Shown here piece after piece: positions 1-64,000 of a stretch of 64,000 nucleotides of DNA; the stretch's first letter is position 1, and every line of letters begins with the position of its first letter. Location: positions 1,612,001-1,676,000 of the forward strand of contig NZ_CP149940.1 of the NCBI RefSeq assembly GCF_037948395.1, in the 5' to 3' direction. Below the pieces are notes generated by a model. The model searched no databases. It was not told the DNA's origin and worked only from the letters and a program-made list of their open reading frames with translations. This stretch comes from Serratia nevei. Its GTDB lineage: Bacteria; Pseudomonadota; Gammaproteobacteria; Enterobacterales; Enterobacteriaceae. The translations under genes and the position numbers were made by a program.

Positions 1-161
1 ACTCCGGCAAGCTGCCGCTGGCGCTGCGGCCGGGGATGCTGATTGGCGCCTTGAGCTTTGAGCCGTTGTCCGGCCCGGCGGCCCGGCCATACAACAGCCG
101 CCAGGACGCAAAATATCGCGATCAGCAGGGCGCAGTAGCCAGTCGAATCGACAAGGACTAA
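1..161 (+). CDS. dcd: dCTP deaminase, C-terminal end (5' part outside window)
   Basis: The reading frame starting at base 3 is open from the window edge to the TAA at 159-161. It encodes the last ~52 residues of dCTP deaminase, including the conserved ...GPAARPYN... segment and the C-terminal ...VASRIDKD end that I recognise from enterobacterial Dcd. The enzyme deaminates dCTP to dUTP in thymidylate synthesis in the cytosol. The catalytic core lies upstream of the window. asmA follows 44 bp downstream on the same strand, the usual enterobacterial order dcd-asmA. Confidence 0.93.
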
Positions 162-205
162 CGGCGCGGGATGCACCGTCGGTGTGGCGCTGACAAGAGG
201 GTGGC

Positions 206-2038
206 ATGAGAAGATTACTGACGACATTGGCGATTTTACTGGTGGTCGTGGTGGCGGGGATGTCCGCGCTGGTACTGCTGGTCAATCCGAATGATTTTCG
301 CGGCTACATGGTCAAAAAAGTCGAGCAGAAGAGCGGCTACCAGCTGACGCTCGAAGGCGACCTGCGGTGGCACATCTGGCCGCAGCTCAGCATTTTGGCC
401 GGCCGCATGACGCTAACCGCACCGGGTGCCAAAGCGCCGGTGGTGAGTGCGGAAAACATGCGCCTCGATGTCAAACTGTTGCCGCTGCTGTCGCATCAGC
501 TGTTTGTGAAGCAGGTGATGTTGAAAAACGCGGTTATCCGCCTCACGCCCGACAGCGAAGAGCACTCGCAGGTGGACGCCCCAATCGCACCCGCCGGTAG
601 CGGTACTGACGCGGCAGACGCGGCCTGGAAGTTCGATATCGATAACCTTCGGGTGGTGGACAGCCTGCTGATTTGGCAGCGTGCCGATAACGAACAAATC
701 AATGTCCGGGATATCAATCTCACCCTGCAACAAACGGAGAAACGCCAGGCGCAGCTGGAACTTTCCAGCCGGGTCAACCGCGATCAACGTGACCTGACCT
801 TCAGCATGGCGGCCGATGTCGATCTGCAGCAGTTCCCACGCCAGATTGGCGCCAAAGTGACCCAGTTCAATTACCAACTGGCGGGCGCGGATATTCTGAA
901 CGGCGGTATTCAGGGAGAGGGTAATGCCCAGGTGGTCTATCAGCAGACGCCGGCGCAGATTGCCGTCGGCCAGCTTAACGTCAGCGCCAATAACAGTCAG
1001 TTGACCGGCGATATCAGCGCCACGCTGGGGGCAGTGCCCGGCTATGTGGTGAACCTCAATTCGGCAAACCTCGATCTCGACGCGCTTTCCGGCTGGCAAT
1101 CCAGCACCACGACCGCCGAGCAGCCCGCCGTGACTTCCGCGCCGGTGATCGCCAGCCAGGTTGACGATCGGCAGCAAAACCTGGAGGCGCTGCGCGATTT
1201 CACTGCACAATTGAACCTGCAGGCGGCACAGGTAACCTATCGCGGTATGAACGTTGCCCAGTTGGCCGTTACGGCGGACAACCAACGCGGCCTGCTGACG
1301 TTGCACAAGCTTGCCGGGCAATTGGCCGGCGGAGATTTCTCCTTGCCGGGAACGCTCGACGCGCGCGGCAATAAACCGGTGATAAGCGTACAACCGGTGC
1401 TGAATCAGGTTGAGCTCGGCACGGTGCTCAAGGCATTCGATATGCCGCAGATGCTCACCGGCAAGTTCAGCATGAAAGGGGATCTGACCGGCGATCGCCT
1501 CTCTTCACAGGCATTTGAGCGCCGCTGGCGCGGTACGGCGCAGCTGGCGATGCAGGATGCGCAGCTGCACGGCCTGAATATTCAGCAGCTGATTCAGCAG
1601 GCGGTGGCGCGTAATGATAACAGCGTACGTGGGCAAGACAGCTATCAGCGCTATACCGAAGTCAAAAGCGTCTCGGCGCAGGCCAGCCTGAGTCAGGGCA
1701 TGGTCAAACTTAGCGGCCTGACGGCGGATTCGCCTTTGCTGGCGCTGACCGGCGCCGGCAGCATCGATATGCCGGGCAAACAGTGCGACATGGCGCTCAA
1801 CGTGCGCGTCACCGGCGGTTGGCAAGGGCGCGGCGAGCTGATTGAGCAACTGCAAAAAACGCCGATCCCGCTGCGGGTCTATGGGCCTTGGCAACAGCTG
1901 AATTATCAACTGCAGGTCGATCAAGTGCTGCGCAAAACGCTGCAGGATCGGGCCAAGGATGCGTTGAACAAATGGGCTGAAAAGAACAAGGATTCGCGCG
2001 AAGGCCAGGATCTGAAGAAGCTGCTCGACAAGCTGTAA
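206..2038 (+). CDS. asmA: AsmA family inner-membrane-anchored protein
   Basis: This 610-residue protein is close to the ~617 residues of E. coli AsmA. Residues ~4-27 form one N-terminal hydrophobic anchor. The rest is the long periplasmic AsmA/repeating-beta-groove type region, with the typical GKFSMKGDLTGD segment near residue 420 and a charged lysine-rich C terminus. AsmA-like proteins are linked to outer-membrane assembly and phospholipid/LPS homeostasis in the envelope. The ATG at 206 has an AAGAGGG ribosome site just upstream. It sits directly after dcd, as in E. coli. Base composition is GC-rich and native looking. The call is secure from synteny and sequence pattern; the exact molecular role of the family is still general. 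Confidence 0.93.
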   Translation: MRRLLTTLAILLVVVVAGMSALVLLVNPNDFRGYMVKKVEQKSGYQLTLEGDLRWHIWPQLSILAGRMTLTAPGAKAPVVSAENMRLDVKLLPLLSHQLFVKQVMLKNAVIRLTPDSEEHSQVDAPIAPAGSGTDAADAAWKFDIDNLRVVDSLLIWQRADNEQINVRDINLTLQQTEKRQAQLELSSRVNRDQRDLTFSMAADVDLQQFPRQIGAKVTQFNYQLAGADILNGGIQGEGNAQVVYQQTPAQIAVGQLNVSANNSQLTGDISATLGAVPGYVVNLNSANLDLDALSGWQSSTTTAEQPAVTSAPVIASQVDDRQQNLEALRDFTAQLNLQAAQVTYRGMNVAQLAVTADNQRGLLTLHKLAGQLAGGDFSLPGTLDARGNKPVISVQPVLNQVELGTVLKAFDMPQMLTGKFSMKGDLTGDRLSSQAFERRWRGTAQLAMQDAQLHGLNIQQLIQQAVARNDNSVRGQDSYQRYTEVKSVSAQASLSQGMVKLSGLTADSPLLALTGAGSIDMPGKQCDMALNVRVTGGWQGRGELIEQLQKTPIPLRVYGPWQQLNYQLQVDQVLRKTLQDRAKDALNKWAEKNKDSREGQDLKKLLDKL

Positions 2039-2043
2039 TATTA

Positions 2044-2080
2044 GCCCCTATGGGAGAAGTACTATCATTCCTGTAGGGGC
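2044..2080. terminator. Hairpin between convergent asmA and the beta-helix gene
   Basis: An inverted repeat GCCCCTA ... TAGGGGC is extended inward by five further pairs, two of them G-U, around a 13-nt loop. It lies exactly between two converging genes, so a bidirectional terminator is plausible. Neither side has a strong T run, so this is tentative. Confidence 0.35.
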
Positions 2081-2092
2081 AATTAACTGTAA

Positions 2093-3886
2093 TTAATCAG
2101 ATATTTTACCGTAACCCTTCCATACACCCGGAGAACCTGATTCTACGCATCTCCAACCGTCCCAACTACCAGCTATGGGGAGGGTATTTATGACTCTATC
2201 TCCTTGATTGTAACTACCTGATGTTGGCACTGCATTACTGTAAATTGTTCGCACATTACTTGGGATTGAAATTTTCTGTTCTGCCCCAATTAACTCTTTC
2301 CCTGCAACATTGTTAGCGTAATAAACGCCATTAATGCAGTTAAAAATCACATTTCCCAGTACAGTACTATTTATAAATGAATGAGATAATTTTCTGTCAT
2401 TGAGTTTGTCATTAAAATATACGTCTTTAGATACGATAACTCCATCAAAATGAACTCCTAGGGATGGATTGACAGAGCCATTTACAGACAGTTGACCTAT
2501 CGAGCCGCCAAACCATCTTATAGAACCTGCCGTTTTATTTAATATGACATCAGCTGCGTAGACGTTTGAGAACTGATGATTTCCATAGTAAGCCGAAATT
2601 ATTATGTTCCCTACACGGCAATTGGATAAAGAAATATTGCCTCTTTTCCCCTCAGCCAGAGTTTTAATATCACCACCTAATGCACGCCCCCCGCTTATCG
2701 TGGTTGCGCCGTAGCCTTTAATTAATACAGCGTTTCTGAAGCGAGAACCAGCATGTTCAATTATTTGTACATCTGCATTATCAACTTCTAAAAAGTCTCT
2801 CTTTGCCCATTGATTTTGATCTCTAACCTCGGCATGTGTTTGGGTGAACATGAGCCCAATTCCACTTTTAATGCGAACATAAGGGCTGCACTTATTGTTC
2901 TCTATTTGACAGTTGTTGAATCTGATCATGTTACACGCATCATTTTTGATGGTGCTTGTTAGTAATAATGCCGGATGCGTCGTTTGTGAATTGTCGCTAA
3001 CATCACCGGTAGAGTATCCACCGTCTTGTATATTGGTTGCTTCAAAAACGGAATCTTGTACTTTATCTAGCCAAAGATTGCAACCATGAAAAGAGTAGAT
3101 CTGTAGGTTGTTGGTGTAAATATATCCGACGTTACTAATGCGTAGTGCACTTAACGTATAGTTATTTCCATCGAAAGAAATATTTTCTATCCTCAAGCCC
3201 CAACTGAAGATCTTCTCATGATTATATTCTAAAAGTATCACATCGGGATTTTTCGGATCCTCGCTTGGTGATATTATACAGTTTCTTGTGTTGCTCCCTC
3301 TCAGTACTCCGGCCCAATTACCCGGTATCCGTAATATGCCTGGTTTAAGATAAGTGACTCCACTTGGAAAAATCAGCTCAACTCGATAGTTATTTACCAT
3401 GGATTCTTGGAGTATATTTGAATTGTCCTCGCCGTACTGAGGTGAACCAATCCTGACACCTAGCCATTCAATTGGCCAAATATTTGTTGATACGGAGTCA
3501 ACTCTTATCCAGCACCAGGTTTCATCTACTCTAATAACAATTCCATTTTTTTCCTTTAGATCTTTTGAACGAGCTGAGTAAAACTCTCCTCCACCTGTTG
3601 ATTTGATATCATTAGTGGAGTAAAAGCTAACGACATCAATTTTTTGCCCAGGAAATTGGGGGGTTATTTTTCTTAATGTATCAATATCTGGGCAACGACC
3701 TATATATTTAGCACCATCATAGCCGGATAATTTTGACGAGAGGACAGATAAATTGTTACTTGAAGATAAGTCTTGTTCCGTACTGTTGGATTCGATGCTT
3801 TTTACGGTCTCTGCCGCATAGGACTTCGCTACTAAAATTCCTGAGGTGCCCGCTATGATAGTTTTTACCAGATCTCTTCTGTTCAT
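2093..3886 (-). CDS. Tat-exported right-handed beta-helix protein, WcaM/AmsF-like (exopolysaccharide-associated)
   Basis: The protein has 597 residues from the ATG at 3886. I prefer this start because GGTGGA lies just upstream; an in-frame ATG at 3907 has no ribosome site. The N terminus reads MNRRDLVK followed by a short hydrophobic stretch and a SYAA cleavage-like site, a twin-arginine signal. The body has the short-strand Asn/Gly/Ile-rich pattern of parallel beta-helices. The C terminus (..GSYNQGDRVIN.. ..GWRCVESG.PGVWKGYG) resembles the terminal module common in tailspikes and polysaccharide lyases. Two known enterobacterial analogues are WcaM (colanic acid cluster, also Tat-exported) and AmsF (amylovoran). 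A periplasmic role in exopolysaccharide processing is inferred. The gene is strikingly AT-rich next to GC-rich asmA and dcuC, which suggests transfer. Confidence 0.75.
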   Translation of the reverse strand: MNRRDLVKTIIAGTSGILVAKSYAAETVKSIESNSTEQDLSSSNNLSVLSSKLSGYDGAKYIGRCPDIDTLRKITPQFPGQKIDVVSFYSTNDIKSTGGGEFYSARSKDLKEKNGIVIRVDETWCWIRVDSVSTNIWPIEWLGVRIGSPQYGEDNSNILQESMVNNYRVELIFPSGVTYLKPGILRIPGNWAGVLRGSNTRNCIISPSEDPKNPDVILLEYNHEKIFSWGLRIENISFDGNNYTLSALRISNVGYIYTNNLQIYSFHGCNLWLDKVQDSVFEATNIQDGGYSTGDVSDNSQTTHPALLLTSTIKNDACNMIRFNNCQIENNKCSPYVRIKSGIGLMFTQTHAEVRDQNQWAKRDFLEVDNADVQIIEHAGSRFRNAVLIKGYGATTISGGRALGGDIKTLAEGKRGNISLSNCRVGNIIISAYYGNHQFSNVYAADVILNKTAGSIRWFGGSIGQLSVNGSVNPSLGVHFDGVIVSKDVYFNDKLNDRKLSHSFINSTVLGNVIFNCINGVYYANNVAGKELIGAEQKISIPSNVRTIYSNAVPTSGSYNQGDRVINTLPIAGSWDGWRCVESGSPGVWKGYGKISD

Positions 3887-4085
3887 ATGTCCACCCATAA
3901 AACACAATGTAAGATGAAGGTTGTTAGCGATAATAGCATCTGATAAAAGCTTGTAAACATTAAGTTGTTAAATGTCTTTTCCAAATGTTATGGCATTGTT
4001 ATCTATGAAAATGAAGAAAATTTATTATTAGGATTGTTCTGTCATTCAAGGGAGCATCAATTTATTGCGATATTTCCTATTTTGT

Positions 4086-4099
4086 TTGATTTGCATCAC
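4086..4099 (+). promoter_or_regulatory. Probable FNR box upstream of dcuC
   Basis: TTGATTTGCATCAC matches the FNR consensus TTGAT-N4-ATCAA at nine of ten positions. Its centre is ~65 bp before the dcuC start. A -10-like TCTATT/TAGTCT lies ~30 bp downstream at 4121-4129, which would put the site near -41.5, the class II activator position. CRP can bind similar half-sites, but the spacing and the anaerobic transporter downstream favour FNR. Confidence 0.6.
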
Positions 4100-4156
4100 G
4101 ATTAAGTCGTGGCGTTTCCTTAGTCTATTATTTGTCTATTTTCTTTGGGGTTATTT

Positions 4157-5509
4157 ATGACTGAGCTCGCTATCGGGATTATCGTTGCTGCCTGTGTAGG
4201 CCGTTACATCATCAAAGGGTATTCCGCCACCGGCGTCTTGATGGTGGGCGGGTTACTGCTGCTCGGTATCAGCGCCCTAATGGGGAAAACGTTGTTGCCG
4301 TCCGGCGCCGCGTCTACCGGCTGGCGCGCGACCGATATTATCGAATACGTCAAGATCTTGCTGATGAGCCGCGGCGGCGATCTGGGCATGATGATCATGA
4401 TGCTGTGTGGTTTCGCCGCTTACATGACGCATATCGGCGCCAACGACGTGGTCGTCAAGCTGGCCTCGCGCCCGTTGCAGATGATCAACTCGCCTTATCT
4501 GCTGATGGTGGCGGCCTATTTTGTCGCTTGCCTGATGTCATTGGCGGTCTCTTCCGCCACTGGCCTCGGCGTATTGCTGATGGCGACGCTATTCCCGTTG
4601 ATGGTGAACGTTGGCATCAGCCGCGGGGCGGCGGCGGCCATTTGCGCTTCGCCGGCGGCGATTATCCTGGCGCCGACCTCTGGCGACGTGGTGCTGGCGG
4701 CCAAGGCGGCGGAGATGCCGCTGGTGGACTTCGCGTTCAAAACCACGCTGCCGATCTCGATTGCCGCCATCGTCTGCATGGCCGCGGCGCACTTTTTCTG
4801 GCAGCGCTATCTCGACAAAAAGAACAATGAAAAGCATCACATCATGGACGTCAGCGAAATCAACACCCACGCGCCGGGGTTCTATGCGATTTTGCCGTTT
4901 ACGCCGATCCTCGGCGTGCTGATTTTCGACGGAAAATGGGGGCCGGAGCTGCATATCATTACCGTACTGGTCGGGTGCATACTGTTGGCGGCCGTGATCG
5001 AGTTTGTGCGCAGCTTCAGCGCCAAACAGGTATTCAGCGGCCTGGAAGTGGCCTATCGCGGCATGGCGGACGCTTTCGCCAGCGTGGTGATGCTGCTGGT
5101 GGCCGCGGGTGTATTCGCGCAGGGGCTGAGCACCGTCGGCTTTATCAGCGGCTTGATCGGGCTGGCACAGTCGTTCGGCACCGGTGGTTTGATCATGATG
5201 TTGGTGCTGGTGGTGATCACCATGCTGGCGGCCATGACTACCGGTTCCGGCAATGCGCCGTTTTATGCGTTTGTCGAACTGATCCCGAAACTGGCGGCGC
5301 AGATGGGCGTGAATCCGGCCTATCTGGTGATCCCGATGCTGCAGGCGTCTAACCTCGGCCGCACGCTGTCGCCGGTCTCCGGCGTGGTGGTGGCGGTTTC
5401 CGGCATGGCGAAAATCTCGCCGTTCGAAGTGGTGAAACGCACTTCGGTGCCGGTAATTGTCGGGTTGGTGGTGGTGATCGTGGCGACCGAGCTGTTGGTT
5501 CCCCAGTAA
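4157..5509 (+). CDS. dcuC: Anaerobic C4-dicarboxylate transporter DcuC
   Basis: This is a 450-residue inner-membrane carrier with about a dozen hydrophobic segments throughout. The long stretch around residues 75-200, containing GGDLGMMIMMLCGFAAYM and SPAAIILAPTSGDVVL, is recognisable as the DcuC family. E. coli DcuC (461 aa) exports succinate during fermentation and exchanges C4-dicarboxylates. I chose the ATG at 4157 because GGGG (4147-4150) lies six bases upstream; an upstream in-frame TTG at 4145 would overlap that site. The gene stands alone, with its own FNR-type promoter and a terminator shared with yegH. In E. coli dcuC is elsewhere, so its presence between asmA and yegH is a local rearrangement. 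Codon use is GC-rich and native. Confidence 0.94.
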   Translation: MTELAIGIIVAACVGRYIIKGYSATGVLMVGGLLLLGISALMGKTLLPSGAASTGWRATDIIEYVKILLMSRGGDLGMMIMMLCGFAAYMTHIGANDVVVKLASRPLQMINSPYLLMVAAYFVACLMSLAVSSATGLGVLLMATLFPLMVNVGISRGAAAAICASPAAIILAPTSGDVVLAAKAAEMPLVDFAFKTTLPISIAAIVCMAAAHFFWQRYLDKKNNEKHHIMDVSEINTHAPGFYAILPFTPILGVLIFDGKWGPELHIITVLVGCILLAAVIEFVRSFSAKQVFSGLEVAYRGMADAFASVVMLLVAAGVFAQGLSTVGFISGLIGLAQSFGTGGLIMMLVLVVITMLAAMTTGSGNAPFYAFVELIPKLAAQMGVNPAYLVIPMLQASNLGRTLSPVSGVVVAVSGMAKISPFEVVKRTSVPVIVGLVVVIVATELLVPQ

Positions 5510-5514
5510 AAGAA

Positions 5515-5535
5515 AGGCCGGGCGATGCCCGGCCT
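5515..5535 (-). terminator. Intrinsic terminator of yegH, possibly bidirectional with dcuC
   Basis: A perfect 9-bp stem AGGCCGGGC/GCCCGGCCT encloses a 3-nt loop. On the minus strand the stem is followed by TTTCTTTT, so it best serves yegH. It begins 6 bp after the dcuC stop and ends 6 bp before the yegH stop, so it may also limit dcuC transcripts. Confidence 0.8.
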
Positions 5536-5540
5536 CAATG

Positions 5541-7124
5541 CTAAACCTCGTAGTCCTCCGGTGGGGGAGGCGGGGTGATCTTCACTTTCAGAATGCGGTG
5601 GCTGTTAACCTCCAGCGGTTCGAACAGATAGTCACCGATCTTGATTTGCTCGCCTTCTTGCGGCACACGCTGGCTGTGTTCCATCAGCAGCCCCGCCAGC
5701 GTGTGGTATTCGCGTTTTTCTTCCAGCGGCATCGGCAGGTACAGCACCAGATCTTCCAGCGGCATATAGCCGTTGGCAATCCAGCTGCCGTCTTCGTTTT
5801 GCTGAATGTCATGGCGTGCGTCCACCTCTTCGCCGGCCTCCGGCAGATTGCCGGCGATGGTTTCCATCACGTCCGTCAGGGTGACGATACCTTCGACGGA
5901 ACCGAACTCGTCGACCACAAAGGCAAAGTGCGTCTGCGCCTGGCGGAACTGTTCCAGGGCGCTTAACAGCGTGAGCTGTTCCGGGAAGATCAGCGGTTGG
6001 CGTATCAGCGCGCGCAGATCCAACGGCGCCTGCGCCAACTGCTGTTTGAGGACGTCGATAGTATGGATAACGCCCAGCGGTTCGTCGCTGGCGCTGCTTT
6101 CCACCACCACGATGCGCGTGTGCTGATTACGCTCCAGCAATTGCGTCAGTTTCTCCTGCGGATCGTTCAGCTCGAGGTATTCGACGTCGTGACGCGAAGT
6201 CATGATGCTGCTGACCGTGCGCTGCGCCATGCCCAGCACGCGTTCGATCATGCGCCGCTCTTGCTGATTGAAGATCTCGCCGTTTTCGCTGTCGCTGTCC
6301 GCCAGCAGGTTGGCGGAGTGGCTGTCGACCTCCGCTTCTTCGTGTTTACCACTCAGCATGCGCAGTACCGCCTCGGCGGTGCGCTCGCGCAGTGGCCGCA
6401 CCTTCGACAGGAAGCGCCGGCGGTTGAACTGTGCCAGTTGGTTCAATGCTTCGATCATCACCGAGAAGCCGATCGCCGCGTAGAGGTAACCTTTCGGAAT
6501 GTGGTAGCCGAAGCCCTCCGCCACCAGGCTGAAGCCGATCATCAGCAGGAAGCTCAGGCACAGGATAACGATAGTCGGGTGAGCGTTGACGAAGCGCGTC
6601 AGCGGCTTGCTGGCCAGCAGCATCAGGCCGATGGCGATACACACCGCGATCATCATCACCGCCAGGTGGTCGACCATGCCGACTGCGGTGATCACCGAGT
6701 CGAGCGAGAAAACGGCGTCCAGCACCACGATCTGCGCCACCACCGGCCAGAAACGCGCGCCTTTGCGTGCGCCGTGCTGTTCTTCATCCTTGCCCTCCAG
6801 CCGTTCGTTCAGCTCCATGGTGGCCTTGAACAGCAGGAATATCCCGCCGACCAGCATGATCAGATCGCGGCCGCTGAAGGGGTGCTCCGCGACGATGAAC
6901 ATCGGTTTGGTCAGCGTCGCCAGCCACGAGATGGAAGCGAGCAGCGCCAGGCGCATGACCAGCGCCAGCAACAGACCGACGACACGAGCCTTATCTCTTT
7001 GTTGTTTTGGTAGTTTGTCCGCCAGAATGGCGATGAAGACAAGGTTGTCTATACCCAGAACGATTTCCAGCACGACCAATGTGGCCAGGCCGGCCCAAAT
7101 TGTTGGATCAGCGATCCATTCCAT
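5541..7124 (-). CDS. yegH: TerC-CBS-CorC membrane protein YegH
   Basis: The protein has 527 residues, the same length as E. coli YegH. Residues ~1-240 form a TerC-type membrane domain with seven hydrophobic segments and the acidic motifs [14 protein letters not shown] and [16 protein letters not shown]. Residues ~290-420 form a CBS pair (..[12 protein letters not shown].., ..[17 protein letters not shown]..), and residues ~440-525 a CorC/HlyC C-terminal domain. The family is linked to metal handling, recently to manganese/metal export with TerC, but the substrate of YegH itself is not certain. In E. coli yegH sits between asmA and the wza capsule genes; here the same order holds apart from the two inserted genes. 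The start ATG begins MEWIADP, as in relatives. Confidence 0.93.
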
Positions 7125-7359
7125 ACGCCCAATTTCACCTGTAAGTTCTACGGCTTATGCCGCAGGGGAATGATGGGCGCTGAGGCGGCAAAATTCAACT
7201 TTAATCAGAGGAAGTGGATGAAAACGGGGTATTTAGGCTGACAAAAAAACCAATAATCCTAAACGCGCTTGAGGAGGCCACTATGGCCGAGCAACGGTAT
7301 AACGGTATATAGATCTTGTGACCTGCTCCCTAAGATCAGATACAACTGCCAGTTAGTCA

Positions 7360-7880
7360 TATCAGTTGTGGATAACAAGCAGACCTTCTCGACGCAGTGG
7401 CTGCATTACGGCGGGAACCGATGTGTCTGCGCTCCGGTGCCAGCATCGGTGATGCGTTCAGATAAATTCGCATCAGTCGTCGACGCTGTGCTTCATCGCG
7501 GCTCGTCGACAAGTACAAACCAGCCAGCAGATCTGACATTGCGACAGGCCCGTCGCTTCACACATCATTACAGCAGCACAGCAGCTACCTGCTTGTGGTC
7601 TGTTGCCAGTACTTTCGGCGCTGCATAGCCTGTAATGTTTTCTTTTCAAGCATGGATTCTGCGAGCAACCTCTAGAGGTGAGCATTCTCTTCTTCAAGTG
7701 ACTTAAGACGTTTTAGTTCAGGTAATTCCTGCAGCCAAACTTCTTACGCCAAGTATAAAAGGTAGCTTCAGAGATCGCATGCTTACGGTCAAGTTCACGG
7801 GCAGATATACGCGCTTCGATTTCACGGAGAATACTGATGAGTTGTTCGCTGGCAAAACACTTCTTCATGCGGGGCATCAT
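7360..7880 (-). pseudogene. Decayed IS3-family transposase (orfA-orfB remnant)
   Basis: Read on the minus strand from the ATG codons at 7880/7868, the sequence encodes MKKCFASEQLISILREIEAR and then ISARELDRKHAISEATFYTW. This is the helix-turn-helix start of IS3-type OrfA. A frameshift follows near 7735. The continuation (..ELPELKRLKSLEEENAHL..) is in another frame and is interrupted by stops. OrfB-like pieces (CEATGLSQ.., LLVIHN near 7366) follow in shifted frames. No intact reading frame remains, so it is inactive. TGACCTGCTCCC at 7319-7330 could be one terminal end, but a clear matching end was not found. It sits just upstream of the capsule locus regulatory region, a typical scar position. 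Confidence 0.65.
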
Positions 7881-8260
7881 GTTGCTTATGAAGACATTAC
7901 TAACGTCAGGATGGGGTGAACAACGAAGAGCCGGTCACATGAAGCCAATTGTTCATAAAAAACACATGACTAAAAGTTTAAATAAATCAGATCGTTGAAA
8001 TAAATCCCTATGCTACACTTCGTCTGTATACAGATCGTTAGTAGTCTTATTCTGAAAACACCTAACCGCAGGTATCTAAGGCTTGTATCAGTAAGTTAAT
8101 AGTATAAGAATCTTAGCCTCATAAGTGGCAACAACTAGCATTGTTTGGTTATAAGGCACACAATTTTTGCCGTTTTGTGAGTCGCAAAACATTCATGTGG
8201 GCATACAAACTTCGTGGCTCGTAGAAGTGTGATGGTAATCGCCAGTAAATTCGCAACCAA
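7881..8260. other. Gene-free upstream region of the capsule locus
   Basis: This ~380 bp between the transposase remnant and the JUMPstart element has no credible reading frame. It presumably holds the capsule promoter and long untranslated leader. TAAGAATCTTA at 8105-8115 resembles the left half of an RcsAB box (TAAGAAT). A TATAAG that could serve as a -10 overlaps it, but no convincing -35 was seen. Confidence 0.4.
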
Positions 8261-8300
8261 CAGCATTTTGGTAGCTTTAAGCCAAGGGCGGTAGCGTGCC
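8261..8300 (+). promoter_or_regulatory. JUMPstart sequence with ops element (RfaH recruitment) for the capsule operon
   Basis: The 40 bp from CAGCATTTTGG to AGCGTGCC match the enterobacterial JUMPstart consensus over nearly the whole length. They contain a perfect ops core GGCGGTAGCGTG at 8287-8298. In the known mechanism, RNA polymerase pauses at ops and RfaH loads onto it, suppressing downstream termination in long LPS and capsule operons. It lies 85 bp before the galU start, in a transcribed leader. Confidence 0.93.
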
Positions 8301-8384
8301 TAAATGAATTTTTGTATTGCCATGCTTTGTCCGATTGGTGTGGTTTATGCTAAATAAATCAGTTAATTGCTTGTGGAAGTGGAC

Positions 8385-9284
8385 ATGCAGAAAAGACTAA
8401 AAGCTGTGATCCCCGTGGCGGGTCTAGGGACGCGTATGTTGCCTGCAACCAAGGCGATCCCTAAAGAAATGTTACCAGTGGTTGATAAGCCACTTATCCA
8501 ATACATTGTCAGCGAATGTGTTGCCGCCGGCATCAAAGATATCGTACTGGTCACACATTCTTCAAAAAATGCGATTGAGAACCATTTCGACACCTCTTTC
8601 GAATTAGAAGCAGTATTGGAAGCGCGAGTAAAACGCCAGCTGTTGGCTGAAGTACAAAACATCTGCCCATCGGATGTGACCGTGATGCAGGTTCGCCAAG
8701 GGCAAGCGAAAGGACTTGGCCATGCGGTATTGTGCGCCAAACCGATGGTGGGTGATTACCCCTTCGTAGTCCTCCTGCCGGACGTCTTACTGGATGAAGC
8801 AAAGGCAGATCTTCGCAAAGAAAATCTGGCCAAGATGCTCCAGCGTTTTGATGAGACGGGATTCAGTCAAGTCATGGTTGAACCGGTACCGGAAGAAGAC
8901 GTATCTAAATATGGCGTGGTAGATTGCGCGGGTGCGGCGCTCATTGCGGGTGAAAGTGCACCGATGACGGCGGTGGTAGAGAAACCGGCTCGTGAGGACG
9001 CACCTTCAAATCTAGCTGTTGTTGGCCGTTATGTGCTTTCCGCAGACATTTGGCCTTTGCTTGAGAAAACACCGCCTGGTGCTGGCGATGAGATCCAGTT
9101 GACCGATGCTATCGCCATGCTGATGGATGAGCAAATAGTGGAAGCCTTCCATATGAGCGGTAAATCACACGACTGCGGCGATAAACTGGGTTATATGAAG
9201 GCCTTTGTGCAATACGGTTTGCGCCATGCCACAGAAGGTGAAGATTTCTCGCGATGGTTGAAGCTGGCCTTGAATAACAACTAA
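8385..9284 (+). CDS. galU: UTP-glucose-1-phosphate uridylyltransferase (GalU type)
   Basis: The 299-residue nucleotidyltransferase makes UDP-glucose from UTP and glucose-1-phosphate in the cytosol. Residues ~10-30 hold the nucleotide loop [19 protein letters not shown]. The conserved [18 protein letters not shown] block and the sugar-binding [14 protein letters not shown] near residue 225 are the active GalU type, in contrast to the GalF type that follows. The ATG at 8385 is preceded by GGAAG with 6-nt spacing; the longer frame from a TTG at 8367 would overlap this site. It is the first gene after the ops element and 40 bp before galF. Most enterobacteria carry a housekeeping galU elsewhere, so this may be a locus-specific copy. 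Confidence 0.9.
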
Positions 9285-9324
9285 CATGTGGCTGAGTACG
9301 TTCACAAGATTGAAGAGGACGAGC

Positions 9325-10236
9325 ATGACGAAGTTGAAAGCTGTCATTCCTGTCGCTGGCCTTGGCATGCATATGCTACCGGCGACCAAAGCGATTCCTA
9401 AAGAGATGTTGCCGATCGTCGATAAGCCTTTGATTCAATATATTGTTAATGAGTGCGTAGCCGCAGGCATCAAAGAGATCATTCTGGTTACGCATTCATC
9501 TAAAAATGCAATAGAAAACCATTTCGATACGTCCTTTGAACTGGAAGCGATGCTCGAGGCACGTGTTAAGCGCCAGTTGTTGGATGAAGTCCAATCGATA
9601 ACGCCGAAAGGCGTAACGTTGATGCATATTAGGCAAGGGCAACCTAAAGGGCTGGGGCATGCGGTACTTTGCGCCAAACCATTGATCGGAAACGCTCCTT
9701 TCGTGGTGCTGTTGCCGGATGTGTTGCTTGACGATGCTAAAGCCGATCTGAAAAAAGATAACTTGGCACACCTGATTTCCCGTTTCGAAGCGACGGGATT
9801 GAGCCAGCTGTTGATACAACCTGTGGATGAGCATGTTTTGCGCGATTACTCTGTTGTCGAGTGCCAGAACAATACGTTGCAGCCAGGCGAATCCTCACCC
9901 ATTACCGCTATCATCGAAAAGCCGGACAACCGTGTTCAACTGAAATCCAACTATTCGGCTGTTGGGCGCTATGTACTGTCAGACGCCATCTGGCCCATTT
10001 TGGAAAAAACCGAGCCGGGTGTCTGGGGACGTATTCAGTTGACGGATGCGATAGCCGAGTTACTGAAGCATCAGACGGTCGAGGCCACTGAATTGGTTGG
10101 TGAGTCGTTTAACTGCGGTGAAAAGCTAGGCTATCTGCGGGCCTTCGTGACTTATGGATTACGCCACCCAACACAGGGTCACGCATTTCGAGAATGGCTT
10201 AAACAATTTGATTTTGAATTGCTTCCCGCTAAGTAA
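9325..10236 (+). CDS. galF: GalF, GalU-like regulatory uridylyltransferase
   Basis: The 303-residue protein is a paralogue of the preceding gene. The GalF signature [19 protein letters not shown] replaces GTRMLP, and [16 protein letters not shown] replaces the Gal[14 protein letters not shown]. GalF proteins have little transferase activity of their own and are thought to stabilise or modulate GalU and so UDP-glucose supply. The ATG at 9325 has AAGAGGAC six bases upstream; the upstream in-frame ATG at 9286 lacks a good site. galF is the classic 5' border gene of enterobacterial capsule and O-antigen loci, and the AT-rich capsule genes begin right after it. The tandem galU-galF pair suggests an old duplication followed by divergence. 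Confidence 0.92.
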
Positions 10237-10267
10237 CTACAGCAGTATAGAAATTATTTAAACAAGT

Positions 10268-10300
10268 CGAGCAATCGAGAGTTTGCTCGTCTTTCTTTTT
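10268..10300 (+). terminator. Intrinsic terminator after galF
   Basis: A stem CGAGCAA/TTGCTCG (10268-10274 with 10283-10289) is followed by TCTTTCTTTTT. It sits 31 bp after the galF stop and before wzx, inside a cluster headed by an ops element, so read-through would need antitermination or a second promoter. Confidence 0.8.
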
Positions 10301-10455
10301 GCTATGTCAAAGTCCTTGATGTTAACAAGAGAAAGTTAGTTCATTGTTTATGATAATCTAATTCGGTTAAATGAAGCCTCAATGTGATCTATCTAGAACC
10401 GCAACTCCTTGTGTTCTTTACATCATAAGGATGGGGGCTGAAAGGGAGGTGAATT

Positions 10456-10512
10456 ATGGGCGCTCGACGTCAGTTTTATTCTACTGAGAAGAGAACTCTA
10501 AGTGGTAAATAA
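10456..10512 (+). CDS. Possible 18-codon leader peptide upstream of and overlapping wzx
   Basis: ATG at 10456 is preceded by a very strong AGGGAGGT ribosome site. It opens the short frame MGARRQFYSTEKRTLSGK, ending at TAA 10510-10512, inside the first codons of wzx (GTG at 10502). The downstream gene itself has only a weak GAGAAGAGA site and a GTG start. Translational coupling is therefore a reasonable inference. No similarity is recognised and the frame could be fortuitous, but the ribosome site is the best in the area. Confidence 0.35.
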   Translation: MGARRQFYSTEKRTLSGK

Positions 10513-12028
10513 AAAATTAATGGCGAAAAACACTTTCATGCTGTATGGCCGCATGTTGTTAATCATGTTTGCGACGCTATATACATCACGAATGGTTCTG
10601 GAAGCCTTGGGTGTTTACGATTTCGGCTTGTATAGCTTGGTCGGTAGCATAATCATACTGTTCTCGTTCATTCAGAATGTTTCGGCTTTGGCTACACAGC
10701 GTTTTTTATCTGTTGGCTTGGGGAAGATGGATTTTGCCTGGACGAATAAAGTATTTAACGTCAGTATAATTGTCCATTTAATCATATGTGCGTTGATAAT
10801 TTTCGTTGCAGAGACAGTTGGGCTTTGGTTTTTACTGCATAAGTTAAAAGTACCAGAAGCAAGGCTAGATGATATATTCTGGGTATATCAAATATCAATT
10901 CTTTCTTTGCTTTTTCAAATAATGCAAACGCCATTTATAGCATCAATGATCGCATGTGAAAAAATGGATTTATTCGCCAAAATCGGTATTTTCGATGCCT
11001 TCCAGCGATGGTTTATGGTGTTTATTTTCTCGATCTCGGCGGTTGAAAATAAGATTATCGGTTATGCGATATTCTTGCTAATAGGTTACTTTCTTGTCTT
11101 TTCGGTTTATCTTAAGTTTTGTACTTCGCGGTTAAGTATTTGTAAAATAAATCTTCGCCAGAAGGATAGTGCGAGTTTGCTGAAGGAAATTTTCTTCTTC
11201 TCTAGTTGGTCGATGCTGGGGTCACTAAGTGTGGTAGGGTTGTCACAGGGAATTGCGTTACTAACCTACTATTTTGTAGGCGTCGTAGCTAACGGCGCCG
11301 TCTGGCTAGCAGAACAAATATTGATTGCCTTTAATAGAATTATCGGTACTTTGCAGACAGCATTTAATCCTCAAATAATAAAGCAGTATACGATTGGTAA
11401 CCATCATGAAGTTGAGTCTCTATTATCGCTATCCTGCAAATTAACAGCGTTTGTTGTCATGGTTTCTGCAATACCGGTTTTTATTGATGCAAAAGCTATT
11501 GCCGAAATTTGGCTAAATACCCCTCCTGAGTATTTGGTCGGTCTTATAAAAATAGTTGCCATATATGTTCTGATAGATTCAATGTCGGGACCTTATGTGA
11601 CTGCGATTTATGCAGTTGGGAGACTTAGGAACTATCAAATTATAGTTTCTTCAATCATGCTACTCTCTCTCTTACTCACCCTAATTCTTTATTTTTCCGG
11701 CTACTCTATCTACATTGCAGTTTCTGCACGAATAGCTTGCACTTTATCTTTGTTGATTTTTAGAGTTATTTATGTGGGTAAAATTATAGGGATAAACGTC
11801 AATCGTTTTTTATGTTATGACTTCCCTCGCTTGGTATTTGTAGCTTTAGTTTGTATTCTTTTAAGTCATTATTGTAGTTATTATATGGTAGGTGGTTTCT
11901 TTGGGGTCTTTAGTTTAACGTTAGTTAACCTCTTTGCTGTCTTGATCATGTTTTCTCTGTTTATCGTGAGCAAAAAAGAGAGGGTGAACATTATCAATAT
12001 GATTAAAAATCGATTTAAACGGGTTTAA
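10502..12028 (+). CDS. wzx: Wzx-type polysaccharide repeat-unit flippase
   Basis: The 508-residue integral membrane protein has about 12-14 hydrophobic segments spread over the whole length and basic ends (..KKERVNIINMIKNRFKRV). Its N-terminal part, with MLYGRMLLIMFATLYTSRMVLEALG, is typical of the polysaccharide transporter / MATE-like flippase group. Wzx moves the undecaprenyl-linked repeat unit across the inner membrane. The GTG at 10502 and an in-frame ATG at 10520 are both possible starts. It is the first AT-rich gene after galF and matches a Wzx/Wzy-dependent system with the wzy at 22.2 kb. Flippases vary strongly between capsule types, so the assignment rests on topology and context. 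Confidence 0.88.
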   Translation: MVNKKLMAKNTFMLYGRMLLIMFATLYTSRMVLEALGVYDFGLYSLVGSIIILFSFIQNVSALATQRFLSVGLGKMDFAWTNKVFNVSIIVHLIICALIIFVAETVGLWFLLHKLKVPEARLDDIFWVYQISILSLLFQIMQTPFIASMIACEKMDLFAKIGIFDAFQRWFMVFIFSISAVENKIIGYAIFLLIGYFLVFSVYLKFCTSRLSICKINLRQKDSASLLKEIFFFSSWSMLGSLSVVGLSQGIALLTYYFVGVVANGAVWLAEQILIAFNRIIGTLQTAFNPQIIKQYTIGNHHEVESLLSLSCKLTAFVVMVSAIPVFIDAKAIAEIWLNTPPEYLVGLIKIVAIYVLIDSMSGPYVTAIYAVGRLRNYQIIVSSIMLLSLLLTLILYFSGYSIYIAVSARIACTLSLLIFRVIYVGKIIGINVNRFLCYDFPRLVFVALVCILLSHYCSYYMVGGFFGVFSLTLVNLFAVLIMFSLFIVSKKERVNIINMIKNRFKRV

Positions 12029-12045
12029 TATATTAAGGTTGAAAT

Positions 12046-13029
12046 ATGAATAATGAGTATGGTGTGTTAACTTATGAAAGTGAAGTATATGTTAAGCGCA
12101 ATTGGATTAACCTTGGTGACTATGTCCAAAGTACAGCGGCTAAACAATTTTTCCCTCATGTAGATAATTTTATCCCTCGTGACCATATGAATTCATATGC
12201 AGGCAATAAAGCCAAAATGATTATGAATGCCTGGTACATGGATTTACCTGAAAATTTCCCTCCATCAGATAATGTCTGCCCGCTATATGTATCGATACAC
12301 ATTAACTCTACGGTTGCAGAAAAGATGTTGACTCCGGCAGCAGTCGAGCATTTCAAAAAATACTCGCCCATAGGTTGTCGCGATTTCTACACTCGTGATT
12401 TGTTGCAAAAAAAGGGGATTGATGCGTACTACTCAGGATGCATGACATTGACCTTAGGAGAGTCATACAAGCGAAATAAAGTTACTGATGATGTATACTT
12501 CATCGACGTAATGTATGACTCCAAAACGTTACCTGAGCTAATTCGTCAGCCTCTTCGATTCGGTAAACGAATTCTAAATGGGCGGGCATTTGAATTCACC
12601 CATCGTAAAAAAATACTAAATCAGTACTTCGATGCAGAATTATTAGAGCAAGCCAAGTTTGAAACACAAATTATACCGTATATTGATGCGAAGGTAGGGT
12701 TTAAGTTAGCCGATGATTTCCTGCGACGCTTGGCTAATGCAAGATTGGTAGTGACGTCGAGAATTCACACAGCATTACCGTGCTTGGCTATGGGAACTCC
12801 TGTTATCTTCGTTAATGGCGGCTTTAAGAATAAGGTCGACAATTGTCGATTTGATGGTCTGTTTGACTTCTTCAATAGAATTGATGTTGATGATAAAGCT
12901 GAGTCGACTACAAACTTTGAGTATTCTGGTGAAAAAATAGGGCTTAGAACTCTTATCAAAAACAAAGACATTCACCTTCAATATGCAAATGAATTGATAG
13001 CAAAATGCAAAGATTTTGCACAGAGCTAA
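12046..13029 (+). CDS. Polysaccharide pyruvyl transferase family protein
   Basis: The 327-residue soluble protein has the features of the polysaccharide pyruvyltransferase family (CsaB/GumL/WcaK type). Near the middle is IGCRDFYTRDLLQKKG, the conserved 'RD..T...L...G' segment, followed by YYSGCMTLTL. Near residue 235 is RLVVTSRIHTALPCLAMG, the conserved 'SRlHa..pala.G.P' donor-binding segment. Such enzymes add ketal pyruvate from phosphoenolpyruvate to a sugar of the repeat unit. The start has AAGG seven bases upstream and lies 17 bp after wzx. The context predicts an acidic, pyruvylated capsule; the acceptor sugar cannot be read from sequence. Confidence 0.85.
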   Translation: MNNEYGVLTYESEVYVKRNWINLGDYVQSTAAKQFFPHVDNFIPRDHMNSYAGNKAKMIMNAWYMDLPENFPPSDNVCPLYVSIHINSTVAEKMLTPAAVEHFKKYSPIGCRDFYTRDLLQKKGIDAYYSGCMTLTLGESYKRNKVTDDVYFIDVMYDSKTLPELIRQPLRFGKRILNGRAFEFTHRKKILNQYFDAELLEQAKFETQIIPYIDAKVGFKLADDFLRRLANARLVVTSRIHTALPCLAMGTPVIFVNGGFKNKVDNCRFDGLFDFFNRIDVDDKAESTTNFEYSGEKIGLRTLIKNKDIHLQYANELIAKCKDFAQS

Positions 13030-13325
13030 TTTTTTGATGCTACACCGTAGCATGCCATTCAACTGAATGCCTCGAAAATAAATTCTCGTCATTATATGGA
13101 TATGGTCATGGCAACTTTTGTTTTATTTATAAAGCATCAGTGCAAGTGTTCACCATATTCTCGTTGGATGATTTTTCTTGGTCGCTATAGACATAGACGT
13201 TTTGTAATATATAAATAAGGACTGCTTTGAGTTTTAGCTAATACAACAAAGTAGTCATTATTTTTTTATGAATACTGCCTATAAATAAAAACCAAATCGT
13301 AGTATAGGTACGGGTAGACCTGCGT
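13030..13325. other. Gene-free spacer between pyruvyltransferase and glycosyltransferase
   Basis: There is no supported gene in this AT-rich ~300 bp. A small perfect hairpin, ATGCTAC/GTAGCAT (13037-13053), lies just after the preceding stop codon but has no T run. A 40-codon frame at 13097-13219 has no ribosome site and is not called. Confidence 0.4.
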
Positions 13326-14417
13326 ATGAATGATATGATAGACAGTGATATTAAACTCTTTTCTTCAGCGCTTGACGATTGTCCAATATGTTTCATTTTC
13401 CCCTCCAAAATAGTGGGAGGACATGAGATTATGGCGATAGAACTTATCAAGTTACTGAGACAGCAAAAAGAATTTAAAGAAAGAAATTTTCTGGCGTATG
13501 TTCCTATTGATAATCTAAAAATAAAAAAAACACTGTTTGAAAATGGAATTGCGTACGAATCATTTAAAGCCAATTTATTCAAACCCGAGTTCCTACATGC
13601 TCTCTTTAACCCTGTATACATATCACGCTGTATCAGGTTGCTACGATCAACCCCAAAGGGAAGTAAAATAATTGTTGTTCAGGGTGATATTCTCCAGGGA
13701 CTGGGTTACTTTGTCGCAGGGAGATTGCTTGATAAAACTGTGACTAGCTATATACCATATGCTCATTCTTTCAAGAGAATGGCGGCAAAAGCTGCATGGC
13801 TAAAAGATAGTTTTTCAACCTTAGCTTATAGGCTATGTAATAATTATATAACGATATCGAAAGTTTTTGAAAAAGAACTAATAAATAGAAATAGAAAAGC
13901 AAAAGTCCTTATTGTTCATAATTTCGTTGAAAAAACCTCAGCATCTTTCACTGTGCGAGAATTTTGTGTCACTGATGTCGTTAATATTTTCATCATTGGC
14001 CGTGTGCAATTTCATCAAAAAGGGCATGATGTATTAGTGGAAGCCCTTTCAGGGATTGGCGAATATCAAATTGCATTGCATGTAGTTGGTGACGGTCCAG
14101 ATCTAAAAAATTTAAAAAACATGCAGGGAAAATTACCAGACAACATATCGATGGTTTTTCATGGCTGGGCAACCAACTCTTGGGATGTGGCAGAAAAGAA
14201 CAAGATTGATTTTCTGGTAATACCATCGCTGTTCGAAGGCGTACCGCTTGTCATGTTGGAAGCTTTGGAAAGAAATGTGCCAATCATTGCTGCTGCTAGG
14301 GATGGTATGTTAGATTACTTACCTACGGACAGCCTATATGATGTCAGTGGTGATTCTGTGATGGCTCTTCGGAGTAAAATAATCGCTCACATTCGCCAGC
14401 GAACGCCAAAAATTTAA
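13326..14417 (+). CDS. Glycosyltransferase family 4 (GT-B) of the capsule cluster
   Basis: The 363-residue predicted GT-B enzyme has a Rossmann-like N-terminal half with SKIVGGHEIMAIEL. Its C-terminal donor-binding half carries VNIFIIGRVQFHQKGHDVLVEAL (the usual 'GR....KG...li.A' element), HVVGDGPDLKNL, and IPSLFEGVPLVMLEAL, the GT4 E-x7-E-like motif. It should transfer one sugar to the lipid-linked repeat unit at the cytosolic face. The donor is unknown; GDP-mannose (manCB) and UDP-galactose (galE) are made by genes in this window. The ATG at 13326 has only a weak ribosome site; ATG 13335 is an alternative. It ends 29 bp before wza and is strongly AT-rich. Confidence 0.85.
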   Translation: MNDMIDSDIKLFSSALDDCPICFIFPSKIVGGHEIMAIELIKLLRQQKEFKERNFLAYVPIDNLKIKKTLFENGIAYESFKANLFKPEFLHALFNPVYISRCIRLLRSTPKGSKIIVVQGDILQGLGYFVAGRLLDKTVTSYIPYAHSFKRMAAKAAWLKDSFSTLAYRLCNNYITISKVFEKELINRNRKAKVLIVHNFVEKTSASFTVREFCVTDVVNIFIIGRVQFHQKGHDVLVEALSGIGEYQIALHVVGDGPDLKNLKNMQGKLPDNISMVFHGWATNSWDVAEKNKIDFLVIPSLFEGVPLVMLEALERNVPIIAAARDGMLDYLPTDSLYDVSGDSVMALRSKIIAHIRQRTPKI

Positions 14418-14446
14418 CTTAAATATTCAGATGGTAGTGATCAATA

Positions 14447-15583
14447 ATGATAAATCCAAAAGTTAAAGCTTTAGCAATCATTGTATATGGAGCTATGCTA
14501 ACGGGGTGTGCAATTGCACCCGGTCAGCACCTAACAACTGATAGCAAAAATGTTGTTAAACAAGAAGATAGTGACTTTCAGATTGATGAACTAGTTAACA
14601 TTTACCCTTTGACTCCCTCGCTTATCGCCAAACTTAGACCGGTAAAAGTGGTTGCTCAGCCTAACGTATTATTAGAGCAAGCAACGAAGAATTATGAGTA
14701 CAGAATTGGTGTTGGTGATGTTTTAAACATCACAGTGTGGGATCATCCAGAACTAACTACGCCTGCAGGCCAGTATCGTAGTGCGAGTGATACCGGTAAC
14801 TGGGTACAATCCGATGGGACTATCTTCTACCCTTACATAGGAAAGGTTAAAGTTTCAGGGAAAACAGCCAGCCAGGTAAGAAGTGAAATCTCTAGTCGTC
14901 TGACCCAATACATTGAAAGCCCCCAAGTGGATGTGAATATAGCTGCCTTTAGATCTCAGAAAGCTTATATTACTGGTGAGGTTGAGAAGTCAGGTCAACA
15001 GCCAATTACCAATATTCCATTGACAGTATTGGATGCCATTAATGCGGCAGGCGGACTCAGTGCTAATGCCGACTGGCGAAATGTAGTTTTGACACACAAT
15101 GGTAAAGAGCAAATACTATCACTTCAAAAGTTGATGCAAAATGGTGATTTAACGCAAAATCAGTTGCTCTATCCAGGTGACATCATTTATGTACCACGTA
15201 ACGATGATTTGAAAGTTTTTGTTATGGGTGAAGTCAAATCCCCGGCGACATTAAAAATGGATCGCAGTGGTATGACCTTAACAGAAGCATTAGGCAATTC
15301 TGCTGGCTTGGATCAAAACACTGCTGATGCAACAGGTGTGTTTGTTATTCGACCTCTGCGTGGAACGCAAGGGAAAAAGATTGCGGATATATATCAACTT
15401 AATATGGCTGATGCTACCGCTATGGTAATGGGTACTGAATTCCATTTACAGCCTTATGATGTTGTTTATGTTACAGCTGCACCTGTCGTTCGTTGGAACC
15501 GTGTCATAGTACAGCTTGCTCCTACAATCTCTAGCTTTAATAATTTAACTGAAGCTAGCTTGCGTATCCGAAACTGGCCGTAG
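14447..15583 (+). CDS. wza: Wza outer-membrane polysaccharide export lipoprotein
   Basis: The 378-residue protein (E. coli Wza is 379) has a lipoprotein signal with lipobox LTGC (Cys21). The polysaccharide export (PES) domain follows at residues ~80-170, with [20 protein letters not shown]. Two SLBB-type domains follow (..[31 protein letters not shown].. and ..[22 protein letters not shown]..), and there is a C-terminal helix with ..[14 protein letters not shown]. Wza forms the octameric outer-membrane channel for group 1 capsule and works with Wzc. wzb follows after 10 bp, and wza-wzb-wzc form one tight unit. In many group 1 clusters wza directly follows galF; here wzx and two other genes intervene. 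Confidence 0.96.
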
Positions 15584-15593
15584 GAATTGAGAC

Positions 15594-16025
15594 ATGTTTG
15601 ATTCAATTTTAATTGTTTGTGTCGGAAACATATGTCGTTCACCTATCGGTGAACGTTTACTAAAGGAGTTGCTTCCTCACAAAGATATTAGCTCTGCAGG
15701 CATTTCAGCCTTAGTTGGCAACTCTGCTGATGCTAAAGCCATCAATGTTGCTAATGCACATGGGTTAAGTCTGAATGGGCATGTTGCACGCCAACTAACC
15801 ACCGAAATGTGTAGGAAAAGCTCACTTATTCTTGTTATGGAACGTAAGCATATTGACGCTGTGTGCCAATTCTCACCGGAAGCACGTGGAAAAACGATGC
15901 TTTATGGCCATTGGAACGATAGAAAAGAAGTCGTCGACCCCTATCGTAAGAGCGACGAAGTCTTTGAGTTTGTCTATAAGCTGTTAGCTGAGTCAGCGCA
16001 GAAATGGGTTAAAGCACTAAATTGA
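15594..16025 (+). CDS. wzb: Wzb low-molecular-weight protein tyrosine phosphatase
   Basis: The 143-residue cytosolic phosphatase has the P-loop CVGNICRS (Cys9, Arg15) at the N terminus and the general-acid motif DPYRKS near residue 115, both complete. It dephosphorylates the tyrosine cluster of Wzc, and cycling of Wzc phosphorylation is needed for capsule polymer export. It lies between wza (10-bp gap) and wzc (9-bp gap), the standard group 1 arrangement. Confidence 0.96.
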   Translation: MFDSILIVCVGNICRSPIGERLLKELLPHKDISSAGISALVGNSADAKAINVANAHGLSLNGHVARQLTTEMCRKSSLILVMERKHIDAVCQFSPEARGKTMLYGHWNDRKEVVDPYRKSDEVFEFVYKLLAESAQKWVKALN

Positions 16026-16034
16026 TGAATAGAG

Positions 16035-18194
16035 ATGACAATGACTGAAAATAAAAGAGCTGGCACTACTGGCAATGGTCAGGATGACATCGATCTCGGC
16101 AGATTATTTGGAATACTGATTGATCATCGTTGGTTGATTATTGGTATAACCCTTTTATTCTCTGTAGTGAGCATGGTATATGTCATATTCGCAACTCCCG
16201 TCTATCAATCAGATGCTTTAATTCAGGTTGAAAATAAGGCAGGGAATGCGATACTTAGCGATCTGTCACAAATGATCTCTAATAATGATTCCAGTACTTC
16301 ATCGACCGAAATAGAATTGATCCAATCTAGGATGGTAGTAGGAAAAACTGTCGATGATCTTGGTCTCGATACTATCGTTTCTGTCAAAAGATTCCCTATT
16401 CTTGGTCGCGCCTGGGAGCAGCTAATCTCAGAGAAAGAACCCAAAATTGCACTCTCACGCCTTAATGTGCGTGAAGATCTGATTGGTTCTCAGATGGAAC
16501 TTAAGATTGTCGATAAAAATAATTATATTCTGTCAGCTGATGATACGGAAATTCTTAAAGGGCAAGTAGGCACACTAGCAACATCGGATTATGCTAGTTT
16601 ACTTGTAACAGATATAGATGCGGCTCCCGAAACGATTTTTTTTGTTGAAAAAGTACACAAGATTAATGCGATAAATACAGTTTTAAAAGCTTTGACTGTT
16701 GTGGATAAGGGAAAGGATACCGGTGTTCTTAATCTCAGTTATTTGAGTACTGATCCCGTGCAAGGCAAAAAAGTGCTTCAAAGCATTAGTAATAATTATT
16801 TATTGCAAAATGTCGAAAGAAAGTCGGAAGAGGCCGCAAAAAGTCTGGCTTTCTTAAAAGAGCAATTACCAATCGTACGAGAGTCACTAGATACGGCTGA
16901 AAACAAGCTGAATCTTTTCAGGCAACAAAACTCTTCTGTCGACCTCTCTCTTGAAGCTAAATCCATGCTGGATACTATCGTATCCACAGAGTCGCAGCTC
17001 AACGAGTTAACTTTCAAAGAGGCCGAGATATCCAAGCTTTACACTAAAGAGCACCCTGCTTATCGAGCATTGTTAGAAAAGCGTAAAACATTGGAGACAG
17101 AGCGAGGTAACTTAAATAAGAAAATTAATGGAATGCCGAAGACTCAGCAAGAGATAATTCGGTTAACACGTGATGTTGATGCAGGTAAAGAAATTTACAT
17201 GCAGTTATTAAATAAACAGCAAGAATTAAGCATCACCAAAGCGAGTACAGTTGGCAATGTCCGTGTGGTTGATCCTGCAATCACTCAGATCAAACCTGTA
17301 CAACCACGTACGTTGTTAATTATTATCATTGCAACAATTTTAGGCTTGCTGATATCCGTAAGTATTGTTTTGCTAAAAACAATGTTGCATAAGGGCATCG
17401 AAAGCCCAGAGCAGCTTGAACAGGAAGGAATAAACGTATACGCGAGCATCCCGTTTTCTGAGTGGCAACAAAAGAAAGATAGAGAGACGTTTGTTCACTA
17501 TAAAAAACGTCATCAACCAGGCAAAGGTAATCTTCTTTCTACAGAAAACCCTGCAGATCTAGCAATTGAAGCTATTCGAAGTCTTCGTACTAGTTTGCAC
17601 TTTGCAATGCTTGAGGCAAAAAACAATGTTTTAATGATATCTGGTGCTAGTCCTAATATTGGTAAAACTTTTGTTAGCATTAACTTAGCTGCTGTTATTG
17701 CTCAAACAGGGCAAAGGGTTCTTATTATAGATGCCGATATGCGAAAAGGTTATTCGCATAGTTTGCTGGGTTTCGAAGGGACAAATGGCTTATCAGATAT
17801 TTTAGCTGGGAAAATAGGAATAGAGAGCTCGATAAAGAAAACTGATATAGAAGGAATGGACTTCATTTCTCGTGGCCAGGTTCCACCTAACCCTGCTGAA
17901 CTATTGATGACCTCGCGCTTTGGAGACCTTGTTGATTGGGCTACTAAAAATTACGATCTCGTGCTTATCGATACACCTCCGATTCTAGCTGTTACTGATG
18001 CAGCTATTATAGGTCATCATGTTGGAACATCTTTAATGGTTGCCAGATTTGCGATGAATACCGTTAAAGAGATCGAAGTAAGTATGAGGCGTTTTGAGCA
18101 AAATGGCATTGAAGTTAAAGGTATTATTTTGAATGCTGTTGAGCGACGGGCTACTAACTATTATGATTATTATCAATATGAGTATAAAAGCTAG
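16035..18194 (+). CDS. wzc: Wzc tyrosine autokinase / polysaccharide co-polymerase
   Basis: The 719-residue inner-membrane protein starts with a Wzz-type chain-length domain flanked by membrane segments at ~38-58 and ~430-450, with a periplasmic coiled-coil region between. The cytosolic BY-kinase follows: Walker A SGASPNIGKT (~536-545), Walker A' LIIDADMRKG (~563) and Walker B LVLIDTPP (~642). The C-terminal tail NYYDYYQYEYKS holds six tyrosines as autophosphorylation sites. It controls polymer length and gates export with Wza; Wzb reverses the phosphorylation. The ATG at 16041 has a better-placed AGAGA ribosome site and may be the true start, giving MTENK as in E. coli. Confidence 0.96.
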   Translation: MTMTENKRAGTTGNGQDDIDLGRLFGILIDHRWLIIGITLLFSVVSMVYVIFATPVYQSDALIQVENKAGNAILSDLSQMISNNDSSTSSTEIELIQSRMVVGKTVDDLGLDTIVSVKRFPILGRAWEQLISEKEPKIALSRLNVREDLIGSQMELKIVDKNNYILSADDTEILKGQVGTLATSDYASLLVTDIDAAPETIFFVEKVHKINAINTVLKALTVVDKGKDTGVLNLSYLSTDPVQGKKVLQSISNNYLLQNVERKSEEAAKSLAFLKEQLPIVRESLDTAENKLNLFRQQNSSVDLSLEAKSMLDTIVSTESQLNELTFKEAEISKLYTKEHPAYRALLEKRKTLETERGNLNKKINGMPKTQQEIIRLTRDVDAGKEIYMQLLNKQQELSITKASTVGNVRVVDPAITQIKPVQPRTLLIIIIATILGLLISVSIVLLKTMLHKGIESPEQLEQEGINVYASIPFSEWQQKKDRETFVHYKKRHQPGKGNLLSTENPADLAIEAIRSLRTSLHFAMLEAKNNVLMISGASPNIGKTFVSINLAAVIAQTGQRVLIIDADMRKGYSHSLLGFEGTNGLSDILAGKIGIESSIKKTDIEGMDFISRGQVPPNPAELLMTSRFGDLVDWATKNYDLVLIDTPPILAVTDAAIIGHHVGTSLMVARFAMNTVKEIEVSMRRFEQNGIEVKGIILNAVERRATNYYDYYQYEYKS

Positions 18195-18210
18195 AGTTTA
18201 GTTTTTAACA

Positions 18211-18243
18211 TTAGGGTAGGATTTCTTTCTTACCCTAATTTAT
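18211..18243 (+). terminator. Probable terminator/attenuator after wzc
   Basis: An 8-bp perfect stem TTAGGGTA/TACCCTAA (18211-18218 with 18231-18238) has a pyrimidine-rich loop and is followed by TTTATT. It lies 16 bp after the wzc stop and before the next glycosyltransferase. The T run is short, so partial termination is likely. Confidence 0.55.
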
Positions 18244-18294
18244 TACATGCTTATTTCAAAAGATAATAGTCAAAAATAAGGTATTTATCTGGTT

Positions 18295-19359
18295 ATGATA
18301 TATGTCAACGCGAGATTTTTAACGCAAAATCTGACTGGAGTACAGCGATTTGCAGAGCAAATTAGTCTTGAATTTAAGAAAATCAGAAACGATGTTGTAT
18401 TCCTAGCACCTCCAGATATTTTGAGAGACGAGATAGCATCTAAGCTTAATGTAGTTAAAATCGGAGAAAGAGGAGGGCACTTTTGGGAGCAGATAACCCT
18501 TCCTAATTACCTTAAGAATAATGGAGGAGGGCTCCTGATCAATCTTGGTAATACTGGCCCAGTTTTTTATAGAAATCAGATCGTAACACACCACGACGTT
18601 ACGTATAAAAAATTCCCTCAAAGTTATTCATGGAAGTTTCGCTCTATTTATAACACCTTTATTCCTTTGATGCTAAAGAATAGTCGTGCATTAATAACGG
18701 TTAGTGAGTTTTCTAAGGATGAAATTGAGAGTGTTTACAACTATGGCAGAAATAGAATAAATGTCATCTATAATGCTTCGAGTGATGTTTTCAAAAAAAA
18801 ATTAAAAAATTCTAACTCCCAGGTTCCGAATAAATATTTTTTGGCCGTTTCTTCTCCTAGTTTTCATAAGAATTTTCATGGTTTAATAAAGGCTTTTTCA
18901 AAGGCAGAAAACTTTGATGGTTACTCTTTAAAAATAATTGGTGAGAAGAGCAAAAATCTTGGCGGCATAGATTTGGATGATTTGATCAGGAATTGTAAAA
19001 ATAAAATTGAATTTCTTGGTCGGGTTTCAGATGAAGAACTCGTTGAACTTTATTCAAACGCATATTCATTCATATTTCCCTCTTTATATGAGGGATTCGG
19101 TATTCCTCCTTTGGAAGCGCAAGCATGCGATTGCCCCATTCTGTCATCTAACGCAGCTTCAATGCCAGAAGTCTTGTCGGATAGTGCAATCTTCTTCAAT
19201 CCTGAAGATGAATATGAAATTATTAATGCAATGTATATGATAAGAGATAACCCAACGCTTCGTGTTCAGTTAATTGAAAAAGGTCGCGAAAATATTAAAA
19301 GATTTTCTTGGGTTAATTCGGCACAACAATTGAATACTCTTGTTGACAGCTTAAATTAG
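18295..19359 (+). CDS. Glycosyltransferase family 4, mannosyltransferase-like
   Basis: The 354-residue GT-B enzyme has an N terminus MIYVNARFLTQNLTGVQRFA, with the 'TGVqR' element typical of GT4 enzymes in O-antigen and capsule loci. It also contains TVSEFSKDEI, the donor-site SSPSFHKNFHGLIKAF and IFPSLYEGFGIPPLEAQACDCPIL, with the E-x7-E pair complete. It should add one sugar to the capsule repeat unit. Mannose is a reasonable guess because manC and manB are in this window, but specificity cannot be read. The gene is AT-rich and sits 100 bp after wzc, beyond a hairpin terminator. Confidence 0.88.
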   Translation: MIYVNARFLTQNLTGVQRFAEQISLEFKKIRNDVVFLAPPDILRDEIASKLNVVKIGERGGHFWEQITLPNYLKNNGGGLLINLGNTGPVFYRNQIVTHHDVTYKKFPQSYSWKFRSIYNTFIPLMLKNSRALITVSEFSKDEIESVYNYGRNRINVIYNASSDVFKKKLKNSNSQVPNKYFLAVSSPSFHKNFHGLIKAFSKAENFDGYSLKIIGEKSKNLGGIDLDDLIRNCKNKIEFLGRVSDEELVELYSNAYSFIFPSLYEGFGIPPLEAQACDCPILSSNAASMPEVLSDSAIFFNPEDEYEIINAMYMIRDNPTLRVQLIEKGRENIKRFSWVNSAQQLNTLVDSLN

Positions 19360-19424
19360 AAACTGATTCGTTTAATGTTGCATCAGTTCATCTTAGCATA
19401 AATATTATGACTCAAGGGATTTCT

Positions 19425-20582
19425 ATGTTTCAAGAGAAAATCAACGTCGGAATTGTTGCTGATTGGCTAGTTACGTACGCCGGTGCAGAGAAGGTTATTA
19501 AAGAGTTTTTTGAAATTTATCCAGAAGCTGACTTGTATTCTGTTGTTGACTTCTTATCTGATGAGTCACGTATTAATTTCAAAGGCAAGAAAGCCAAAAC
19601 TACATTTATACAAACTTTGCCAAGGGCGAAGAGAGCATACCAAAAATACCTTCCATTAATGCCTCTTGCCATAGAACAACTAGATGTTTCTAATCACAAT
19701 GTTATTCTGTCTAGTTCACATGCTGTATCAAAAGGGGTACTCACCGGACCTGACCAATTGCATATTTGTTATGTTCATTCACCAATTCGCTATGCATGGG
19801 ACTTACAGCACCAGTATTTAAAAGAGTCTGGTTTAGACCGCGGGTTGAAGGGAATGCTTGCAAAATGGTTGCTACATAAAATTAGGATTTGGGACTGCAG
19901 AACCACTAATGGCGTTGACCATTTTGTGGCAAACTCTCAATTTATTGCTCGCAGAATAAAAAAAGTATACGGACGTGATGCAGATGTCATTTATCCGCCT
20001 GTGGATGTCGAGCGTTTCAACTTCTGCTCAGAGAAAGAAGATTATTATGTCACTGCATCACGCCTCGTACCTTATAAAAGAGTCGATCTTATTGTTGATG
20101 CATTCAGTGCCATGCCAGATAAAAAGTTGGTTGTGATTGGTGATGGTAGTGAGATGAAAAAAATAAAGTCGAAAGCAGCCGGAAATGTTGAAATTCTAGG
20201 TTATCAAACCAATGATGTAATGCAAAAATATATGGAAAGGGCTCGTGCATTTATTTTTGCAGCGGAAGAGGATTTCGGAATTACTCCAGTAGAAGCTCAG
20301 GCTTGTGGCACTCCTGTGATTGCTTACGGAAAAGGTGGGTCTCTCGAAACGGTAAGGCCGTTTGGAGTTATGCACCCAACGGGTATTCTGTTTGATCAGC
20401 AAACGCCTCAATCTGTGATAGCTGCTGTCCAGCATTTTGAAAAAATAAAAGATAGCTTTGTTGCTGAAGATTGTCGAAATCATGCGATGAAATTTTCAAG
20501 TGAACGTTTCCAGAAGGAAATGGGTGAATATATATCATCCAAATGGGAACAGTTTGAAGAAAGCAAGAAAATAGTATACTAA
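19425..20582 (+). CDS. wbaZ: Glycosyltransferase family 4, WbaZ-like mannosyltransferase
   Basis: The protein has 385 residues from the ATG at 19425, which has AAGGGA five bases upstream; a longer frame from ATG 19407 lacks a site. The sequence is highly reminiscent of WbaZ from Klebsiella capsule loci: VADWLVTYAGAEKVIKEF, HAVSKGVLTGPDQLHICYVHSPIRYAWDLQHQYL, and the donor-binding FAAEEDFGITPVEAQACGTPVIAYGKGG. WbaZ-type enzymes are assigned as GDP-mannose-dependent transferases acting on lipid-linked intermediates at the cytosolic membrane face. That fits manC and manB in the window. The symbol is given by resemblance; the exact linkage is unknown. Confidence 0.85.
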   Translation: MFQEKINVGIVADWLVTYAGAEKVIKEFFEIYPEADLYSVVDFLSDESRINFKGKKAKTTFIQTLPRAKRAYQKYLPLMPLAIEQLDVSNHNVILSSSHAVSKGVLTGPDQLHICYVHSPIRYAWDLQHQYLKESGLDRGLKGMLAKWLLHKIRIWDCRTTNGVDHFVANSQFIARRIKKVYGRDADVIYPPVDVERFNFCSEKEDYYVTASRLVPYKRVDLIVDAFSAMPDKKLVVIGDGSEMKKIKSKAAGNVEILGYQTNDVMQKYMERARAFIFAAEEDFGITPVEAQACGTPVIAYGKGGSLETVRPFGVMHPTGILFDQQTPQSVIAAVQHFEKIKDSFVAEDCRNHAMKFSSERFQKEMGEYISSKWEQFEESKKIVY

Positions 20583-20598
20583 TTTATTATGGTGGGCT

Positions 20599-20657
20599 CT
20601 CGAATAGAATGCATTAGCTGAGATAAATGCATCGCTTTATTTTATTCGAGTTTTTAT
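20599..20657 (+). terminator. Intrinsic terminator before wbaP
   Basis: CTCGAATA pairs with TATTCGAG (20599-20606 with 20643-20650), with an inner ATGCATT/AAATGCAT helix. TTTTTAT follows directly. It lies between the wbaZ-like gene and wbaP inside the capsule cluster. Confidence 0.65.
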
Positions 20658-20715
20658 AAGGCGATTAAAGCCATTCAGGAATGGGTAAAACTGATGAAAA
20701 GAAATAATGTTTTTT

Positions 20716-20724
20716 GGGGGGGGG
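20716..20724 (+). repeat. Homopolymeric G9 tract (after T6) within the 5' end of wbaP
   Basis: Nine consecutive G, immediately preceded by six T, fall in codons 8-11 of wbaP (Trp-Gly-Gly-Ala). Gain or loss of one G would frameshift the gene a few codons after the start. I noticed no comparable G or C run inside another capsule gene of the window. Confidence 0.9.
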
Positions 20725-21206
20725 CTTTCCCAAAAGTATTTCTTGCTGCGGCTGATTTGTTGTTTTTTAATTTAGCAATTGTTTTTGCTTATTTTATTAT
20801 GTGTTTTTTGTTTGATAACGTATCTGTTTTTATTCCTGCGAATGAAATGAATATGAGGTTTTTATCTCATTTCTTCCTTTCTGTCATTTGCATAGGATGG
20901 TTTTGGACTCGACTTAGACACTATTCTTACCGGAAGCCTTTTTGGTTTGAATTGAAAGAAATTATAAGAACATTAATAATTTTCGCGGTTCTAGATCTGG
21001 CATTAGTTGCATTCTCAAAATGGAACTTTTCTCGGTTACTATGGTTGGTTACCTGGACGCTGATCCTTGTCGCCGTTCCGCTAGGTCGTAGCTTAGCCAA
21101 GCACATTCTGAATAAACTTAATTTGTGGAAAAAAAACACTATCATCATTGGGTCTGGTCGTAACGCATTTGAGGCATATGCTGCTCTACAAAGTGAAGAA
21201 GTGTTA

Positions 21207-21209
21207 TGA
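21207..21209 (+). other. In-frame TGA stop (codon 172) inside wbaP
   Basis: The codon series reads GTG TTA TGA TTC AAC. Frames on both sides are in phase (20694 and 21228 differ by 534, a multiple of three), so this is a nonsense codon and not a frameshift. It could be a real mutation, a sequencing error, or a read-through site. Confidence 0.9.
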
Positions 21210-22140
21210 TTCAACGTTTCCGCGTTTGTGTGCACAGATTCACCATGTGAAAGAGAATATAATGGTATTCCTGTAATTAATAGTGAAAAGGAATTATGGG
21301 AAATTGCAGACATAGAAAATACTCAATTCATTGTGGCTCTCGAATTTGAGCAACATAGCTTGCGTGATTGGTGGCTAAAAAATCTAGCAAAACACAATTG
21401 TCGTTCAGTATCTGTCATTCCTACTTTACGAGGAGTACCTCTTTACGGTACTGACATGTCATTTATTTTTAGTCATGAAGTGATGATTCTTAGGGTCAGC
21501 AATAATTTAGCAAAACGCTCATCGCGTTTTCTTAAACGTATCTTTGATATTTTCGGTTCATTTGCAATAATGCTCGTTTTGTCGCCAGTGCTGCTATTCT
21601 TAGCTTATACGGTATCACGTGATGGTGGAAAGCCAATCTATGGTCATGAAAGAATTGGCCGTGACGGAAGAAAATTTAAGTGTTTAAAGTTTCGTTCAAT
21701 GGTTGTAAATTCGCAAGAAGTCTTGGCTGAATTACTTGCTAATGATCCGTTGGCGCGTGAAGAATGGAATAAAGATTTTAAACTAAAAAATGACCCGCGT
21801 ATTACTAAGATAGGTTCTTTCATACGTAAAACCAGTCTTGATGAACTTCCACAACTTTGGAATGTTTTTATTGGCGAAATGAGTTTGGTTGGACCGCGCC
21901 CCATAGTTGAGGCAGAGCTTGAGCGCTATGCAGGCGATGTTGATTACTATTTAATGGCGAAACCTGGCATGACGGGGCTATGGCAAGTTAGTGGTCGTAA
22001 TGATATTGATTATGATACCCGAGTCTATTTTGATGCATGGTACGTCAAGAATTGGGCACTATGGAACGATATCGCCATACTTTTTAAAACTATTAATGTC
22101 GTGCTTAAAAAAGATGGCGCTTATTAAGTGATTTAAGTTT

Positions 22141-22177
22141 ATATGCACTTACGTTTATCCGTTAAGTGCATATTTTT
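22141..22177 (+). terminator. Strong intrinsic terminator after wbaP
   Basis: An 11-bp perfect stem ATATGCACTTA/TAAGTGCATAT (22141-22151 with 22163-22173) is followed by TTTTAT. It lies 14 bp after the wbaP stop and before wzy. Confidence 0.8.
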
Positions 22178-22218
22178 ATAACGATTTTAACCTGTCATAA
22201 GTTTCTAAGAAAGGAAAT

Positions 22219-23388
22219 ATGATGACAATAGTGTCAGAGAATGTACTTCTTGAGAACAGTAAGTGTAGTGAGTCTTTTTATCTAAAAACCTTACGGTGGT
22301 TAATAGCACTATTTATAATTGCAAGCCCTTTAAGTCCCTTTGTTGCTAATACGACGATTTATTTGTGGATTCCGCTAGTGTTTTTTGATTATCAATATAT
22401 AAGATCTTTCAGGGCGGTCTCAAAGGCTGTCTTGCTCTGTGTCTTTATTTGGTTAAGCATGTGTTTTTTATTCTTTAGATATGATTTGGCGCTTAAGTCT
22501 TTTGTTCTTATCTTGGGGGTATCTTATCTAGTCAAAGTAGGAACACCTATTACCAATAAAGTTTATTGCTGCATGTTAGTATCGATAGTATGGTGCGTAA
22601 TACAATTCATTGCATATCAGATTAATCCCTCTTATTCTGCTGCGATTGGTCCTGGCTCCATATCGAAGTTTTTCTGGGGCGAGTTTGCAACGATGACTTT
22701 TACCAATCAATACACGCTTTTCCTGTTTCCTCGCATGTCAGGTTTATCACGAGAGGCGGGTTTTTTTGCTTCTCTGCTAATTATTTCTTTCATGATACGT
22801 ACTAGAGATAATAAACTCAATTTTATCGAGAAATCACTTTTTCTTCTTGGTTATCTTTTCAGTCTCTCGAAGTCTTCGATTACACTAGTTCTCTTCTTTA
22901 TTCTTTACCCGATGAGAAAATTATTGAGAAAGGTCCCCGTTATTGTCACCTTTATCGGGTTTATTGTCATTTTCGTGTCACTGGCACAATTTTTAAATAT
23001 TGGGGCGCCGAGCTACTTTATGGTTAATGACTCCATAGCTCACCGCTTATCAGCATCATATCTTATGCTCCATATGAACATTGGCAATCTTCTCTATGGC
23101 TGCAACACAGAGTACAATTGCATTGTAGACTACCAGCCCCTGGTCGGTTACCTTACTGATCAAGGTCTAATTCCTGCTGTTGGATTGTCCGGGTTAATTA
23201 TGGATATGGGGTTACTTGGATTTGTTGGGGTGATATTTGCTTTTTTGATACTTAAACTGGATAGTTATGATGTTGCGATTGTGGCTATATTTACAGCAAC
23301 AGTTTCTTTCTTTACGGTTGACAGCTTCATAATACTTACTTACTTTTATATTATAACTAATCATAAAGAAAAAAGTAGTTTCGTATAG
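22219..23388 (+). CDS. wzy: Wzy-type capsule repeat-unit polymerase
   Basis: The 389-residue integral membrane protein has about 10-11 hydrophobic segments and one larger hydrophilic loop (residues ~270-320, ..LLYGCNTEYNCIVDYQPLVGYLTDQG..), the usual topology of Wzy polymerases. A second conserved-looking stretch, RMSGLSREAGFFASLL, resembles the 'R..G...ep...' motif of O-antigen polymerases/ligases. It would join repeat units at the periplasmic face, working with Wzx and Wzc. The start has AAAGGAAAT directly upstream. It is the last capsule gene before the slaA region and extremely AT-rich. Wzy sequences are type-specific, so the call rests on topology and on the need for a polymerase in this locus. 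Confidence 0.85.
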   Translation: MMTIVSENVLLENSKCSESFYLKTLRWLIALFIIASPLSPFVANTTIYLWIPLVFFDYQYIRSFRAVSKAVLLCVFIWLSMCFLFFRYDLALKSFVLILGVSYLVKVGTPITNKVYCCMLVSIVWCVIQFIAYQINPSYSAAIGPGSISKFFWGEFATMTFTNQYTLFLFPRMSGLSREAGFFASLLIISFMIRTRDNKLNFIEKSLFLLGYLFSLSKSSITLVLFFILYPMRKLLRKVPVIVTFIGFIVIFVSLAQFLNIGAPSYFMVNDSIAHRLSASYLMLHMNIGNLLYGCNTEYNCIVDYQPLVGYLTDQGLIPAVGLSGLIMDMGLLGFVGVIFAFLILKLDSYDVAIVAIFTATVSFFTVDSFIILTYFYIITNHKEKSSFV

Positions 23389-23394
23389 TATTCT

Positions 23395-23420
23395 GAGCAT
23401 TGATTACTCAATGCTCTTTA
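23395..23420 (+). terminator. Terminator after wzy
   Basis: A perfect 9-bp stem GAGCATTGA/TCAATGCTC with loop TTAC is followed by TTTA, 7 bp after the wzy stop. A second hairpin, AGCCCTTC/GAGGGGCT (23460-23484) then CTTTCT, lies 40 bp further on. Together they probably end the capsule transcript. Confidence 0.75.
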
Positions 23421-23484
23421 ACGTCTGACCTTGTTAGAAAAATAAGTTTAGATAAAGCTAGCCCTTCTAGAATACTGAGGGGCT

Positions 23485-24376
23485 CTTTCTAGATAAGGAT
23501 TCTCTTACCTATAAGCAGTGTTTAGTGAGGCTTGGCCTCATGCCATTTTCATATACCAATTCATCCCATTATTTCGAAATAAATTCGCTTCCATAATCAG
23601 TCCCAGTCTGGATTCAGTGTCCGATACGTTTTCATAAGCATCCTATTCTATACAAACCCCAAACCCCAAACCCCAAACCCCAGTATTGAACTGCATTATG
23701 TAGTCTTGGCCTTTCCTGACCCATCAATGCCATGATGCTGTGCTTACATCCTGGGTTTAATTCCTAACATTCCTAACGTCGATACATGTAAATACGTAGA
23801 CATCCGTTGCGATACAGAGAGGCTATGTAGAGCGAATTCCCCTCACACCACACAGGATCTGCCAGTGACAGATTTTTTTTTGAATCTGACGACGTCTAAA
23901 GCAGGATCTGGCACTCCTCCCTCTACGGCTGGTTTTTTGCCTTCGAGTTAGAATAGGCTCTGCTGTTCTGTTTCCTCGCCGCTTATAACCCCTCCCAATC
24001 GTAATTATGGCTAGGTTTTCTTTGGCTGACAATCCGAGTGTAAGAGAGAAGAAAAATTGAGTGCCCCTGTCCATACAGGATCGTTCTTCAGGTAAAATGC
24101 AATAGTGTTAATATTTTTCCGTTCTGTTTGGATAAATTCTTCCACTACAACCCGTAGTTAATCTCAGAATATATTTTTTAATGATATGGATTGAAGCTAT
24201 TTTTTTAGAATGGATTTAGACACGTGGTTTGTCTCGTATTTTCGCATCTATTTGTTTTGCTTTTTCTATTTGGTTTTTTTGTATTGTGGTGTTAATCAAT
24301 GATGCTATTTTTTAATTGCCGTGAAATGTATTGCTATCCTTTTGTTTTTGTATAGGAAAATTATTATTTTTAATTC
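23485..24376. other. ~900-bp gene-poor region between wzy and slaA
   Basis: No credible gene is seen. An arginine-rich 83-codon frame on the minus strand (23823-24074) resembles nothing and looks fortuitous. The stretch contains a perfect 4x heptamer repeat (23654-23681) and becomes very A/T-rich with long T runs from ~24180 toward the slaA promoter. It may contain eroded remains of former capsule or mobile genes, but no family could be named. Confidence 0.5.
23654..23681. repeat. Four tandem copies of AAACCCC (G-quadruplex-capable on minus strand)
   Basis: AAACCCC is repeated four times without mismatch (23654-23660, -23667, -23674, -23681). The minus strand reads GGGGTTT x4: four G4 tracts with three-base loops, the textbook pattern for an intramolecular G-quadruplex. 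It lies in non-coding DNA between the capsule cluster and slaA. Confidence 0.9.
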
Positions 24377-24405
24377 TTGACAGAAAAAAGAAGCTGTACT
24401 TAACT
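24377..24405 (+). promoter_or_regulatory. Candidate slaA promoter
   Basis: A perfect -35 box TTGACA (24377-24382) is followed after 17 bp by TTAACT (24400-24405), a moderate -10. The A/T-rich flank and ~65-nt leader to the slaA start are consistent with a strong promoter for an abundant surface protein. Confidence 0.5.
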
Positions 24406-24473
24406 TAAACTGCTACTCGTGGTTGTCTTTTTTTGTTTTTTGTCGTCCATCATATTGAATGATTGGGGGTTTT

Positions 24474-27400
24474 ATGGCTTCTTTAGCAGTTCAAACAAAT
24501 GTTGTTGCGATGTATTACGCTATTCTGGGGCAGAAACCCAGCGAGGCTTTTTTTGACATTCAAGGCCAAAATATCCAGTATGGCCTGCAAACAACGAGTG
24601 ATTTTGTTAACTCTGTGCTGACATCAACCGATGGACAAGCTCTTTATGCCGGTAAGTCGGATTCTGATATTTTAACTGCTGTATATACTAAGGCTTATGG
24701 TGTTGCTCCTACAGCTGCTGTTCTGTCGGGGTATTTGACTAACGGTGACACGTTGGCACAAAATATTGCATCACTTACTATTAGCCTGATTACTTATAAC
24801 GGATTTGATAGTACTTTATTATCTCAGCAGCAAGCTTTTCAACAAATTTTGAATACTGCACTCTATGCAGGAGATGGTGCTGCGACAGGTTTGGGGGGAA
24901 CTACAGTTAAAGGAATTGCATACATCATGGGGACTTACCCTACTGATGCTATCTTGCAATCCATTGGTACAGGGATCAACGGGGGCACAGCGACTGAAAT
25001 TGACGCTGCAACTGCTTTACTACAACTTCGTCCTGGATTGGTTACTGCTACCGCCACCAATTTTGTCAAAAGCATTTTTAAAGCGGGTTATTTACGTGAT
25101 CCGACGACCACTGAGCTTAATACATATCTTAATGAACTCACATCTGGAGCTAGTCGGGCTCAAGTGATTGTTAATGTATATGACACATTGAAAGCTATAA
25201 CATCAGGTTCCGATCTAGCTGCCAAACAAAAACTTGTGCTTAGTTCTCCAAGCTATAACGATGGTTATTTACCGGCAAACATGACCAATAAAGAGCAACT
25301 TGCATCTCTTTACTTATCTGTTTTTGATCGCCAAATTGATGCTCTGGGGTTGAGCAGCTATACAAGGCAACTTGAGCGTGGAGCAAAAAATTACGACGGA
25401 ATCATTAAAGAATTTTTGGTTTCTCGTGAATTTGGTATTCATTTCCCGAAAGGCATTACTTTAAGCGACTATATTCAGCTTATTTATACTGATGTTCATG
25501 GTGTTGCCGGCACCGCCGCACAGCTCGCACCGTATATTGCTCTGGGCACGGATAAAACGGCTATCACGTTAGCTATCATCAACGATCTTCGTAACTCGAC
25601 GGCCACTGACGTCACAACCGTAACTCAACAGCATGGTTTTGAATTTGATATCGGTACCAGCTTGCTGTACAAAACAGCTGCGTCTCTGACGGCAACGGCC
25701 GCCGGCGGCAACGCGACGGGCAGCGTCAACACCGGCGCATCTCACCAAATTAGCAACGCCGAAACGGCGGTACTGACGGATGTCCAACTGAACGCCAACG
25801 CCGCCAGCCTGGTCAACCTGAAGTTCGCCGATCACCTGGCTAACCTGACCATCAACGGCACCAGCGCTGCAACGGTGAACCTGTCTGATAACGGCGTCAA
25901 CCCTGGCGTGGCGGTGACTGTCAACAACGGCAACGTCATTCTGAACGCCAGCTCCGGTTCAGACAACGTGGTCGTGACTTCGACGGCTAACATCGCGACC
26001 GGGACCGCACAGTTTAACCTCGGCGCCGGCAACGACAGCCTGCACTGGGCGGGTAACGCGGTCTCCGGCGGTGCGAACACCGTTGCCAATACCGTCAAGG
26101 CTGACGGCGGTACCGGCACGGATTCCATCTCTGCCAACTTCATCACCAAAACCGTCGTGACCAACCAGAACGCCCTGGGCGTTCGCACCAGCACCGTGAC
26201 CAGCAACGCCAACAACTTCTCGAACTTTGAGCAGATTGATCTGACCGGTTATATCGGTAAGTCTGTCGGTACGCTGATTACGACACCGCTGATTGGTTCA
26301 CCGACCACCACCAGCGTCACTACGCCAACCAACACCTTCGACTTTGGCCTGACCAACGGCACGTCTACGGTAGAAGGTACTACGGGCGGTACGGTCACCC
26401 AGAACGCAGCGGCGACCAACCTGGGGGCGCAAGGGTTCGTGATCTCCGGCCTGGCTAACGTCAACGTCATCAACGCTGCCGGCGGTAACGCCGCACAGCT
26501 GGAAGTGAAAGGCGATGCGACCTCAGCCAGTACGCTGAACTTCACCTTCGTCCAAAACGCCACCGACCACTTTAACATCAACTTTGATGCAGTGAGCTCG
26601 GCGAACGTGAATGCCGGCGCCATCAGCCTGAACAGCAGCAGCAGTGCGCTGTTGGGCACCGCGCTGACGACGGTGAACGTGGCTTCCGGCGGTACCGGTT
26701 CGTTCAACAACATTCTGTCCCTGGCAGGCACCAATGCGCAGGTTCAGACTGTCAACGTGACCGGTGACCATGCGCTGAACTTGACGTTGGGTAGCGGCTT
26801 CAGCAACGTTCGTGACGTTAACGCTTCTACCAATACCGGCGGTTTGAACCTGGATTCAAGCCATGCGGGTACCGGTGACGGTATTATCGTGCAGCTGTTG
26901 AACGCGTTGCCACTGAGTGCGGTTACCACCGCATTGCTGACCCCGCTGCTGAACACGCTGGGTCTGAACGGTTACCAACTGACGGTAGAAGGGACGTCCA
27001 CGGCCGACAGCTTCAACGTACTGGGTAACACCACGTTGACCGGGGGCACCGGGGCGAATATCTACGATCTGAAATCCAGTACTTCGCAGGCGGGGGTCAC
27101 CATCACCGACTTCAGCACTGCGAAAGACAAAATCGTGGATGCGGCTTCCGGCCTGACCCTGTCCAACACTGGTACCGCGGTGGCGGATTACGGTACTCGC
27201 GCTTCAGATACGTTGGATGCGCTGTTAGGTTCACTGGTTGGCGGTCTGACTACCGGCGTTGTCGGTCTGTTGGGCGGCATCTTGGGCCTGAGCAATCCTA
27301 ACTCGCTGACGGCGAAGGTGGGCGTGGCCTCGGTGGTGTTCAGTGGTACAGGTAACAATGCTGACTCCTATGTGATTATTGACAATAACAATAACCACAC

Positions 27401-27479
27401 ACTGGATGCTAACGATACCGTCATTTACCTGACTGGCCAGAACCACCAGCAATTGGTGGATACTCTGCACTACGCCTAA
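24474..27479 (+). CDS. slaA: S-layer protein SlaA (type I secreted)
   Basis: The protein has 1001 residues from the ATG at 24474, preceded by GGGGG; an earlier in-frame ATG at 24459 overlaps that site. The start MASLAVQTNVVAMYYAILG, the size near 1000 and the linked lipBCD identify the Serratia S-layer protein. There is no N-terminal signal peptide; secretion uses a C-terminal signal read by the LipBCD exporter. The N-terminal ~340 residues contain DUF4214-like helical repeats (e.g. SVFDRQIDALGLSSYTRQL near 280). The rest is Thr/Asn/Gly/Ala-rich beta repeats with one RTX-like GAGNDSL. Base composition changes sharply near 25500: AT-rich before, GC-rich after. This implies a recombinant gene. 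It should assemble as a surface lattice over the outer membrane. Confidence 0.92.
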   Translation: MASLAVQTNVVAMYYAILGQKPSEAFFDIQGQNIQYGLQTTSDFVNSVLTSTDGQALYAGKSDSDILTAVYTKAYGVAPTAAVLSGYLTNGDTLAQNIASLTISLITYNGFDSTLLSQQQAFQQILNTALYAGDGAATGLGGTTVKGIAYIMGTYPTDAILQSIGTGINGGTATEIDAATALLQLRPGLVTATATNFVKSIFKAGYLRDPTTTELNTYLNELTSGASRAQVIVNVYDTLKAITSGSDLAAKQKLVLSSPSYNDGYLPANMTNKEQLASLYLSVFDRQIDALGLSSYTRQLERGAKNYDGIIKEFLVSREFGIHFPKGITLSDYIQLIYTDVHGVAGTAAQLAPYIALGTDKTAITLAIINDLRNSTATDVTTVTQQHGFEFDIGTSLLYKTAASLTATAAGGNATGSVNTGASHQISNAETAVLTDVQLNANAASLVNLKFADHLANLTINGTSAATVNLSDNGVNPGVAVTVNNGNVILNASSGSDNVVVTSTANIATGTAQFNLGAGNDSLHWAGNAVSGGANTVANTVKADGGTGTDSISANFITKTVVTNQNALGVRTSTVTSNANNFSNFEQIDLTGYIGKSVGTLITTPLIGSPTTTSVTTPTNTFDFGLTNGTSTVEGTTGGTVTQNAAATNLGAQGFVISGLANVNVINAAGGNAAQLEVKGDATSASTLNFTFVQNATDHFNINFDAVSSANVNAGAISLNSSSSALLGTALTTVNVASGGTGSFNNILSLAGTNAQVQTVNVTGDHALNLTLGSGFSNVRDVNASTNTGGLNLDSSHAGTGDGIIVQLLNALPLSAVTTALLTPLLNTLGLNGYQLTVEGTSTADSFNVLGNTTLTGGTGANIYDLKSSTSQAGVTITDFSTAKDKIVDAASGLTLSNTGTAVADYGTRASDTLDALLGSLVGGLTTGVVGLLGGILGLSNPNSLTAKVGVASVVFSGTGNNADSYVIIDNNNNHTLDANDTVIYLTGQNHQQLVDTLHYA

Positions 27480-27532
27480 GGGTAAAACCACAACAGCCAA
27501 TAATTCCCTATGGAACTATTGAGTTTTAAATA

Positions 27533-27566
27533 ATGCGGGGGGGTTATTCCCCCGCATGTTTAAATT
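27533..27566 (+). terminator. Terminator after slaA
   Basis: A 9-bp stem ATGCGGGGG/CCCCCGCAT (27533-27541 with 27549-27557) is followed by GTTTAAATTT. It separates the highly expressed slaA from lipBCD. Confidence 0.7.
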
Positions 27567-27859
27567 TGTGAGCAGCATCATCCTCTCTAAGTTATTCCAT
27601 TTCGTTATCTTCCCGTTGCTTTTTCATTTTCCCGTATCATTCTGTTTTATCATGCCTTTTTAAGGCGTGATGGCCGGTTTTTTTTTTATACCCTACCTTG
27701 CCGGTTTTCACTTTCTCTACCTATAGTTAACAAAAGTATCTGCAGTCTCGGGCATTTCTTTGGGGTGAGTCTTCTCGGGATAATTCTTTTTTAGGAATTT
27801 CTTTAGGGAAGAGGTCAATGCGGATTGGACTGACAGTGCACATGATGTAAGGGCAGAAC
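27567..27859. other. Spacer between slaA terminator and lipB
   Basis: No gene is seen in ~290 bp. It should hold a separate lipBCD promoter. GATAAT near 27779 could be a -10, but no good -35 is visible. T runs around 27680 are not part of a clean hairpin. Confidence 0.35.
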
Positions 27860-29626
27860 GTGAATCAATTTATCCCGCGCAACGAAATTGCGGATGTTAT
27901 ACGGACGCGCAGTAAAGTCTTCTGGACCGTTGGTATATTCACTGCGTTTATTAACCTGTTAATGCTGGTGCCTTCCATTTACATGCTCCAGGTTTACGAC
28001 CGGGTGCTTCCTTCGCGTAATGAAATCACGCTGTTAATGCTGACGCTGATCATGCTGGGTATGTTCGGCATGATGTCCTTGCTGGAATACGTGCGCAGCA
28101 TGGTGGTGATCCGCATCGGCAGCCAGCTGGATATGCGTCTCAATACGCGTATCTATACGGCGGCTTACGAGGCGAATTTAAAGAACGGCTCTTCCGATGC
28201 CGGCCAGATGTTGAGCGATCTGACCAACGTGCGTCAATTCCTGACCGGCAGTGCGCTGTTCGCCTTCTTCGATGCGCCGTGGTTCCCTATTTATCTGCTG
28301 GTGATTTTCCTGTTTAACCCTTGGCTGGGGTTGTTCGCACTGGTGGGCTCCTTGCTGTTGATCGCCCTGGCGATGATCAACGAAGTGGTGTCGAAGAAAC
28401 CGTTGGCGGATGCCAGCCGGCTTTCAATCATGTCGGGCAATCTGGCCAGCACCAACTTGCGTAATGCCGAAGTGATTGAAGCGTTGGGGATGTTACCCAA
28501 CCTGAAGGGGCGCTGGTTCAGTTTGCATCAGCGCTTCCTGAACAGCCAACGCATCGCCAGCGAGCGGGCATCACGGGTCACGTCGATCACGAAGTTTGTG
28601 CGTCTGTCGCTCCAGTCGCTGGTTTTGGGCCTGGGGGGCTGGCTGGCGATCGATGGGCACATCACGCCGGGCATGATGATCGCCGGTTCCATTTTGATGG
28701 GGCGCACGTTGGCGCCTATCGAGCAGGTGATCAACGTTTGGAAAAGCTGGAGCTCCGCCAAGCTGGCTTACCAGCGCCTGGTGCGTTTGTTGGAGCAGCA
28801 TCCGCCGCGCGGTACCGCCATGTCGCTGCCGCGCCCGGAAGGGGTGATTTCCGTTGAAGGGGTGACCGCGACGCCGCCCGGTTCGAAGGGGAGCGCGGTG
28901 TTGCATAACGTCAGCTTCGCCATTCAGCCGGGAGACGTGCTGGGGATTATCGGGCCGAGTGCGTCCGGCAAGTCGACGTTGGCGCGCCTGCTGGTCGGCA
29001 TCTGGCCGGTCAGCGAAGGCATCGTGCGGCTGGACAACGCCGACATCTACCAGTGGAACAAGGACGAGCTGGGGCCTTACATCGGCTATCTGCCGCAGGA
29101 TATTGAGCTGTTCGCCGGCAGCATCGCGGAGAACATCGCCCGCTTCAACGAGCTGGACTCGGAGAAAGTGATCGAGGCCGCTAAGTTGGCCGGGGTACAT
29201 GAGCTGATTCTGCGCTTCCCCAATGGCTATGATTCGGTTATTGGCAGCGGAGGCGCCGGGCTTTCCGGCGGACAGAAACAGCGTATCGGTTTGGCGCGCG
29301 CGCTGTATGGCGATCCCTCTCTTATCGTGCTGGATGAACCCAACTCCAATCTGGACGATGCCGGCGAGCGGGCGTTGAACCAGGCCATTACGTTCCTTAA
29401 ACAGCGGAATAAGACGGTGATCCTGATTACGCACCGCACCAATCTGCTGGCGATGACCAACAAGCTGTTGCTGCTGGTTAATGGGAACGTCAATGCGTTT
29501 GGCCCAACGCAGCAGGTGCTGCAGGCCTTGGCGAATGCGCAAAAAGCGCAGGTGCCAACGCAGGCGGTGCGTGCGGTGAACTCCGAGCCGGATGAAGGCG
29601 ATGTTCCTAAAACTCAAATTAATTAA
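27860..29626 (+). CDS. lipB: LipB, ABC transporter ATPase/permease of the type I exporter
   Basis: The 588-residue protein is of the PrtD/LipB type. Residues ~1-320 form an exporter membrane domain with about six segments, and residues ~330-560 a nucleotide-binding domain. Walker A is GPSASGKST, the signature LSGGQKQR, Walker B LIVLDEPN, and the H-loop LITHRT; all are intact. Together with LipC and LipD it spans the envelope and is known in S. marcescens to secrete lipase LipA, protease PrtA and SlaA. The start is GTG with AAGGG upstream. GC-rich codon use contrasts with the capsule genes, so lipBCD belongs to the chromosomal backbone. lipC follows after 54 bp. Confidence 0.95.
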
Positions 29627-29680
29627 GCCGTGAACTGGCCTGGCGGCGCCGTTGCGTCGCCGGCAGTCAAAGGAGTTGGT

Positions 29681-31012
29681 ATGTCTACGCATATTGGCGA
29701 GCCGAATGACTCGTACTCAGAACAGATCCCGCTGGATGAGCGCCGTTATACCCGTCTCGGGTGGTTGGCGCTGGGTGTGGGCGTGTTCGGTTTCTTGGCC
29801 TGGGCGGCGTTTGCACCTTTGGACAAAGGGGTCGCGTCGCCGGGATCGGTAACCGTTTCCGGCAACCGTAAAACGGTGCAGGCACCGGCCAGCGGCATCA
29901 TCAAAAATATCGTGGTGAAAGACGGCGACAAGGTGAAAGCCGGCGAAGTCCTGGTTCAGTTGAGCCAGGTGCAGGCACAGGCGCAGGTCGATTCGCTGCG
30001 CGATCAGTATTACACCACGCTGGCGACCGAAGGGCGCTTGCTGGCTGAACGGGACGGTCTGAGCAAGGTCACTTTTTCCCCTGTTTTCGCTCAGGTTAAG
30101 GAGCAGCCACGTGTCGCGGAGATCGTTGCGCTGCAGACGCAGCTGTTCGCCTCCCGCCGCCAAGGGCTGCAAAGTGAAATTGACGGTTATAAGCAGTCGA
30201 TGGACGGGATCCGTTTCCAATTGAAAGGCCTGCAGGACTCACGTGCCAACAAACAGATCCAACTCTCCAGCCTGCGTGAGCAGATGAACAGCATGAAACA
30301 GCTGGCGGCGGACGGTTACTTGCCGCGCAACCGCTATCTGGAAATTCAGCGCCAGTTCGCCGAGGTGAACAGCAGCATCGATGAAACCGTCGGGCGGATT
30401 GGCCAACTGCAAAAGCAGCTGCAGGAATCTCAGCAACGCATCGATCAGCGCTTCGCCGACTATCAGCGCGAAGTCAGAACGCAGCTGGCGCAAACCCAAA
30501 TGGACGCCAGCGAGTTCCGCAACAAGCTGCAAATGGCCGATTTCGATCTGGGCAACACCGCCATCACCTCACCGGTGGACGGCACCGTGGTCGGATTGAA
30601 TATCTTCACTCAGGGGGGCGTCGTGGGAGCGGGTGACCACCTGATGGACGTGGTACCCAGCCAGGCGACATTGGTGGTGGATTCTCGCCTCAAAGTTGAC
30701 CTGATCGATAAGGTGTACAACGGGTTGCCGGTGGATCTGATGTTTACCGCCTTCAACCAAAACAAAACCCCGAAAATTCCGGGAACGGTCACGCTGGTTT
30801 CCGCCGATCGTCTGGTCGACAAAACCAATGGCGAACCTTACTACCAGATGCAGGTCACGGTCTCGCCGGAGGGCATGAAAATGCTCAGTGGCGAGGACAT
30901 CAAGCCGGGGATGCCGGTGGAAGTGTTCGTGAAAACGGGGTCACGCTCGCTGCTGAGCTATCTGTTTAAACCTATTTTGGATCGCGCTCATACTTCATTA
31001 ACCGAGGAATAA
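29681..31012 (+). CDS. lipC: LipC, membrane fusion protein of the type I exporter
   Basis: The protein has 443 residues from the ATG at 29681, which has AGGAG six bases upstream; an open frame from 29630 is not the start. A single membrane segment lies at ~22-45. A biotinyl-lipoyl-like element follows (VQAPASGIIKNIVVKDGDKVKAGE), then a long coiled-coil hairpin (~100-280), and a C-terminal HlyD-type domain with TAITSPVDGTVVGLN and ..PGMPVEVFVKTG. It bridges LipB in the inner membrane to LipD in the outer membrane. lipD starts 3 bp after its stop, so translation is likely coupled. Confidence 0.95.
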   Translation: MSTHIGEPNDSYSEQIPLDERRYTRLGWLALGVGVFGFLAWAAFAPLDKGVASPGSVTVSGNRKTVQAPASGIIKNIVVKDGDKVKAGEVLVQLSQVQAQAQVDSLRDQYYTTLATEGRLLAERDGLSKVTFSPVFAQVKEQPRVAEIVALQTQLFASRRQGLQSEIDGYKQSMDGIRFQLKGLQDSRANKQIQLSSLREQMNSMKQLAADGYLPRNRYLEIQRQFAEVNSSIDETVGRIGQLQKQLQESQQRIDQRFADYQREVRTQLAQTQMDASEFRNKLQMADFDLGNTAITSPVDGTVVGLNIFTQGGVVGAGDHLMDVVPSQATLVVDSRLKVDLIDKVYNGLPVDLMFTAFNQNKTPKIPGTVTLVSADRLVDKTNGEPYYQMQVTVSPEGMKMLSGEDIKPGMPVEVFVKTGSRSLLSYLFKPILDRAHTSLTEE

Positions 31013-31014
31013 TT

Positions 31015-32391
31015 TTGATTCATTCAAAACGACAGGCTGCCGGTCTGGTTATCGGCACCCTTTTGTTTGCGATGTCTGCGCCGGTTTATTCGATAGGGAT
31101 TTTAGACGCATATTCGCTGGCATTAGAAAAGGACCCGACCTTCCGGGCGGCTATAAAAGAAAAAGAAGCGGGAGATGAGAACGAAAATATCGGCAGGGCG
31201 GGGCTGCTGCCGAAGGTATCGCTGAACTACCAGAATTCGCCGCGCAACTGGCAAACGCAGAAGTACCCGCAAAGCGATTTCTTTGGCAACATTACGGAAG
31301 CGACGCGGCGTCAGCAGTACCGCAGCTACTCCAGCTCGGTGACGTTGACGCAGCCGCTGTTCGACTATGAGGCCTATGCGCGTTACAAAGGCGGCGTGGC
31401 GCAGACGATGATGTCGGATGAACGCTACCGCGGCAAACTGCTCGATCTGGCGGTGAGGGTGATCAGCGCCTACGTCGAAGTGGCCTATTCCAAAGATCAA
31501 ATCGCCTTGGCCGAGGCGCAAAAAACAGCCTATAAAGAGCAGCTGGCGTTGAACGATCGGCTGATGAGCGCGGGTGAGGGGACGTTGACCGACGTTTCCG
31601 AAACGCAGGCGCGCTACAGCCTGGCCGAGGCACAGGTGATCGAGGCGCGCGACGCGCTGGATGCCGCACAGCGCGAGCTGGAGGTGATCATCGGCGTGCC
31701 GTTGAATCAACTGGATGAGCTGCAGGTCTTACGGCCGGGCAAGTTCCAGGTGGCTCCGCTGATCCCGTCGAAGTTTGAAGAGTGGCAAAAGATCGCCCTG
31801 GAGAATAACCCGTTGCTGGCCGCCTCGCGCCACGGCGTCGATGCGGCAAAATACGAGGTAGAGAGAAACCGCGCCGGCTTTATGCCGAGTGTGCAACTCT
31901 ATGCTTCGCATTCGGAGAACGATTCCAGCAGCGACAACACGGTTAATCAGAAATATCGCACCGACAGTATCGGGGTGCAGGTGAGTTTGCCGATTTACTC
32001 CGGTGGCGGCGTGGCGGCCTCAACGCGGCAGGCGGCGGCACGCTACGGCCAGGCGATGGCCGAGATGGACACGCAGGTTGGCTCGACGCTGAACGATCTG
32101 CGCAAACAGTTCAATCTGTGCATCAGCAGCCGCGCCAAGCTGGCGGCCTACGAGCTGGCGGTGAAGTCGGCGACCACGCAGGTGACGGCGACCCGGCAGA
32201 GCGTTTTGGCGGGGCAGCGCGTCAACGTCGATGTGCTCAACGCCGAACAGCAGCTCTATAGCGCCCAGCGCGATCTGGCCTCTGCCAAGTACACCTACAT
32301 CAAGTCCTGGATTACCCTGCTGAGCGACTCCGGCACGTTGGACGAGAAGGATGTGCTGCGCGTGGCGCAGTATTTCGCCCGTAGTAGCTAG
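31015..32391 (+). CDS. lipD: LipD, TolC-like outer-membrane channel of the type I exporter
   Basis: The 458-residue protein of the TolC/PrtF family has a TTG start, preceded by GAGGAA at the end of lipC. A signal peptide (hydrophobic ~12-25, APVYS) leads into LDAYSLALEKDPTFRAA, the typical N-terminal OEP repeat. The two OEP domains (~25-230 and ~240-450) carry long helices (..ARYSLAEAQVIEARDALDAAQREL..). It supplies the outer-membrane tunnel for SlaA, lipase and protease secretion. A strong terminator follows. Confidence 0.94.
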   Translation: MIHSKRQAAGLVIGTLLFAMSAPVYSIGILDAYSLALEKDPTFRAAIKEKEAGDENENIGRAGLLPKVSLNYQNSPRNWQTQKYPQSDFFGNITEATRRQQYRSYSSSVTLTQPLFDYEAYARYKGGVAQTMMSDERYRGKLLDLAVRVISAYVEVAYSKDQIALAEAQKTAYKEQLALNDRLMSAGEGTLTDVSETQARYSLAEAQVIEARDALDAAQRELEVIIGVPLNQLDELQVLRPGKFQVAPLIPSKFEEWQKIALENNPLLAASRHGVDAAKYEVERNRAGFMPSVQLYASHSENDSSSDNTVNQKYRTDSIGVQVSLPIYSGGGVAASTRQAAARYGQAMAEMDTQVGSTLNDLRKQFNLCISSRAKLAAYELAVKSATTQVTATRQSVLAGQRVNVDVLNAEQQLYSAQRDLASAKYTYIKSWITLLSDSGTLDEKDVLRVAQYFARSS

Positions 32392-32420
32392 CAGCATATT
32401 CTCTATGAGCATTAATCTGA

Positions 32421-32447
32421 AAGAGCAGCACAGTGCTGCTCTTTTTT
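32421..32447 (+). terminator. Intrinsic terminator after lipD
   Basis: An AAGAGCAGCAC/GTGCTGCTCTT stem, practically a GAGCAGC hairpin with a small loop, runs into TTTTTT. It ends the lipBCD operon 29 bp after the lipD stop. Confidence 0.88.
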
Positions 32448-32667
32448 GCGTTAATACGTTATGTTATCGGCTCGTGATTGCTCTCGTATTTTTGCTAACC
32501 TAGCCTATTTCTTTACATAATTGCTGTTAAAAGGCAGTAGGTTAGAGGAATTTATATTTTTAGTAAAAGCGCGGCGATTGGTTGACGATCGTATGAGTTT
32601 TAGAATGATGGTGCCGCTGAGGCGTGGCGTCTTCGTTATAAGCATGATTCTGAGTAAAGGGTAGATA

Positions 32668-34092
32668 ATGTCCAAACTAATTCCTGTGGTTATGGCCGGC
32701 GGTACTGGGAGTCGTCTATGGCCGATGTCGCGAGAATCGTTTCCTAAACAGTTTTTGTCTATTGATGAGAGTGGCGTAAGTCTGCTGCAACAGACGTTAC
32801 AGCGTTTGTCGGGCCTGGCTGGCATTGAAGTTGCCGCCCCTCTGGTCATCTGCAACGAGGAACATCGTTTTTTAGTTGCCGAACAATTACGTGAAATTGG
32901 ACAATTAGCGACCAATATTATTTTAGAGCCCGTAGGGCGTAATACCGCCCCAGCAGTGGCGTTAGCCGCTCATCTTGCTGCTGAGGAAGACGAAGAGAGT
33001 ATGCTTTTGGTGCTGGCAGCGGACCATCTGATCACCAAAGTGGATAATTTTCACGCGGCTATTCAGACGGCTATTTCGTTTGCAGAAAACAACCAACTGG
33101 TCACGTTTGGCATTATCCCTGAGCACCCTGAAACGGGCTATGGCTATATTAAGCGTGGCGAGCACCTTTCCAATGCATGTTTCAAAGTTGATTCGTTCGT
33201 TGAGAAGCCGCGTTTGGAGAAAGCGGTCGAATACCTCGCCAGCGGTGATTACAGCTGGAATAGCGGTATGTTTATGTTCAAGACGGCCAAGTTCCTGCAG
33301 GAACTGCGGCAATTCAGTCCTGAAATTTTCAGCACTACCCAGCAGTCTGTGAGCAACAGCCAACGCGACATGAATTTTATCCGGGTTGAGCAAGACATCT
33401 TCAAACACTGCCCGAGTGACTCCATTGACTATGCGGTGATGGAAAAGACGCATGACGCGGTGGTGATTCCTATTGATGCGGGCTGGAGTGACGTCGGTTC
33501 CTGGTCCTCATTGTGGGAAGTGTCAAAGAAGGATCATTTGGGTAATGTCAACGTGGGTGAAATTATCTCGATCGATTCCAATGACAACTACATTTCCTCT
33601 GAGTCCGCGTTGGTGGCGACCATCGGGTTGGAAAACCTGGTTGTGGTCAACACCAGTGATGCTCTACTGATTGCTCATAAAGACAAAGTGCAGGATGTCA
33701 AAAAAGTCGTCGATGAGCTTAAAAAGCGAAACCTTCATCATTTCCGCCAGCATTCAGCCTCTTATCGCCCCTGGGGCAAAATTTGCGACATCGACAGCGG
33801 CCCGCACTTCCAGGTGAAAAAGATCATTGTGCGGCCTGGTGAAGGCTTGTCAGTACAACGTCATCTCCATCGGGCTGAACATTGGGTGGTCGTGAGCGGT
33901 ACGGCAAAAGTTAACGTTGATGATAAGGAGTTCTTCTTATCTGAAAATCAGTCCACCTTTATTCCTGCGGGCAGTGTCCATACGTTGGAAAACCCCGGCA
34001 AAATCGATTTGGAAATGATTGAGGTCAGGTCGGGGCACTATCTGGAAGAAGATGATATTGAGCGTTTGCAAGATCGCTATGGCAGAGTTTAA
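32668..34092 (+). CDS. manC: Mannose-1-phosphate guanylyltransferase ManC (CpsB)
   Basis: The 474-residue protein makes GDP-mannose from GTP and mannose-1-phosphate. The N-terminal nucleotidyltransferase has the loop MAGGTGSRLWPMSRESFPKQ and the signature VEKPRLEKA. The C-terminal ~120 residues form the type II phosphomannose isomerase cupin domain starting RPWGKICDIDSG. The usual QMHHHRAEHW is QRHLHRAEHW here, which keeps the HxH and Glu of the cupin motif. manB follows after 12 bp. GDP-mannose can feed the WbaZ-like capsule transferase. Composition is intermediate between the capsule genes and the backbone. It is preceded by ~220 bp without a gene after the lipD terminator. Confidence 0.95.
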   Translation: MSKLIPVVMAGGTGSRLWPMSRESFPKQFLSIDESGVSLLQQTLQRLSGLAGIEVAAPLVICNEEHRFLVAEQLREIGQLATNIILEPVGRNTAPAVALAAHLAAEEDEESMLLVLAADHLITKVDNFHAAIQTAISFAENNQLVTFGIIPEHPETGYGYIKRGEHLSNACFKVDSFVEKPRLEKAVEYLASGDYSWNSGMFMFKTAKFLQELRQFSPEIFSTTQQSVSNSQRDMNFIRVEQDIFKHCPSDSIDYAVMEKTHDAVVIPIDAGWSDVGSWSSLWEVSKKDHLGNVNVGEIISIDSNDNYISSESALVATIGLENLVVVNTSDALLIAHKDKVQDVKKVVDELKKRNLHHFRQHSASYRPWGKICDIDSGPHFQVKKIIVRPGEGLSVQRHLHRAEHWVVVSGTAKVNVDDKEFFLSENQSTFIPAGSVHTLENPGKIDLEMIEVRSGHYLEEDDIERLQDRYGRV

Positions 34093-34104
34093 TAGGGTTT
34101 GGTA

Positions 34105-35478
34105 ATGCAAAAATTGACGTGTTTTAAAGCTTATGACATTCGGGGAAAGCTGGGCGAAGAGCTGAATGAGGACATCGCGTATCGTATTGGACGCGCTTAC
34201 GGCGAGTTTTTGAAACCCAAGTCTATCGTATTGGGCAGCGATGTACGCTTGACCAGTGAAAGCCTGAAGCAGGCGCTGGCGAAAGGCTTACAGGATGCGG
34301 GGTCCGACGTTATCGACATCGGCTTAACCGGGACCGAAGAAATCTATTTTGCCACGACCTATTTAAAAACTGATGGTGGCGTGGAAGTCACCGCCAGCCA
34401 TAACCCTATCGATTACAACGGCATGAAGTTGGTGCGTGAAGGCTCTCGCCCGATTAGCGGCGATACAGGATTACGAGCGATCCAGGAGCTGGCGGAGAAA
34501 AATCAGTTTCAGGCACCGGCAGCAACGCGCGGCAGCTACGTACGTCAGGACGTGTTAGGGGCTTATGTAAAGCACATTCTGTCCTATGTCGATGTGAACA
34601 ACTTCAAACCGTTGAAGCTGGTGATCAACTCGGGCAATGGCGCGGCAGGGCATGTTATCGATGCCATTGAGGCGCAACTGAAGGCGCAGGGCGTACCATT
34701 GGAGTTTATCAAGGTGCATCACCAGCCGGACGGCACTTTCCCTAACGGTATTCCCAACCCATTGCTTCCTGAGTGTCGTGCGGATACCGCCGATGCGGTG
34801 CGTGAGCATGGCGCTGATATGGGCATTGCGTTCGACGGCGATTTCGATCGCTGCTTCCTGTTCGATGAAAAAGGCGATTTCATTGAGGGTTATTATATCG
34901 TCGGCTTGCTGGCGGAGGCCTTCTTGCAGAAACAGCCGGGCGCGAAGATCATCCACGATCCACGTCTGAGCTGGAACACCGTCGATGTGGTCACCGATGC
35001 TGGGGGCGTGCCTGTGATGTCAAAAACCGGCCATGCTTTCATTAAGGAGCGTATGCGTACGGAAGACGCCATTTATGGCGGAGAGATGAGCGCCCACCAC
35101 TATTTCCGTGATTTTGCTTATTGTGACAGCGGCATGATCCCGTGGCTGCTGGTCGCTGAGTTGGTCAGTGTGAAAGGGAAAACCTTGGGACAGCTGGTAC
35201 AGGATCGCATTGCTGCCTATCCGTCTTCCGGTGAGATCAATATCAAGCTGGCCCAGCCGGCCGTGTCTATTGAAAGCGTTAAGCAACACTATTTGGCGCA
35301 AGCCGACGAGGTGGACTACACCGATGGCATCAGTATGGCGTTTGCAGGCTGGCGTTTCAATCTGCGTTCCTCCAATACGGAACCGGTAGTGCGTCTTAAT
35401 GTCGAATCACGTGCTGATGTTGCGCTGATGCAAGAGAAAACTGATGAAATTCTTGCGCTGCTCGCTGCAAAAATTTAA
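34105..35478 (+). CDS. manB: Phosphomannomutase ManB (CpsG)
   Basis: The 457-residue enzyme of the alpha-D-phosphohexomutase family interconverts mannose-6-phosphate and mannose-1-phosphate. It begins [23 protein letters not shown] like E. coli CpsG. The phosphoserine loop is [13 protein letters not shown], the metal loop FDGDFDRCF, the sugar loop [10 protein letters not shown], and the phosphate-binding [14 protein letters not shown]. All four are complete. The ATG at 34105 is used; an in-frame TTG at 34099 is less likely. It is cotranscribed with manC and ends before a hairpin terminator. Confidence 0.95.
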
Positions 35479-35504
35479 TGCTTAGTACATTGAAGATCTA
35501 GGAT

Positions 35505-35530
35505 GAGGGCGGCTTTTTGCCGCTCTTTCT
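35505..35530 (+). terminator. Intrinsic terminator after manB
   Basis: GAGGGCGGC pairs with GCCGCTCTT across a T5 loop, with two G-U pairs, followed by TCTTTCTTC. It lies 26 bp downstream of the manB stop. Confidence 0.65.
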
Positions 35531-35623
35531 TCATGGTGCGCTCAGAAGGTTGTATGATGCATCCATTATTAAATGGGGTGCTTTTGTCAAACAAAGGGTG
35601 TTACCGAAGTATAAGGGGTTGAT

Positions 35624-36637
35624 ATGGCAATTCTAGTCACCGGCGGTGCCGGTTACATCGGGTCTCACACCGTTTTATCTCTGTTGGAACGTGGCGAAGA
35701 CGTGGTGGTATTGGACAATTTGTCTAACTCATCTGCGGAGTCATTGCAGCGGGTGGAGAAACTGGCGGGGAAAGCCGCCGTGTTCTACCAGGGAGATGTT
35801 CAGGATGCCGAATGCCTGCATCGCATCTTTGAAGCGCACTCGATTACGAGCGTGATCCATTTCGCCGGTCTTAAGGCGGTGGGGGAATCTACGCGTAAAC
35901 CGCTGGAATACTACCAGAATAACGTTACTGGCACGCTGGTGTTGTTGGATGCGATGCGCCGTGCCGGCGTACATGCGTTCATTTTTAGCTCGTCCGCCAC
36001 CGTCTATGGGGCCAATTCGCCGGTGCCTTACGTCGAGACGACGCCGATCGGCGGCACGACCAGCCCTTATGGTACGTCCAAGCTGATGGTGGAACAGATT
36101 CTGCAGGATTTCGCCAAGGCTGAGCCGCAGTTTTCGATTATTGCCTTGCGTTACTTTAACCCGGTAGGTGCCCATGAGTCGGGGTTGATCGGCGAAGATC
36201 CTAACGGAATTCCCAATAACCTGTTGCCTTATATCTCGCAGGTTGCTATTGGCAAACTGGAAAAGCTGGGTATTTTCGGCGGGGATTACCCGACGAACGA
36301 TGGGACGGGAGAGCGTGATTACATTCATGTCATGGATCTAGCCGAAGGCCATCTGAAAGCGATGGATCATCTGCCGAAGCTCAACGGATTTAAGGCCTAT
36401 AACCTGGGGGCCGGTGTAGGGCACTCGGTGCTGGCGATGGTTCAGGCATTTGAAAAAGCCTCCGGTGTCGCGATCCCTTACCAAATATTGCCACGCCGCG
36501 ACGGCGATCTGCCTGCCTTCTGGGCGAATGCCGATCTGGCTTATCAGGAGCTGGGGTGGAAAGTGCGCAGGGGACTCGATGACATGATGCGCGATACTTG
36601 GAACTGGCAGAAGAAAAATCCTAGGGGTTACCATTAA
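35624..36637 (+). CDS. galE: UDP-glucose 4-epimerase GalE
   Basis: The 337-residue extended short-chain dehydrogenase (E. coli GalE has 338) has the NAD loop [11 protein letters not shown] (residues ~6-16), a catalytic SSSATVYG with Ser, and YGTSK with Tyr and Lys. It also has the substrate-binding [18 protein letters not shown], all typical of GalE. It interconverts UDP-glucose and UDP-galactose; the latter is the WbaP donor for capsule initiation. It has its own spacing from manB (145 bp with a terminator), so it is probably a separate transcript. A terminator-like structured region follows immediately. Confidence 0.95.
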
Positions 36638-36663
36638 ACCACACTGATTAAAAATATTGATTG

Positions 36664-36760
36664 CGGGTGGTCTGGGAGGTGCTCCGACAGTCACAGGGCT
36701 ATCGGAGCCCAATAAACATGAAGACCACCGATCAGCGAGGGTTGTTACCTCGCTTTTTTA
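36664..36760 (+). ncRNA. Candidate small structured RNA downstream of galE
   Basis: Nested perfect helices are visible: an outer GGTGGTCT/AGACCACC (from ~36666 to ~36729) encloses GCTCCGA/TCGGAGC. This is followed by a separate terminator hairpin AGCGAGG/CCTCGCT (36734-36754) and T6. A weak promoter could be TTACCA (36628-36633) with AAATAT (36652-36657), putting a start near 36664. The two-stem-plus-terminator layout is typical of bacterial small RNAs, but it could simply be the galE 3' untranslated end. No known family is recognised. Confidence 0.35.
36734..36760 (+). terminator. Rho-independent terminator downstream of galE
   Basis: A 7-bp GC-rich stem AGCGAGG/CCTCGCT with loop GTTGTTA is followed by six T. 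It ends the galE transcript and/or the candidate small RNA. Confidence 0.85.
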
Positions 36761-37317
36761 TGGGCCTTATTTGATAATAATCAGCACTTCCTTATGAAAA
36801 ATCCACGCTATCAGATTATACTGGTGCCATTGAAGTGGCTTTATTGGGATGATATGCCGTTATGGCATGAAATCGCAGGGTAATGCTGGTCGCGGTGTTT
36901 GGTGTGTGAATATGAGATGTTCCCTCCTGGAAATGCCTTGTTGAAGGTTTGTTGAGAGAGACAAGAGCAGCAGATATGTTAGCCTATCAGGCTTGTGAAG
37001 CGATAAACCCCACCATTTCTCTTGCTTTGCATCAGTAAGGTGTAATGAAGTTTTACGCTAATGGGGGAGCATCAAACCGTTGTGGGGAAGACGCTGTGCT
37101 TGGTCACGGATTTTGTCAATCGTTTACCGCAAAATGATGCTGCTTGGCTCTCTTGTTTTCCTCTGTTTTCGCGTTGCCAACAAACAGGTAGCTTTGAGGA
37201 AGATTAGGCTTCGTTCACGTTTTTCGTTATCACGACAATAAAGCTAATGTGTTATAAGTTACTGTATTTGCGAGGGTTTTGTGAGCAAAAATTCTCGCGT
37301 CTTATGAGGTACGCAGA
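36761..37317. other. ~560-bp gene-free region upstream of rmlC
   Basis: No reading frame with family resemblance is present. The frame at 37247-37573 is a shadow of rmlC in another phase. The region must hold the rmlCD promoter; TTGCTT (~37021) with TAATGA 15 bp later is a possible but weak pair. No JUMPstart element was found on this strand here. Confidence 0.4.
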
Positions 37318-37851
37318 ATGCAGGTTATCGATACTAAAATCGATGGAGTCAAAGTCATTCAACCAACGGTATTCAGTGATACTCGCGGTTTTTTTATGGA
37401 AACGTTCGAGAAGCGTCGCTTTCAAGACATGTTGGATATTGACTTGGACTTCGTCCAAGACAATTATTCGCGCTCTTCTCGGGGGGTTTTGCGTGGACTG
37501 CACTATCAGGATATCAAGCCGCAGGGTAAGTTGGTTCGCGTGGTGCGAGGTGAAGTCTATGATGTTGCAGTAGATATTCGCCCAGACTCACCCACGTTTG
37601 GCAAGTGGGAAGGCATTGTGCTATCGGAAGAGAACAAGACCCAGCTTTGGATCCCTCCTGGTTTGGCCCACGGCTTTGTCGTGCTCTCTGAGAGCGCGGA
37701 TTTTGAATATAAGTGTACTGATTACTATTCTCCAGAGCATGAAAGATGTTTGATGTGGAATGACCCCGATGTCGGTGTGGTGTGGCCTGTTAGTCACCCT
37801 GTTTTGTCGGAAAAGGACAAGAACGGTAAATTTCTCAGAGAACTGATTTGA
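37318..37851 (+). CDS. rmlC: dTDP-4-dehydrorhamnose 3,5-epimerase RmlC
   Basis: The 177-residue cupin-fold enzyme carries out the third step of dTDP-L-rhamnose synthesis. The diagnostic segments are DTRGFFMETF, the active-site VLRGLHYQ (His) and KLVRVVRGEVYDVAVDIR, and IPPGLAHGFVVLSESADFEYKCTDYY with its Tyr. The start has GAGGT upstream. Its stop overlaps the rmlD start by one base (TGATG), so the two are translationally coupled. The dTDP-glucose genes rmlA and rmlB are absent from this window; they could be supplied by the enterobacterial common antigen copies (rffH, rffG) elsewhere. Confidence 0.95.
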   Translation: MQVIDTKIDGVKVIQPTVFSDTRGFFMETFEKRRFQDMLDIDLDFVQDNYSRSSRGVLRGLHYQDIKPQGKLVRVVRGEVYDVAVDIRPDSPTFGKWEGIVLSEENKTQLWIPPGLAHGFVVLSESADFEYKCTDYYSPEHERCLMWNDPDVGVVWPVSHPVLSEKDKNGKFLRELI

Positions 37852-38729
37852 TGAGAATTCTTTTGACCGGAGCTAAAGGGCAGGTCGGACGCTGTTTTAT
37901 CGATCGGGCACCAGCCGATTGGGTTATTATGGCGACCGATCGCAACATGCTGGACATTACCAACCCAGAGCAGGTCAGGGCCGTCGTCGAGGCGTTTCAA
38001 CCGACGGCGATCATAAACGCTGCAGCCTATACCGCCGTTGATAAAGCGGAACAAGATTGCGAGGCTGCGTTGTTAGCCAACGTTGTAGGCCCAGCCAATT
38101 TGGCCTTGGTTGCAAAGGCAATGGAGTGCCGACTGCTTCATATTTCTACAGATTATGTTTTTGATGGCTTGGGCAAGCTTCCCTACAATGAGTTGGCTGG
38201 AACCCGCCCACTGTGCATTTACGGGAAAACCAAGCGTGATGGCGAATTGGCGATCGTTTCAGAAATGCAAGATGCGATAATTCTTCGCACTTCCTGGGTT
38301 TTCAGTGAATATGGCGAAAATTTCGTTAAAACCATGCTGAGGCTTGCTAGGCAACGTGAATCTCTTGATATCGTAGCCGATCAACGCGGTTGCCCGACAT
38401 ATGCGGGGGACATCGCAGACGCGATGATAAAAATGTTGCTTAGTGAGGTTCAGGGAGGGATCTATCACTTCTGCGGGGATGAAGAGGTCTGCTGGAGTGA
38501 GTTTGCGGAGCACATATTTAAAGTTGCCGCGGATGTGGGGGCGATTTCTCGCATGCCAAAAGTCAGTAAAATAACATCAGAACAATATGTGACTTTGGCT
38601 AAGCGTCCTAAATATTCAACTTTGAGTTGCAATAAAATCAATGGGATAGGTATTCCTGCTTCTAACTGGCAGTCAGCCCTGGAATACGTGATTTCTCGAT
38701 TGAGAAAAATGGGTTACTTACAAGAGTAA
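37851..38729 (+). CDS. rmlD: dTDP-4-dehydrorhamnose reductase RmlD
   Basis: The 292-residue reductase performs the last step to dTDP-L-rhamnose. It shows the dinucleotide loop LLTGAKGQVG at residues ~4-13, NAAAYTAVDKAE (a typical RmlD motif), ISTDYVFDGLG and the catalytic YGKTK. RTSWVFSEYGENFVKTML is also characteristic of the family. The ATG at 37851 overlaps the rmlC stop. It faces the minus-strand O-antigen operon and shares a long hairpin with it. L-rhamnose would be used by that operon's transferases. Confidence 0.94.
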   Translation: MRILLTGAKGQVGRCFIDRAPADWVIMATDRNMLDITNPEQVRAVVEAFQPTAIINAAAYTAVDKAEQDCEAALLANVVGPANLALVAKAMECRLLHISTDYVFDGLGKLPYNELAGTRPLCIYGKTKRDGELAIVSEMQDAIILRTSWVFSEYGENFVKTMLRLARQRESLDIVADQRGCPTYAGDIADAMIKMLLSEVQGGIYHFCGDEEVCWSEFAEHIFKVAADVGAISRMPKVSKITSEQYVTLAKRPKYSTLSCNKINGIGIPASNWQSALEYVISRLRKMGYLQE

Positions 38730-38743
38730 TGTCGGCACCGTGA

Positions 38744-38782
38744 GGGTGAGCATGATGTATTTTGTTCTTTTCATGCTCACCC
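38744..38782. terminator. Bidirectional hairpin between rmlD and the O-antigen operon
   Basis: A 12-bp perfect stem GGGTGAGCATGA/TCATGCTCACCC has a T-rich loop and lies between two converging transcripts. An outer GTCGG/CCGAC pair extends it. The T tract lies in the loop and not after the stem, but the position supports a terminator for both strands. Confidence 0.6.
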
Positions 38783-38817
38783 GACAGTAATTGGCGCATA
38801 GCTTTTTCGCTATGGAG

Positions 38818-39657
38818 TTACCAAATTTTCCAGCCGTGAATATTAAAGAAAGTAATCATTGAGCGTGAAAATAGCTTAATATGCGCCCAGCCTTTTCGCG
38901 CCGCATGGCCACCGTAATGCACGACTTTGACATCAGGGACATAGGCTATTCTGGTAATTTTTGCCGTACGGATGCTGAGGTCGAAATCTTCGAAGTAAAG
39001 AAAGAATTTAGGATTGAATCCGGATAATTCTTTCAGTACGCTGTAGCGGAAAAACATAAAACAGCCACTCACGATAGGCGGATCGAAATAAACATCGTGA
39101 GGCGTTAGCGTATCAGCCATCTCATAGCGTCGAAGATAACTTTTGAAAAAACGCTTTCCTTTAACCGAGGCAAAGAAACGCAATAAATATACAAATACAG
39201 AAGGGTATCGCTTACACAAATATTGTGTTTCCCCGCTTCCCCAGGTTGCATACGGCGTAATTAAGCCACATTCAGGGTGAGCATCCATAAAGGAGAATGC
39301 ATTCTCTAATGCATTTTTATCCATCTCTAAATCGGGGTTTAAAATAAGGGTGTATTTTGACTTAATAGCTAGGCTTAAATTATGTGACGCTCCAAAGCCA
39401 GGATTGTCTGGTCGCGATGTGTAATTTCCGGGAATAACGTCAAGGAACTCTTTAATTAGCGCAGTGACTACAGGATCAGTAGTTGGCGAGTTATCAACAA
39501 CCAATAAATAACAGTCGCGTGCTTTAAAAACGTTTGTCTCAACAAGTGCGGCAAGGGTTTTTCTTAAATCTACAAGATTCGGTTTGAAAATTACTAATGA
39601 GATTGTAAGAAATTTTTCATCTTCAATAGCCGGTAAAGACATGAGAGAATCGTCCAC
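38818..39657 (-). CDS. Glycosyltransferase family 2, rhamnosyltransferase-like
   Basis: The 279-residue GT-A enzyme begins LTISLVIFKPNLVDLRKTLAALVETN. It contains the nucleotide-binding VVDNSPT and RPDNPGFGASHNLSLA, the DXD-like LILNPDLEM, and the acceptor/catalytic SGCFMFFRYSVLKELSGFNPKFFLYFEDFDLSIR (D/ED motif). This pattern is that of rhamnosyltransferases such as WbbL/RfbN. L-rhamnose donor genes rmlC and rmlD lie next door. It is the last gene of the minus-strand operon. The GTG at 39657 overlaps the preceding gene by 35 bp; an ATG at 39642 is an alternative start. Confidence 0.85.
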   Translation of the reverse strand: MDDSLMSLPAIEDEKFLTISLVIFKPNLVDLRKTLAALVETNVFKARDCYLLVVDNSPTTDPVVTALIKEFLDVIPGNYTSRPDNPGFGASHNLSLAIKSKYTLILNPDLEMDKNALENAFSFMDAHPECGLITPYATWGSGETQYLCKRYPSVFVYLLRFFASVKGKRFFKSYLRRYEMADTLTPHDVYFDPPIVSGCFMFFRYSVLKELSGFNPKFFLYFEDFDLSIRTAKITRIAYVPDVKVVHYGGHAARKGWAHIKLFSRSMITFFNIHGWKIW

Positions 39658-40708
39658 TCCATCTTGGGATGTCGTTTGGTTTTTTAGGTGAAGGAAAAAC
39701 TAGCGTGTTGTCAGGTATGTTTATGTCTAACGTTGTGTCTGAATTGCAGGTTTCATCCTTATGATGCCATAGCATCTCGCCAAATGGCGTAGACAGAATG
39801 ATTTTTCCTGCCAGTCTGTATTCGTAGAACTTAACTGGGTCGACATATTTGGTTATGTCATTCTGCAAAAAAGGAATAATCACATAGTCAAACGTTGATA
39901 TCTTTTCCATAACCCGTGGGTGTGGAATGGCCGGTTCCAGAATGATATTTTTAGGTAAGTTTTCCGGTGTTTTGGTCTTTCTTGGTCCCACCAGATTTAT
40001 GATTTTTTCCGGGTTTTTGGTTGCCAACTCGATAACCCAGTTCCAGTCAAACCAGCTCGCGATTGTACCAATATACCCAAACGTGACTTGCTTATTAGAC
40101 GGTTCGGGAAGATTTATTTTCTGAATGTCATCCGAACATGCATTCAGCACCAACACAGTTTTGTGGGGTGCGATAGACGAAAACTTCTCGATTAAGGCAT
40201 GGCTTGAGCAGAATATACGGTCAACCTGCAGGGCGATTTTTTTTTCAAGATTAGCCGTGTTCTTCTTTGATATACCGGAATAAAACGAGGGGAAATCGTC
40301 CATGGCGTCATACCACACTTGTCGCCATTTAAATTGCTTGATAAGCATGTTGGCCAACAGGCAGGGTTTACCGATTACCAAGATGGTGTCTTCGGATATA
40401 AAATTCTTTATATCGTCAATGATTTTCTTTATTTTTCCATGGTTGAGCAGCTTAAACAACGCAGGTATTGGCTCCACGGGAGCTACAAAACCCAATCGAG
40501 TCAGTTGCAGACCGCCTATCAAATTCAACCCGGCCGGTTCAGGGGCATGGCGGCCGGGGGTCAGATCGGCGAGGGTGGGAAAACGACTAGGATAAGGCTC
40601 AATCCACAAAAGTTCCTGGGTGGCATGAGTCAGCGCATATTTGGCGAAAAAATGAGGTCGCTGACTTATGCTCAACCAGGGAACAGCTGAAAGATAGACG
40701 ATTTTCAT
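39623..40708 (-). CDS. Predicted GT-B glycosyltransferase of the O-antigen operon
   Basis: The 361-residue cytosolic protein resembles TuaH-like glycosyltransferases. Its N-terminal KIVYLSAVPWLSISQRPHFFAKYAL has the 'q.RphhlA..La' style start. Other segments are VWYDAMDDFPSFY, FGYIGTIASWFDWNWVIELA and IPFLQNDITKYVDPVKFYEYRLAGKIILST, the donor-site K..EY...G..v.s. The C-terminal half of the 922-residue protein upstream has the same signature, so the two may be related. The start ATG overlaps the wecB stop (TAATG); an in-frame ATG at 40714 is also possible. There is no ribosome site, so coupling to wecB is likely. The sugar is unknown. Confidence 0.8.
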   Translation of the reverse strand: MKIVYLSAVPWLSISQRPHFFAKYALTHATQELLWIEPYPSRFPTLADLTPGRHAPEPAGLNLIGGLQLTRLGFVAPVEPIPALFKLLNHGKIKKIIDDIKNFISEDTILVIGKPCLLANMLIKQFKWRQVWYDAMDDFPSFYSGISKKNTANLEKKIALQVDRIFCSSHALIEKFSSIAPHKTVLVLNACSDDIQKINLPEPSNKQVTFGYIGTIASWFDWNWVIELATKNPEKIINLVGPRKTKTPENLPKNIILEPAIPHPRVMEKISTFDYVIIPFLQNDITKYVDPVKFYEYRLAGKIILSTPFGEMLWHHKDETCNSDTTLDINIPDNTLVFPSPKKPNDIPRWSGRFSHVFTGY

Positions 40709-41817
40709 TAGCATTGTTCAGTAAAGAAATTGCGGACGATACGGACGATACGCTGGCTGGACTCACCATCACCGTAAGGAGAGCTTCCTTTTGCCATTTC
40801 TTGATAGGCCTGAGGGCTATCAAGCAGCAAAGACGCTTCTCTTACGATGTCCGCTTGTTCCGTTCCGATTAATTTCACCACGCCTTCCGAGACGGCTTCT
40901 GGGCGCTCGGTATCGCGACGTAAGACCAAGACGGGTTTACCCAAGGCCGGAGCTTCTTCTTGCACGCCGCCAGAGTCGGAAAGAATCAGGTAGGCATTCT
41001 TCATGGCGGCAACGAAAGGGCCATAGTCAAATGGGCTGACCAGCTTAATTCTTTCGTGGTCTTTTAACAGACGATCCGTGACTTCGCGCACGTTTGGGTT
41101 GGGGTGGACGGGGAAAAGAATATAGATATCACTATATTTTTCAATAAGTTCAATAACCGCGTTGCAGATATTGACAATAGGTTGGCCGAAGTTCTCTCTG
41201 CGATGAGAAGTGATAAGAAGCACCCGGGCGTCTTGGGGAATATCGACGCCGATATCAAACGTCTTTTGTGCGGTCGTCAGCAAGGCATCAATCACGGTGT
41301 TTCCCGTAACGTGAATATGCTCTTCAGGAATGCCTTCGCGCAAGAGGTTGCTTTTAGATACTTCAGTCGGAGCAAAATGCAAGCGTGCTAAATGTCCGGC
41401 AAGAATACGGTTTGCTTCTTCAGGAAAAGGTGAATAGAGGTCGTGTGTACGCAGACCCGCCTCAAGATGAGCGAAAGGCACTTTCTTGTAGAAACAGGCC
41501 AGTGACGTCACGAAGACGGTCGTCGTATCGCCTTGTGCGATAACCAAATCCGGTGCTGCCTCTTCGAGAGTTCGGTCGATGCTGGTCATCAGGCGCGCGG
41601 TCAACTCTGGCAATGTTTGCCCAGGTGTCATGACATTAAGATCATAATCGGCTTCAATTTCGAAAAGTTGGAAAGCCTGATCCAACAGGTCTCGGTGTTG
41701 GGCCGTCGCCAATACGCAAACGTCGAATTCACCGGAGGCCTGAAGTGCCTTGATCACCGGAGCCATTTTTATCGCTTCCGGACGAGTACCCACAACGCAC
41801 ATAATTTTTTTTAGCAT
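40708..41817 (-). CDS. wecB: UDP-N-acetylglucosamine 2-epimerase (non-hydrolysing)
   Basis: The 369-residue enzyme converts UDP-GlcNAc to UDP-ManNAc. Characteristic are CVVGTRPEAIKMAPVI at the N terminus, QGDTTTVFVTSLACFY, FAHLEAGLRTHDLYSPFPEE, ITSHRRENFGQP, and SDSGGVQEEAPALGKPVLVLR near residue 285. A GAGGAA ribosome site precedes the ATG. The usual partner wecC (UDP-ManNAc dehydrogenase) is absent, so ManNAc itself is a likely residue of the O antigen. This is probably a second, locus-dedicated copy beside the enterobacterial common antigen gene. The symbol follows the family. Confidence 0.93.
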   Translation of the reverse strand: MLKKIMCVVGTRPEAIKMAPVIKALQASGEFDVCVLATAQHRDLLDQAFQLFEIEADYDLNVMTPGQTLPELTARLMTSIDRTLEEAAPDLVIAQGDTTTVFVTSLACFYKKVPFAHLEAGLRTHDLYSPFPEEANRILAGHLARLHFAPTEVSKSNLLREGIPEEHIHVTGNTVIDALLTTAQKTFDIGVDIPQDARVLLITSHRRENFGQPIVNICNAVIELIEKYSDIYILFPVHPNPNVREVTDRLLKDHERIKLVSPFDYGPFVAAMKNAYLILSDSGGVQEEAPALGKPVLVLRRDTERPEAVSEGVVKLIGTEQADIVREASLLLDSPQAYQEMAKGSSPYGDGESSQRIVRIVRNFFTEQC

Positions 41818-41839
41818 AACTTCCTCAAAATATTAAAAT

Positions 41840-41869
41840 CCCCATTCTGAAAATAAAATCAGCATGGGG
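41840..41869 (-). terminator. Hairpin between the GT4 gene and wecB
   Basis: On the minus strand CCCCAT pairs with ATGGGG, with inner CTGA/TCAG, and is followed by ATTTTAATATTTT. It fits a weak internal terminator in an operon headed by an ops element. Confidence 0.4.
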
Positions 41870-41878
41870 TGATCGGAA

Positions 41879-42928
41879 TCAGTGTCTGCGAAGCAATTCG
41901 TCCCAATCGCTCATAAAGGCATGAGCTGAAAACTTATCTTTAAGTTCGGATAGTGATGTTTTGGACTGTGCATAGTTATCAGAAATAAACTCTATTTTTT
42001 CTGACAATTGACGAGCGCCATGCAGCGGATAGGTGAAGTCTTTCTCTCGCGGCGCCACTAAATAGCAGTGTGCTTCGATATCGGATAAGACTACAGGTAT
42101 ATCGGAACAAATGGCTTCTGAAGCGGATAGCCCAAAAGATTCCCCTGTTGAAGGTGAAATAAATATGCCATTTGCCTGAGAGACCGCGATGAGAAGCTTA
42201 TCAACTTTTAAAAATGGCACTGGCGGTAAGACGACGGAATCGCCAATCAGGCCTCGGCTCGCTAACTCGGCATTGATGTCGATCTCAGAAGATTGCGGAC
42301 CGCACAGAAGAAGCATATATTCTTCAGGATTACGTGCCTTCAGAGAAACAAATGCATCTAATAGTTCTAGTGGATTTTTTAACTTATCCATACGTCCCAA
42401 AAAGAGGATAGGCCTTCTCGACCAGCGTGGTAACGTTGGAATACTATCCGCCTCATGAGATATATGATCCCACGGAACAAAATTCCGCAGCAGTAGTAGC
42501 TGGCAGGGCGCTTTCTTCAATTCAGGTTCAAGTTGTTCCATGAATAAATTTGAAGGACATAGTATCGCCAAACAACTTTCCGGGATGTTGTTCAGATAGG
42601 CTCTATTATCCTTATAAGGCGTATGGCACTCTGCAAAGTATTTAAGCTGCTTTGCATGGCAAAACTCAAGCGCTGCAGGGAAATCGATACAGAATATATA
42701 GTGGTAACTCTGCTCTTGCAGATAATTCAGATTGACTATTTTTACATTGACGTTTTTACAATCAGAGAGAGCGGAGGTAATAGCTTTAGCTGCACCTGAG
42801 TCGTGAGTAAAGAGGACGTCAATCTGATAAACTCCTGTATCATTGAGCAGCTTTGCTCGGGTCAACATGACCTTTTCAACACCACCGTGCGTAGCCCAAG
42901 GATAGATGAATGCTATTTTACGAAGCAT
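41879..42928 (-). CDS. Glycosyltransferase family 4
   Basis: The protein has 349 residues from the ATG at 42928, which has GGGGAG about six bases upstream; a longer frame from 42946 is unlikely. The sequence is a GT-B enzyme: KIAFIYPWATHGGVEKVML (the 'GG.e.v' N-terminal loop), PILFLGRMDKLKNPLELLDAF, LCGPQSSE, and the donor-binding FISPSTGESFGLSASEAICSDIPVVLSD with the E-x7-E motif. It overlaps the preceding gene by 11 bp, so it is translated in the same operon. Specificity cannot be told; candidates are rhamnose and ManNAc, made by the neighbouring genes. Confidence 0.87.
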   Translation of the reverse strand: MLRKIAFIYPWATHGGVEKVMLTRAKLLNDTGVYQIDVLFTHDSGAAKAITSALSDCKNVNVKIVNLNYLQEQSYHYIFCIDFPAALEFCHAKQLKYFAECHTPYKDNRAYLNNIPESCLAILCPSNLFMEQLEPELKKAPCQLLLLRNFVPWDHISHEADSIPTLPRWSRRPILFLGRMDKLKNPLELLDAFVSLKARNPEEYMLLLCGPQSSEIDINAELASRGLIGDSVVLPPVPFLKVDKLLIAVSQANGIFISPSTGESFGLSASEAICSDIPVVLSDIEAHCYLVAPREKDFTYPLHGARQLSEKIEFISDNYAQSKTSLSELKDKFSAHAFMSDWDELLRRH

Positions 42929-45686
42929 AAAGCTCCCCAATTCCATTTTTATTCAAAATATCAGATTCCATTTTTTTGAATCTGGCTGCCCAGGTTGTTT
43001 CTTGCAAGAATGTTTCAAGTTCGGAAGAAAGTCGCTCGCAACTTAGTGTTTTCTTGAACATCTCAATGATATCACTGCCATCGGAAAAATAAGTCATTGG
43101 GTAGCGTTTGATATGTTCGATGCCTGTTACCAACGTAGGCAGACCAAAATAAAGGTATTCATATATTTTTATAGGGTCTACCGCCTGGGCAAGCTCACCG
43201 CTTTTGAATGGGATCAACCCGATCGACCATTCTTTAACATATTGATGGAGATCTTTCGGCATCACTTTACCAATCAGCACGATGTTGGCAAATTTTTTCA
43301 CTCTTTCGATAACCCACTCAGGCTCACCATAACCAATAATTTCAAAATGATGCTGAGGGTAATGTTCGGCCAGTTTAAAGATGATCTCCCAGTCAAACCA
43401 AGAATCCGTAAGATGGCCGAAGTAGCCCACTTTATTGGAGGTACTTTGTGCAATATTGCGTGTATCGCCCAATACATTTTCTGAGTAGCCGTTGCCGATC
43501 ACCTCAATATCGCTTCGAAGTGTGGCGAATTTATCGCGCAATGATGGAGCAACACCGCATACATAATCACTTTGCAAAACGATAGTTTCTTCCGCTTCTC
43601 GCAGATACCAAGGTGCTTGGCCAACTTGATTGAAGCACTCCCACTCATCCATGATGTCGTAAGCAATGTGGCAGCCTTGCATTCTGAAATCGTAGATGGC
43701 TGGTATAAATACCTGCGCCGGCAGAGTAATGATGAATAGCGCTGTTTTGCCATTTAAATTACATTGTTTGGTTTGATTGACGAATTCATACAAAGGCACT
43801 TGGTAAACGTTTTTCCACACCTGTGAGCAACCTTTTGATAAAGACTCCTGTGGTGTCCATTGCCAGGCGATAAAAATAACTTTATACCCTTTTTCAGCAA
43901 AATATTTTGCCGCATTAATCGGACGTTGGTTAACTAATTCGTCAAATTCAAAACTACAAGGAATAAAGACGACTTTTTCCGCTTTGTTCAGCTCGAGGAG
44001 CCATGCAGGCAAGTTTTCTGGGGCTGTAATTTCGGTTGCAGCAGCATCGCAGCGGTACTGAAAATACTTTTGCACGTAGCGATGGCGTTGTGAGTGTAGT
44101 TTTACTCTCAGAGGCTCGGGAAGTTTCCAGTAAAGAGTTTTAGCTAACTCATAACGTTTTTCAGGCCTGGTGGCAGCCTGGCCGGCGAGCTGTAACCAAT
44201 ATCTGATCTTTTGCATCGAGCTTGCTCCCACGGCTTGTGCCTGGGTTTGCGTATGCTGGTTTTGCTGTTCCGCCATAGAGGTCAAGAGTTGAACCAGAGA
44301 TTTAACGTCTTGTTGCAACGATTGATTTTGCTTCTCTATTGCACTTAATTTTGCCATCACAGACTGCTCGGCATTAGGGGGAATGTCTGTACTACTCTGA
44401 AGAGCACCCATTTCCTTATCGAGTTTATTTTTCATTCCGACGTTCTCGGTTAAAATTTCATCGTGCGCAGTTGTAATAGCGCGGCTTTCTAATAAACGAT
44501 TTGCTACCGTTTTAAAAATGGTAGTAATAAATTCGTTAGTGTATAAATAGTTTTCGTCGTTCTGCGATGTAGATGCTTCTGCTAATTTTTGATAAAGACT
44601 TAATGAATCGCTGTTGTCATATCTTTCTTTATCAGGAGTCGGCAAGCTTTCGAAAATCTGACTCCATCGACCTTTACTTTGGTGGTGGTTGAGCAAAGAT
44701 GGAGAAATAGGGCGGGCGCTGGAAAACTCGGCAATGAGTTGCTCTTCGTCGACATTGCTCAGGTTCCTGCCTGAAAAATTGCAATAGGCGGCTTGCTTGA
44801 AGAGTTCATCATCAAGTATTCCTTTGATGCCGTCATATCCTACGAGGCAGATAGGGATATGACTAAACCCCGCCTCAAGTACGCCACGTCCCATACCTGC
44901 AAAGCCGGCATAGTTTTTCATCACGGCGGGAATGTTGCTAACGGTACCTTTAAAATTAACCCAGTCGCTGTAATCGTTATCGCTGACATAAGTTCTGATT
45001 AGGTGTTCATGATCACCGGCCCCATAAATATCCAAGCCATCTATTGATTCGCAGCGACTAGCGAAGTCGATGAAGCTTATAATACCATCGGATTTGTCGC
45101 TGTCTAATCTACTCGCGATCAACCAGTTTTTATTCTCAGCGCTCTCTATCTTTGCGTTTTGGACTTGGTTATCATTGATTAGATTAGGAATGATCATGAC
45201 CGAAGGATGGTCGATAATTTCCGCCAGTTGGTCCGCTGTTTCTTGAGACACGCAAAATATTGTTTGCAACGTCTTTAAAAAATAAATGGCCAGCGCTTGG
45301 TTATAAATGTTCTTGGTGAAATGTTGCAGGGACAACGGCCCATGCAGCGTCAACAGTGAAGGAACTTTCTCACAATCTGCAGCAATCACTGCGGGGAAAA
45401 TACAGTCAAAGGGGTGAACATGAACGAGATCAATATTCTTCTCTTTAATTACTCGACGTATCGAATCGATCGCCTGGCTGAGCTGACCGATAGAGCCTAT
45501 ATTCAAATCGGCATTTTCGTGGTATGAGCTCAGCTCTTCGGGCAACAGTGTCGAGTCTGCGACAGCGGCGGACATAAGGTGTACCTGATAACCTTGGGCA
45601 ACCAGATCCTTTACCTGGGTGTCGATATAGGTCTCCAACCCGCCGATAGAGTAATACTGAGTTATGATAAGTATCGATTTATTCAT
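42918..45686 (-). CDS. Large two-domain glycosyltransferase with central coiled coil
   Basis: The protein has 922 residues from the ATG at 45686, which has AGGAGAAT directly upstream; the longer frame from 45734 is not needed. Residues ~1-370 form one GT-B unit: ILIITQYYSIGGLETYIDTQ, VHVHPFDCIFPAV, WLIASRLDSDKSDGIISF, MGRGVLEAGFSHIPIC. A Gln/Glu/Lys-rich stretch (~430-500, ..LSAIEKQNQSLQQDVKSL..) looks like a coiled coil. Residues ~570-910 form a second, different GT-like unit: VAYDIMDEWE-like CHIAYDIMDEWECF, KVGYFGHLTDSWFDWEIIFKLA, DPIKIYEYLYFGLP. It overlaps the wzt end by 8 bp. Multi-domain polymerising transferases of this design are known in ABC-transporter O-antigen systems, which supports a role as chain polymerase. 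Confidence 0.82.
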   Translation of the reverse strand: MNKSILIITQYYSIGGLETYIDTQVKDLVAQGYQVHLMSAAVADSTLLPEELSSYHENADLNIGSIGQLSQAIDSIRRVIKEKNIDLVHVHPFDCIFPAVIAADCEKVPSLLTLHGPLSLQHFTKNIYNQALAIYFLKTLQTIFCVSQETADQLAEIIDHPSVMIIPNLINDNQVQNAKIESAENKNWLIASRLDSDKSDGIISFIDFASRCESIDGLDIYGAGDHEHLIRTYVSDNDYSDWVNFKGTVSNIPAVMKNYAGFAGMGRGVLEAGFSHIPICLVGYDGIKGILDDELFKQAAYCNFSGRNLSNVDEEQLIAEFSSARPISPSLLNHHQSKGRWSQIFESLPTPDKERYDNSDSLSLYQKLAEASTSQNDENYLYTNEFITTIFKTVANRLLESRAITTAHDEILTENVGMKNKLDKEMGALQSSTDIPPNAEQSVMAKLSAIEKQNQSLQQDVKSLVQLLTSMAEQQNQHTQTQAQAVGASSMQKIRYWLQLAGQAATRPEKRYELAKTLYWKLPEPLRVKLHSQRHRYVQKYFQYRCDAAATEITAPENLPAWLLELNKAEKVVFIPCSFEFDELVNQRPINAAKYFAEKGYKVIFIAWQWTPQESLSKGCSQVWKNVYQVPLYEFVNQTKQCNLNGKTALFIITLPAQVFIPAIYDFRMQGCHIAYDIMDEWECFNQVGQAPWYLREAEETIVLQSDYVCGVAPSLRDKFATLRSDIEVIGNGYSENVLGDTRNIAQSTSNKVGYFGHLTDSWFDWEIIFKLAEHYPQHHFEIIGYGEPEWVIERVKKFANIVLIGKVMPKDLHQYVKEWSIGLIPFKSGELAQAVDPIKIYEYLYFGLPTLVTGIEHIKRYPMTYFSDGSDIIEMFKKTLSCERLSSELETFLQETTWAARFKKMESDILNKNGIGELYAS

Positions 45687-47013
45687 ATTCTCCTGACCAC
45701 TTTTCGAGTGATAACGAAACAGGCAAGGCAGCAATACCTGACATTGTTGTACGAGGCTCTATGACCTTAAGGACGATCACGTCGGTTTTCTTATCAAGAT
45801 AGGACATATCGGCGTGGCTGATGGAGTTGGCAATAGCTAATGAAACAAAATAGCTACCCTCGCACAGAGCCAGGTCAAGTTCAAACGTTGCCCTAAGAAT
45901 ATCGCCGCCTTTAGCATCATGGATATTTTTTTTATGGTATAAGGTACTGGTGCCAAATACCGTGATGCCTTCAACGGTCTTAATGACCAAGCCGGCTTGC
46001 AGCTCTTCTATCGGCCCAAACACGCTAATGTCGAAGCTAATGATGGCCTTTTCTCTAATGCGGAAAAGATCACATGGCTGATCGTGTATATCTTTTATAA
46101 TCCAACTTTCAATGAGTGCGCCGCTGGTCAGTTCGCCTTCTGCTTGCGCTTCGGCTTGTTCCGCGATTGAGTCCTCAGGGCTGGCGACGCTGTCTTGGCC
46201 GTCCTTCACGGGGGTGTCGGCGGATTTGTTGGTATTTTTAGCAATGTTATTCAGATAGCGCAGGTAAGTTTTTTCATCTGAGTACAGCAGGGCATGGTAT
46301 TGGTCGATGATTTCTTTGGCGCTACCGATGGCCTCTACCCGACCTTTTCGCAACAAAATGGCACGCTGACAAAACTTCTCAACGGTCGACGTGGAATGCG
46401 TCACCAGGATAATTGAACATCCTTGCGCACGCAGCGATTCGATATAATCGAAGCATTTGCGTTGGAATTTCTCATCACCGACCGACAGTGCTTCATCTAC
46501 GATTAGCACTTCGGGTTTTATACAAGCCTGAACGGCGAAAGCCAGGCGTACATACATCCCGCTGGAGTAGGTTTTGACCGGCTGATCGATATGTTCGCCG
46601 ATGTCGGCAAAAGCTTCGATTTCGGGAAATTTCTGATCCATTTCGCCGCGCGTCATACCGAGGATAATGCCGCTCAGGTACACGTTTTCACGACCAGTGA
46701 ACTCGGGATTAAAGCCTGCACCGAGTTCCAGAAGTGCAGCCAGTTTACCATTGACTTCGACGCTACCAGAAGTGGCCGTCAAGGTGCCGGCAATAATTTG
46801 CAGCAGGGTACTTTTGCCTTCGCCATTACGGCCTAAAATGCCAAGCGTTTCTCCGCGCTTAACGTCAAAAGTGACGCCATTTAATGCCCAGAACTCTTTG
46901 AAAAACGTACGGCGACCAAACGAGAGCATCTGATATAAGCGATGCTTTGGGTTTGCGTACATTTCAAAGCGTTTCGAAATATTTTTGACTGAAATTGCGA
47001 ATTCAGATGACAT
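45679..47013 (-). CDS. wzt: Wzt, ATP-binding component of the O-antigen ABC exporter with extended C-terminal domain
   Basis: The protein has 444 residues from the ATG at 47013, which overlaps the wzm end by 11 bp. The nucleotide-binding domain covers ~1-250: Walker A GRNGEGKST (Glu instead of the usual Ala), Q-loop region LLELGAGFNPEFTGRENVY, signature YSSGM and Walker B VLIVDEAL. A charged linker (~265-305) leads to a beta-rich C-terminal domain (~310-440). In related Wzt proteins this domain binds the modified non-reducing end of the finished O chain and so couples termination to export. No separate capping enzyme is evident in the operon. The next gene overlaps by 8 bp. Confidence 0.93.
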   Translation of the reverse strand: MSSEFAISVKNISKRFEMYANPKHRLYQMLSFGRRTFFKEFWALNGVTFDVKRGETLGILGRNGEGKSTLLQIIAGTLTATSGSVEVNGKLAALLELGAGFNPEFTGRENVYLSGIILGMTRGEMDQKFPEIEAFADIGEHIDQPVKTYSSGMYVRLAFAVQACIKPEVLIVDEALSVGDEKFQRKCFDYIESLRAQGCSIILVTHSTSTVEKFCQRAILLRKGRVEAIGSAKEIIDQYHALLYSDEKTYLRYLNNIAKNTNKSADTPVKDGQDSVASPEDSIAEQAEAQAEGELTSGALIESWIIKDIHDQPCDLFRIREKAIISFDISVFGPIEELQAGLVIKTVEGITVFGTSTLYHKKNIHDAKGGDILRATFELDLALCEGSYFVSLAIANSISHADMSYLDKKTDVIVLKVIEPRTTMSGIAALPVSLSLEKWSGEYE

Positions 47014-47830
47014 CGGCAAACCCTTTACGCGTGAACATAAACCAACCATAACCTAACAGCATGATGACGAACGAGGTGAGGGTGTAAATGCCCCAACTGC
47101 CCCAGACGATATTCTTGCCGAGCATCATGCAATCCCTCGCTTGCTCAATCACGTAAGTCAATGGGCTGAGTTGCATGAAGATGTGATACGCGTCAGGCAG
47201 CATGGAAATCGGATAGAATATCGGCGAAAGGTACATCAGAATCATGGTGAGCACGCCAACGACTTGTGCGATGTCTTTCAAGTAAACACCCAGTGATGAG
47301 AGGAACCAGGATACGCCCAGGACCATCATAAGGAATGGCGCAATAATCACCGGTAACCATAGAATGTGCCAGTTAGGGAGTCCAACAATCGCCACATAAA
47401 ATAACAACCAGACGATCAAATTGATCACCATTTGAAACAGCGCGGTCAGCAAAGATACGAGCGGCAGTGTTTCAACTGGGAAAACAACTTTCTTAACATA
47501 GTTGACATTATTAACAATCAATGAAGGAGCGCGGTTAATGCATTCAGAAAAAAGCCCGAAGAAAATCAAACCAATGAATAATGCTAACGCAAATTCTCCT
47601 TTGGAATCGACTCCAGCACTCCAGCGGATTTTGAATACAACGCTGAAAACGAAGGTATAAATCACCATCATCAATACTGGGTTAATAAACGACCAAAGAA
47701 GCCCGATAAATGACCCTTTGTATTTACTGCCGATTTCCCGTTTAGAAAGTGAAATAACAAGATTCTTATTGGTGGCAAGTGTATGAAGACACCGATAAAA
47801 AGTCTTAACAAGAATAGAGAAAATATTCAT
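47003..47830 (-). CDS. wzm: Wzm, permease component of the O-antigen ABC exporter
   Basis: The 275-residue ABC-2 type permease has six hydrophobic segments. It begins with an amphipathic N terminus and the conserved SKREIGSKYKGSFIGLLWSFINPVLMMVIYTFVFS region. PLTYVIEQARDCMMLGK and the C-terminal ABC-2 segment are also typical. It forms the channel that carries the full-length lipid-linked O polysaccharide through the inner membrane with Wzt. The ATG has AGGTG upstream. It is the first gene of the minus-strand operon, ~450 bp downstream of a minus-strand ops element. Composition is moderately AT-rich. Confidence 0.94.
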   Translation of the reverse strand: MNIFSILVKTFYRCLHTLATNKNLVISLSKREIGSKYKGSFIGLLWSFINPVLMMVIYTFVFSVVFKIRWSAGVDSKGEFALALFIGLIFFGLFSECINRAPSLIVNNVNYVKKVVFPVETLPLVSLLTALFQMVINLIVWLLFYVAIVGLPNWHILWLPVIIAPFLMMVLGVSWFLSSLGVYLKDIAQVVGVLTMILMYLSPIFYPISMLPDAYHIFMQLSPLTYVIEQARDCMMLGKNIVWGSWGIYTLTSFVIMLLGYGWFMFTRKGFADVI

Positions 47831-48230
47831 TTAACACCTAGGCTATTGATTAACTTTTTTGACGTCATGGTTTAACTTTCTTCGCAATATAATCATGTGG
47901 AACGGATGCGTTATTGATATGACGGAGGGTGTGAAAATAGCTATAGGGCTAAACACAGGTTTCCGTAAGCACTCCATGGAAAATACGCCAACATTTTCTC
48001 TCGGAGATTTTCATATCGTAAACAGAATCTGTTTCATCCCCGCGCAACCTGCATGGTATTACCGCGGGCTATTGTCCAGCGTGTTTCTATCTTACTGTAA
48101 TGCCGCGGAACACATTAGTGATATATAAGATTTTCTTTTGTTTTTCGATGCGTTCACTTCGGCAAAAAAACATCGCATTTCTCGATGAAACAGAAGTGAA
48201 CACTGAATTCCCTGCATACAGGTTGCCTGA
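47831..48230. other. Long untranslated leader region of wzm
   Basis: About 400 bp separate the wzm start from the ops/hairpin region. Frames here (e.g. 47859-48128 on +) have no ribosome site and no resemblance to known proteins. It is best read as the transcribed leader of the RfaH-dependent operon, as in other JUMPstart-headed operons. Confidence 0.45.
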
Positions 48231-48276
48231 TTTTTAGGCTGAACATTGCTCTGCATAAGCGTTTTCAGCCTAAAAA
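48231..48276. other. 13-bp perfect inverted repeat just downstream of the minus-strand ops element
   Basis: TTTTTAGGCTGAA (48231-48243) pairs exactly with TTCAGCCTAAAAA (48264-48276) around a 20-nt loop. On the minus strand it begins two bases after the ops core. It could be a pause, attenuation or terminator structure for the O-antigen operon. Confidence 0.6.
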
Positions 48277-48278
48277 AG

Positions 48279-48315
48279 CACGCTACCGCCCTTGGTAAGC
48301 GAGAACCAATAGAGG
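48279..48315 (-). promoter_or_regulatory. JUMPstart/ops element for the minus-strand O-antigen operon
   Basis: On the minus strand the segment reads CTTACCAAGGGCGGTAGCGTG, with a perfect ops core GGCGGTAGCGTG at 48290-48279. The flanking bases follow the JUMPstart pattern less closely than the capsule copy. It points toward wzm. RfaH loading here would let polymerase read the ~10-kb operon. A possible promoter upstream (TTGCTG and TATAAA, ~48345 to ~48320 on the minus strand) has a short spacer. Confidence 0.9.
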
Positions 48316-48341
48316 GTAGGGGGTGTCGGTTTTCATTTATA

Positions 48342-48360
48342 TGCTGAAACTATTTTCAGC
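48342..48360. promoter_or_regulatory. Inverted repeat GCTGAAA-N4-TTTCAGC upstream of the O-antigen ops
   Basis: A perfect 7-bp inverted repeat with 4-bp spacing overlaps the putative -35/-10 spacer of the minus-strand promoter. This is a position suitable for an operator. No regulator can be named from the sequence. Confidence 0.35.
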
Positions 48361-48858
48361 AAAAATAGGCTAGAAAACCTTTATTATCCTACCACCAAAT
48401 CACTTGTAATGCCTCTGGATTTTCAGGGTTTCAGTCTGTTCCTAGTAACCAGTGATGACATATTCAAATGAGATATGTGCAATTGCTAGGAATTGTAGGA
48501 TTACAGGCCAAAATGCAAGCGTGGCGCGTCATTGGATGGTTTCTTCCGAGGGGGTGGTGCAGGTTAGGCGATGCGGTATCCTCATCTTGGTCCACATATT
48601 CTGGTTGATTTTTAGCCGTTGGCATGATGCGGCAGACCGCACATCCGAACCTTTTCTTTTCTGCAATGTTACCGGTAATGTAGCAATGAGCTCAGGACGT
48701 ATACTTAGCTGCCAACTGTGCGTGATTTTGTAAAGATTGTTATGGCTGCGATAGGTACATGCTTAGGAATAATCATGTACAATAAAGCAATGCATCCCTA
48801 CTATGTTGTATAACTATATGATTACAATGTAGTAATTATCTCAGACAGGAGTTCCTAA
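48361..48858. other. Region between the O-antigen promoter and gnd
   Basis: There is no credible gene in ~500 bp; the 93-codon frame at 48452-48733 has no ribosome site or recognisable content. The right end carries the gnd leader, with CAGGAG seven bases before the gnd ATG and A/T-rich sequence from ~48770 that should contain the gnd promoter. Confidence 0.4.
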
Positions 48859-50265
48859 ATGTCCAAGCAACAAATCGGCGTTGTCGGCATGGCGGTAATG
48901 GGCCGCAACCTCGCGCTGAACATCGAGAGCCGTGGTTACACCGTTTCCATTTTCAACCGTTCTGGCGACAAAACTGACGAAGTGATCGCTGAGAACCCGG
49001 GCAAAAACCTGGCGCCGTATTACACCGTTGAAGAGTTTGTTGAATCGCTGGAAAAACCGCGCCGCATCCTGCTGATGGTGAAAGCGGGCGAAGCGACGGA
49101 TAAAACCATTGCCTCGCTGACTCCGCACCTGGACAAGGGCGATATTCTGATCGACGGCGGCAACACCTACTATCAGGACACCATCCGTCGTAACCGCGAA
49201 CTGTCCGACCAGGGCTTCAACTTCATCGGCACCGGCGTTTCCGGCGGTGAAGAGGGCGCGCTGAAAGGGCCTTCCATCATGCCTGGCGGCCAGAAAGAAG
49301 CTTACGAGCTGGTGGCGCCAATCCTGAAGAAAATCGCTGCGGTTGCGGAAGGCGAGCCTTGCGTGACCTACATCGGCGCAGACGGTGCAGGCCATTATGT
49401 GAAAATGGTGCACAACGGTATCGAATACGGCGACATGCAGCTGATTGCCGAAGCCTATTCTCTGCTGAAGCAGGCGCTGAACCTGAGCAACGAGCAGCTG
49501 GCCGAAACCTTCGCCGAGTGGAACAAGGGCGAGCTGAACAGCTACCTGATCGACATCACCAAAGACATCTTCACCAAGAAAGACGAAGAGGGTAAATACC
49601 TGGTCGATGTGATCCTGGACGAAGCCGCCAATAAAGGCACCGGCAAGTGGACCAGCCAGAGCTCGCTGGATCTGGGCGAACCGCTGTCTCTGATCACCGA
49701 ATCGGTGTTCGCACGCTACCTGTCCTCGCTGAAAGATCAGCGCGTTGCTGCCTCTAAAGTGCTGACCGGCCCGAAAGTGGCGCCGTTCACCGGCGACAAA
49801 GCCGAATTCATCGAGAAAGTGCGTCGCGCGCTGTATCTGGGCAAGATCGTGTCCTACGCACAGGGCTTCTCTCAGCTGAAAGCCGCGTCTAAAGAAAACA
49901 ACTGGGATCTGCACTACGGCGAAATCGCCAAGATCTTCCGCGCCGGCTGCATCATCCGCGCCCAGTTCCTGCAGAAGATCACCGACGCGTATGCGGCGGA
50001 CGCCGATATCGCCAACCTGTTGCTGGCGCCATACTTCAAGCAAATCGCCGACGAATACCAGCAGGCGCTGCGTGACGTGGTGGCTTATGCCGTGCAGAAC
50101 GGTATCCCTACGCCAACCTTCTCCGCTGCGATCGCCTACTACGACAGCTACCGTTCCGCGGTGCTGCCGGCGAACCTGATCCAGGCGCAGCGCGACTACT
50201 TCGGCGCGCACACCTACAAACGCATCGACAAGGAAGGCGTGTTCCATACCGAATGGATGGAATAA
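48859..50265 (+). CDS. gnd: 6-phosphogluconate dehydrogenase, decarboxylating
   Basis: The 468-residue enzyme of the oxidative pentose phosphate pathway makes ribulose-5-phosphate, CO2 and NADPH. The N-terminal [21 protein letters not shown] is the NADP Rossmann loop. [22 protein letters not shown] is the signature, and [23 protein letters not shown] holds the catalytic Lys/His/Asn and substrate residues. The C terminus ..[19 protein letters not shown] ending is typical. gnd is the classic 3' border of enterobacterial O-antigen clusters, and base composition returns to GC-rich here. A CAGGAG ribosome site precedes the ATG. Confidence 0.97.
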
Positions 50266-50285
50266 GCCCGCTCGTTGAGCGATAA

Positions 50286-50321
50286 AAAAAGCCGCCGAGG
50301 TTAACGCCCGGCGGCTTTTTT
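50286..50321. terminator. Bidirectional terminator between gnd and hisI
   Basis: AAAAAGCCGCCG (50286-50297) pairs perfectly with CGGCGGCTTTTT (50309-50320), with A and T runs on both sides. It ends gnd on + and the his operon on -. Confidence 0.92.
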
Positions 50322-50339
50322 ATTGCGTGTAATTTAACG

Positions 50340-50953
50340 TCACGCTTTTTTCTGATGCCGCTCGCGCAGCCGGCCGATCACCGCGCTCAGATCCAGATCC
50401 TGGTCCTGCAGCAGCACCAGCAGGTGATAGATCAGGTCCGAAGCTTCGTTGGTCAGCTCTTCGCGATCGTTGACCGTGGCGGCCAGCGCGGTTTCCACGC
50501 CTTCCTCCCCGACTTTCTGCGCGATGCGCTTGGTGCCGCTGGTATACAGGCTGGCGGTGTACGAGCTGTCCGGGCTGGCGTGCTTGCGCTCCGCCAACAG
50601 CTGCTCCAACTGATAGAGGAACGTCCAGTCGCTGGCGGCCGGGTGGAAGCAGCTGCTGTTGCCGAGGTGGCAGGTCGGGCCGATCGGGTTGGCCAATACC
50701 AGCAGCGTGTCGTTATCGCAGTCCGGCGTAATGCTGACCACCTTGAGGAAATGGCCGGAGCTTTCACCCTTGGTCCACAGACGCTGCTTGGTGCGTGAGA
50801 AGAAGGTGACGTTACCGCTCTGCTCGGTGGTCGCCAGCGCTTCCTGCGTCATGTAACCCAGCATCAGCACTTCGCCGGAAACGGCGTGCTGCACGATGGC
50901 CGGCATCAGACCGTCGGTTTTTTCCCAGTCCAGCTGGTTTCTCTGTTGTTCTG

Positions 50954-50960
<7 letters not shown>
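50340..50960 (-). CDS. hisI: Bifunctional phosphoribosyl-AMP cyclohydrolase / phosphoribosyl-ATP pyrophosphatase
   Basis: The 206-residue fusion (HisIE) performs steps 2 and 3 of histidine synthesis. The N-terminal cyclohydrolase (~1-115) has the zinc and metal residues in [25 protein letters not shown]. The C-terminal pyrophosphatase (~120-206) has [11 protein letters not shown] and [17 protein letters not shown]. It is the last gene of the operon, overlapping hisF by 7 bp and followed by the terminator shared with gnd. Confidence 0.97.
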
Positions 50961-56501
<5,541 letters not shown>

Positions 56502-56505
56502 GGCG

Positions 56506-57405
56506 TTACTCCATCATCTTTTCAATCGGCAGCACCAGAATCGAGCTGGCGCCGAGCGCTTTCAGTTTTTCCATGGTTTCCCAGAACAGGGTTTCGCTGC
56601 TCACCATGTGCATCGCCACGCGGTTCTGCGCGCCGGCCAGCGGCAGAATAGTCGGGCGCTCGGCGCCCGGCAGCAGCGCGACGATCTCGTCCAGCTTCTC
56701 GCTCGGCGCGTGCAGCATGATGTATTTGGATTCGCGCGCCTGGATCACGCCCTGAATGCGGGTCATCAGGCGGTCGATCAGCTGCTGCTTGGCTTCCGGC
56801 ATTTCACCGTCGCGCTGAATCAGGCAGGCCTTGGAGCGGTAGATCACTTCCACTTCGCGCAGGCCGTTGGCCTCCAGCGTGGCGCCGGTAGAGACCAGAT
56901 CGCAGATGGCGTCGGCCAGGCCGGCGCGCGGCGCCACTTCCACCGAGCCGTTCAGCAGGCAAGATTTAAAGCGCACGCCCTGCTTGTCGAGGTATTGCTT
57001 CAGCAGGTGCGGGTAAGAGGTGGCGATGCGGGCGTCCTGCAGGTTTTGCGGGCCGGTATATTCGGCGTCGAGCGGGGTGGCCAGCGACAGGCGGCAGCCG
57101 CCGAAATCGAGGCGGCGCAGGGTGAAGTAGCGCGGGTCTTCGCCCTGAGCGCGGCGGCTGAGCAGCTCTTCTTCCAGCACGTTTTCGCCGATGATGCCCA
57201 GATCGACCACGCCGTCCATCACCAGGCCCGGAATGTCGTCGTCGCGCACGCGCAGGATATCGATCGGCATGTTTTCCGCGAAGGCGATCAGGCGCTGTTG
57301 CTGCAGGTTGATCTTGATGCCGCAGCGCGCCAGCAGCTCCTGGGATTCATCGCTCAGGCGGCCCGACTTCTGCATTGCGATCCGTAAACGTGTCTTGTCC
57401 AGCAT
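56506..57405 (-). CDS. hisG: ATP phosphoribosyltransferase
   Basis: The 299-residue long-form HisG performs the first committed step and is feedback-inhibited by histidine. It begins with [12 protein letters not shown]. The signature ...[25 protein letters not shown] and the C-terminal ACT-like regulatory domain are present. The ATG has AGAGG upstream and is preceded by the his attenuator. Confidence 0.97.
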
Positions 57406-57476
57406 GGTAACCTCTGTTTAATCTGTAATTTTATGAATTTATTGTAAAAACTATTCTTTTCTGTCTGTCCGGAGCC

Positions 57477-57509
57477 AAAAAAAAACCCTCGGAAGAAATC
57501 TTCCGAGGG
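57477..57509 (-). terminator. his operon attenuator terminator
   Basis: On the minus strand CCCTCGGAAGA pairs with TCTTCCGAGGG and is followed by nine T. It lies between the leader peptide and hisG, as expected of the attenuator. Earlier pairing segments around 57510-57575 would form the antiterminator when ribosomes stall on the His codons. Confidence 0.93.
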
Positions 57510-57578
57510 CTCTCTCTTGCGTTCTGCGCGCCACTGGAAGATTAACAAACCGTCTTCCAGCACTCATCGCCTGAAAGA

Positions 57579-57626
57579 CTAGTCAGGGTGATGGTGATGA
57601 TGGTGGTTGAACTGAACGCGTGTCAT
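57579..57626 (-). CDS. hisL: his operon leader peptide
   Basis: The 15-residue peptide MTRVQFNHHHHHHPD has six consecutive histidines. When charged tRNA-His is scarce, the ribosome stalls here and the attenuator does not form. The E. coli peptide has seven His at this place. It ends ~70 bp before the attenuator hairpin. Confidence 0.97.
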   Translation of the reverse strand: MTRVQFNHHHHHHPD

Positions 57627-57639
57627 GGTGTTTTTCTCT

Positions 57640-57720
57640 AATCAAAAGCCGGTAAAAACCGTATGCCAATTAAGCTAAACTATCCGCTGTCCACCGCGCA
57701 ACCCTTTTTTAACGTCATAA
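57640..57720 (-). promoter_or_regulatory. his operon promoter region
   Basis: On the minus strand TTGCGC and, 18 bp on, TAGCTT resemble the -35/-10 of the E. coli his promoter (TTGCTT / TAGGTT). The placement upstream of hisL fits, but the boxes are weak. Confidence 0.35.
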
Positions 57721-57855
57721 ATTTAATTTATTGAAACAGGTTAGGTTATTAGCCACAGACGGCTTTACCTAACCTTAAGCCGGGCAGATTGTATCGCCGT
57801 GCACAGTGGCGTAGCCTTAGGGGTAGGGCGCTGCGATCTTCAGGAGAGGAAGAGG

Positions 57856-58680
57856 ATGAAAAAGGTAGCCATTATTGGTTTGGGTTGGCTGGGCATGCCG
57901 TTGGCGCTGTCGCTGATGGGGCGCGGGTATGATGTGGTCGGCAGCAAAACCACGCCGGACGGCGTCGAGGCCGCGCGCATGAGCGGCATCGAATGCTATC
58001 AACTGGAGCTGACGCCGGAGCTGGTGTGCGATCCGGACGATCTGGAATCGCTGCTGCGCGTGGATGCGCTGGTGGTGACGCTGCCCGCTCGCCGCACCGT
58101 CGAAGGCAGCGAGAACTATTTCAATGCGGTGCGTATGCTGGTGGACAGCGCGATGGCCTTCGGCGTGCCGCGGGTGATCTTTACCAGTTCCACCTCGGTG
58201 TACGGCGAAACCGCCGGCACGCTGCGCGAAGAGTCGCCGCTGCGGCCGGTCTCGCCGTCGGGCCGGGTGCTGGCCGAGCTGGAGCGCTGGCTGCATGAAT
58301 TGCCGAACACCTCGGTGGACATTCTGCGGCTGGCGGGGCTGGTGGGCGCCGATCGTCACCCCGGTCGCTTCCTGGCGGGCAAGCTCGATGTGAAGGGCGG
58401 TTCGCAGGGGGTGAATCTGGTGCACCAGGACGACGTCATCGCCGCCATCCAGCTGTTGCTGAAGCTGCCGAAGGGCGGTCACGTGTACAACCTGTGCGCG
58501 CCGCGTCATCCGGCCAAACGCGAATTTTATCCGGCGCTGGCCGAGCAGCTGCACCTGGAGCCGCCGCAGTTCGCCGACGAAGCGGAGCAGGATGAGCGGC
58601 TGGTGGACGGCAACCGCATCTGCAACGAGCTGGGTTTTGAGTACCAGTATCCCGATCCGGCGCGCATGCCGGTCAGTTAA
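57856..58680 (+). CDS. yeeZ: NAD(P)-dependent SDR-family protein YeeZ
   Basis: The 274-residue atypical short-chain dehydrogenase begins MKKVAIIGLGWLGMPLALSLMGRGYDVVGSKT with a clear dinucleotide loop, and continues with VPRVIFTSSTSVYGETAG and LVHQDDVIAAI. Length equals that of E. coli YeeZ, which also sits divergently beside hisL. The substrate is unknown. The ATG at 57856 has AGGAAGAGG upstream; the open frame from 57799 is not used. Confidence 0.93.
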   Translation: MKKVAIIGLGWLGMPLALSLMGRGYDVVGSKTTPDGVEAARMSGIECYQLELTPELVCDPDDLESLLRVDALVVTLPARRTVEGSENYFNAVRMLVDSAMAFGVPRVIFTSSTSVYGETAGTLREESPLRPVSPSGRVLAELERWLHELPNTSVDILRLAGLVGADRHPGRFLAGKLDVKGGSQGVNLVHQDDVIAAIQLLLKLPKGGHVYNLCAPRHPAKREFYPALAEQLHLEPPQFADEAEQDERLVDGNRICNELGFEYQYPDPARMPVS

Positions 58681-58695
58681 GGCAGCATACGTCGT

Positions 58696-59580
58696 TTAAA
58701 GCGGGAAAAGGTGGCTCGTCACAAAGTCGACGAACAGCCTGATTTTGACTGACAGGTGGCGGCCCGACGGCCAGAGGACATGAAAAACCATGTTCTCGCG
58801 GTCGTATTCATCCAGAACCGTCACCAGGCTACCCTGTTCCAGCTGTCTGCGCACGGCGATCTCCGGCAAATAAGCGATGCCGAGCCCTTGCTCCGCGAAG
58901 CACACCTGCGGATCGAGGGTATTTGTCACCATGCTGGCCGGCCGTTCGGGGATCGTCTCCGTCTTGTCCCCCAGCGGCCAGACATCCAGTTTGCCGGTGC
59001 TGGGAAAGCGATAATGCAAACGGGCATGGCTTGTCAGATCCTCGGGCTTGCTCGGCATACCCGCTTGGCTGAAATAGCTTGGCGCGCCAACGAAAACCTT
59101 GCGGCAGGTCCCCAACCGACGGGCAACCAGCCGTGAATCGCTCGGGGTGCCGCTGCGGATAACGGCATCGAAACCTTCCTCAATCACGTCAACCAACCGA
59201 TCCGAATAATCAATATCCAGCTCGATCTCAGGATAGCGGCGCTTGAAGTCCCCCAGTTTTGGCATGAAAAGCGTGCCCAGCGACGGGAGACTGATGCGCA
59301 GCTTACCCTGGGGCGTTCCTCGCGTTTGCAACAGTTCGGCTTCCGCGCCTTTCACCTCGCTCAAAATGCGTCGGCACCTCTCCAGGAACAAGGCGCCTTC
59401 CGGCGTCAGGTTGACCGTGCGGGTGGAGCGGTGAAACAACCGCACGTTGAGCCGTTCCTCCAGCCGGGCGATGGTTTTGCTGACCGCCGACGCGGAGATC
59501 CCCAGCTGTTGCCCGGCCGCCGTGAAGCTGCGGCTTTCACTGACCCGCACGAAAACGTCGAGAGAACCCAAGCTTTCCAT
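58696..59580 (-). CDS. LysR-family transcriptional regulator
   Basis: The 294-residue protein has an N-terminal winged helix-turn-helix (LDVFVRVSESRSFTAAGQQLGISASAVSKTIARLEERLNVRLF) and a C-terminal substrate-binding domain (~90-290). It is divergent from the efflux gene at 59718 with ~137 bp between. LysR proteins usually control the divergent neighbour, so it probably regulates that transporter. The ligand is not predictable. Confidence 0.93.
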   Translation of the reverse strand: MESLGSLDVFVRVSESRSFTAAGQQLGISASAVSKTIARLEERLNVRLFHRSTRTVNLTPEGALFLERCRRILSEVKGAEAELLQTRGTPQGKLRISLPSLGTLFMPKLGDFKRRYPEIELDIDYSDRLVDVIEEGFDAVIRSGTPSDSRLVARRLGTCRKVFVGAPSYFSQAGMPSKPEDLTSHARLHYRFPSTGKLDVWPLGDKTETIPERPASMVTNTLDPQVCFAEQGLGIAYLPEIAVRRQLEQGSLVTVLDEYDRENMVFHVLWPSGRHLSVKIRLFVDFVTSHLFPL

Positions 59581-59597
59581 AGGCTTCCATTCTATTG

Positions 59598-59613
59598 ATG
59601 ACCTTTATGTCAT
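59598..59613. promoter_or_regulatory. Candidate LysR operator between regulator and MFS gene
   Basis: ATGAC-CTTTAT-GTCAT is a perfect 5-bp inverted repeat containing the T-N11-A pattern of LysR sites. It lies 17 bp upstream of the regulator start and ~105 bp upstream of the MFS start. Confidence 0.5.
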
Positions 59614-59717
59614 GAGTGTTATTCACTTTAGCCTGTTTTTCTTTTATCGGCGAGTGGGCAGCATGATGCAAACGTCATCCGCAATGGGCGGAAACATCTT
59701 TGAATGGGGAGTGATTG

Positions 59718-60908
59718 ATGAATCAAACGACGATATCTGCGCCTGCCGCGAGCAGCGAGCGGTTGCCGCTGGGGGGCCTGCTGGCGTTGGCGATGGCCGC
59801 TTTCATCACGCTGCTGACCGAGATCATGCCGGCGGGCGTGCTTTCTTCGATCGCGGGCGATTTGAGCGTGTCTGAAAGCCTGGCGGGGCAATTCATCACC
59901 GCCTATGCGGTGGGGGCGTTGGTCGCCGCCATTCCGCTCACCGCATTGACGCAGGGCATGCGGCGCCGCCCCTTGCTCTTGAGCGCGATCGGCGGCTTTG
60001 CCATCGTCAACCTCGTCACGGCGCTGTCGCATGATTACCACGTCTCATTGGCGACGCGTTTCTTCGCCGGCGTTTTCGGCGGCATCGTTTGGTCCTTGCT
60101 GGCCGGTTACGCCGTGCGCATGTCACCGGCCCATCTTGGCGGCCGCGCTATTGCGATCTCCGGCGCCGGCGCCACCCTGGCGCTGGTGCTCGGCGTACCG
60201 CTCGGCACGTTGCTTGGCCGAGCCATCGGCTGGCAGGGCGCCTTTGGCCTGATGACGTTGATGGCGGTGATGCTCGTGGTGTGGATCATCGCCATCGTGC
60301 CGGATTTCCCCGGCCAGGCTAAGGCGCATCGCCCGTCTCTGAGCGGCGTATTCTTGCAATGCGGGATCCGCGCCGTGCTGTTCGTGGTGTTCACCTTCAT
60401 CGTTGCCCACAACATTCTGTATATCTACCTGGAGCCTTTCCTCAAGCCGTCGGGGTTATCCGAGCGGGTCGACATCGTACTGTTTATCTTCGGGCTGGGC
60501 GCGATTGCCGGATTGGGCGTCGCCGGGATGCTGGTCGATCGACGAGTCCAATCTCTTACGGTGATGAGCATCGTCATTTTTGCCCTCGCCGCCGTGCTGC
60601 TGGGGAGTGGGGGACGGATAGCCCCGATGGTTTATCTCGCGGTCGCATTGTGGGGCGTGGCTTTCGGCGGTTTCGCCACCCTCACGCAGACGGCATTGTC
60701 ACGCCTTTCCGGCCGCGCGGCCGACGTGGCGCAGTCCATGTATACGACGGGCTGGAATACCGCCGTGGCCGCCGGTGGCGCGATCGGCGGCATGCTGCTC
60801 GACAAGGGCGGAGCGGCCTCTTTTGCTTGGGCCATCATCGGGCTCCTCATCCTGTCTTTAACCGGCACGCTGTTTGCCATGAATCGGGCGCTGGCCTCTC
60901 AGCGATGA
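59718..60908 (+). CDS. Major facilitator superfamily efflux transporter (DHA1 type)
   Basis: The 396-residue protein has 12 predicted membrane segments. Features are ITLLTEIMPAGVLSSIAGDLSVSESLAGQFITAYAVGALVAAIP (the DHA1 start of AraJ/YdhP-like carriers), the G-R-R-P loop QGMRRRPLLL after segment 2, and GVPLGTLLGRAIGWQGAF in segment 5. Export of a drug-like or sugar-like compound is likely, but the substrate is unknown. GGGGA precedes the ATG at 59718. Its end overlaps the convergent LysR gene by 10 bp. Confidence 0.9.
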   Translation: MNQTTISAPAASSERLPLGGLLALAMAAFITLLTEIMPAGVLSSIAGDLSVSESLAGQFITAYAVGALVAAIPLTALTQGMRRRPLLLSAIGGFAIVNLVTALSHDYHVSLATRFFAGVFGGIVWSLLAGYAVRMSPAHLGGRAIAISGAGATLALVLGVPLGTLLGRAIGWQGAFGLMTLMAVMLVVWIIAIVPDFPGQAKAHRPSLSGVFLQCGIRAVLFVVFTFIVAHNILYIYLEPFLKPSGLSERVDIVLFIFGLGAIAGLGVAGMLVDRRVQSLTVMSIVIFALAAVLLGSGGRIAPMVYLAVALWGVAFGGFATLTQTALSRLSGRAADVAQSMYTTGWNTAVAAGGAIGGMLLDKGGAASFAWAIIGLLILSLTGTLFAMNRALASQR

Positions 60909-61804
60909 GGTGATTGGCGTGCGGCGCGCGCCAAATCCTCCAGCAGCGCGTTCAACGCCTCGTCGGGCTGGACAGGGCGGCTGACCAGGCTGAGCGTGGC
61001 GCGGTAAGAGAGCGCCGCGCCGCCCAGCTGCCGCAGCAGCCCCTGTTCCACCCAGCGCGCCGCGTAGTGGGTGGGCAGGTAGCCGAGACAGGAACCGCTC
61101 AGTACCAGATGGGCGACGCTTTCCATATGGTGGGCCACCGCAGCCAGGTGAGGCGGCGCGATCGGGCACAGCTGCTGCGCCAGCAGGTAGCCGCGCTTGA
61201 CCCAACGCGCGTTTTCAATCTGCTCGCGCTCCGGTTCTTCCACCGCGAACAGCGGGTGATCCGCGCTGCAGTAGATCGCCTGCGTCTCCTCCAGCCATGA
61301 CTGATAACGCAACGCCTCCAACTGTTGGCCGAAGTAGCCGATGCCCAGATCGAGCTGCCGGTGCAGCAGCCCCTGCTCAATCTCGTTCGGTGAACAGATG
61401 CGGCACTGCAATTGCACGTCCTGATGTCGGCGCTGGAAGTGTTTGATGGCCTGGCTGAACGGGTTGCCCGGCAGCGAAACCAGATTATCCACCAGACCGA
61501 TCTGCAGATCGCCGGTCAGCAGGCCGTTCAGCGACTGGCTGACCCGGGTGAAGTCGCGGGCGGCGTTGAACAGCGAACGGCAGGCGATCAGCATGCGTTC
61601 GCCCTTGGGCGTCAGCCGGAAGCCTGAGCGGCCGCGTTGGCACAGGCGAAAACCCAGCCGGGTTTCCAGCGAGGCCAGGTGGGTGCTGATGGTGGATTGG
61701 TTCATCAGCAGCGTTTCCTGCGCGGCGCTGACGCCCTGGGCTTCTGCCACCGCGACGAACACCCGCAGCAGTTTCAGATCGATATCGCTTAGGTTGGTGA
61801 GCAT
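60899..61804 (-). CDS. LysR-family regulator, probably of the guanidinobutyrase gene (GbuR-like)
   Basis: The 301-residue protein has an N-terminal HTH (DLKLLRVFVAVAEAQGVSAAQETLLMNQSTISTHLASLETRLG) and a substrate-binding domain following (..GDLQIGLVDNLVSLPGNPFSQAI..). It is divergent from gbuA with ~250 bp between. In Pseudomonas aeruginosa, gbuA has an adjacent LysR activator, GbuR, that responds to 4-guanidinobutyrate. The same gene order supports that role here by inference. Confidence 0.88.
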   Translation of the reverse strand: MLTNLSDIDLKLLRVFVAVAEAQGVSAAQETLLMNQSTISTHLASLETRLGFRLCQRGRSGFRLTPKGERMLIACRSLFNAARDFTRVSQSLNGLLTGDLQIGLVDNLVSLPGNPFSQAIKHFQRRHQDVQLQCRICSPNEIEQGLLHRQLDLGIGYFGQQLEALRYQSWLEETQAIYCSADHPLFAVEEPEREQIENARWVKRGYLLAQQLCPIAPPHLAAVAHHMESVAHLVLSGSCLGYLPTHYAARWVEQGLLRQLGGAALSYRATLSLVSRPVQPDEALNALLEDLARAARQSPHR

Positions 61805-61932
61805 TCCCCCTCCGCAGAACGTCGGCCGGTTAACCCATTTTTAACATCGAAGAAATAGGGGCGGCGCTGAAGATATGGCCTTCCTTATGGCATGAATTGG
61901 AAATAAAAATCAATACTTCAATAAGTTAGTTG

Positions 61933-61949
61933 CATCGCGTTTTTCGATG
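61933..61949. promoter_or_regulatory. Inverted repeat CATCG-N7-CGATG in the LysR-gbuA intergenic region
   Basis: The perfect 5-bp repeat with 7-bp spacing lies ~104 bp upstream of gbuA, in the range of LysR regulatory binding sites. No stronger repeat was noticed in this gap. Confidence 0.35.
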
Positions 61950-62052
61950 TTTACATGCAAAAGCGGGAATGGTAGCCGGGGTGGCCAACGGGGTAGTCTG
62001 CGAATGTTGCTCAAATGTTTCAATTCATCGCAGATAAAGACAAGGAAACGCC

Positions 62053-62985
62053 ATGCTGAACCAACCCCAAAGCGGTAACGACATGCCGCGCTTTGCCGGT
62101 ATTCCCACCATGATGCGCCTGCCCGCGGCCGACCAGGCGCACGGTCTGGATGCCGCCTTTGTCGGCATTCCGCTGGATATCGGCACCTCCAACCGCAGCG
62201 GCACCCGCTATGGCCCGCGCCAGATCCGCCAGGAGTCGGTGATGATCCGCCCTTACAACATGGGCACCGGCTCCGCCCCGTTCGAACGGCTGCAGGTGGC
62301 CGATCTGGGGGATGTCGCCATCAACCCTTACAGCCTGGCGGACAGCGTGCAGCGCATCGAGGCGGCTTACCACGAGATCCTGGCGCACGGCTGCATGCCG
62401 TTGACGCTCGGCGGCGACCACACGCTGACGCTGCCGGTGCTGCGCGCCGTCGCCCGTCGGCATGGCCCGGTCGGGCTGATCCACGTTGATGCGCATTCCG
62501 ACACCAATGAGGAGATGTTCGGCGAACAGCTGGCGCACGGCACCACCTTCCGCCGCGCGTTCGAGGAGGGGCTGCTGGCGCCGGAAAAGGTGGTGCAGAT
62601 TGGCCTGCGCGGCAGCGGCTATGCGGCGGACGACTTCGACTGGTCACGGCGCCAGGGCTTCCGCGTGGTGCCGGCCGAGGCCTGCTGGCACCGGTCGCTG
62701 ACGCCGCTGATGGCGGAGATCCGCGAACAGATGGGCGATGCGCCGGTTTACCTCAGCTTCGATATCGACGGACTGGATCCGGCCTTCGCACCGGGCACCG
62801 GCACGCCGGAAGTCGGCGGGCTGTCGGTCTGGCAGGGGCTGGAGATCGTGCGCGGCTGCCACGGGCTGAACCTGGTGGGCGGCGACGTGGTGGAGGTGTC
62901 GCCACCTTACGATCGCTCCGGCAACACGGCGCTGCTGGCCGCCAACCTGCTGTTTGAAATGTTGTGCGTGCTGCCGGCCCGCTGA
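62053..62985 (+). CDS. gbuA: Guanidinobutyrase (arginase/agmatinase family)
   Basis: The 310-residue manganese ureohydrolase carries all metal-ligand motifs: LGGDHTLTLP (His), HVDAHSDTNE (Asp, His, Asp) and SFDIDGLDPAFAPGTGTPE (two Asp). The N-terminal NDMPRFAGIPTMMRLP and the ESVMIRPYNMGTGSAPFE segment match guanidinobutyrase GbuA better than agmatinase SpeB or guanidinopropionase. It should split 4-guanidinobutyrate to GABA and urea, an arginine breakdown branch. The start has AAGGAA upstream. A symporter gene follows after 77 bp, probably for uptake of the substrate. Confidence 0.85.
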   Translation: MLNQPQSGNDMPRFAGIPTMMRLPAADQAHGLDAAFVGIPLDIGTSNRSGTRYGPRQIRQESVMIRPYNMGTGSAPFERLQVADLGDVAINPYSLADSVQRIEAAYHEILAHGCMPLTLGGDHTLTLPVLRAVARRHGPVGLIHVDAHSDTNEEMFGEQLAHGTTFRRAFEEGLLAPEKVVQIGLRGSGYAADDFDWSRRQGFRVVPAEACWHRSLTPLMAEIREQMGDAPVYLSFDIDGLDPAFAPGTGTPEVGGLSVWQGLEIVRGCHGLNLVGGDVVEVSPPYDRSGNTALLAANLLFEMLCVLPAR

Positions 62986-63062
62986 GGCCGGTGCGCTGAC
63001 CCTACCGGCGGAGCGGTTGCGTCGGGGCCCCTGATAACAATAACAACGGAGTGGAGGTACCC

Positions 63063-64000
63063 ATGAATCTCGATCTGCTGGTCGTGGTGTTTTACTTTCT
63101 GGTGATAGGCGCGGTGGGGTGGATGGGCATTCGCCGCGCCAATTCCAAAGAGGCGTATCTGGTCGCCGGGCGCAATCTGGGGCCGGGGCTGTATTTGGGC
63201 ACGCTGTCGGCGGTGGTGCTCGGCGGCGCGTCGACCATCGGCAGCGTCAAACTCGGCTACACCTACGGCATCTCCGGCGTCTGGCTGTGCGGCGCGCTCG
63301 GGCTGGGCATCGTGGTGCTGAGCCTGGTGCTGGCCAAGCCGCTGCTCAAGCTGAAGCTGTATACCGTCAGCCAGGTGTTGTCGCGGCGCTATCACCCGGC
63401 GGCGCGGGTCACCAGCGGCGCGATCATGCTGGCGTATGACCTGATGGTGGCGGTGACCTCGATCATCGCCATCGGCAGCGTGATGCAGGTGATGTTCGGC
63501 CTGTCGTTCAGCGCGTCTATCCTGCTCGGCGGCGGGCTGGTGGTGCTGTATTCGACGCTGGGGGGCATGTGGTCGCTGACGCTGACCGATATCATTCAGT
63601 TCATCATCATGACCGTCGGCATGATGCTGGTGCTGATGCCGATGAGCATCGTCAAGGCCGGCGGCTGGGAAGCCTTCACCAGCCTGCTGCCCGCCGGTTA
63701 CTACCAACTGTCGTCGATCGGGTTGGACACCATTCTGGTGTTCTTCCTGATCTACTTCTTCGGCATTCTGATCGGCCAGGACATTTGGCAGCGGGTGTTT
63801 ACCGCCCGCAGCGCCAACGTGGCGCGCTTCGCCGGGCTGGGGGCGGGCGTCTATTGCGTGCTGTACGGCGTGACCGGCGCGCTGATCGGCATGGCCGGCA
63901 AGATCGTACTGCCGTCGCTCAGCAACACCGACGGCGCCTTTGCCGCCATCGCGCAGGCGGTGTTGCCGGTCGGCGTCAGCGGGCTGGTGGCCGCCGCGGC
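63063..64000 (+). CDS. Sodium:solute symporter family protein (3' end outside window)
   Basis: The frame from ATG 63063 (GGAGG six bases upstream) is open for 312 codons to the window edge with no stop. It has repeated hydrophobic segments. GRNLGPGLYLGTLSAVVLGGASTIGSVKLGYTYGISG and YSTLGGMWSLTLTDIIQFIIM are typical SSS-family motifs. A similar symporter accompanies gbuA in pseudomonads, so uptake of 4-guanidinobutyrate or a related compound is a reasonable guess. Confidence 0.9.
   Translation, partial: MNLDLLVVVFYFLVIGAVGWMGIRRANSKEAYLVAGRNLGPGLYLGTLSAVVLGGASTIGSVKLGYTYGISGVWLCGALGLGIVVLSLVLAKPLLKLKLYTVSQVLSRRYHPAARVTSGAIMLAYDLMVAVTSIIAIGSVMQVMFGLSFSASILLGGGLVVLYSTLGGMWSLTLTDIIQFIIMTVGMMLVLMPMSIVKAGGWEAFTSLLPAGYYQLSSIGLDTILVFFLIYFFGILIGQDIWQRVFTARSANVARFAGLGAGVYCVLYGVTGALIGMAGKIVLPSLSNTDGAFAAIAQAVLPVGVSGLVAAA

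What the first reader, a model, noticed from the sequence alone, without database searches (positions are those of the whole stretch)
21207..21209. wbaP, the capsule-initiating transferase, is split by an in-frame TGA
The sequence shows one 477-codon frame broken only by TGA at codon 172, in place of what looks like GGA (Gly). The upstream part keeps the membrane segments. The downstream part keeps the complete catalytic sugar-phosphate transferase domain, which for WbaP-type enzymes is known to work without the N-terminal half. Possible readings are: an acapsular lineage, a reversible mutant, a split enzyme restarted from GTG 21228, or low-level UGA read-through that sets capsule level.
Basis: partly seen in the sequence, partly recalled or inferred. 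Interest (0 to 1): 0.75.

Follow-up and report, generated by a model that had tools for sequence, protein, structure and literature searches.

The report
Capsule-starting enzyme gene, broken by stop
In this Serratia genome the one gene found for starting assembly of a sugar capsule is cut in two by an early stop signal that the compared relatives lack, so the strain has probably lost that capsule: an ordinary kind of mutation rather than a new mechanism.

Summary
In detail: a 477-codon wbaP frame (20694-22127) is interrupted by one in-frame TGA at 21207-21209, codon 172. The two pieces, searched apart, match the start and end of WbaP models and of solved WbaP chains. In the collections searched, the stop is seen in this genome only: the frame is open across the site in 80 of 80 named relatives and in the 18 of 29 other genomes of the genus that have a close homologue. 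It is the only PF02397 match in the genome. The downstream piece shows no excess of unusual residues, which suggests a young stop. The sequence after the TGA folds poorly, the one tRNA-Trp found is ordinary, and the proposed GTG restart has no Shine-Dalgarno pairing; a later ATG has weak pairing. The cut falls inside a domain. Best reading: a recent loss-of-function nonsense mutation, giving a capsule/EPS-negative strain. Raw reads and other strains with this capsule type could not be examined, and all eight literature calls failed. A run of nine G near the gene's 5' end is a further, unproven, source of instability.

The parts
20694..21209 (+). wbaP, upstream piece (171 aa): hydrophobic segments and the first part of a CoA-binding-like domain, ended by TGA
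21207..21209 (+). in-frame TGA, codon 172
21210..22127 (+). rest of the wbaP frame after the stop; first in-frame start GTG 21228; complete PF02397 domain
21456..21458 (+). in-frame ATG (codon 255), the best of the six restart sites scored for anti-SD pairing (-3.0 kcal/mol, against -5.8 for the true start)
20716..20724 (+). run of nine G in codons 8-11 of wbaP; not in the 17 relatives compared
8261..8298 (+). JUMPstart element at the head of the polysaccharide locus
   Evidence: RF01707, 56 bits
8367..10236 (+). two tandem GalU/GalF-like genes (8367-9284, 9286-10236)
10502..12028 (+). 508-aa protein with 11 hydrophobic segments, position and shape of a Wzx flippase (no Pfam or NCBIfam match)
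12046..14417 (+). pyruvyl transferase and a group 1 glycosyltransferase
14447..18194 (+). wza, wzb, wzc
18295..20582 (+). two group 1 glycosyltransferases
22219..23388 (+). 389-aa protein with 9 hydrophobic segments, position and shape of a Wzy polymerase (no Pfam or NCBIfam match)
32668..38729 (+). manC, manB, galE, rmlC, rmlD sugar-nucleotide genes

Best explanation
A recent single-codon nonsense mutation has inactivated wbaP, which encodes the enzyme that puts the first sugar phosphate (by family, galactose-1-phosphate) on undecaprenyl phosphate. With no other PF02397 protein found in the genome, the Wzx/Wzy-type polysaccharide of this locus is no longer started, and the cell is capsule/EPS-negative or nearly so; surface sugars that start through PF00953 enzymes should be unaffected. 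Shown: the stop, the gene's identity, its being the only PF02397 match, the absence of the stop in the relatives compared, and near full-length matches for seven other genes of the window. Inferred: loss of activity, the phenotype, its selection (in a host, by phages or in culture) and its ability to revert.
For: Stop in frame with both WbaP pieces. Frame open across the site in 80 of 80 named relatives and in the 18 of 29 other genomes of the genus with a close homologue; of the other 11, 7 have only a 38-43% homologue, also in an open frame, and 4 have none. One PF02397 match in the genome, against three PF00953 matches. The downstream piece has 3 lineage-unique residues of 299, fewer than each of 5 Serratia relatives (4, 4, 6, 17, 18); the upstream piece has 8 of 163 (others 5, 7, 8, 8, 11). 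Models for Wza, Wzc, ManB, GalE, RmlC, AsmA and DcuC are matched over nearly their whole length, so these seven are not broken. The stop is not in or beside a homopolymer.
Against: The complete catalytic domain and its undecayed sequence would also fit a working downstream product. ATG 21456 has anti-SD pairing (-3.0 kcal/mol) close to that of wza (-3.3). No phenotype, reads or other strain with this capsule type were available; the nearest wbaP allele found in the genus is 76% identical in DNA.
Confidence: 0.8

Rival explanations
1. Sequencing or assembly error: the strain's gene is whole.
For: The stop was seen in this genome only and the rest of the gene shows no decay.
Against: The pieces are in one frame, so it would be a substitution, outside homopolymers, in a 2-contig assembly rated 100% complete; seven other genes in the window match their models at near full length. 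The G9 tract, in my view the likeliest error site in the gene, is in frame.
Confidence: 0.08
2. Split enzyme: the ribosome restarts downstream of the stop and the catalytic half works alone, giving reduced capsule.
For: The PF02397 domain is complete in the downstream piece, and that piece alone passes the TIGR03022 cut-off (434.3 against 403 bits). In-frame starts exist, among them GTG 21228 and ATG 21456; the latter would give 223 aa with the whole PF02397 stretch and has pairing (-3.0 kcal/mol) close to that of wza (-3.3). From memory, WbaP C-terminal fragments keep transferase activity.
Against: No anti-SD pairing at GTG 21228 (+1.2 kcal/mol) and less at ATG 21456 than at the true start (-5.8); but 3 of the 12 other gene starts compared also lack pairing, so this is weak. 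The stop cuts inside the CoA-binding-like domain (profile position 99 of 175, a match below that family's cut-off). The ATGA overlap at 21206 opens only a 14-codon frame. None of 80 relatives is split there.
Confidence: 0.07
3. UGA read-through (near-cognate tRNA-Trp or selenocysteine) makes a little full-length WbaP.
For: UGA is the leakiest stop (recalled). The genome has tRNA-Sec and one formate dehydrogenase gene with an in-frame TGA.
Against: The 50 nt from the wbaP TGA fold poorly (-5.1 kcal/mol; 198 of 200 shuffles at least as good; 287 of 300), against -14.6 for the genome's formate dehydrogenase site (47 of 300 shuffles at least as good, so that control is itself not extreme). The one tRNA-Trp match has anticodon CCA and G at position 24, so it lacks the suppressor change that I recall there. 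The next base is T, which I recall as favouring termination. None of 80 relatives has the stop.
Confidence: 0.04

Closest known systems
WbaP (undecaprenyl-phosphate galactose phosphotransferase; NF011751, TIGR03022; solved chains 8t53, 9s7s, 9s8l, 30us, 30wc)
   Same: Both pieces align in order with the enzyme; PF02397 domain complete.
   Different: Frame interrupted at codon 172.
Inactivating mutants of capsule-initiating transferases (wcaJ, wbaP) in Klebsiella and other enterobacteria (recalled, not looked up)
   Same: Loss of the first enzyme of a Wzx/Wzy pathway, leaving the rest of the locus in place.
   Different: Another genus and allele; phenotype not known here.
L071, wbaP homologue of Erwinia sp. 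OLFS4
   Same: A premature in-frame stop in a wbaP homologue.
   Different: The stop lies elsewhere, inside the stretch that matches the downstream piece.
Single-domain phosphoglycosyl transferases such as PglC (8g1n, 8e37; the name PglC is recalled)
   Same: The downstream piece contains the same core, which is why a working half is thinkable.
   Different: No clear start signal of its own here, and part of another domain left attached.

Membership tests
WbaP (TIGR03022 / NF011751) | Bac_transf (PF02397) catalytic domain, complete | tested here: met
   1-179 of 179, 218.2 bits against 27
WbaP (TIGR03022 / NF011751) | Match to the subfamily model TIGR03022 above its cut-off | tested here: met
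   downstream piece alone 434.3 bits against 403
WbaP (TIGR03022 / NF011751) | Equivalog cut-off of NF011751 (907 bits) | tested here: inconclusive
   pieces 232.8 and 498.1 bits, searched apart; the whole was not scored, on purpose
WbaP (TIGR03022 / NF011751) | One uninterrupted frame of about 476 codons | tested here: not met
   TGA at codon 172; so this is an interrupted wbaP, not a working family member on present evidence
WbaP (TIGR03022 / NF011751) | Galactose-1-phosphate transfer to undecaprenyl phosphate | not testable with these tools
   needs an enzyme assay
Selenoprotein read-through of UGA | Stable hairpin directly after the UGA | tested here: not met
   -5.1 kcal/mol, weaker than most shuffles; the genome's own formate dehydrogenase site gives -14.6
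Selenoprotein read-through of UGA | tRNA-Sec in the genome | tested here: met
Evolved split gene | Break at a domain boundary | tested here: not met
   the upstream piece stops at profile position 99 of 175 of CoA_binding_3 (22 bits, below the cut-off of 25)
Evolved split gene | Start signal for the second piece | tested here: inconclusive
   none at GTG 21228, weak at ATG 21456; 3 of 12 other gene starts lack pairing too
Evolved split gene | Break shared by relatives | tested here: not met
   0 of 80; same-capsule strains were not available

The most novel reading that the evidence does not exclude
The break is a tuning device: a little catalytic-domain WbaP is made by restart (GTG 21228 or ATG 21456) or by leaky UGA, and the G9 run in the same gene adds a second, slippage-based switch, so this allele sets a low, variable capsule level.
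Probability: 0.04. Interest if true: 0.6.

Novelty: new member of a known kind. Interest (0 to 1): 0.18.

Why it matters
It predicts that this genome's strain is capsule/EPS-negative although its locus looks complete in gene content, which matters for capsule typing from sequence. If the catalytic half did work alone in vivo, it would test in nature whether the N-terminal half of WbaP is needed.

Tried and rejected
Rejected: two independent genes (both pieces fit one model in order); frameshift (the pieces are in one frame); an insertion (the same two pieces lie in one frame at like spacing in the relatives); the ATGA overlap at 21206 as a coupled restart (14-codon frame only); selenocysteine; the recalled tRNA-Trp suppressor change; a second initiating transferase of the PF02397 type. 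dN/dS could be computed for only one piece against the window (L005, upstream, 0.12), because synonymous differences are saturated (pS 0.71-0.94); of 22 pieces from 11 Serratia loci three were dropped as gapped (L015 upstream, L017 and L018 downstream). Lineage-unique residues were counted instead, on 5 of the 11 loci. Promoter and terminator scans gave about what the shuffles gave (14 against a mean of 13.2, 3 against 3.0).

Led nowhere: protein database searches with each piece (database switched off); a plasmid search to name the source (many enterobacterial matches, the best listed covering 42% of the query); eight literature calls, all failed, so no paper was seen and everything said of earlier work is recalled. 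Nothing is claimed about absence from print.

Full report
What is there. The window lies in a genome of 5.46 Mb in two contigs. A core gene in the window (asmA, 206-2038) is 96% identical in DNA to its copy in one other genome of the genus and 92% or less to the other 28 of 29. By equal contig coordinates that genome is the record named Serratia marcescens strain 106R, so the source is a Serratia close to S. marcescens (inference). The finding sits in a Wzx/Wzy-type capsule or exopolysaccharide locus: a JUMPstart element, GalU/GalF-like genes, a Wzx-like membrane protein, a pyruvyl transferase, glycosyltransferases, wza-wzb-wzc, wbaP, a Wzy-like membrane protein, a DUF4214 protein with a type I secretion-like set, and manC, manB, galE, rmlC, rmlD. 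'Wzx' and 'Wzy' rest on position and hydrophobic segments only; neither had a family match.

The break. The frame from ATG 20694 to the stop at 22125-22127 has 477 codons and one in-frame TGA, codon 172, at 21207-21209. The upstream piece matches positions 12-171 and the downstream piece (from GTG 21228) positions 184-476 of the 476-position WbaP model NF011751; in the solved chain 8t53 they align to residues 64-222 and 236-528. The upstream piece has three strongly hydrophobic segments by a simple hydropathy scan and the first part of the CoA_binding_3 domain, below that family's cut-off (22 against 25 bits; profile 12-99 of 175). The downstream piece holds all of PF02397, including the Asp-Glu pair at codons 383-384 that I recall as catalytic.

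Relatives. One scan of named bacterial genomes kept 80 loci, the best of 284. In 80 of 80 the two pieces are in one frame, open across the site; 79 of 80 have no stop between the start of the upstream match and the end of the downstream match, and one, L071 (Erwinia sp. OLFS4), has a stop further on, in the stretch that matches the downstream piece. In the genus 30 genomes were searched, this one included: 18 of 29 others have a close homologue (77-88% identity) in an open frame of 479-542 codons, 7 only a 38-43% homologue, also in an open frame, and 4 none. Some genomes are in both sets. These sets aim at one genome per species, so I saw no other strain known to have this capsule type; the nearest allele in the genus is 76% identical in DNA over codons 69 to the end.

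Age. Synonymous differences are saturated, so dN/dS is not usable for nearly all pairs. Counting residues found in one only of six Serratia sequences where at least four of the six share another residue, the window has 3 of 299 in the downstream piece (others 4, 4, 6, 17, 18) and 8 of 163 in the upstream piece (others 5, 7, 8, 8, 11). There is no sign of decay after the stop. This fits a young stop; it would also fit a downstream product still in use.

Ways round the stop. The genome has no other PF02397 match. It has three PF00953 matches, the family of WecA and MraY (recalled), which start other surface polymers; the neighbouring minus-strand cluster has an ABC transporter with a Wzt C-terminal domain, so an O-antigen made there probably does not need WbaP (inference). 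Restart: GTG 21228 has no anti-SD pairing (+1.2 kcal/mol); of six in-frame starts scored, ATG 21456 has the best (-3.0), against -5.8 for the true start and -3.3 for wza; 3 of the 12 other gene starts compared lack pairing, so this is weak evidence either way. Read-through: poor fold after the TGA, one tRNA-Trp match with the E. coli gene as query, ordinary in anticodon and position 24, tRNA-Sec present beside a formate dehydrogenase gene with an in-frame TGA elsewhere in the genome.

A second weak point in the gene. Codons 8-11 hold a run of nine G (20716-20724). It is one of five runs of nine or more G (either strand) on the chromosome contig. In the 17 of 80 relatives that I compared, the longest G run in the first 120 bases is 2 to 5. 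The run is in frame in this sequence. Such a run arises in 17 of 100 shuffles of the window, so by itself it is not remarkable. It may be a slippage hot spot; nothing here shows that it switches.

Verdict. The most likely meaning is the plainest of its readings: a recent loss of the capsule-starting enzyme. Loss of the first enzyme of such a pathway is a common route to capsule loss in enterobacteria (recalled), so the finding is ordinary in kind. The remaining doubt is about sequencing error, which needs the reads, and about a working catalytic half, which needs the isolate.

Noticed in passing
20716-20724: Run of nine G in codons 8-11 of wbaP, not in the 17 relatives compared; one of five such runs on the chromosome contig; it also falls in a terminator-like hairpin match. 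A candidate slippage site.
   Followed up: partly
L071:1616-1618: The wbaP homologue of Erwinia sp. OLFS4 has its own in-frame stop, at another place.
   Followed up: partly
20694-22127: The allele looks mosaic: the upstream piece is nearest to the L006 (S. grimesii) allele (73%) and the downstream piece to L002 (S. plymuthica, 88%) among the 80 loci, although the core gene asmA is nearest to a S. marcescens genome.
   Followed up: partly
24459-32391: A 1006-aa DUF4214 protein followed by ABC transporter, HlyD and outer-membrane efflux genes (a type I secretion-like set) sits inside the polysaccharide locus, between the wzy-like gene and manC.
   Followed up: no
7350-7880: What looks like a remnant of an insertion sequence (IS1222 frameshift element 7514-7639, minus strand; only short ORFs around it) lies upstream of the JUMPstart element.
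   Followed up: no
8367-10236: Two adjacent GalU/GalF-like genes: the first passes the TIGR01099 GalU cut-off, the second passes none of the cut-offs listed, and neither passes a GalF cut-off.
   Followed up: no
L151:8348-8356: Another run of nine (C on the coding strand) lies near the 5' end of a 549-aa ORF that I did not identify; a further run lies near the end of an ORF that by eye has YD-type repeats.
   Followed up: no
38818-47830: Minus-strand cluster with glycosyltransferases, UDP-GlcNAc 2-epimerase and a Wzm/Wzt-like ABC transporter, probably an O-antigen locus, next to the capsule locus.
   Followed up: no
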